This document shows, piece by piece, positions 1-28,197 of a DNA stretch of 28,197 nucleotides. This stretch comes from a virus. How positions within the stretch are numbered: the first letter of the stretch is position 1; every line of letters starts with the position of its first letter. The notes below the pieces were generated by a model, which was given only the letters and a program-made list of their open reading frames with translations, had not been told where the DNA came from and searched no databases. The stretch spans positions 1 to 28,197 of IMG/VR virus record IMGVR_UViG_3300030328_003329; one strand, written 5' to 3'. The position numbers were made by a program, and so were the translations under genes.

Positions 1-1184
1 AAAAATTATACAACGCATCCGACGTTACTAAGCGAAACAGAAATGGACAAACAGCGTCTGGACTATATTCTCTTTTTATCCCAATGGAGTGGAACTACGA
101 AGGATTTATTGATGAGCACGGAAGCCCAGTCTTCAATACTCCGAGTAATGACGTCTTTGACCCCCATGGAGAGTTAATAGATATAGGTGTTATAGACAGT
201 TGGCAGAACGAAGCTGATGGTTTAAAAAACGATCAAGACGCGTTAAACGAATTTTATAGACAATTTCCAAGAACTACAGAGCATGCGTTTAGAGATGAGG
301 CAAAAGGTAGTCTTTTTAATTTAGTAAAGATATATGAGCAGATAGATTATAATGAGGAAATGTCTAGGACATTAGGAATTACTAGAGGTAATTTTCAATG
401 GGTAAACGGAATAAAAGACTCAACTGTTATATTTTATCCAGACCCAAAAGGTAGATTTAAAGTAAGTTGGGTACCACCAACAAATATACAAAATAAGGTT
501 GTAATTAAAAATGGTGTTAAATGGCCAGGTAATGAACACATGGGAGCGTTTGGTTGTGACTCTTATGATATATCTGGAACAGTAGATGGTCAAGGTTCAA
601 AAGGTGCATTACACGGTTTAACTAAATTTTCAATGGAAGACGCTCCAGCTAACACGTTCTTTTTAGAGTATTTAGCTAGACCACAAACAGCAGAGATATT
701 TTTTGAAGATGTTTTAATGGCGTTAGTATTTTATGGAATGCCAATACTTGCAGAGAATAACAAACCTCGTCTATTGTATTATTTAAGAAGAAGAGGGTAT
801 AGAGGCTTTAGTATGAATAGGCCTGATAAAATTTGGAACAAATTATCTACTGCAGAGAAAGAAATAGGTGGTATACCAAATTCAAGTGAAGATATAAAAC
901 AAGCTCATGCAGCTGCTATTGAAATGTATATACAAAGCCACGTGGGTATGAATAATGAAGGTCAATTTGGTAATTGTTATTTTAACGATTTGTTAAATGA
1001 CTGGGCTAGATTTGACATAAATAAAAGAACAAAACATGATGCCTCTATTAGTTCTGGTTTAGCTATCATGGCTAACAATAGACACTTGTATAGACCAAAC
1101 GCTAAAATAGAGAAACCAAAACTAAATATAAGCATTGCTAAATATGAAAATAAAGGCAGCGCATCAAAATTAATTAAAAAATAA
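1..1184 (+). CDS. terL: Terminase large subunit, C-terminal part (partial, cut by left edge)
   Basis: This is the motor-nuclease that packages DNA into the prohead; only the end of the ATPase region and the nuclease domain are present. The reading frame is open from base 3 with no stop, so the ATG at 84 is internal. The residues before it (SGLYSLFIP, then NYEGFIDEHG) are typical of phage terminases. Counting from the first full codon at base 3, candidate metal-binding acids of the RNase H-like nuclease are D186 (CDSYD), E251 (AENN) and D346 (HDAS, followed by SGLAIMA, the usual C-terminal helix). The Walker A and B motifs lie upstream of the window. The stop is followed two bases later by the portal gene, the normal order for tailed phages. 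The domain assignment is confident. The three catalytic residues are inferred from motif spacing. Confidence 0.9.
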   Translation, partial: KLYNASDVTKRNRNGQTASGLYSLFIPMEWNYEGFIDEHGSPVFNTPSNDVFDPHGELIDIGVIDSWQNEADGLKNDQDALNEFYRQFPRTTEHAFRDEAKGSLFNLVKIYEQIDYNEEMSRTLGITRGNFQWVNGIKDSTVIFYPDPKGRFKVSWVPPTNIQNKVVIKNGVKWPGNEHMGAFGCDSYDISGTVDGQGSKGALHGLTKFSMEDAPANTFFLEYLARPQTAEIFFEDVLMALVFYGMPILAENNKPRLLYYLRRRGYRGFSMNRPDKIWNKLSTAEKEIGGIPNSSEDIKQAHAAAIEMYIQSHVGMNNEGQFGNCYFNDLLNDWARFDINKRTKHDASISSGLAIMANNRHLYRPNAKIEKPKLNISIAKYENKGSASKLIKK

Positions 1185-1186
1185 AT

Positions 1187-3595
1187 ATGATTGTAAAAAG
1201 TTATTTTCCATCTCAAGTTGTAAGTGATATAGAGAAAATGAGCTATGATTACGGTTTGAAAGTGGCTAAAGCTATTGAGGCTGAGTGGTTTCATACCGAA
1301 AGAGGTAGTAATAGATATAAAACTAATCATAACAATTTTCATAATCTAAGGTTATACGCTAGAGGCGAACAATCAATTCAAAAATATAAGGATGAGTTAT
1401 CTATAAACGGTGATTTGTCCTATCTTAATTTAGATTGGAAGCCAGTTCCAATTATACCTAAATTTGTTGATATAGTTGTTAATGGTATTGCCGAGAGAAC
1501 TTATGATATAAAAGCGTATTCTCAAGATCCTTTTGGGGTTAGTCAAAGAACAGAATATATGAAATCTTTGATTAGTGATATGAAAACCAAAGAGCTAAAT
1601 GAATATGTAGAAGAAGCTTTTGGAATTAATTTGTATGAAAATAATCCAGAAACTTTACCAGAAACTGAAGAAGAATTAAATCTACATATGCAACTTACTT
1701 ATAAACAATCAGTTGAATTAGCAGAAGAACAAGCTATTAACGTTTTGTTAGAAGGTAACAATTATGAATTAATTAAAAAAAGGTTTTATTACGATTTAAC
1801 AGTTTTAGGTATTGGAGCTGTAAAAACATCTTTTAATACTTCAGAAGGAGTTGTTGTTAACTATGTTGATCCGCAAGATTTAGTTTATTCTTATACTGAG
1901 TCGCCATATTTTGACGATATATATTACGTGGGTGAGGTAAAGTCTATACCAATAAACGAGCTTGTAAAACAGTTTCCGCATTTACAACAAGAAGATTTAG
2001 AAGATATAGTTAAAAATAAAAACTATCACAAAACAAACTATAATCAAGGTTATAATCAAAGTGAGCAAGACACTAACAAGGTCCAAGTTTTATATTTTAA
2101 TTATAAGACGTACATGAACGAAGTTTACAAAGTAAAAGAAACTGGAACTGGTGCAGATAAAATATTAGCAAAAGATGATACTTTCAATCCGCCTGAAAAT
2201 GCTGATAACTTTGGCAAACTACATAGGTCTATAGAATGTTTGTACGATGGGGCTATGATTTTAGGTAGTGACAAACTGCTTAAATGGGAAATGGCTAAAA
2301 ACATGATGAGACCAAAAAGCGATTTTACTAAAGTTAAAATGAACTACGCTATTGTTGCCCCACGTATGTATAAAGGTCGTATTGAATCATTAGTACAGCG
2401 TATAACTGGTTTTGCTGACATGATACAGCTTACGCATTTAAAACTACAACAAGTATTATCTAGAATGGTTCCAGACGGTGTTTATTTAGATGCTGATGGT
2501 CTTGCTGAAATAGATTTGGGTAATGGAACAAACTATAATCCACAAGAAGCATTAAACATGTTTTTCCAAACTGGTTCTGTTATAGGTAGATCGTTTACTT
2601 CAGAAGGTGATATGAATCCAGGTAAAGTACCTATACAGGAAATACAATCAGGTTCTGGTGGTCAAAAAATGCAATCACTTATAGGTAACTATAATTACTA
2701 TTTACAAATGATTAGGGATGTAACCGGGTTAAATGAGGCTAGAGATGGTAGCATGCCAGACAAAAACGCTCTTGTTGGAATACAAAAAATGGCGGCTGCA
2801 AATTCTAACACTGCCACAAGACATATATTACAAGCTGGTTTATTTTTAACAAAAGAAACTGCAGATTGCTTGTCTCTTAGAATATCTGATATTATAGAAT
2901 ATTCACCAACAAGAGACGCTTTCATTCAAGCTATAGGAACTCATAACGCAGCTACGCTAGAAGAAATGTCAAGTTTACATTTGTATGACTTTGGTATATT
3001 TATAGAATTAATGCCTGATGAAGAAGAAAAAGCTATGTTAGAGAATAATATTCAAATGGCTTTACAACAACAAACTATAGATCTTGAGGACGCTATTGAT
3101 GTTAGAGAAATTAAAAGTGTTAAGTTAGCAAATCAAATATTAAAAATTAGAAGAAAGAAGAAACAAGAGAGAGACCAAATAGTTGCACAGCAAAACATTC
3201 AATCCCAAGCACAGGCCAACATGCAGACGCAGCAAGCTGCCGCGCAATTAGAAGTTCAAAAAGAGCAAGCCAAAATGCAAAGTGAAGCGCAATTAGAACA
3301 AATGAAAGCACAACTTGACGCGCAAAAACAAGCGCAAGAAGTTGAATATAAAAAACAACTTATGCAATTAGAGTTTCAAATGAACATGCAGCTTAAGCAG
3401 TTAGAAACTGAAAACGCTAAAACAAAAGAAAAAGAAAAAGAAGATCGTAAAGATGAAAGAACTAGAATTCAAGCAACTCAACAAAGCGAGATGATTGAAC
3501 AAAGAAAAAGTGAAAAACCACCTAAAAACTTTGAATCCGCAGGTAATGATATATTAGGAGGCGGATTTGATTTAGGTGCGTTTGATCCTAGATAA
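1187..3595 (+). CDS. Portal protein with long Gln-rich coiled-coil C-terminus
   Basis: Portal proteins form the 12-subunit ring at the capsid vertex through which DNA enters and leaves. The call rests on position directly after terL and on a conserved core around residues 180-270 (EEQAINVLLEG, VLGIGAVKTSF, VDPQDLVYSYTES), which looks like portals of crAss-like and marine Bacteroidota phages. At 802 residues it is longer than the P22 portal (725). Residues about 660-775 form a charged, Gln-rich heptad-like helix; a 12-base direct repeat (GCGCAATTAGAA at 3242 and 3287, 45 bases apart) marks an internal 15-residue repeat. Such C-terminal helices can build an internal barrel, as in P22; this role is inferred. 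The start is two bases after the terL stop, consistent with translational coupling. Confidence 0.88.
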   Translation: MIVKSYFPSQVVSDIEKMSYDYGLKVAKAIEAEWFHTERGSNRYKTNHNNFHNLRLYARGEQSIQKYKDELSINGDLSYLNLDWKPVPIIPKFVDIVVNGIAERTYDIKAYSQDPFGVSQRTEYMKSLISDMKTKELNEYVEEAFGINLYENNPETLPETEEELNLHMQLTYKQSVELAEEQAINVLLEGNNYELIKKRFYYDLTVLGIGAVKTSFNTSEGVVVNYVDPQDLVYSYTESPYFDDIYYVGEVKSIPINELVKQFPHLQQEDLEDIVKNKNYHKTNYNQGYNQSEQDTNKVQVLYFNYKTYMNEVYKVKETGTGADKILAKDDTFNPPENADNFGKLHRSIECLYDGAMILGSDKLLKWEMAKNMMRPKSDFTKVKMNYAIVAPRMYKGRIESLVQRITGFADMIQLTHLKLQQVLSRMVPDGVYLDADGLAEIDLGNGTNYNPQEALNMFFQTGSVIGRSFTSEGDMNPGKVPIQEIQSGSGGQKMQSLIGNYNYYLQMIRDVTGLNEARDGSMPDKNALVGIQKMAAANSNTATRHILQAGLFLTKETADCLSLRISDIIEYSPTRDAFIQAIGTHNAATLEEMSSLHLYDFGIFIELMPDEEEKAMLENNIQMALQQQTIDLEDAIDVREIKSVKLANQILKIRRKKKQERDQIVAQQNIQSQAQANMQTQQAAAQLEVQKEQAKMQSEAQLEQMKAQLDAQKQAQEVEYKKQLMQLEFQMNMQLKQLETENAKTKEKEKEDRKDERTRIQATQQSEMIEQRKSEKPPKNFESAGNDILGGGFDLGAFDPR

Positions 3596-3612
3596 CAATT
3601 ATTAATTATTAT

Positions 3613-3635
3613 TATATTATATTATGGCAAAAAAG
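3613..3635 (+). promoter_or_regulatory. AT-rich translation leader, copy A
   Basis: The 11 bases before the scaffold ATG (TATATTATATT) plus the first 12 coding bases (ATGGCAAAAAA...) are identical to those at 6425-6447 ahead of the 270-residue gene. A looser match extends about 12-20 bases further upstream. No Shine-Dalgarno sequence is present. It may be a shared translation initiation region, a phage promoter, or chance similarity in AT-rich DNA. Confidence 0.35.
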
Positions 3636-4820
3636 AAAAAAGAAGAAGTAGTAGAAAAGACTACCGAAGACAACGTAGTAAAAGTTGATCTTAAAAATAA
3701 AAAAGAAGATGATAATATCATTAAGGTAGATTTAAGTAAACCACCAACACCAAAAGAAGAGAAAAATGAAACTACAGAAAAAGTTGCAGAAGACAACACT
3801 GACAACAACAGAGTGGTTGAGCTCGTTGAAGATGCCGACACCACAGAAAAACAAGAAGAAGTACAACCGGAAGCTGAAGCACAAGAAACTCCAGTATTAG
3901 AAGAAGTAACCGAAGAAGAAGTTAAAGATGAAGCAACCGAACTTACAGAAGAACTACTAGATGCTAAAGTAGAAGAAGCAGAAACTGGAAAAGCTTTACC
4001 TGAGAATTTACAGAAAGTTGTAGATTTTATGGAAGATACTGGCGGTACGCTAGAAGACTACGTACGCCTTAATCAAGATTATTCTAGTTATGACGACATG
4101 GCAGTTCTTAGAGAGTACTACAAACAAACAAAATCTCACTTAACAGATGATGAAATTAGTTTTTTAATGGAAGACTCATTTTCATACGATGAAGAAGTAG
4201 ATGAGGAAAGAGAGATTAAAAAGAAAAAAATAGCGTTAAAAGAGCAAGTTGCCAACGCTAAAAGCCACTTAGACGGGCAAAAGTCTAAATACTATGAAGA
4301 AATCAAAGCTGGTTCTAGGTTAACGCCTGAACAACAAAAAGCGATGAACTTCTTTAATAGATACAACAAAGAAAGCGAAGAGAATAAAAAAATAGCGGAA
4401 AAACAAACTAACACTTTTAAATTAAAAACTAAAGAAGTTTTTAACGATAAATTCAAAGGTTTTGAATACAACGTCGGAGATAAGAGATATAGGTTTAATG
4501 TGAAAAATGCTAATGAGGTTAAAGAAACCCAAGGTGATATTAATAATTTTGTCAAGAAGTTCTTGAACGAAAATAATGAAATGTCAGATGCTAAAGGTTA
4601 TCATAAATCTTTATTTACAGCAATGAATCCCGACGCTATTGCTAATCACTTTTATGAGCAAGGTAAAGCTGATGCTATGAAAGAAAGTGTTGCTAAGGCT
4701 AAAAACGTAAGTATGGATCCAAGGCAAGCATTTTCAAATGATAACACTAGCGGTCCTAAAGTAAGAGTGCTTAACGATGATACTTCTCCAACTTTTAAGT
4801 TTAAAATTAAAAATAAATAA
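3624..4820 (+). CDS. Putative head scaffolding protein (acidic, coiled)
   Basis: This 398-residue protein lies between portal and major capsid protein, the usual place for a scaffold. Residues 1-125 are a low-complexity Glu/Lys/Val/Thr-rich region with no hydrophobic core. Residues about 128-200 contain a better conserved helical block (FMEDTGGTLEDYVRLN, EISFLMEDSFSYDEE). A basic and helical stretch follows around 200-260, then a short mixed region, and a positively charged tail (KFKIKNK). Acidic disordered N-terminus, helical middle and basic C-terminus fit a scaffold that binds the coat protein by charge. No protease motif is seen in it or nearby, so how the scaffold is removed is unclear. 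Function is inferred from position and composition. Confidence 0.68.
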   Translation: MAKKKKEEVVEKTTEDNVVKVDLKNKKEDDNIIKVDLSKPPTPKEEKNETTEKVAEDNTDNNRVVELVEDADTTEKQEEVQPEAEAQETPVLEEVTEEEVKDEATELTEELLDAKVEEAETGKALPENLQKVVDFMEDTGGTLEDYVRLNQDYSSYDDMAVLREYYKQTKSHLTDDEISFLMEDSFSYDEEVDEEREIKKKKIALKEQVANAKSHLDGQKSKYYEEIKAGSRLTPEQQKAMNFFNRYNKESEENKKIAEKQTNTFKLKTKEVFNDKFKGFEYNVGDKRYRFNVKNANEVKETQGDINNFVKKFLNENNEMSDAKGYHKSLFTAMNPDAIANHFYEQGKADAMKESVAKAKNVSMDPRQAFSNDNTSGPKVRVLNDDTSPTFKFKIKNK

Positions 4821-4841
4821 CTAATTTAAAATTAAAAAATT

Positions 4842-6344
4842 ATGGCAATTACAGGAGGTAATAATTTGAACAGTGTCTTAGCTCCAACTAAGCAAGCACT
4901 CCAATCAAATTATTTAGATTTAGCGTCCGAATCAGGAAAAGGATGGGCGCAACAATACGTACCAGATCTTATGGAAAAAGAAGCTGAAGTTTTTGGACCA
5001 AGAACTATTTCAGGATTTCTTTCACAAGTAGGAGCTGAAGAAGCGATGACTGCTGACCAAGTTGTTTGGTCTGAGCAAGGTCGTTTACACTTGTCTTACA
5101 AAGGACATATCGCTGATCCTGCACAACAAACTGGAAACAGTAATGCAGAAGGTGGTACTTTCGAAATTGACACTGATATTGATGGCAATGCTTTAGACGC
5201 AACTGCTATTAGTCACGGTGTTAGAGTTAATGATATGGTATTAGTATCTGATGCTAGCGCAACTGCTAGAGGTATTGTTACTGCCGTAGCTCTTGACCAA
5301 ATTAGTATTGCTTTATACGATGCTGGAAATGGGACTGCTACATTTACAAACGCAGGTTTAGCTGCTGGTTCTGGTGATACAGCTACTTTATTAGTTTATG
5401 GTTCTGAATACAAAAAAGGTGATAACTACAACGGCGAAACTTCTAGACAAGCTAACCAGCCAACATTTAAATCTTTTTCTAATAAACCAATTATTATGAA
5501 AGATTACTACGAAGTTTCAGGATCTGATTCTTCTAGAATTGGTTGGGTTGAAGTATCATCTGAAACTGGTCAAGGAGGTTACTTATGGTACTTAAAGGCA
5601 GAGTCTGATACAAGAGCTCGTTTCACTGATTACATTGAAATGGCTATGCTTGAGTCTATTAAAGGTGATGCTGATCAATCTTTAGCTGATACTTTCTTAG
5701 GAGCAACTGGAGATACTTATGGTACTCAAGGTTTATTTGCTGCTATCGAAGATAGAGGTAATGTAACTACTGGTGTTACTGGTGTTAACGCTTCTACTGA
5801 TTTAGCTGAATTTGACGCTATCTTAGCTGAGTTTGATAAGCAAGGTGCTATTGAAGAGTACATGATGTTTGTTAACAGATCAACTAGCTTAGCTATTGAT
5901 GATATGTTAGCTGCTATGAACTCTTACGGAGCTGGTGGTACATCATACGGTGTATTCAGCAATTCTGAAGATATGGCGTTAAATTTAGGTTTCACTGGTT
6001 TCAGAAGAGGTTCTTATGACTTCTATAAGTCTGACTTCAGATACTTAAATGACAAAGCTACAAGAGGAGGTATTAACGATAGAGATACTGTTAATGCAAT
6101 TAGAGGTGTTATGATTCCTGCTGGTACTTCTTCAGTTTATGATCAAACTGTTGGTGCAAGTATGAAAAGACCTTTCTTACATGTTAGATATAGAGCTTCA
6201 CAAACTGACGACCGAAGAATGAAATCTTGGGTTACAGGTTCTGTTGGCGCTGCTACATCTGCTTTAGATGCAATGCAATTACACTTCTTAACTGAAAGAT
6301 GTTTAATTACTCAAGGTGCTAACAATTTCATGTTAATGAAATAA
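4842..6344 (+). CDS. Major capsid protein
   Basis: This is the main shell subunit, presumably of HK97 fold. The N-terminal third (LAPTKQALQSNYLDLASES, then VPDLMEKEAEVFG and VGAEEAMTADQVVWSEQG) and the C-terminal block (RPFLHVRYRAS, then WVTGSVGAATSALDAMQ) match what I know of capsid proteins in crAss-like and uncultured marine phages. Length (500 residues) and position after the scaffold agree. Codon choice differs from neighbours: 11 of 20 Phe codons are TTC, against 1 of 11 in the next gene, a sign of selection for high expression. A strong intrinsic terminator follows the stop. The start at 4842 is preceded only by A/T-rich bases. A Gly-Gly pair at codons 5-6 creates an AGGAGGT inside the gene that probably has no meaning. 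Confidence 0.9.
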   Translation: MAITGGNNLNSVLAPTKQALQSNYLDLASESGKGWAQQYVPDLMEKEAEVFGPRTISGFLSQVGAEEAMTADQVVWSEQGRLHLSYKGHIADPAQQTGNSNAEGGTFEIDTDIDGNALDATAISHGVRVNDMVLVSDASATARGIVTAVALDQISIALYDAGNGTATFTNAGLAAGSGDTATLLVYGSEYKKGDNYNGETSRQANQPTFKSFSNKPIIMKDYYEVSGSDSSRIGWVEVSSETGQGGYLWYLKAESDTRARFTDYIEMAMLESIKGDADQSLADTFLGATGDTYGTQGLFAAIEDRGNVTTGVTGVNASTDLAEFDAILAEFDKQGAIEEYMMFVNRSTSLAIDDMLAAMNSYGAGGTSYGVFSNSEDMALNLGFTGFRRGSYDFYKSDFRYLNDKATRGGINDRDTVNAIRGVMIPAGTSSVYDQTVGASMKRPFLHVRYRASQTDDRRMKSWVTGSVGAATSALDAMQLHFLTERCLITQGANNFMLMK

Positions 6345-6358
6345 GCACTTATTATTTT

Positions 6359-6410
6359 AAAAGGGAGGACGGCATACACGCAAACGTTCTCCGTCTTCCC
6401 TTTTATTTTT
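6359..6410 (+). terminator. Rho-independent terminator after the major capsid gene
   Basis: A 14-base arm (AAAAGGGAGGACGG, 6359-6372) pairs with CCGTCTTCCCTTTT (6391-6404) with one G-U pair. The loop is 18 bases, with a nested ACG/CGT hairpin. A T-rich tail (TTTTATTTTTTATT) follows. It lies 15 bases after the capsid stop and would cap or attenuate the head transcript. Confidence 0.87.
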
Positions 6411-6424
6411 TATTAATTTTATTA

Positions 6425-6447
6425 TATATTATATTATGGCAAAAAAA
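6425..6447 (+). promoter_or_regulatory. AT-rich translation leader, copy B
   Basis: This is the second copy of the leader seen at 3613-3635, with identical bases from TATATTATATT through ATGGCAAAAAA. It sits 20 bases after the capsid terminator, so transcription of the downstream genes must either read through or restart near here. The promoter role is speculative; no TAnnTTTG Bacteroidota -7 element is seen. Confidence 0.35.
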
Positions 6448-7248
6448 CAAGAAAAGGTAGAGGTACCTGTTGTTGAAACACCAGTTGTTGAAACACCAAA
6501 ACCTGAAAAAGTTGAACCTAAAAAACCAAAGTGGGAAGTAAAAGATAGAGTTTATTATTTAAAAGGAAATAAAAAACCTTTATCCTACATGTTAAAATCT
6601 GCTGGTGTATACTGGTTTGACGAAGAAAAACAATTTGAAAGAGAATTAAAATACTGCGAAAATCAAAGAACTTCATTTGTGGATGAAATGGTTGGAGACC
6701 AAAGACTTTCTCATATTATTTTTAGAAACGGCGCTTTGTTTGTACCTAAAAATAAAACAGTTTTACAAAAATTATTATCTTTACACCACCCACATAAAGA
6801 TAGAGTTTATTACGAATGGAAACCAGAGGTTAATGCAGCTGATGAAATAGAAATATTAGAAATGGAAGCTGACGCAATATTAGCGGCTAGAGAAATGGAT
6901 ATTGACATGGCGGAAGCTATTATGCGTGTAGAAAAAGGCTCTGAAGTATCTAAGATGAGTTCTAAAGAGCTTAGAAGAGATTTGTTAGTATTTGCTAGAC
7001 AAAATCCTGCCTTGTTCTTAGAGTTAGCTACTGATGATAATGTTCAACTTAGAAACTTTGGTATCAAAGCTACAGAACTTGGTATTATTAAACTAAGTCA
7101 AGATCAAAGAAACTTTTTATGGGGATCAAACAACAGACCTATAATGACAGTTCCTTTTGATGAGCACCCATACACTGCTTTAGCACATTGGTTTAAAACT
7201 GATGAAGGTATGGAAATCTATTCAAATATAGAAAAACGATTAAACTAA
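6436..7248 (+). CDS. Conserved phage protein of unknown function, next to capsid gene
   Basis: This 270-residue soluble protein has no signal peptide or membrane segment. Residues 1-33 are a Pro/Val/Glu/Lys-rich tail containing a tandem PVVET repeat (two 15-base units at 6466-6495). Residues 35-110 form a mixed domain (KDRVYYLKG, then GVYWFDEEKQFERELKYCENQR). Residues 135-270 appear helical (ILEMEADAILAAREMDIDMAEAIMRVEKG). I do not recognise a function. Its place between capsid and connector genes suggests a virion or assembly role such as capsid decoration or head completion, but this is inference. Its MAKK start and leader resemble those of the scaffold gene. Codon usage returns to the AT-rich norm. 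Confidence 0.7.
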   Translation: MAKKQEKVEVPVVETPVVETPKPEKVEPKKPKWEVKDRVYYLKGNKKPLSYMLKSAGVYWFDEEKQFERELKYCENQRTSFVDEMVGDQRLSHIIFRNGALFVPKNKTVLQKLLSLHHPHKDRVYYEWKPEVNAADEIEILEMEADAILAAREMDIDMAEAIMRVEKGSEVSKMSSKELRRDLLVFARQNPALFLELATDDNVQLRNFGIKATELGIIKLSQDQRNFLWGSNNRPIMTVPFDEHPYTALAHWFKTDEGMEIYSNIEKRLN

Positions 7249-7254
7249 TCAAAC

Positions 7255-7293
7255 TGTAGGAGCGGTCGCTCTTCGGGGCGATCGCAAACTACA
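7255..7293 (+). other. GC-rich RNA hairpin with UUCG tetraloop
   Basis: A 10-bp stem (7262-7271 with 7276-7285, two G-U pairs) is closed by the C(UUCG)G tetraloop. It is extended past a small internal loop by TGTAG (7255-7259) pairing with CTACA (7289-7293). It fills the gap between two genes and lies 10 bases before the next ATG. There is no T-run on either strand, so it is not a standard intrinsic terminator. It could be an mRNA processing, stability or translation-control element. Confidence 0.7.
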
Positions 7294-7303
7294 ATAAAAA
7301 AAT

Positions 7304-8047
7304 ATGGCAGTAATTATAAACGACGTATATCAAAAAGTATTAGCAATAGCTAACAAAGAGCAAAGAGGATATATAACTCCACAGGAGTTTAACTTATTTG
7401 CTAACCAAGCTCAGATGGATATATTTGAGCAATATTTTTATGATTTAAATCAGTTTAATAGAGTAGCAGGCAACGACATGGCTCACGCCGATATGATTGC
7501 TTTATTAAATGAAAAAATTGATCATTTTGAAAAATATAGAGCTGCTGTTGACATGAGCAATGGTAGTGGTGTTGGTATACTACCTGATTATTATAGAATA
7601 GGAAAAGTATTTTATTATGATACTGATGGTAAATATGTTGAAATAGAAAAAATAAATCAAAACGATATACATCATATTCAAAACTCTCCTTTAACAAAAC
7701 CTAACGCAACTAGACCTGTTTATGTAAGATTTTCAGCTGCCGGTGATAATGACACAAACAGAGAAAGGAGAATACAAATATACCCTGTAACAATAACGTC
7801 TAGAGTTCAGTGTAATTATATAGCTAAACCTGCCACTGTAAAATGGACTTATACTGTTAGTGATACTTATAAAGCTTTGTACAATGGTAGTGCTAGTGAT
7901 TTGCAAAATTTTGAATTACACAAATCTGAAGAAAATAATTTAGTAGAAAAAATACTTCAACTTGCTGGTATATCTACTAAAGATTCTGTACTATATCAAG
8001 CGGCTGCTGCAGAAGAACAAAAAAGCATTCAACAAGAAAAACAATAA
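7304..8047 (+). CDS. Ring/connector-type structural protein
   Basis: This 247-residue protein begins with a helical block (QKVLAIANKEQRGYITPQEF, then NLFANQAQMDIFEQYFYDL). That block resembles a family found in crAss-like and marine Bacteroidota phages between capsid and tail genes. Residues about 95-175 are beta-rich (LPDYYRIGKVFYYDTDGKY, then RRIQIYPVTI), and the C-terminus is a Gln/Glu-rich helix (LYQAAAAEEQKSIQQEKQ). In crAss-like virions, proteins from this gene block form rings between portal and tail; the same role is inferred here. It starts just after the UUCG hairpin, and only four bases separate it from the next gene. Confidence 0.68.
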   Translation: MAVIINDVYQKVLAIANKEQRGYITPQEFNLFANQAQMDIFEQYFYDLNQFNRVAGNDMAHADMIALLNEKIDHFEKYRAAVDMSNGSGVGILPDYYRIGKVFYYDTDGKYVEIEKINQNDIHHIQNSPLTKPNATRPVYVRFSAAGDNDTNRERRIQIYPVTITSRVQCNYIAKPATVKWTYTVSDTYKALYNGSASDLQNFELHKSEENNLVEKILQLAGISTKDSVLYQAAAAEEQKSIQQEKQ

Positions 8048-8051
8048 ATAA

Positions 8052-8921
8052 ATGGGATTATTAGACAATCAAACTCAACACGCTTATTATGGTGGTTCAA
8101 GCTTTGGCACTTATCAATTTACGTCACTAGAAGATATTATAAATCAATTTATTATAGCTTATGTTGGTGAAGATAAAATAATACCAAAAATTAAAAGAAC
8201 TGACGTGGCTTTTCATGCTCAAAGAGCTTTACAAGAATTGTCTTTTGATACGCTTAAATCCACAAAGTCTCAAGAAATAGAAGTACCTGCTACGCTACTA
8301 ATGGTCTTGCCGCAAGATTATGTTAATTATGTTAAATTAACTTGGGCAGACTCTGCCGGGATAGAACATGTATTATATCCAGCAATGAAAACTTCAAATC
8401 CATTAGATATTACACAAGGTACAGATGGTAGTTATACTACTGATGGTACTAATCTAACAACAGACAATACGTCTTCAACATGGGAAAGTTATAAAGCCCA
8501 CACTTCAACAACAACAACTGATGATTACGAAGATGACACGCAGTGGATTGCAGAAGGACAAAGATACGGTATAGATCCTCAACACGCCCAAAACAATGGT
8601 TCATTTTATATAGATGAACTTACAGGTAAAATACATTTTAGTTCTTTTCTTTCTGGAAAAACTGTAACCTTGAAATATATAAGCGATAGTTTAGGTACAG
8701 ATGCAGAAATGCAAGTACATAAGTTTGCAGAAGAAGCAATGTATAAAAGCATAGCGTATGCAATAATGTCAACAAAAGCTAATGTTCAAGAATATGTTAT
8801 AAATAGATTTAGAAAAGAAAAATTTGCTGCAACTCGAAAGGCAAAACTAAGATTATCAAATTTAAAATTAGAAGAATTAACTCAAATACTTAGAGGTAAA
8901 TCTAAGCACATAAAACACTAA
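8052..8921 (+). CDS. Ring/head-tail adaptor-type structural protein
   Basis: This is a 289-residue virion protein. Residues 25-105 contain a conserved core (ALQELSFDTLKSTKSQEIEV, then VLPQDYVNYVKLTW). Residues about 115-170 are a Thr/Ser/Asp-rich variable insert. Residues about 180-289 hold a conserved tail (FYIDELTGKIHFSS, then VHKFAEEAMYKSIAYAI, ending RGKSKHIKH). This layout matches a family always found beside the muzzle gene in crAss-like phages, where it forms part of the connector. The basic helical C-terminus would suit contact with DNA or the portal. The gene lies four bases after the previous one and three bases before the muzzle gene, so it is part of one translational unit. Confidence 0.75.
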   Translation: MGLLDNQTQHAYYGGSSFGTYQFTSLEDIINQFIIAYVGEDKIIPKIKRTDVAFHAQRALQELSFDTLKSTKSQEIEVPATLLMVLPQDYVNYVKLTWADSAGIEHVLYPAMKTSNPLDITQGTDGSYTTDGTNLTTDNTSSTWESYKAHTSTTTTDDYEDDTQWIAEGQRYGIDPQHAQNNGSFYIDELTGKIHFSSFLSGKTVTLKYISDSLGTDAEMQVHKFAEEAMYKSIAYAIMSTKANVQEYVINRFRKEKFAATRKAKLRLSNLKLEELTQILRGKSKHIKH

Positions 8922-8924
8922 TAT

Positions 8925-11900
8925 ATGCCAGAAATAAAGCACAACTTTTCTCAAGGTAAAATGAATAAAGACCTTGACGAAAGACTGGTTCCTAATGGAC
9001 AGTATACACACGCAACTAATGTTCAGGTTTCAACATCTGAAGATAGTGATGTTGGTACAGTTCAAAGTTTATTAGGTAATAGTGCAATACCAACGGCTAG
9101 TGCGACAACAATGTCTACAGCTGGGGTTTGTATTGGCTCTGTTGCTGATGAACAAAACGATTGTGCTTATTGGCTTATTGCAAGTTCTAATGTATGGGAC
9201 AATAGTGCCCCATCTTCTATTACCACATACAAAGACGTTATATACAAAACAGAATATGACTCTTCAGATAATACACACACCACTACCCCTGTCTTTATTG
9301 ATTTTTATTCAGAAAAACATCCTTCAAGCGCTTTGTCTAGCTGGGTGGGTAGTTCCACATATACTTCTTTTAATACAACAACAACAAATCTTTCGACAGG
9401 TATGTACGCTATTTTTGTTACATCTGTCGCTGGTAGAAATAATGAAGTTAGAAAAATAACAAAAAGTAGTAATACAATTAGTTTTGATGCTATTGATTAT
9501 AATTCTTGGGATTACATAGACTTTTCTTGGTCAAAACCTGATATTAACAATCCTTACGATTATAATTCTAATCAAAAAAAATCTAGGGTATTGCGTTTTG
9601 ACAAAAGTAAATTAATAACAGGTATTAATATTATAGATGATTTATTATTTTGGACAGACGATAATTCAGAACCTAAAAGAATAAACGTAGCTAGATCAAT
9701 AGAGGGTACAGACGCTAGTAAATTAAATAAAAACACAAGAATTGTTTTAAGCAAAAGAGATATAGGAATAGATGATGATGTTTTTGTAAAAGAAGAAGAC
9801 ATTACTGTAATTAAAAAAAGTCCAAAAAAAGCACCTATTTTAGATATAAAAAGCGGTATAAGATCTGGTAATATAACTGTAAATAGTACTATTGATTTAA
9901 GTCAAAAACAAATAGGTAGTATTTTTGAATTTACTACAGATTTAAATTCTAATTACAAATCAAATGACATTTTAGTTTTTGCTAATGGTTTTACACCAAC
10001 TATAACAAATAACCATGCTAGAGTTAGGGTAATATCTATTAGCAATTTAACCGTCAAAGTTGTAATTTTAACTTTAAGTCCTAACGCCCCAACCTCTTCT
10101 GTTCTTTACAAAATTTGTTTAGAAGAAGATGCTAAAATAATTTTTAAAGAAAAGTTTGCAAGATTTGCAACAAGATGGAAATATGCTGACGGGGAATATT
10201 CAAACATATCTCCTTTTTCAGAACCAGCTTTTGGTACTGGAGATTTTAATTATAATCAAATTAAAGGATTTAACTCAGGAATGGTTAATACTTTAAAAGA
10301 ATTAATTATAGAAAAATTTATTCCAAAAGAAATACCTAAAGAGGTTGTTCAAATAGATATATTATATAAAGAGTCAGACTCTCCTGTTATTTATACTGTT
10401 GATAATATTTTTTATGATTCAACTTCGTGGAATACTACTGACGTAAACTTGGATTACCAAGGAACATATACAATTAGTTCTGAAAACATATATTCTGCCA
10501 TATCATCTAATCAAATACTAAGACCTTTTGATTCTGTTCCTAAAAAAGCATTAGCACAAAGTATTGTTGGTAATAGAGTTGTTTATGGAAACTATATTGA
10601 AAACTATGACATTAACAACGGAGAAGGTTCGGTTATAAAGCCAAAAATAAATGCTTTTATAAATTTTAGAACTCAACTTTCAAGTGAAATACTACAAAAC
10701 CCAGGATTATCCCAAGCAGACGGTCCTTCTAGTGCTCAAATACCTAATTGGAATCATGATTATGTAAGCGGAGCTAGAAATGGTTGGATAACCAATTGGA
10801 TTAGCACAAGTATAGGTGTAAAAGGTTTTAAAGAAAAAGATACTGGTGGTGTTGATAGTTTTATGAAAATTTGGCAAGGGGTTGAGTTAGAAGATGACGA
10901 AACTTATGTAGTTTCTATTCGATTAAATAATTATACGCAGGGTAATATTAGACTTCATTTAGTAGGTCCTACAAAGAGCGATAAAGTTGATATTAATCCT
11001 TTAACTGTAACAGGTGATATGATTGGTGTTCATGAGTTTGAATTAACTTTAAGTAAACTTAATACTACTGAAAATACTGAAAGTTTTTATACAGATTCCA
11101 AAAACTTTATGATTCAAGTAGTACCTATTACAACAACTGACGCTGATACATACGGCACTTTGCTTCCATTTAAAGGCCAAATAACCGGTTTTAGTCTTAA
11201 AAAATCAACTGAAGCTAAAAATAAATCTATAAAATCACAAAGAACATATCAACTTGGCGTGGTATATGCTGATGAGTTTGGAAGACAAACTCCAGTTTTA
11301 ACAAGTGAAAACTCTTCGATTGAAGTTCCAAAAATAGATTCTAGTAATATAAATGCTATAAATATTGAAATTGATAGTACTCCTCCTGAGTTTGCAAATT
11401 CTTTTAAATTTTTTGTAAAAGAAACTTCTTCGGAGTATTATAACTTAGCAGTAGATAGAATATATGAGACTATAGATGGTATGGCCTGGTTGTCTTTTCC
11501 TTCTAATGAAAGAAACAAAGTGGATGAAGAAACTTACTTAGTATTAAAAAAACAACTTAACGGTCAAGCTGTTATTAGCGAGTCTTCTACGTATAAAATA
11601 ATTTCTATAGAAAATGATACCCCTAGTTTTCTTAAGCAGTCTAGAAAAGAGTTAGGTACTGCTAACGGTTCGTGGTCTTCCTCGGGGTCTTTAAACGGCG
11701 TGTTTACAAATGTAAACTATAGACCATCTGAAGATCAACAGGTTTTAAAAATAGAAAAAGATTTATGGATTAACGAAGAAAATGGAGCAGAACTAGAAGG
11801 GTATAGCGATTTAATTTTACAATTTGAAAGTGGTAGTGTAAAATCAGGCTGGCTTAAAGCAGACGCTGTTGATTTATCTTCAGACAATAGGTACTACATA

Positions 11901-14900
11901 CTACACTTGCATTCTCCAATTTTAGAAACTGATTCTGGTTGGATTATGAGTGGTTCAAATTTTAGTTCTGGCGTGAGTGTAACTGTAGCTCATTATGATA
12001 GCGATAGTAGACCTGAGTTTGATGGAAAGTTTTTTGTTAAAGTTCAACTTGATGGTGACTTAAAACAATTTGTTCAACAGCAAGCGATATTAGATCAAGA
12101 CAGTTTTGGTATAGCCGCCCAGTCACGATCTTGGTATGTCTCAGATGATAATGCCTATAATGTCGCGCCTGGAGCTGGGACAGCTTCAAGATTCCAAAAA
12201 GATTCTGCTAGTAGTGGTAATTATGTACAAGGCAGCAGTGTTAAAGCCTATACTTTTGATCAGAATTTATTTGATATACACCCGTTTAAAGAACAAGTTA
12301 CTTTTACAGACACTACTTGCAATATAACAGATACATCTCAGACAATTCAACACACCGCCAACGCTAACATTCAGCCCTATTGGCATATTTCCGGGCCTGG
12401 CATTCCTCTTAATTCTTTTGTTTTAAGTATTACGGACGACAACAATTTTGTATTTACTCAATACGGCACAACTGACACTAGTAGTAGCGTCAGCGCTCCT
12501 GATCCTGTAGGTGCTGATGGGAGTTCAAGTGGCGCGAGTGTAGTTTTTACAAGATGGTTTGATGACAAGGGTGATAGTGGTTATAACGCTGGTAGAGGTG
12601 CCGCTGCTCTTCGCGGTACTTCAACTCCCACTTTATATATGTCACAGTCAGCCGTAAGAAACTGGGGTAGAATATTAAAGTTTTTAAAATATAGTAGTTG
12701 GACTTATCAAAATATACCTAACAACGACGAGGCCAGAAGAAACTTTTTTATAGACAAGGTGCGTTATGTTGGTATACAACCTTTGAACAACAATAAGCCA
12801 CATGACGGGCTTTACACAGATCCTGGTCATTTTGATCATCGCCAGGGACAGAGATTACAGCGGAACTCAGATCCAATTAGCACAACAAATGGCGAAGGTT
12901 TAGCAGGTACATCACTTTTACCACGGTATGGGAGAGGTATTTTTACAGCAACAGGAAATGAAAAAGACATAAAAGATCAGCCTGATCACTTCTTTACAGC
13001 AGGCAGGAAATACATGGAGCTTTCTTATGCTAAAATTTGGGCAGAATCTTCTTTAATGAATATACCTCAAGACGTAGCTGGTGAAGAAAGTTCTTACGCA
13101 ACAGCTTGGAATGTTGGTAAACCTACAAACACAAACCATGTTAACGAAACTGAATTTGTTTCTAAAATCAAAGTAGGTTCTAGATTTAGATTTTCTGGAG
13201 ATCCTAATGAAAAAGTGTATCAAATTACCAATGTAAAACAAGAAAGAAGATACAACCATACGGTTTATCCTGGTGGAAATGGTAATTATTTAATAACAAT
13301 AGGAAAATGGGGGGATGGTGGTACTGGCACATTAGCTGATGGTTGTCCAATTAGACCTGATGACAAGGCTACAAAGCGTACAAAATTTGCAATCGTTGCC
13401 GATGGTGATACTACTAACCGTTTCCGAGCTGGAAAATCGACTGTATATGCTGACGGGAGTCCTAATGATCCTTGGACGAGTAATAGAACTATAAACCGTG
13501 ATAAAACAATACAAGATGAAAGAGCTAGATTTGGCCTTGCTACAAACAGAAGGATAACTTGGATTATTGAGTATGAAGACGTAACAGTGACACAGTCTGG
13601 TAATGTTAGTCCAGATTACAACCCTGTTAACGAGACCACAGGTAAAGGCGTGACTGGTACTGGTACTGATAATCTTATGGATGAAGTAAATAGTCAATAT
13701 ATTGAATTTGTAGAACCTTCTTTTGACGCGGAAAATCAATTAATATCAGATGATCCTGCTGTTTTTGAAACTCAACCAAAAACTAGTGAAGGTTTAGATA
13801 TTTATTATGAGGCTAGTGATTTTATTGACATTAACGACCATAACAGTATACACGAACTACCTTGGTTTAATTGTTATAGCTTTGGTAACGGTGTTGAGTC
13901 AAATAGAATTAAAGATGATTTTAACCAAGTGTTTGTTGATAAAAATGCTATAGTATCAACTACATCGCAAGGTGAATACGAAGAAAACAGAAGAAAATAT
14001 GGTTTGATATATTCTGGTATTTATAATTCTAAAAACGGTGTTAACAACACAAATCAATTTATTGCTGCGGAAAAAATAACAAAAGACATAAATCCAGAAT
14101 ATGGTAGTATACAAAAAATATTTGCTAGAAATTCTGATTTATTAACTCTTTGTGAAGATAAAATATTAAGAATACAAGCTAACAAAGACGCGTTGTTTAA
14201 CGCCGATGGAAATGTTAACGTAACAGCCACGTCAAATGTTTTAGGACAAACAATACCTTTTGTAGGAGATTATGGTATATCACAAAACCCAGAGTCATTT
14301 GCAAGTGAAGCTTATAGATGTTATTTTACAGACAAACAAAGAGGCGCTGTGCTTAGATTGTCAATGGATGGTTTGACACCTATATCTGATTATGGAATGA
14401 GTGATTGGTTTAAAGATAATTTAAAACCGGCCACAGAAATTATGGGTACTTATGATGTTAATAAAAAAGAGTATAATGTAACTTTAAAACCAGGTGAAAG
14501 TAGCACAAACTATACGGTTTCTTATAGTGAAAAAGTTAAAGGTTGGTCTAGTTTTAAATCATTTATACCAGAGCAAGGAGTGAGCGTTTCAGGCAACTAT
14601 TATACTTTTGCAAGTCAAAGTGGTAGCGCTAAGGTTTGGTGGCATCACCAAGGTTTGCCTTTAACAACTGAAGACGGTATTGAAGCTAAAACTGCAAACA
14701 ATTTTTATGGTACTCAATACTACTCCGATATTACAACTGTATTTAACGAAGAGCCTAGTATGATAAAAACTTTTAAAACCTTAAATTACGAAGGCACACA
14801 GTCTAAAATACACCAAAATACAGGCGATACTGAAAATTATTATAATTTAGTAGAAGATGAAGGTTGGTATGCAGAGACTATAACAACAGACAAACAGACT

Positions 14901-15053
14901 GGTAGTATAAATGAGTTTATAGAAAAAGAAGGCAAATGGTTTAATTTTATAAAAGGCGATACAACTTATTATACCACTGCTACTGACAACAATTTAGATA
15001 CAAGTGAATTTACGGTGCAAGGATTAGGTAAAATAACAGCAGAAGATATATAA
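8925..15053 (+). CDS. Muzzle / tail-stabilisation-type protein, 2042 residues, with inserted domains
   Basis: This very large tail protein probably forms the distal tube or muzzle of a short tail. The N-terminus (KMNKDLDERLVPNGQYTHA, then NVQVSTSEDSDVGTVQSLLG) is a strong signature of this family in crAss-like and marine phages. Later family blocks are RTYQLGVVYADEFGRQTPV (about 773-791), PEFDGKFFVKVQLDGD (about 1030-1045) and EAYRCYFTDKQRGAVLRLS (about 1790-1808). Two stretches break this core. Residues about 583-765 look like a jelly-roll, carbohydrate-binding-type domain. Residues about 1065-1580 are encoded by DNA of clearly higher GC. The central parts are beta-rich, as expected of a propeller-like tail protein. 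No cleavage site or enzyme motif is seen. The overall call is fairly sure; the inserted-domain functions are not. Confidence 0.78.
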   Translation: MPEIKHNFSQGKMNKDLDERLVPNGQYTHATNVQVSTSEDSDVGTVQSLLGNSAIPTASATTMSTAGVCIGSVADEQNDCAYWLIASSNVWDNSAPSSITTYKDVIYKTEYDSSDNTHTTTPVFIDFYSEKHPSSALSSWVGSSTYTSFNTTTTNLSTGMYAIFVTSVAGRNNEVRKITKSSNTISFDAIDYNSWDYIDFSWSKPDINNPYDYNSNQKKSRVLRFDKSKLITGINIIDDLLFWTDDNSEPKRINVARSIEGTDASKLNKNTRIVLSKRDIGIDDDVFVKEEDITVIKKSPKKAPILDIKSGIRSGNITVNSTIDLSQKQIGSIFEFTTDLNSNYKSNDILVFANGFTPTITNNHARVRVISISNLTVKVVILTLSPNAPTSSVLYKICLEEDAKIIFKEKFARFATRWKYADGEYSNISPFSEPAFGTGDFNYNQIKGFNSGMVNTLKELIIEKFIPKEIPKEVVQIDILYKESDSPVIYTVDNIFYDSTSWNTTDVNLDYQGTYTISSENIYSAISSNQILRPFDSVPKKALAQSIVGNRVVYGNYIENYDINNGEGSVIKPKINAFINFRTQLSSEILQNPGLSQADGPSSAQIPNWNHDYVSGARNGWITNWISTSIGVKGFKEKDTGGVDSFMKIWQGVELEDDETYVVSIRLNNYTQGNIRLHLVGPTKSDKVDINPLTVTGDMIGVHEFELTLSKLNTTENTESFYTDSKNFMIQVVPITTTDADTYGTLLPFKGQITGFSLKKSTEAKNKSIKSQRTYQLGVVYADEFGRQTPVLTSENSSIEVPKIDSSNINAINIEIDSTPPEFANSFKFFVKETSSEYYNLAVDRIYETIDGMAWLSFPSNERNKVDEETYLVLKKQLNGQAVISESSTYKIISIENDTPSFLKQSRKELGTANGSWSSSGSLNGVFTNVNYRPSEDQQVLKIEKDLWINEENGAELEGYSDLILQFESGSVKSGWLKADAVDLSSDNRYYILHLHSPILETDSGWIMSGSNFSSGVSVTVAHYDSDSRPEFDGKFFVKVQLDGDLKQFVQQQAILDQDSFGIAAQSRSWYVSDDNAYNVAPGAGTASRFQKDSASSGNYVQGSSVKAYTFDQNLFDIHPFKEQVTFTDTTCNITDTSQTIQHTANANIQPYWHISGPGIPLNSFVLSITDDNNFVFTQYGTTDTSSSVSAPDPVGADGSSSGASVVFTRWFDDKGDSGYNAGRGAAALRGTSTPTLYMSQSAVRNWGRILKFLKYSSWTYQNIPNNDEARRNFFIDKVRYVGIQPLNNNKPHDGLYTDPGHFDHRQGQRLQRNSDPISTTNGEGLAGTSLLPRYGRGIFTATGNEKDIKDQPDHFFTAGRKYMELSYAKIWAESSLMNIPQDVAGEESSYATAWNVGKPTNTNHVNETEFVSKIKVGSRFRFSGDPNEKVYQITNVKQERRYNHTVYPGGNGNYLITIGKWGDGGTGTLADGCPIRPDDKATKRTKFAIVADGDTTNRFRAGKSTVYADGSPNDPWTSNRTINRDKTIQDERARFGLATNRRITWIIEYEDVTVTQSGNVSPDYNPVNETTGKGVTGTGTDNLMDEVNSQYIEFVEPSFDAENQLISDDPAVFETQPKTSEGLDIYYEASDFIDINDHNSIHELPWFNCYSFGNGVESNRIKDDFNQVFVDKNAIVSTTSQGEYEENRRKYGLIYSGIYNSKNGVNNTNQFIAAEKITKDINPEYGSIQKIFARNSDLLTLCEDKILRIQANKDALFNADGNVNVTATSNVLGQTIPFVGDYGISQNPESFASEAYRCYFTDKQRGAVLRLSMDGLTPISDYGMSDWFKDNLKPATEIMGTYDVNKKEYNVTLKPGESSTNYTVSYSEKVKGWSSFKSFIPEQGVSVSGNYYTFASQSGSAKVWWHHQGLPLTTEDGIEAKTANNFYGTQYYSDITTVFNEEPSMIKTFKTLNYEGTQSKIHQNTGDTENYYNLVEDEGWYAETITTDKQTGSINEFIEKEGKWFNFIKGDTTYYTTATDNNLDTSEFTVQGLGKITAEDI

Positions 15054-15054
15054 T

Positions 15055-16689
15055 ATGGCATTATCAATAAAACTAATTTCAAAAATAAATGTAGACGCAA
15101 ATCATACTGCGTCTATATCTGCGGGTAGTGGTGTAACAACTAGCACCTCTGCGGATAATTACATATCTAATACATCGTACACATTAACTCCTAACAGCGG
15201 TGTTCAAGCCACTGTAGCTACAATAACATTTACAGCCTCTAGTGGTTATTATTATATAAATGAACCTACTTTTACTTTAGTATCACCATATAAGTCTGCT
15301 TATAAAATAACCTCAACAACAACTAAAGATTCAACAGGTAGAGTTACAGCAAAAGTTTTTGTAATAAAATATACTAATACTGTAAATTCTTTAGGTGATG
15401 TTGTGTTGTTTGACCACGAAACAACTTCTTTACCAGCAACAACAAACGCTTATAATAACACGCTTGTAGAAATAACATCTTTTGACATAGATACTTCTGA
15501 CATGATTTCTGTAGCTACAGGAAGAACTTTTGTAGTAAAAGGAAATGAAGACGCTTATTTTAACTTAAAAGTTACAAGAAGTAGTGATAGTAAAACTTAT
15601 GATTTTGATTCTGGTACTTTTACCACTACCGCTACACAAATCACAGATCAAATTATTGGTAAAGATGGAGAGTACATCGGGAGTATAGTTTTTCCAACAG
15701 TAACAAGCGATGATGTATATACGCTTTTGTTTTCACCAAGTCTTGCTAAAGGGACTACTTTAAATAGCAATTTACAAGATTCTACTAATGAATTAACTCA
15801 TACTTTAACTATAAATAAATACAAAGCTATTACTATTACAGTGGCTTTAGCTTCAGCCTCTTATTCTGGCTCTTACAATACTTTACCTAGTAGTATTACT
15901 TTTGTTGGTGAAAGAAACTCTACAGTAAGAGTTGAAAAAAGTATTTCTTTTGACTTGTCTTTATCTGCCAATTCGTTTACCTTTGCAAGGGGTTACACTA
16001 CAAACGTAGCGGGTATGCACCCTATTGATTTCAGATCAAGTATTGCTAAAGTTAAAAATGGAAATCAAGTTGCTGGAACAACTGTGGCTTTTGATGATGT
16101 TGACGGATTAATTAGAGGTATGACGCTAACTGGTACTGGCGTAACTGGTTCTCCAAGAATTTTAAGTATTGATTCAGAAAACAACACTGTGGTAGTTAGC
16201 GTTGTACAAAATGCCCAGGGCGATGGTGGTATGGCCGACGATGCTTCTATAACTTGTACGTATGGTGGCTCTGAAACTAGCAAAGCTATTAGTGGTTGTG
16301 AATTTGAGTTAATAGGTATAGATGAAGTGACTAGTGGCGTTCTTTTAAATGCAGCAACATTAACACCTGTTACAACTCTTGTTGATGGGGCTGTAAGTAG
16401 TAATGCAACTATTGACGTTGATAGTACGGCTGGTATAAAAGCTGGTAGCACAACAACCGTTAGTGGTAGAGGGATAAACGCAGCTGTATCAGTACCAACA
16501 GTTAGCAGCGTTACAGACGGTAATACATTAGTTCTTTCTGCAACACAAACTTTAGACGACAATGTTTCGCTCACGTTCACAGGTAGTAGTAGAAGTGCAA
16601 CATTAGCTTTTAATTTAGCTATAACAAATTTTGGAACAACAAATCATACATTAACAATAGCTTTAGATAGCATATTAACAGTATCATAA
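15055..16689 (+). CDS. Beta-rich tail appendage or fibre-like protein with repeated modules
   Basis: This 544-residue protein is rich in Ser, Thr, Val and short beta strands, with no signal peptide, membrane helix or enzyme motif. Residues about 343-405 and 450-512 are two diverged copies of one module (pattern GxTxTxxGxGI...VxSV...NTLVLS...DDxxLTFTGSS). A related piece occurs in the upstream muzzle protein near residues 1135-1220. Such modules are common in phage tail and surface proteins. The gene follows the muzzle stop by one base and is followed by the next gene after one base, so all three are probably co-translated and assembled together. A fibre or tail-decoration role is likely but not proven; the host ligand cannot be inferred. 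An antisense frame at 16065-16580 is a shadow. Confidence 0.62.
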   Translation: MALSIKLISKINVDANHTASISAGSGVTTSTSADNYISNTSYTLTPNSGVQATVATITFTASSGYYYINEPTFTLVSPYKSAYKITSTTTKDSTGRVTAKVFVIKYTNTVNSLGDVVLFDHETTSLPATTNAYNNTLVEITSFDIDTSDMISVATGRTFVVKGNEDAYFNLKVTRSSDSKTYDFDSGTFTTTATQITDQIIGKDGEYIGSIVFPTVTSDDVYTLLFSPSLAKGTTLNSNLQDSTNELTHTLTINKYKAITITVALASASYSGSYNTLPSSITFVGERNSTVRVEKSISFDLSLSANSFTFARGYTTNVAGMHPIDFRSSIAKVKNGNQVAGTTVAFDDVDGLIRGMTLTGTGVTGSPRILSIDSENNTVVVSVVQNAQGDGGMADDASITCTYGGSETSKAISGCEFELIGIDEVTSGVLLNAATLTPVTTLVDGAVSSNATIDVDSTAGIKAGSTTTVSGRGINAAVSVPTVSSVTDGNTLVLSATQTLDDNVSLTFTGSSRSATLAFNLAITNFGTTNHTLTIALDSILTVS

Positions 16690-16690
16690 C

Positions 16691-17035
16691 ATGGCAACAA
16701 TAACATTAGGCAATACAACAATAAGTGATTCTTTGAGTATAGGTGATATAATTTATCACGCTCCTATAACTACGGCTAATGGATTTGATCAATTAGGCAC
16801 AACTGTAAAAATAGGTAATGTCACCGCTATAAACAAAGATACTAGCGTTATAACCGTAACAACTAGTTTAAGTAGCGTAAATTTAGTTGGTAATTTTTTG
16901 TTTTTTTCTAAAAACAATGCTGTTGAAACTTCTGGGCTAAAAGGTTATTATGCAACTGTAAAAATGAAAAACACAAGTGTTCATGCTTCAGAGCTTTTTT
17001 CACTTAGTTCTGAAATATCAGAAAGTAGTAAATAA
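16691..17035 (+). CDS. Small conserved virion-associated protein of unknown function
   Basis: This 114-residue protein is mostly beta. It begins MATITLGNTTISDSLSIGD and alternates polar and hydrophobic residues (VKIGNVTAINKDTSVITV). It ends with FLFFSKNNAVETSGLKGYY and ELFSLSSEISESSK. I recognise this ending (YYATVKMKN, then AELFS-type, then SESSK) from small proteins repeatedly found beside tail genes of uncultured marine phages, but no function is known to me. Its gene follows the 544-residue appendage gene by one base, which suggests a partner, cap or chaperone for it. A 40-base gap follows. Confidence 0.62.
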   Translation: MATITLGNTTISDSLSIGDIIYHAPITTANGFDQLGTTVKIGNVTAINKDTSVITVTTSLSSVNLVGNFLFFSKNNAVETSGLKGYYATVKMKNTSVHASELFSLSSEISESSK

Positions 17036-17075
17036 CACGTAAAAAGTGTAATTATAAATAAATAAACAATAAAAT

Positions 17076-17912
17076 ATGGCAATAGGTTTAATTAAAAAAC
17101 AAATAATACATAGTTCTGGTAAAAACAGTTCTCCTACACGTTTTTTTGCAGGTAGTGGAAATAGAAAAAGATTAGCAGATGCAAAGGCAGTGTTTGAAAC
17201 AGAAATGAACAAATATAGAAATACAACCTTTACAAACCCATTTTCTGAAAATGTTTACGCCAATATGAGTAATCAATTTGAAGATTTAACTGTTAATCAA
17301 AAACAAGCTAATCTTGAAGGGCAACTAAATCGACAAAGCGAAGCTAATGTGCTTGATGCAATAAGAAGTGGTGGTGACTTTAACGTTGGTAATATACAAG
17401 CCTTAACTAACCAAAGCCAAATAGCAAATCAAAGAATCTCGGCTAATATTGGCCAACAAGAAAGTGCAAATCAAATTGCCGCGGCTCAAGAAGCCTCAAG
17501 ACTTCAAGAGCTAGAGGCTAAAGGGGAGTTACAAGTTCAGACTGGAGAGCAACTTTTACAGCAACGAGAATTTGACAAACAATCAACACTGTTAGGTATG
17601 TCAATGGAGCAAGTTTCAAACGCTGAAGAAGCTATTGCGGCTAATAAAGCAATGTGGGGTAATATTGTAGGTGGTGTTATTGGTTTGGCAGCGTTGAGTG
17701 ATAAAAGATTAAAAAAGAATATTAATTTAATTGGTCAATCACCTAGTGGTTTAAATATATACAGTTTTGAATATAAAAACTCTATGTACGGAAAAGGATT
17801 GTTCCAAGGCGTTATGTCTGACGAGGTTCCATCAACAGCGGTAGTAAAAGGTGTAGATGGTTATGATATGGTAGATTACAATATGTTAGACGTACAATTT
17901 AAACAAATATAA
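17076..17912 (+). CDS. Coiled-coil virion protein with short C-terminal S74-type self-cleaving chaperone domain
   Basis: Residues about 40-190 are a Gln/Ala/Asn-rich helical region (NQRISANIGQQESANQIAAA), like internal virion proteins of podoviruses. Residues 193-207 are a hydrophobic, Gly-rich stretch (MWGNIVGGVIGLAAL). Residues 208-278 begin with SDKRLKKNI and contain YSFEYKN, GLFQGVMSDEVP and DYNML. This matches the intramolecular chaperone of endosialidase (peptidase S74) family, in which the chain is cut between the Ser and Asp of the SD-RLK motif; here that is S208/D209. The domain is short (71 residues) compared with those of endosialidase tailspikes. Cleavage would leave the hydrophobic stretch as a new C-terminus. 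The S74 call is confident; an internal or membrane-entering role for the N-terminal part is inferred. Confidence 0.8.
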   Translation: MAIGLIKKQIIHSSGKNSSPTRFFAGSGNRKRLADAKAVFETEMNKYRNTTFTNPFSENVYANMSNQFEDLTVNQKQANLEGQLNRQSEANVLDAIRSGGDFNVGNIQALTNQSQIANQRISANIGQQESANQIAAAQEASRLQELEAKGELQVQTGEQLLQQREFDKQSTLLGMSMEQVSNAEEAIAANKAMWGNIVGGVIGLAALSDKRLKKNINLIGQSPSGLNIYSFEYKNSMYGKGLFQGVMSDEVPSTAVVKGVDGYDMVDYNMLDVQFKQI

Positions 17913-17914
17913 AT

Positions 17915-19270
17915 ATGGGAGCAGATGGAGAATTAATAAGAGCGGCAGGTCGAATGGGGCCAAAACCATGGGATTATAGTGGAATAATGAATGCTATAGC
18001 TGCTTTTGGAAAGTTAGCTATAGGAAAAAAGAAAATTGCTGATGAACTAACTACTTATGGTGAAAAAGAATTTGAAATAAAAGAAATGCCAGATGAAATG
18101 CTTACCGGTCCTTTTGGTGATGACAATTCTTCTTTTTTTTCCAACATAAAAAACCAATGGCTTAAACACGTAGAAACTATAGAAAAACCACTTAATCTTC
18201 CTTCTGGTAAAAAATACAAAAATGCTGTTAAGTCAATTAACATGCTAAAAGGTGTTCTTGAAAAAAATAAGGCAGATTTGTTAATTTGGGCTGAGGTAAG
18301 AAAAAATGTTAACGAAAATTGGGCAAACGCATCTAATGGTATAGGTAGACAAGTATTTCATAGAGTTGCAGACTTGCAAATAAATAATACTCATGGCGAT
18401 ATGAACGCTGCTAGTAGATTTACTGCTGATGGGCTTAAAATATATTCTAGTGATGTAGATTTAATGCAAAATAGAGAATTTAGTCCTTCGGAATTAATGG
18501 AAGGATTCTTTGTAAACCAAATGAGTATTAATGATAACTCAGGAAAACTTACTGACATAATTGACAAGTTTGGTGCAAAAAGAAAAAATGCGGGTAAAAA
18601 TTGGGATGAAAATCTAGCTAAAACTGAAATTGTTGGCTTTATAAACACAATGAAAGAAAGTAAATATGGTGGGAACGGACTTAAAAGTCTTGCTTTTGAT
18701 TATTATAACGCGGCAGGTGGCGGAACATTTGTGCAAGCAAATAAATCTTTATTTTCTAACCCTGGAAAAAATAATGAAGAGGCAAATCTTTCATATGTAG
18801 AACAGTATAAAAAAGCAAATCCAGATGCTACTCCTGGAGAAATAGAGCTTGCTTATACACATCAAGCCGTAGACGTTTGGGATGGTGGAGATTCTTCTGA
18901 ATTTGAAGTAAAACTAACTGATTGGTTATTAGGTATATCGAAAGCAAGTTATGACGGTGCAAAAAGCAAAAAACAACTTTCAACAGAGAAAAAAGATAAA
19001 CAAGGGTTAGGTCCAAAAACATTTTATGTAACACAAGAGCAGATTGGTGGTAAAAATGGTATTATTGATAGAATAAAAGCCGGTCAAGAGTTTCCTCTTG
19101 GCGTGCTAAACCATAAAAAAATTGATGGTAAATGGGCGGTTAATCAAAAATTTGGTGGTACTAAAAAAGCAGGTGGTGGTTATTACTTTATAAAAGACGG
19201 TACTGATGCAGATCTTCACAGCTATTTAAGAATTATAAACGATCCAAGGTTTGACTTTTTACTAAACTAA
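17915..19270 (+). CDS. Predicted internal virion protein of unknown function
   Basis: This 451-residue protein has no signal peptide and no clear membrane segment apart from a short apolar patch (IMNAIAAFGKLAIGKKK) near residue 25. The N-terminal half is charged and helical (AVKSINMLKGVLEKNKADLL). Residues about 290-330 contain a Tyr/Pro/Glu stretch (ANPDATPGEIELAYTHQAVD). The end is Gly/Lys-rich with a compact beta segment (KFGGTKKAGGGYYFIKDGT, then YLRIINDPRFDFLLN). I do not recognise the family and see no lysozyme or nuclease motif. It begins two bases after the S74 gene and ends 13 bases before the giant gene, so all three are likely made together. By position it may be capsid cargo or an ejection protein; this is inference only. 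Confidence 0.6.
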   Translation: MGADGELIRAAGRMGPKPWDYSGIMNAIAAFGKLAIGKKKIADELTTYGEKEFEIKEMPDEMLTGPFGDDNSSFFSNIKNQWLKHVETIEKPLNLPSGKKYKNAVKSINMLKGVLEKNKADLLIWAEVRKNVNENWANASNGIGRQVFHRVADLQINNTHGDMNAASRFTADGLKIYSSDVDLMQNREFSPSELMEGFFVNQMSINDNSGKLTDIIDKFGAKRKNAGKNWDENLAKTEIVGFINTMKESKYGGNGLKSLAFDYYNAAGGGTFVQANKSLFSNPGKNNEEANLSYVEQYKKANPDATPGEIELAYTHQAVDVWDGGDSSEFEVKLTDWLLGISKASYDGAKSKKQLSTEKKDKQGLGPKTFYVTQEQIGGKNGIIDRIKAGQEFPLGVLNHKKIDGKWAVNQKFGGTKKAGGGYYFIKDGTDADLHSYLRIINDPRFDFLLN

Positions 19271-19283
19271 AATTAAATATTAA

Positions 19284-22200
19284 ATGGGACCATTTAGCTT
19301 ATACAATACTTTACTAAACGAAGGACAGTTTGAAGGAGGCTTTGACAAGTTTAATATGAAAATGTCAAAAAATTTTTACAAAGATCCTGAAACAGGTGAA
19401 ATGAAAAGTTATAGAAAAGAAGTGTTTGACTATATTTCTGACCCTAGCTCTTTAGGTATTGTAGATTATAACACTGGTACTTTGACTCCTGCTCCAAAAA
19501 CTTTTGAAGAGTTTGAAGACACTTATTACACCACACAAAATGATTCTCATTTTACAGTAGACGATGGCCCAGTGTTTAGTCTTAAATCAATACCGCTTAA
19601 TAAAAAAGGTGGATATAAAGTAAACTCAACAGCGTATAGTTTTGTTCTTGACGAATCTGGATTTATAACACCTACTAAAGACTTAGAAGTTTCAGAAACA
19701 GAATATGATTTGTTTAGCATGTTTACTCAACAAGTAGAGTCTAGCGATTTTTTTGACGTAGGCCCAGCCAAAGTAACAGTAAATAAAAAGTTGTTTGGTA
19801 ATGTTGAAGACGAAGAGTTTTCTGATGAGCTTTCTTTAATGTTTCCTGAGTTTAAATTTGAACCTCTTAACCTAAGAACAAATATAGAGTATGACAAAAC
19901 TTGGCAAGGTAGTAAAGGTTCCAAACTACCTTACCAGCCAGATGACAAAGCTATTTTTACTAAAAAACAAGCTGTAAAAGTTACTTCACCTGACGGTGAC
20001 TATGTTGTTATTGAAGTTAATATTGAGGATAATAGAATGCCTCTTCTTAGAGATCCTAATAAAAGCTCAGGCTTTAACATTTCACCTATGGATGGTGAAA
20101 AAATCCCTTCTAAAGAGTCTATAAATCAAAGTATAGAAAAAGCTTACTTACAATCATACACAGACTTAACTTCTTTTCTCGAAAACAAACTTCAAGATGA
20201 ATCTATTTTAGAAGGCAATCTTAAAAAATTAACGCTTAATAAGCAAAAAAGTAGAATTGCTTACGAAAAATATAGAAAATTTTTTACACCTATAATAGCC
20301 GCTGTTCAAGAAGAATATAATAAGCCTGATTTATTTGATCCTATAGAAAAAGGAGTTTATGGTGTAGATAAAAGTATTCCAAACCAGCCTGTTAAAAAAA
20401 TTTTATACGAACAGCCTTTTGAAAAAGAACTAAAAGAAAACTATGATTTTTTAATAAAGAAAAATAAAGGTGGCCCAGTTTCTCAAAAACAACTTCACGA
20501 TTTTACAAGAAAAAAATTAATTAGCGACGAGATTTATAAAAGAAAACAGGCTAAAATAGAAGAAATTCAAGAAAATATTGAAGACGGCGAAGTACCTATT
20601 GGTTTTGAAGAGTATCAAGATGATCCAAAAATGCTAACCGCGGTATTACAACTTGGTACTAAAGAATACGTTAGAGAATATGTTACAAAAAAGAATTTTT
20701 TAGCAATTGAAAATAATTTTCAAAATGACAGTAAAATAGCTAAAAGATACCAATCAACAAAAAATAAAATAGAAGATCCTGCTTTTGAGTTTGAAGTAAA
20801 AGAAGGCGAAACATATTATTTGATAAACGACAAAGAAATACCTGAGGGTGTTTTTAATCAATACAAAAAAGACTTAAACGCTATAATAAAAAGTTATGAG
20901 TTTTCAACAAAACTTACAAACGATATATTAGATAATTATGAAAACGTACAAGACACTGATTTAGTTTTAAACTTAATTGGTAGAGATTACAATGATTGGA
21001 ACAAGTTTAAAGCAACCACACAGATAGCATACGCTAATATATTTGGTGGTAATTTATATGCTTTAACTGAAAGCGAGGAAGGTATTGCTAGATACGTTGC
21101 GCAAAGAGACGAAATAAATAGAAGACTTAATAAATACGCTCCAAATGTAGAGTTTGACGATGCTTTTGGTAAAGGTTGGGATCAGTTTGGTAAGTTTGTA
21201 ACTCAAGAAATATCAAATCAACTTGCTGTATTTACAGCACTTGCAATACCAAAAGTTGGTTTAGGTATTTTAGGTGCTAGTAGTTTTAGTGAAAATTACG
21301 GTAGAATGACTTTAGAAGAACTAGACTCTAAAGGAGCAATAGACCATAGTACTTGGAAAAAAACATACATCTCTGCTGGATACGCTATACCTGAAGTTAC
21401 AATAGAATATTTCACTACATTACCACTTCTTAGGGGTGCTAGAAACTCACTAAACAATATGTATGGACCGCAAGCAAGAGATTATGTTAGAAGAGGTATA
21501 GACGATGTAGTTACGGAAGATTTGCCAGTATTTGTAAAAGGTGCTGGGCTTGGTACAGGTGGTGAAGGATTAACTATGGTAATACAAAATCTTGTTTTAG
21601 GAAAACCTTGGGATGAGAATGTAGATCACGCTTTATTTTCAGGGTTTATGTTTGAAACAACTTTAGCGTCTGTACCGTTAATTAAAGGTGTGGCCGTAGC
21701 TAGTCTTTCTGATTTTGACAAAACACAAGATATTAGACAAGATATTGAAACAAGAAACAATTTACTTATAGAAAATGCTAATTTAAACGCAAAATACAAC
21801 GACCCTGCATATCAAAAAAATAAAAAGCTAAAAGATTTATTACAAAAAAGAGAAGCAGACAATCAAATTGCTATTGATGAATTAAGCAAAAAAATTGAAG
21901 ACGCTATAGCTGAAGATACAAAAAGCGTTCAAAGCATGGATAAAGACGCTTATCAAGGTTATACAGTGGTGACTAAAGAGCAAGAAGAAATTAGAGTAAA
22001 AGCAAAAGCTATTATTGAGAATAAGAGCATACCAGAGTCTCAAAAGAAAAAAATGCTAGAAAAGCTTAAGATAGATTTTGAATTTAAACAATTTGCTAGA
22101 AACGAATTTAAAAAAGAAAAGCATAGTAAATTCCATAGTTGGGCTGGTCAAAACAAAAATAAAAAGTCTTTTGAAGAGTTAAAAAAATTAGCTGAGCAAG

Positions 22201-25200
22201 AGCTTAGACAAGGTAGTTTTAGAGTTGGCTCGGTTATAAAAGAACCTACTGAATCTGAAATATACTCTCATGCAAAAAGCATTTGGAATGCAAAGGAAAT
22301 AAATAAAAATTTAAACAAGGCTAAAAAAGATGGTTTATTAGAAGATAATTTAGTTGTGTTTCAAAGCGTTCAAGAGTATGAAGAAAAATCTAAAGAAAAA
22401 AACAAAGACGGTAAGCTAAAATATCCTGAGTTAGAAAAACAATTAACAAAAATTAAAAACGGTGCGCACGGTTTTGACAACGTTACGACTGAAAAATCTT
22501 ATATAGTTATAGAAAATATGGCTAAAGATGATCGTCTTGAAGTAAAAACCCACGAGCTTGGCCATAGACTTTTAGGTAATGTTATAAGTAGAAATAGCGA
22601 TGCTTTTGCCCCATTAAGCATTGCTGTTTTAGGTTGGGCAGAGCAAAACGATACAGGTTTGTACAATAGACTTAGAAGAAGGTCTATTGGTGGTGCAGAC
22701 GAAGTAATATCTGTATTTTTAGAAGAAGCAGCGGCTGGTAATGTTAATTTAGAGCAAGATAACATTGGTGGTGTGTTTGGCTTTATGGCTAGTAATGTTT
22801 TAAAAGATAATCATGGTATTGATTTAAATTTAGGAGGCCAAGTAGATGCTATAACGATGCTTGTTAGTCTTGGTAAAAAGCTTAAAGCTGGTACTTTAAC
22901 TATTAAAGACGTTAGAGATTTAGAGTCTAGAGAAGATATTAAAGCTCTCAAAAAATATGGTGAAACTATAGACAAAATTGACACTGCAGATAAAATGTCT
23001 GAAAGATCAGGCGCTGTTGAATCAGTTAATAAAATAGAGCAAGAATTAAAATCTAGATTAAAAAATCAAAACAAAGAATATACTAAGGCGGAGTTTCAAA
23101 AAAGTCCAGAGTTTAATAATTTGTTTGAATCAATAAGTTTAAGTGGTGGCGCTGTAAATAACTATATTAGAAGTCTTGGTATGAGTGCTGCTAAAACAAA
23201 GGCTACTATAGAATCTGCTAGTAATAGATTAATGAACTATAATCCTCAAGCTGAAAGAAAAACTAAAACAGGTGAAAGCATAACTATTGGTGAGGCTATA
23301 ATGGCTAACATAGGTTTTGCTAAAAAAGACGCCGCTAAAAAACTATTTAAAAGAGGTCAAGAGCAAAAAAGAACTAGAGCTATTGAGGAAAAAGACGCCA
23401 ATATAGAAGATACACAAACCACAACTCAAGAGTCAGAAGTTAAAGACGTTAAACTTAGAAAACTAAAAGATTTTAATGTAGAGCTAGACAATGGCTTAGC
23501 AGATGCTTTAACTGTAACTGCTGTTAATAATTTATTAAATGATTTTAATAGTGGTAAAATAACTTTTGAACAAGCTCAAAAACAAATGGATATACTTGTT
23601 CTTAAAGATATAAGAGCTAAATTATCTGAAACAATACCTAAAATTGCAAAAAATAAAAAGACTGGAAAAGTTGAACCAACAGCTGAATATGAAGCTTTTA
23701 TTAGAGATGAATATGACGAAATTGTTGCTAGCTTAGGTATTAAAACTATTAGAACGTCTTACAAAAAGTGGTTTAAACAAGAAAAAACAGGCAAAAAAGA
23801 TTATAAAACTATTAACCCTGAAACTGGCAAAGTTAGTAATTATGTAAAAGATACACAAATAAATACAACTAACAAACGTGAATATATAAGATGGTTTTTA
23901 GAAGGTAAGCCAAATGATTTAAGAGAAAGAAGAACTGCCTTAATAAGACGTATTGCAAAAAGAAAAGCAAGTTTAGCTGTTGATAGCTATATTGACGAAA
24001 ACTCAGATAATTTAGAAGCTGTTGTAAAGTCTAAAATGAGAACAATGTCTGATAGCGCTCAAAATGCTACTGATGAGCAAGTAAGTTTTGACGCTGTTAA
24101 ATTTTCTGAAAAAGTTTCTGCAAACTACAATAGGATTAATAAAAAAATGGAAAGTTTTGGTCAGTACGAAGCGCCAGACGGTAGCATAATGACTTTTGCT
24201 ATGAAGAAAAACGGCAATTGGGATCATGGTAGAGCTTTTGAACAAGCTTACAACGAGGCTTTGCAAGAAATTGTAAAACCTATAAAAGGTTTTAATATTG
24301 ATTCTTTAGTTGCAAAAGAAAAAGGTGGGTATGCTGATATAGTTTTTACTTTTCCTGATGGAAAATACGAAAACCACGAAATAAAACAAACACCTAGCGC
24401 TAGAATGGGTAGTGTTAAGTTTACAAAACTTAACCTTGAAACAGGTGAGTATGTATTGGCAAATCCAGCTCATAAAAACATACCAGGTTTAGATAAAATT
24501 GTTAAAGAGGCTATAAAAGTTGCAAGGCAAAAAATAAAACAAATAAATCAATATAACAACGAGTATAACGAAAAATATGGTTATAAAAAAGGAGATCCAG
24601 AGTTTGCAGATCAAGTAACTGGTAACGAAAGATTTTGGATCCCTGCAGAAGTTGATGATAGAATGTCTGGTAGACTTATTGATCCTAATACAGGTAAAAA
24701 AGGTTTAGGCAAAACCCTTGTTAAAAAAGTTGTACAAGGTAGAGATGTTATAGCAAATGGCTACGAAAATAAAAAAATAATTATAGATAAAAAGAAAATA
24801 GATGCTCCAGTTAGATCTATAACATATGGAGGCTACGGTTCTTTTAGGCTAAGTGAACTGTCTAAGTTTACAGGTTTACCATTACTAGACGTAGACGTTG
24901 AAGTTAGGGCTAGTCTACGTAACTCAAGATCTGTAGATAATTATAGAGGAGGGAAAGTTAAATTTAGAGATAAGTTTATAGGTATAGAGTTTTATCTTTC
25001 TGGTAAAATAAAAAACGAGCCTAACTCTGGTATTACAACAACAGAAAGTTTTATGCAAGCTACAGGCGCGCCAGCTTTTTCTCAAAACATAGGTAACGCT
25101 GAAAATTTAAATAAAGCGGTAAATAATTCTAGAACAAACAAATATTCTGAGTCTTCACGAGGTATAACAATATTAGATTTTGACGACACGTTAGCCACAA

Positions 25201-27704
25201 CAGAATCTTTGGTTAAATTTACTAGACCAGACGGTACAACTGGTACTTTGAACGCCGAAGAATATGCTAGAGATTATCAAGGCATGTTAGAACAAGGATA
25301 TAAATTTGATTTTTCAGAATTTAATAAAGTTGTAAAAGGTAAAATAGCGCCATTATTTCAAAAGGCACTAAAACTACAAGGTAAGTTTGGTCCTGAGAAT
25401 ATGTTTGTGTTAACAGCTAGACCACCACAAGCTGCTATTGCTATATTTGATTTCTTAAAAGCTAACGGCTTAAATATACCTTTAAAAAATATAACTGGCC
25501 TTGCTAATTCTACTTCAGAAGCTAAAGCACTTTGGATAGCTGATAAAGTTGGTGAAGGCTTTAATGATTTTTATTTCGCTGATGACGCGTTGCAAAATGT
25601 GCAAGCAGTAAAAAATATGTTAGAACAATTTGATGTAAAATCAAAAGTACAACAAGCAAGAGTTAAGTTTAGCGAAAACGTGGATAATCAGTTTAATGAC
25701 ATATTAGAAGATATTACTGGTATAGAATCTAAAAAAAGATTTTCAGCTGTTAAAGCTAGAAAACGTGGAAAAAGTAAAGGTAAATTTAGATTTTTTATAC
25801 CACCTTCACACGAAGACTTTGTAGGGTTATTATACAACTTTATAGGTAAAGGTAAAAAAGGAAATGCACATAGAGATTTCTTTGAGCAAACTTTAATTAG
25901 ACCATTGAATAGAGCATATAGAGAGTTAAATACAGCCAGACAATCTATAGCTAATGATTATAGATCGTTAAATAAGCAGTTTGAAAATGTTAAAAAGAAA
26001 TTAAACAAAAAAACTCCAGATGGTGATTTTACATATCAAGACGCTATTAGAGTGTATTTATGGGATAAACATGGTTACAATATACCTGGGTTAAGCAAAA
26101 AAGACCAACAGGGTTTAGTTGATTTAATTACACAAGATTCAGAGTTACAATCTTATGCTGAAGCATTAAATATTATATCTAAAAGAGATAATTATGTAAG
26201 CCCTTCAGAAGGGTGGGAGGTTACAGACATAAGAATGGATCTAGACGATGCCACTGGTAGAATTGGTCGAGAAGAGTTTTTTACTAAATTTACTGAGAAT
26301 GCTGATATAATATTTTCACAAAAAAACTTAAATAAAATAGAGGCTATTTACGGTCCTGACATGGTTAGCGCTATTAAGGACATGCTGTATAGGATTAAAA
26401 CTGGTAGAAATAGACCTAGTGGACAAAATAAAATTGTAAATGGGTTTATGAATTGGTTTAATAGTTCTGTTGCGGCTACCATGTTTATCAATGTAAGATC
26501 CGTAGTGCTACAGCAAATGTCTTTAGTAAACTTTATAAATTATAGCGACAATAACATGATAGCGGCGGCAAAAGCCTTTGCTAATCAAAAACAATATTGG
26601 GCTGATTGGGCGTTTTTATTTAACTCTGATTTTATGAAACAAAGACGTGGTGGAATTAAAACGGATATTAATGGGGCTGAATTAGCAGAATCACTAAGGG
26701 GCGCTAAAAACAGTCCAGTAGTGTTATTAGGTAAACTACTAGAAATGGGGTTCAAACCAACACAAATTGGGGATAATGTTGCAATTGCAACTGGTGGAGC
26801 TACTTATTATAGAAATAGAATAAATACATACTTAAAGCAAGGGTTAAGCAAAAAAGAAGCAGAGGCAAAAGCGTTTATTGATTTTCAGGTATTAGCTGAG
26901 GCCACACAGCAATCGGCAAGGCCCGATCTAGTTTCGCAACAACAAGCGTCATCACTTGGAAAAATAATATTGGCTTTCCAAAATGTAACTTCTCAATTTA
27001 ACAGATTAGGTAAAAAAGCGTTTTTAGATCTTAAAAACAGAAGAATAAGTCCTGAATATAGAAACGCAAGTAATCCACAATTACAAAGCGATATATCTAA
27101 TTTGTCAAGAATTGCTTATTATTTTGCAATACAAAATTTAGTATTTGCCACTTTACAATCAGCATTGTTTATGGCTATGTTTGATGATGATGAAGATGAT
27201 AAAAAGTTACTAAAGAAAAAAGAAAGAGCTATTAATCAAAGTATTGATTCTGTTTTAAGAGGTACTGGTGTTTGGGGAGCAGTTATTGCTACTTTAAAAA
27301 ATATGGCTATTAAGCGTTTTGAAAACGAAGGCAAGGAATGGAGAGCTAATGAGTATAGCGTGCTAGCAGAAGCGTTACAAGTTTCTCCACCTCTTGGCGC
27401 AAGAGCTAGAAAATTAGTTAAAGCTGAAAGAGATCTTATTTGGGATAAAGATGCTATTAGTGAAATGGAGATTTTAGATATTGAAAATCCATTTTGGCCA
27501 GCTGTAACAAATTATATTGAGGGAACAACCAATGCACCTCTTAATAGAATTTACAATTTAACACTTCAAGTTAAAGACGGGTTAGACAACCAGTTTAAAG
27601 CTCTCCAAAGAGTTTTAAGAGTTGGTGGTTGGGGACGATGGGATCTTGGAATTGAAAATGAAAGTGACAAAATAAAAAGCTTTAAAAATAATAGAGCCCT
27701 TTAA
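19284..27704 (+). CDS. Giant polyvalent virion protein: zincin-like, PD-(D/E)XK-like and HAD-like domains with conserved C-terminal region
   Basis: This 2806-residue protein fills 30% of the window. Residues 1-640 are charged and mostly helical. Residues about 640-810 contain several apolar stretches (VFTALAIPKVGLGILGASSF). At 1090-1094, HELGH is the zinc-binding motif of zincin metallopeptidases, with E1147/E1148 as a candidate third ligand. At 1653-1701, E1653, D1685, E1699 and K1701 (HEIKQ) fit a PD-(D/E)XK nuclease core. At 1963-2105, LDFDDTLA (D1965, D1967), LTARP (T2044) and FADDALQN (D2100, D2101) are HAD phosphatase motifs. Residues about 2380-2650 match a conserved region of giant phage proteins (IGDNVAIATGG, then SARPDLVSQQQASSLG) and include a likely membrane segment at 2610-2633. 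Such multi-enzyme chains are known as polyvalent proteins thought to be injected with phage DNA. The motifs are seen directly; activity and injection are inferred. Confidence 0.85.
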   Translation: MGPFSLYNTLLNEGQFEGGFDKFNMKMSKNFYKDPETGEMKSYRKEVFDYISDPSSLGIVDYNTGTLTPAPKTFEEFEDTYYTTQNDSHFTVDDGPVFSLKSIPLNKKGGYKVNSTAYSFVLDESGFITPTKDLEVSETEYDLFSMFTQQVESSDFFDVGPAKVTVNKKLFGNVEDEEFSDELSLMFPEFKFEPLNLRTNIEYDKTWQGSKGSKLPYQPDDKAIFTKKQAVKVTSPDGDYVVIEVNIEDNRMPLLRDPNKSSGFNISPMDGEKIPSKESINQSIEKAYLQSYTDLTSFLENKLQDESILEGNLKKLTLNKQKSRIAYEKYRKFFTPIIAAVQEEYNKPDLFDPIEKGVYGVDKSIPNQPVKKILYEQPFEKELKENYDFLIKKNKGGPVSQKQLHDFTRKKLISDEIYKRKQAKIEEIQENIEDGEVPIGFEEYQDDPKMLTAVLQLGTKEYVREYVTKKNFLAIENNFQNDSKIAKRYQSTKNKIEDPAFEFEVKEGETYYLINDKEIPEGVFNQYKKDLNAIIKSYEFSTKLTNDILDNYENVQDTDLVLNLIGRDYNDWNKFKATTQIAYANIFGGNLYALTESEEGIARYVAQRDEINRRLNKYAPNVEFDDAFGKGWDQFGKFVTQEISNQLAVFTALAIPKVGLGILGASSFSENYGRMTLEELDSKGAIDHSTWKKTYISAGYAIPEVTIEYFTTLPLLRGARNSLNNMYGPQARDYVRRGIDDVVTEDLPVFVKGAGLGTGGEGLTMVIQNLVLGKPWDENVDHALFSGFMFETTLASVPLIKGVAVASLSDFDKTQDIRQDIETRNNLLIENANLNAKYNDPAYQKNKKLKDLLQKREADNQIAIDELSKKIEDAIAEDTKSVQSMDKDAYQGYTVVTKEQEEIRVKAKAIIENKSIPESQKKKMLEKLKIDFEFKQFARNEFKKEKHSKFHSWAGQNKNKKSFEELKKLAEQELRQGSFRVGSVIKEPTESEIYSHAKSIWNAKEINKNLNKAKKDGLLEDNLVVFQSVQEYEEKSKEKNKDGKLKYPELEKQLTKIKNGAHGFDNVTTEKSYIVIENMAKDDRLEVKTHELGHRLLGNVISRNSDAFAPLSIAVLGWAEQNDTGLYNRLRRRSIGGADEVISVFLEEAAAGNVNLEQDNIGGVFGFMASNVLKDNHGIDLNLGGQVDAITMLVSLGKKLKAGTLTIKDVRDLESREDIKALKKYGETIDKIDTADKMSERSGAVESVNKIEQELKSRLKNQNKEYTKAEFQKSPEFNNLFESISLSGGAVNNYIRSLGMSAAKTKATIESASNRLMNYNPQAERKTKTGESITIGEAIMANIGFAKKDAAKKLFKRGQEQKRTRAIEEKDANIEDTQTTTQESEVKDVKLRKLKDFNVELDNGLADALTVTAVNNLLNDFNSGKITFEQAQKQMDILVLKDIRAKLSETIPKIAKNKKTGKVEPTAEYEAFIRDEYDEIVASLGIKTIRTSYKKWFKQEKTGKKDYKTINPETGKVSNYVKDTQINTTNKREYIRWFLEGKPNDLRERRTALIRRIAKRKASLAVDSYIDENSDNLEAVVKSKMRTMSDSAQNATDEQVSFDAVKFSEKVSANYNRINKKMESFGQYEAPDGSIMTFAMKKNGNWDHGRAFEQAYNEALQEIVKPIKGFNIDSLVAKEKGGYADIVFTFPDGKYENHEIKQTPSARMGSVKFTKLNLETGEYVLANPAHKNIPGLDKIVKEAIKVARQKIKQINQYNNEYNEKYGYKKGDPEFADQVTGNERFWIPAEVDDRMSGRLIDPNTGKKGLGKTLVKKVVQGRDVIANGYENKKIIIDKKKIDAPVRSITYGGYGSFRLSELSKFTGLPLLDVDVEVRASLRNSRSVDNYRGGKVKFRDKFIGIEFYLSGKIKNEPNSGITTTESFMQATGAPAFSQNIGNAENLNKAVNNSRTNKYSESSRGITILDFDDTLATTESLVKFTRPDGTTGTLNAEEYARDYQGMLEQGYKFDFSEFNKVVKGKIAPLFQKALKLQGKFGPENMFVLTARPPQAAIAIFDFLKANGLNIPLKNITGLANSTSEAKALWIADKVGEGFNDFYFADDALQNVQAVKNMLEQFDVKSKVQQARVKFSENVDNQFNDILEDITGIESKKRFSAVKARKRGKSKGKFRFFIPPSHEDFVGLLYNFIGKGKKGNAHRDFFEQTLIRPLNRAYRELNTARQSIANDYRSLNKQFENVKKKLNKKTPDGDFTYQDAIRVYLWDKHGYNIPGLSKKDQQGLVDLITQDSELQSYAEALNIISKRDNYVSPSEGWEVTDIRMDLDDATGRIGREEFFTKFTENADIIFSQKNLNKIEAIYGPDMVSAIKDMLYRIKTGRNRPSGQNKIVNGFMNWFNSSVAATMFINVRSVVLQQMSLVNFINYSDNNMIAAAKAFANQKQYWADWAFLFNSDFMKQRRGGIKTDINGAELAESLRGAKNSPVVLLGKLLEMGFKPTQIGDNVAIATGGATYYRNRINTYLKQGLSKKEAEAKAFIDFQVLAEATQQSARPDLVSQQQASSLGKIILAFQNVTSQFNRLGKKAFLDLKNRRISPEYRNASNPQLQSDISNLSRIAYYFAIQNLVFATLQSALFMAMFDDDEDDKKLLKKKERAINQSIDSVLRGTGVWGAVIATLKNMAIKRFENEGKEWRANEYSVLAEALQVSPPLGARARKLVKAERDLIWDKDAISEMEILDIENPFWPAVTNYIEGTTNAPLNRIYNLTLQVKDGLDNQFKALQRVLRVGGWGRWDLGIENESDKIKSFKNNRAL

Positions 27705-27725
27705 TATAACAATTAAAATAAAAGA

Positions 27726-28197
27726 ATGAAAAAACTAATTATATTATTATTAATAACTTTAATTTCTTGTGCAACACCAAAAGATTGTTGTTCGCAAGTA
27801 AACTTAAAAAAATTATTTAAATTTTCTACATTTTATGCAGCTGCTAATGGTGGTACATCTATATCAGATGTTGAAACTTTTTCAGTTACAAACGGGCTTG
27901 AAACAGCTACAATACAAACTCCATACGATTACAATTTGTCGCTTGGTATACGTAAAATAGCTAGGTTTGGATATGAGAATAGAGCTCAAACATTTTACGA
28001 TGGTACTGAAAACTCTTGGAGTGATGGTGCTAATGTAGGAAAAGTAAAAGGATTAGAATTTTTATTCGAAGTAGATTACAAAAGACAACAAGGTAATGAA
28101 TATTTAGATCAGCATCACTTTATAAGATTTGTTGACGACAAATACATTCTTAAAGGTGAGTATTTAGAAGATGGTTTTGCAGACATTAAATACTTTG
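27726..28197 (+). CDS. Predicted phage-encoded lipoprotein (partial, cut by right edge)
   Basis: The frame is open from ATG 27726 to the end of the window (157 codons). The first 14 residues (MKKLIILLLITLIS) are a lysine-plus-hydrophobic signal peptide, followed by C15 in a lipobox (LISC, then A), so signal peptidase II processing is predicted. Ala at +2 agrees with outer-membrane sorting. Two more Cys follow at 21-22. The mature part is beta-rich (FSTFYAAANGGTSISD, then YDYNLSLGIRKIARFGYEN, then GLEFLFEVDYKRQQGNEYL) and looks like a conserved protein of marine phages whose role I do not know. It starts 21 bases after the giant gene, so it is late-expressed. It might alter the host surface, block superinfection as the T5 Llp lipoprotein does, or help release; none is shown. 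Confidence 0.72.
   Translation, partial: MKKLIILLLITLISCATPKDCCSQVNLKKLFKFSTFYAAANGGTSISDVETFSVTNGLETATIQTPYDYNLSLGIRKIARFGYENRAQTFYDGTENSWSDGANVGKVKGLEFLFEVDYKRQQGNEYLDQHHFIRFVDDKYILKGEYLEDGFADIKYF

What the first reader, a model, noticed from the sequence alone, without database searches (positions are those of the whole stretch)
17300..17912. S74-type self-cleavage predicted to uncover a hydrophobic C-terminal helix
The predicted cut between S208 and D209 (SDKRLKKNI) directly follows MWGNIVGGVIGLAAL (193-207). In tailspikes, S74 domains help trimer folding and then leave. Here cleavage would turn a buried apolar segment into a free end of a coiled-coil protein, which might arm it for membrane insertion during genome entry. 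This use of an S74 domain would be unusual.
Basis: partly seen in the sequence, partly recalled or inferred. Interest (0 to 1): 0.62.

Follow-up and report, generated by a model that had tools for sequence, protein, structure and literature searches.

The report
Self-cutting domain on phage ejection protein
This phage gene encodes a helical protein that is probably carried in the virus head and injected with the DNA, ending in a greasy tail plus a small, probably self-cutting domain; close relatives keep the greasy tail and lack the domain, so the domain looks like a swappable, removable cap and not the part that arms the tail.

Summary
ORF 17076-17912 (278 aa) has its most apolar stretch at 193-207, directly before a 71-aa S74-type domain (208-278). 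By homology the cut falls one residue earlier than stated, at L207|S208, giving about 22.5 + 8.0 kDa. The "helix" is uncertain: residues 195-205 are modelled below pLDDT 50.

The gene looks like the first ejection protein of a Bacteroidota-type podovirus with a crAss-like muzzle domain. Two corrections matter. (1) S74 on such proteins is not unusual: 53 of 56 sampled carriers match the window's own PHROG (6121) and 34 of 56 match 'DNA ejection protein'. These are a short S74 form that stops just after V-x-Y, without the coiled-coil helix that trimerises known S74 domains. The Ser/Lys dyad is kept in 52 of 52 examined, and the preceding 20 residues are usually the protein's most apolar. (2) Uncovering the apolar segment does not need S74: 11 of 11 closest relatives (53-59% identity) lack S74 and carry the same segment 3-31 residues from their natural C-terminus, while near-identical S74 domains sit on much more distant or unrelated proteins. 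S74 is a swappable, probably self-removing cap. Cleavage itself is untested.

The parts
17076..17912 (+). whole gene: 278-aa probable first ejection / internal virion protein with C-terminal short S74 domain
   Evidence: PHROG 6121 E 1.5e-13
17274..17612 (+). predicted long alpha-helices, residues 67-97 and 104-179
   Evidence: AlphaFold2 model
17652..17696 (+). apolar Gly-rich segment, residues 193-207 (MWGNIVGGVIGLAAL); conserved in relatives without S74
   Evidence: pLDDT below 50 at residues 195-205
17697..17909 (+). short S74 (intramolecular chaperone auto-processing) domain, residues 208-278, without the C-terminal trimerisation helix
   Evidence: pLDDT 93-98
17697..17699 (+). Ser208, predicted nucleophile; predicted scissile bond on its N-side (after base 17696)
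   Evidence: homology to MyRF and T5 pb1; invariant
17712..17714 (+). Lys213, predicted second dyad residue (Ser +5)
17808..17810 (+). Gly245, aligned with the strictly conserved ICA glycine of MYRF
17915..19270 (+). 451-aa protein directly downstream; its relatives follow the S74-less counterparts too (gp15-like by position only)
19284..27704 (+). 2806-aa giant protein (gp16-like / cargo by position only); no Pfam match
8925..15053 (+). 2042-aa tail protein ending in a crassvirus muzzle C-terminal domain
   Evidence: PF25729 42.4 bits, cut-off 27, residues 1924-2011

Best explanation
The gene encodes the first of three ejection (cargo) proteins: a small alpha-helical protein that ends in a conserved apolar, Gly-rich segment and is followed by a 451-aa and a 2806-aa protein, an order like T7 gp14-gp15-gp16 or P22 gp7-gp20-gp16. 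In this phage an extra 71-residue short S74 domain has been joined behind the apolar segment. Most likely mechanism: the S74 domain folds on the new chain, keeps the apolar end soluble and/or helps the subunits pair during synthesis and assembly, then cuts itself off at L207|S208 through Ser208/Lys213. What is left is the same kind of C-terminus that S74-less relatives make without any cut, and it can act at the membrane once ejected. Shown here: the homology of the domain, the invariant dyad, the recurrent architecture, the module's presence or absence among relatives. Inferred: virion location, cleavage, its timing, the capping role, membrane action.
For: Domain: profile hits to solved S74 chains; AF2 pLDDT 93-98; BFVD structure matches named 'intramolecular chaperone auto-processing' / 'endosialidase chaperone'. 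Catalysis: Ser0 and Lys+5 in 52 of 52 short S74 found with a pattern holding neither residue, while Arg+3 is 41 of 52 and Leu+4 31 of 52. Ejection: 53 of 56 short-S74 proteins match phrog_6121, 34 phrog_4287 'DNA ejection protein', 7 phrog_598 'DNA ejection'; the N-terminal part (11-165) of the Pseudoalteromonas H6/1 protein matches phrog_598 outside its S74; downstream genes include 'released from the phage upon host infection' families (5 and 2 of 57), transglycosylase (2 of 57) and internal virion protein with endolysin domain (1 of 57). Module: 11 of 11 nearest relatives lack S74 but have the apolar segment 3-31 residues from the end; S74 identity 62-76% with N-terminal identity 20-37% in five carriers. 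Context: muzzle domain; in crassvirus, cargo gp45/gp46 next to muzzle gp44 are expected to form the channel and gp45 has a predicted TM helix likened to T7 gp14 (PMC10172136 passages); ejected T7 gp14 is two antiparallel helices in an outer-membrane channel (PMC11784390 passages).
Against: No mass spectrometry or cleavage data for this protein or any short-S74 relative were seen. The domain lacks the C-terminal coiled coil that drives MyRF trimerisation, and MyRF cleavage needs ICA trimers, so an active short form needs another way to oligomerise. Neither the N-terminal family nor the downstream protein shows sequence similarity to solved ejection proteins. Foldseek and VIA did not return solved S74 chains for the model. 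The phrog_6121 and phrog_4287 profiles themselves contain S74, so many of those matches lean on the S74 part. Some short S74 domains sit on tail-type proteins (L100, L041).
Confidence: 0.52

Rival explanations
1. One reading: the specific job of S74 cleavage is to uncover, and so arm, a C-terminal membrane-insertion helix, timed to genome entry.
For: The apolar segment directly abuts the predicted cut here and in most short-S74 proteins (62 of 89 and 42 of 52 at or above the 95th percentile of their own protein; full S74 2 of 15 and 7 of 46). Crassvirus C1 and T7 gp14 are linked to membrane insertion.
Against: 11 of 11 close relatives make the same near-terminal segment with no S74. L130 has a polar linker of about 37 residues between segment and S74. 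S74 cleavage in known cases follows folding and trimerisation, i.e. assembly, not entry.
Confidence: 0.15
2. The short S74 domain is a folded but non-cleaving tail: without the trimerisation helix it no longer cuts and serves as a packing or portal-binding domain.
For: Truncated after V-x-Y (median 5 residues in short forms against 26 in full forms); MyRF cleavage requires the ICA trimer.
Against: Ser and Lys both kept in 52 of 52 while neighbouring Arg and Leu vary, and invariant in 95 aligned domains (a set drawn partly with a pattern that required them); not expected if catalysis were lost.
Confidence: 0.2
3. The protein is not ejected but an external tail or fibre component, and S74 acts as the usual fibre chaperone.
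For: Short S74 domains also occur on tail-type proteins, e.g. L100 (65% identical S74, N-terminal part unrelated); PHROG tail-fibre families are hit through the S74 part.
Against: The N-terminal part is modelled as long alpha-helices; the next two genes are a 451-aa and a 2806-aa protein; relatives' families are labelled DNA ejection.
Confidence: 0.1

Closest known systems
Peptidase S74 / intramolecular chaperone auto-processing domain (endoNF, T5 pb1, GA-1 gp12, MYRF)
   Same: Ser/Lys dyad at the same spacing (S911/K916 endoNF, S587/K592 MyRF as read in PMC8326128); same domain start; conserved glycine.
   Different: Ends just after V-x-Y with no alpha4 coiled coil; sits on an alpha-helical, probably ejected protein instead of a beta-helical trimer; upstream residues apolar.
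PHROG 6121 (virion structural protein) and PHROG 4287 (DNA ejection protein), e.g. Pseudoalteromonas phage H6/1 gp17 'putative ejection protein'
   Same: Same layout: variable N-terminal part, apolar segment, short S74 at the C-terminus, followed by further ejection genes.
   Different: N-terminal part of the window protein belongs to its own family, whose nearest members lack S74.
T7 gp14 / P22 gp7 / crassvirus gp45 (first ejection or cargo proteins)
   Same: Place in gene order, alpha-helical make-up, an apolar segment thought to meet the membrane.
   Different: No detectable sequence similarity to solved ejection proteins; S74 is not mentioned in the ejection-protein review PMC8954989 (term search of its text). 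P22 gp7 is trimmed at its N-terminus by a host protease, not by itself.

Membership tests
Peptidase S74 / ICA domain | Ser nucleophile with Lys five residues on | tested here: met
   S208 and K213; 52 of 52 short S74 in a sample whose search pattern held neither residue
Peptidase S74 / ICA domain | sequence similarity to solved S74 domains | tested here: met
   profile of window plus relatives hits 6f45 E 1.3e-5 and MyRF 7dc3 E 1.1e-4; single-sequence phmmer found none
Peptidase S74 / ICA domain | score above Pfam PF13884 cut-off (a curation threshold, not a biological feature) | tested here: not met
   15.5 and 19.4 bits against 22; of 9 other carriers scanned, 7 pass and the two nearest to the window's domain, L046 and L100, fall just below
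Peptidase S74 / ICA domain | structure match to solved S74 chains | tested here: inconclusive
   not among the Foldseek or VIA rows shown; BFVD models named ICA or endosialidase chaperone match from E 4e-6
Canonical tailspike-type S74 (trimeric chaperone) | C-terminal alpha4 coiled-coil helix driving trimerisation | tested here: not met
   protein ends 10 residues after V266-D-Y268; no long helix modelled there; short forms median 5 residues, full forms 26
Canonical tailspike-type S74 (trimeric chaperone) | fibrous or beta-helical trimeric host protein | tested here: not met
   residues 67-179 modelled mainly as long alpha-helices; oligomer not modelled
Peptidase S74 / ICA domain | autocleavage | not testable with these tools
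   needs expression or virion peptides
T7 gp14 / P22 gp7-type first ejection protein | small helical protein directly before the two larger ejection proteins | tested here: met
   278 aa, then 451 and 2806 aa; helical model; roles of the two larger proteins are by position only
T7 gp14 / P22 gp7-type first ejection protein | sequence homology to solved ejection proteins | tested here: inconclusive
   no match at E up to 10 other than an unrelated chain; such proteins diverge fast (PMC8954989 passages)
T7 gp14 / P22 gp7-type first ejection protein | carried in the virion and ejected | not testable with these tools
   positional counterpart phi40:1 gp099 is annotated as found by MS/MS in virions; homology to that group is weak (hhalign probability 23%, E 9e-4)
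Crassvirus cargo protein C1 (gp45) | sequence homology to gp45 | not tested
   only a muzzle C-terminal domain three genes upstream was shown

The most novel reading that the evidence does not exclude
A widespread class of short S74 domains, missing the trimerisation helix of tested S74 domains, works as a self-removing cap on membrane-active ejection proteins of many podoviruses: it keeps an apolar C-terminal segment soluble during assembly and cuts itself off directly behind it, using oligomer contacts supplied by the host protein itself. It moves between phage genes as an optional module.
Probability: 0.33. Interest if true: 0.7.

Novelty: new variant of a known kind. Interest (0 to 1): 0.48.

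Why it matters
S74 self-cleavage is known from fibres, tailspikes and the myelin factor MYRF, with a trimer in each case. A frequent short form on ejection proteins, with the dyad kept and the trimer helix missing, makes a clear question testable: do podovirus ejection proteins mature by cutting themselves, and what brings the subunits together? It would also give a handle on how apolar channel-forming proteins stay soluble before packaging. The optional nature of the domain (present or absent among relatives) is a ready-made natural comparison.

Tried and rejected
Rejected: chance resemblance to S74 (profile hits and invariant columns); apolar segment as an S74 requirement (S74-less relatives keep it; S74 on L100 has a polar upstream stretch); S74 as a lost separate gene in relatives (no S74 motif in six frames of L010-L016). 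My first reading that S74 was unique to the window among its family was wrong: S74-bearing relatives L134 and L139 (and the more distant L130 and L046) turned up only with the S74 pattern, because the family patterns had missed them. First counts used only 80 of 120 loci of each sample because I read only the listed ids; one search repeats them on all of sample 1 and on all 103 sample-2 loci not already in sample 1, and only those numbers are cited as counts. The PHROG scans of carriers were made on the first-80 set: 56 of 63 short-S74 proteins (the 7 left out are cut at the 5' end), 57 of 59 downstream and 54 of 54 upstream genes.

Led nowhere: a scan with the 451-aa neighbour alone found nothing, and its alignment gave the same 11 contigs; single-sequence PDB search; PDB fold searches returned only unrelated weak rows; a tree of the N-terminal parts was poorly supported (2 of 14 inner branches starred, long branches), so gain or loss of S74 is not resolved. 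P0002 was the wrong gene of MW202828; the right one is P0006. Papers: none joining S74 or the intramolecular chaperone to ejection proteins was found by searches of the held library (hits read as listings; PMC4992974 by passages, where the phrase was a reference title about the coat protein); most subscription papers are not in that library.

Full report
What is there. The window is a 28,197-base virus record. Its MCP is most like those of Bacteroidota phages: 85 phage records match, 68 Flavobacterium, 15 Cellulophaga, 1 Maribacter, 1 unnamed Caudoviricetes. The 2042-aa tail protein ends in a crassvirus muzzle C-terminal domain. The finding lies in ORF 17076-17912, 278 aa. Residues 193-207 are the most apolar 15-residue window of the protein and directly precede SDKRLKKNI.

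S74 homology. Pfam scores the domain just below its cut-off. A profile with relatives reaches solved S74 domains. In 95 aligned short S74 domains S208, D209, K213, G220, G245 and Y268 are invariant (the set was drawn partly with a pattern that required S, D, R, L, K, N and I). G245 aligns with the glycine that stands 48 residues after the Ser in MYRF, the spacing of the strictly conserved G626 (my count on the printed alignment). AF2 models the domain at pLDDT 93-98, and BFVD matches carry intramolecular-chaperone names. PDB fold searches did not return S74 chains, so that test is inconclusive.

Cut site. From named sections and passages of PMC8326128 and PMC4690869: MyRF is cut between P586 and S587, T5 pb1 between T1263 and S1264, with dyads S587/K592 and S1264/K1269. 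The bond here is therefore L207|S208, not S208|D209. [quoted passage not shown]

A short S74 form. The MyRF paper names the C-terminal alpha4 triple coiled coil as the main driver of trimerisation and says cleavage needs the trimer. The window domain stops 10 residues after V-D-Y. To see whether this is common I took two samples from IMG/VR. Sample 1 used a pattern on the S74 start; of 120 loci 117 gave 119 readable cases: 90 short C-terminal, 15 full, 6 internal, 8 cut. Sample 2 used a C-terminal motif that holds neither catalytic residue; 103 loci not in sample 1 gave 52 short, 49 full, 2 cut (all). Residues after the last V-x-Y: median 5 (3-17, n=140) in short forms, 26 (8-69, n=59) in full ones. 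In sample 2, Ser0, Asp+1 and Lys+5 are present in 52 of 52 short forms, Arg+3 in 41, Leu+4 in 31; the start was located with a loose S-[DNE]-x-x-x-K search, and no short form failed it.

The apolar segment before the cut. The 20 residues before the Ser reach the 95th hydropathy percentile of their own protein in 62 of 89 and 42 of 52 short forms, against 2 of 15 and 7 of 46 full forms (Fisher p 5e-5 and 7e-11). Sequences within each sample are related to each other, so these p-values overstate independence.

What the carriers are. Of 56 short-S74 proteins from the first 80 loci of sample 1, 53 match phrog_6121 (the window's own family), 34 phrog_4287 'DNA ejection protein', 7 phrog_598 'DNA ejection'. 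Both larger profiles include S74, so part of this is the domain itself; the H6/1 protein matches phrog_598 outside its S74. Of 57 downstream genes, 5 and 2 hit the two 'released from the phage upon host infection' families, and a few hit transglycosylase, endolysin or internal virion families; most have no named match. In annotated phages the carrier precedes ejection, injection or internal virion proteins in H6/1, AH02, phiM5 and PVA1; in PVA1 the carrier stretch itself has no gene in the RefSeq copy.

The decisive comparison. Two searches with the window protein or its family found 11 distinct contigs with N-terminal identity 53-59%. None has S74 on this gene. In all 11 the most apolar 15-residue window is at the same place and lies 3-31 residues from the natural end. 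Weaker positional counterparts in Elemovirus, Panino, phi40:1 and MW202828 also lack it (similarity only hhalign probability 23%, E 9e-4). S74-bearing relatives exist too: L134, L139 and the more distant L130 and L046, with S74 identity 62-76% but N-terminal identity 23-37%; L100 has a 65% identical S74 on a protein whose N-terminal part does not look related (20%). The N-terminal tree is too weak to say whether S74 was gained once or lost often. Either way S74 and the apolar segment are separable: the segment does not need S74, and S74 does not need the segment. In L130 a polar stretch of about 37 residues lies between them.

Mechanism. T7 gp14 forms an extended channel in the outer membrane after ejection, six copies of a two-helix hairpin (PMC11784390 passages); crassvirus gp45 has a predicted transmembrane helix and is expected to exit first (PMC10172136 passages); P22 gp7 is present in about 12 copies (PMC4992974 passages). 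The window protein has a similar place and helical make-up, without sequence similarity to solved ejection proteins. I think S74 is a removable cap or assembly aid: it leaves the same C-terminus that relatives encode directly. Whether the short form can cut without alpha4 is open; the kept dyad says it probably does.

Verdict. Real feature, mostly correct anatomy, interpretation partly right. It is a new variant of a known kind: a frequent, short S74 on ejection proteins, which I found described only as family or record labels (phrog_6121, phrog_4287, 'putative ejection protein' with pfam13884 in H6/1) and in no paper of the held library by the searches named under Tried and rejected.

Noticed in passing
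window 8925-15053 (residues 1924-2011 of the protein): A crassvirus muzzle C-terminal domain (PF25729, 42.4 bits, cut-off 27) in a Flavobacterium/Cellulophaga-type podovirus; the same protein has matches in L100, L046 and L130, which also carry S74 genes.
   Followed up: partly
genes directly upstream of short-S74 genes, e.g. L008:5319-5723, L005:4679-5173, L038:3833-4291: An N-acetyltransferase gene often sits directly before the short-S74 ejection gene: PHROG acyl-CoA N-acyltransferase is hit by 13 and acetyltransferase by 4 of 54 upstream genes; a role in modifying virion proteins is conceivable.
   Followed up: no
L006:4894-7824 (Cellulophaga phage phi40:1 gp085): A relative with an S74-less counterpart of the window gene carries a full S74 with a helical end on a tail-fibre-like protein annotated as part of the virion by MS/MS, so both uses occur in one phage group.
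   Followed up: partly
L051, L071, L088, L094, L114, L172, L005: Short S74 domains in the middle of very long proteins (about 790-1450 aa) and before a long second half; cleavage there would split one reading frame into two virion proteins.
   Followed up: no
window 16691-17035: The 114-aa protein before the target matches the C-terminal part of phrog_18548 and phrog_38031, whose other parts match the end of the 2042-aa tail protein, suggesting that these genes are fused or split in relatives.
   Followed up: no

Follow-up and report, generated by a model that had tools for sequence, protein, structure and literature searches.

The window, meaning the whole stretch of DNA analysed here, is an entire linear virus record of 28,197 bases. 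Its genes begin with TerL (cut at the edge) and the portal, continue with a capsid-block series, a virion structural protein of 2042 aa and a set of smaller ORFs, and lead up to a giant ORF. The sequence-only reading had described this ORF as a single intact frame within the capsid gene block, and both points hold: the frame is unbroken from the ATG at 19284 to the stop codon that ends at 27704 (2806 aa, translation table 11), and TerL, portal, capsid and several head/virion structural families lie upstream of it on the same strand. Searches of Pfam, PHROG, NCBIfam and PDB sequences with the whole protein returned no match, and tblastn of the whole giant against an annotated phage collection found no matching phage. 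The parts of the giant are listed here, with its four joints given further below.

19284..27704, + strand: giant ORF of the virion block (2806 aa), whose C-terminus is shared by 82 relatives
21105..22043, + strand: Gly-rich hydrophobic N-terminal module, residues 608-920, common to phi38:1/phi40:1 gp101
21222..21278, + strand: most hydrophobic segment of the giant, residues 647-665 (1.85)
22326..22910, + strand: zincin metallopeptidase domain, residues 1015-1209 (76-sequence alignment)
22551..22565, + strand: HELGH, residues 1090-1094, invariant HExxH in the 76-sequence alignment
22701..22703, + strand: E1140, probable third zinc ligand, invariant (76/76)
23004..24098, + strand: exchangeable helical module X, residues 1241-1605; first half at pLDDT about 90
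24111..24575, + strand: PD-(D/E)XK-like payload, residues 1610-1764, with D1685, E1699 and K1701
24588..25082, + strand: low-confidence stretch before the HAD domain, residues 1769-1933, pLDDT under 50
25152..25664, + strand: HAD phosphatase domain, predicted T4 Pnkp 3'-phosphatase-like, residues 1957-2127, pLDDT about 90
25677..27701, + strand: conserved all-helical C-terminal backbone module, residues 2132-2806 (42-85% identity, 73 sequences)
27126..27182, + strand: conserved hydrophobic segment, residues 2615-2633, after which comes an acidic patch

Elsewhere in the window, the 2042-aa virion structural protein (8925-15053) exceeds its PHROG profile (1474) by ~570 aa and matches it in five stretches, and a 278-aa ORF (17076-17912) ends in a stretch resembling Peptidase_S74 (SDKRLKKNI...; below the Pfam cut-off at E 0.022). 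Positions 3001-4000, at the start of a 398-aa ORF between the portal and the capsid protein, have a strong AT skew (0.43) and a composition that differs from the rest. The ORF 3' of the giant (27726-28196) has a lipoprotein-like start (KKLIILLLITLISCATPKDCCSQ); a similar lipoprotein-like gene (KKLIILLITVVLVACSAPKKCCSQ) directly follows the giant at the related locus L034.

Phage affinity and probable virion location

The portal and capsid proteins were compared with the phage collection by tblastn at 1e-5. Matches were confined to Flavobacterium, Cellulophaga, Tenacibaculum and Maribacter phages and one unclassified record, and no crassvirus or Crassvirales match was obtained at this threshold. 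Judged by these two proteins, the nearest isolates are Maribacter phage Panino and the related Elemovirus, Pachyviridae and Pervagoviridae, and we infer a marine, flavobacterial-type phage with a Bacteroidota host. A crAss-like affiliation, to which the sequence-only reading had alluded, was dropped, as portal and capsid match only other phage groups. The resemblance to the Crassvirus cargo proteins gp45-gp50 (PMC10172136), which are virion-stored and thought to be ejected, is restricted to that of large cargo encoded in the capsid block.

The giant is probably a virion protein, as the sequence-only reading had supposed; this assignment draws on homology and synteny with gp101 of phage phi40:1, a protein annotated from experimental MS/MS. 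In the Cellulophaga phages phi40:1 and phi38:1 (Callevirus, Pervagoviridae), gp101 is, like the giant, the last gene of the structural block, has a homologous Gly-rich N-terminal module, and bears a hydrophobic stretch and an acidic patch near its C-terminus. Unlike the giant, it is 1691 aa long, contains neither HExxH nor HAD, and has a C-terminus that is not detectably related. A family HMM of the N-terminal module recovered phi38:1 gp101 at 1.7e-20 and both phi46:3 gp120 and Panino CDS0069 at about 9e-11, and reversed decoys gave nothing below E 1; in tblastn with the window N-terminus the Callevirus gp101 proteins also rank first, weakly (E 0.04-0.06).

A second counterpart is the giant 'structural protein' of Elemovirus (QMP85251, 3694 aa), which occupies the same position and has a homologous zincin (HMM E 5.7e-8). 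It differs from the window giant by the presence of DUF3293, and C-terminal homology and the joint motif were looked for in it and not found. The zincin HMM also matches the giant of ctfjg026 (2e-5). One syntenic giant (L014, 10229-15718; Panino CDS0069) is annotated as a tRNA methyltransferase; HMM and position suggest a virion giant instead.

Enzymatic domains and terminal modules

The sequence-only reading had placed protease-, nuclease- and phosphatase-like domains in one frame. For the zincin and the HAD domain the support is strong, whereas the PD-(D/E)XK type is indicated only by its motif and predicted strand order.

HELGH at residue 1090, already pointed out in that reading, is the only HExxH in the giant, and shuffled copies yield such a motif at 0.006 per copy. 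In the 76-sequence alignment of the zincin domain, where mean column identity is 15%, the sole invariant columns are H1090, E1091, H1094 and E1140. These residues, H, E, H and a later E, amount to the complete HExxH+E metallopeptidase ligand set, and on the alignment the zinc site is complete. The domain is modelled at pLDDT 55-83, and the fold-search rows did not reach it. Against PDB sequences, the wider profile A3 matched aureolysin (E 0.0059) and thermolysin (0.22); the zincin-only profile A8 gave nothing useful and did not recover aureolysin, which leaves the zincin fold a candidate one. An apparent subgroup of zincins has HDxxH, in the forms FHHDAFH, IHHDGLH and FHHDILH (L021, L042, L047).

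The HAD motifs read earlier between 1965 and 2101 are likewise present: DFDDT (1965, motif I), TAR (2044-2046) and DD (2100-2101) are invariant in the first five proteins of the family. In a structure model of residues 930-2129 the HAD domain reaches pLDDT about 90, and a fold search ranks T4 Pnkp first (VIA, 5uj0_B: Z 13.6, rmsd 2.5, 127 aligned). The best seven rows are T4 Pnkp or bacterial Pnkp1 (Z 12.5-13.6) and the next HAD scores 11.4, a margin of 1-2 Z units; in predicted fold, the domain is closest to the T4 Pnkp 3'-phosphatase.

In three relatives (L050, L073, L094) HAD motifs I and II are 275 residues apart, as against the usual 76, with an inserted P-loop kinase between them (AAA_33: 5.7e-13, up to 49.8 bits, cut-off 27; Pfam Zeta_toxin: up to 39.4 bits, cut-off 22.3). 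The combination of HAD and kinase recalls polynucleotide kinase-phosphatase, and the kinase-bearing relatives may have that function. They depart from T4 Pnkp in that the kinase sits inside the HAD domain and is not fused in front of it, and the phosphatase role is a predicted one. The same insertion site holds an ART-PolyVal-like insert in L039 (PF18760; E 0.0011, below cut-off); across L050, L073, L094, L039 and L074, the sequence at this site after motif I varies between a P-loop kinase, an ART-like domain and a Pro-rich stretch.

The E-D-ExK pattern of the payload, reported earlier at 1653-1701, is also there, and D1685, E1699 and K1701 are kept in all five of the most similar payloads when these are aligned; about a dozen other payloads have similar D...ExK patterns. 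The predicted order of elements is helix, three strands, helix, at pLDDT 50-72, and the fold-search list was taken up by HAD chains. We describe the payload as PD-(D/E)XK-like, a putative nuclease assignment that is not proven.

A conserved hydrophobic segment near the C-terminus, described before as membrane-like near 2610, is real: its 19-residue Kyte-Doolittle mean at 2615 is 1.45, and it lies inside a conserved 35-residue helix. It is not the strongest such segment, however, as residues 647-665 (1.85) had been overlooked. The C-terminal 696 residues are predicted by AF2 to be all-helical (pLDDT 80, pTM 0.79). Against solved structures, the best Foldseek hit had E 0.06, TM-scores were at most 0.16 and the best VIA Z was 5.1; assignment to a known fold was therefore dropped, and a new fold is not thereby proven. 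Homology of the C-terminus to the giants of isolates was likewise dropped, hhalign and HMM having found nothing.

Several unrelated enzymatic features, the zincin, the HAD domain and the PD-(D/E)XK-like motif, thus share one polypeptide encoded among late virion genes, in agreement with the polyvalent-protein character proposed before. In Iyer et al. 2017 (PMC5512222), polyvalent proteins are large, multidomain virion-block proteins with zincins and nuclease- or ART-like modules, and autoprocessing and injection are proposed for them, as in our reading of the giant. The N4 virion RNA polymerase and P1 DdrB, which we liken to the giant from their description in that text, are also virion proteins with a zincin (PMC5512222). 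The window giant differs from these polyvalent proteins in that its Pnkp-like HAD is fixed to a conserved helical C-terminus and that Pfam, PHROG and NCBIfam profiles fail to match it. The polyvalent class is already known; what is new is the joint code, together with the conserved backbone and its Pnkp-like HAD.

A conserved backbone and exchangeable modules

Four relatives were found in IMG/VR with the full protein. A C-terminal profile found at least 450 among the first 600 candidates, from which 80 loci were kept; the family set comprises 83 giants, namely 82 IMG/VR relatives and the window protein. They range from about 980 residues, in a giant cut by its contig end, to 3829. HExxH and HAD occur together in 76 of them, and three more (L021, L042, L047) have HDxxH instead.

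From the HAD domain onward (~880 residues), identity among the first five proteins is 65-86%; for the set as a whole it is about 45% or higher. In the phages of the first four relatives, portal identity is 75-79% and capsid protein identity 59-75%, a divergence like that of the C-terminal backbone. The conserved backbone is the HAD domain together with the ~680-aa all-helical C-terminus. Upstream of the HAD, similarity stops: across the set, 13 clusters are seen for the payload and 15 for the N-terminal region. Among 43 pairs whose HAD and C-terminus are 80-90% identical, the payload is common to 9, module X to 7 and the N-terminus to 12. This low sharing of the upstream modules turns what had been described as one fusion into a constant backbone with exchangeable modules. 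The region from zincin to HAD is a chain of swappable modules, and the HAD belongs to the C-terminal backbone, two properties that the sequence-only reading had missed.

Module X of the window protein is 43-47% identical to that of L044, L048, L029 and L061, and most relatives with similar C-termini have another version. A Pfam scan of 76 payload regions gave scattered single matches only. In L003 (7586-8185), and also in L053, L036, L032 and L041, module X contains NYDPKKGKFSTHVYNNIAP and resembles sigma-70 region 2; the best PDB profile match of this type is a sigma factor (E 0.026), Pfam gives no sigma-70 match, and we treat the sigma-70 reading as a lead only. At L034 the Gly-rich N-terminal module lies on a separate ORF (5145-6455) that slightly overlaps the giant (6443-12649), as a natural split or a frame error.

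Joint peptides and candidate self-processing

Four short peptides stand at the module borders of the window protein.

22992..23003, + strand: joint 1 motif KMSE (1237-1240), candidate processing site, in a low-confidence linker of the model (1222-1242)
24099..24110, + strand: joint 2 motif KFSE (1606-1609), candidate processing site, inside the low-confidence linker 1596-1612
25140..25151, + strand: joint 3 motif KYSE (1953-1956), candidate processing site
25665..25676, + strand: joint 4 motif KFSE (2128-2131), candidate processing site

Visual inspection of the first five proteins had shown KFSKS before an unbiased k-mer count over the variable part flagged KFSK, FSKS, VKFS and MFS. Enrichment was scored as observed versus expected occurrences of [KMRQSTN]FS[KRSETQDN]. 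The pattern was found 19 times versus 3.2 expected at joint 1 (100-175 residues after HExxH), 45 versus 8.4 at joint 2 (450-650 after HExxH), 35 versus 4.0 at joint 3 (just before the HAD) and 50 versus 5.3 at joint 4 (just after the HAD), where the motifs are partly one inherited site. At the ends of the protein it stays near expectation (N-terminal 41 versus 27, C-terminal 34 versus 34). Control motifs were mostly unenriched; the exception, xLSx at joint 1 (30 versus 5.6), we read post hoc as a variant of the joint motif. These joint windows were set after the first-set data had been seen, and the check consisted of eight MAG-derived proteins of the same family, fetched once the pattern was fixed, in which the pattern occurs 16 times versus about 3.1 at the joints and at background elsewhere.

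A broad form of the motif, with F, L, Y or M, is present at all four joints of the window protein and likewise in 13 of 76 proteins; its hydrophobic position (n = 192) is F in 126 cases, L in 40, Y in 17 and M in 9. Other ORFs also show a slight excess of the broad form (215 versus 141), so that only the strict form, [KRMQ]FS[KR][ST], is specific, and the four sites of the window are of the broad form. The strict form occurs 62 times in the giants versus 2.0 expected and is absent from the 378 other ORFs (164 kaa) encoded at the fetched loci. Sixty of the occurrences belong to proteins in which both landmarks are present; two of these fall in the C-terminus, and neither the HAD, the zincin nor the region upstream of the zincin contains any. 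Two of the four window sites fall in stretches of pLDDT below 50, which adds little because a third of the model is below 50. A module with a PWCL signature brings its own KFSKSHR-like motif, before the payload in L005, L031, L049 and L052 and after the HAD in L048.

Because modules are flanked only on the far side of the protease, we read the joint peptides as putative polyprotein processing sites, with the zincin as their candidate enzyme. Thermolysin-like enzymes favour a hydrophobic P1' residue, and the hydrophobic motif position (F, L, Y, M) fits that preference. A joint-specific peptide motif thus backs the earlier suggestion that the giant may be cleaved by its own protease. We regard as evenly poised the reading that the giant is a polyvalent virion protein of a podovirus-like Bacteroidota phage in which the zincin cuts the chain at the joints and frees payload and phosphatase. 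A broader proposition, to which we give marginally less than even credence, is that the giants are self-cutting tailed-phage polyproteins whose zincin would cut at a common peptide code to free exchangeable effector cassettes, such that any code-flanked module could be added to the virion cargo.

A model of self-cutting can be drawn, in which we infer the cutting, its timing and its substrates. The Gly-rich N-terminal and helical C-terminal modules would be the constant ends, with probable roles in packaging and membrane passage, and between them would lie the zincin, then the exchangeable modules and the Pnkp-like HAD phosphatase. The zincin would cut at [KRMQ]-[FLYM]-S-[KRE]-[ST] around each module, with the bond N-terminal to the hydrophobic residue as the likeliest point, and would thereby free two separate enzymes, the nuclease-like payload and the phosphatase, either ahead of entry or immediately after it. 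Once free, the phosphatase would remove 3' phosphates from nucleic-acid ends that host defence, or the phage's own nuclease, had produced; on the structure model, the giants point to a possible virion-delivered nucleic-acid-end repair enzyme in abundant marine Bacteroidota phages. That polyvalent proteins are cut by their own zincins was proposed by Iyer et al. in 2017, in a paper whose passages on cleavage give no consensus for the cut sites and describe no joint motif (PMC5512222); the family of 83 supplies a concrete peptide code and joint positions. If self-cutting is true, the processing of polyvalent cargo becomes open to mass spectrometry and in vitro cleavage, with fragments predictable from sequence.

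Precedent exists for both outcomes, P1 DdrB being cut before packaging and the N4 RNA polymerase not, as described in the same paper (PMC5512222). The giant could, like the N4 enzyme, which has a zincin and is packaged unprocessed, act uncut in the virion; the joint motif would then be a flexible linker, or a peptide that docks onto a partner such as the capsid, the portal or a chaperone, and the zincin would attack host proteins. In favour of this, six giants with HExxH have no motif at the scored places, and two of the three HDxxH members (L021, L042, L047) retain it. No correlation was found between motif presence and catalytic-site status among the giants. We nevertheless consider action as an uncut chain rather unlikely, given that the strict motif lies almost only C-terminal of the protease and at module borders, and that a docking peptide would be needless at every module flank.

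Zincin self-cutting also has to be weighed against cleavage of the joints by another protease, a phage prohead protease or a host enzyme, with the zincin having a separate target. In the Salmonella phage SPN3US, head proteins, ejected ones included, are matured by the prohead protease gp245 (PMC10052503). Prohead proteases typically have several head proteins as substrates, however, and the 378 other ORFs contain no strict motif; we hold a foreign protease to be improbable.

The motif might, finally, have no function in the protein and mark DNA-level joint sequences, that is, recombination points for module exchange. Modules are exchanged freely, and one 12-mer, AAGTTTTCTAAA, was seen 12 times, but the 73 sites are encoded by 42 different 12-mers. 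We think a DNA-level recombination site very improbable, and codon use argued against it as a candidate: the motif serine is encoded by both TCN and AGY as in the rest of the genes (AGY 38%, matching the gene background), and the excess of the AAG lysine codon at the motif also appears in other KF pairs. Background serine codons and an AAG bias shared with other KF pairs point to selection on the peptide.
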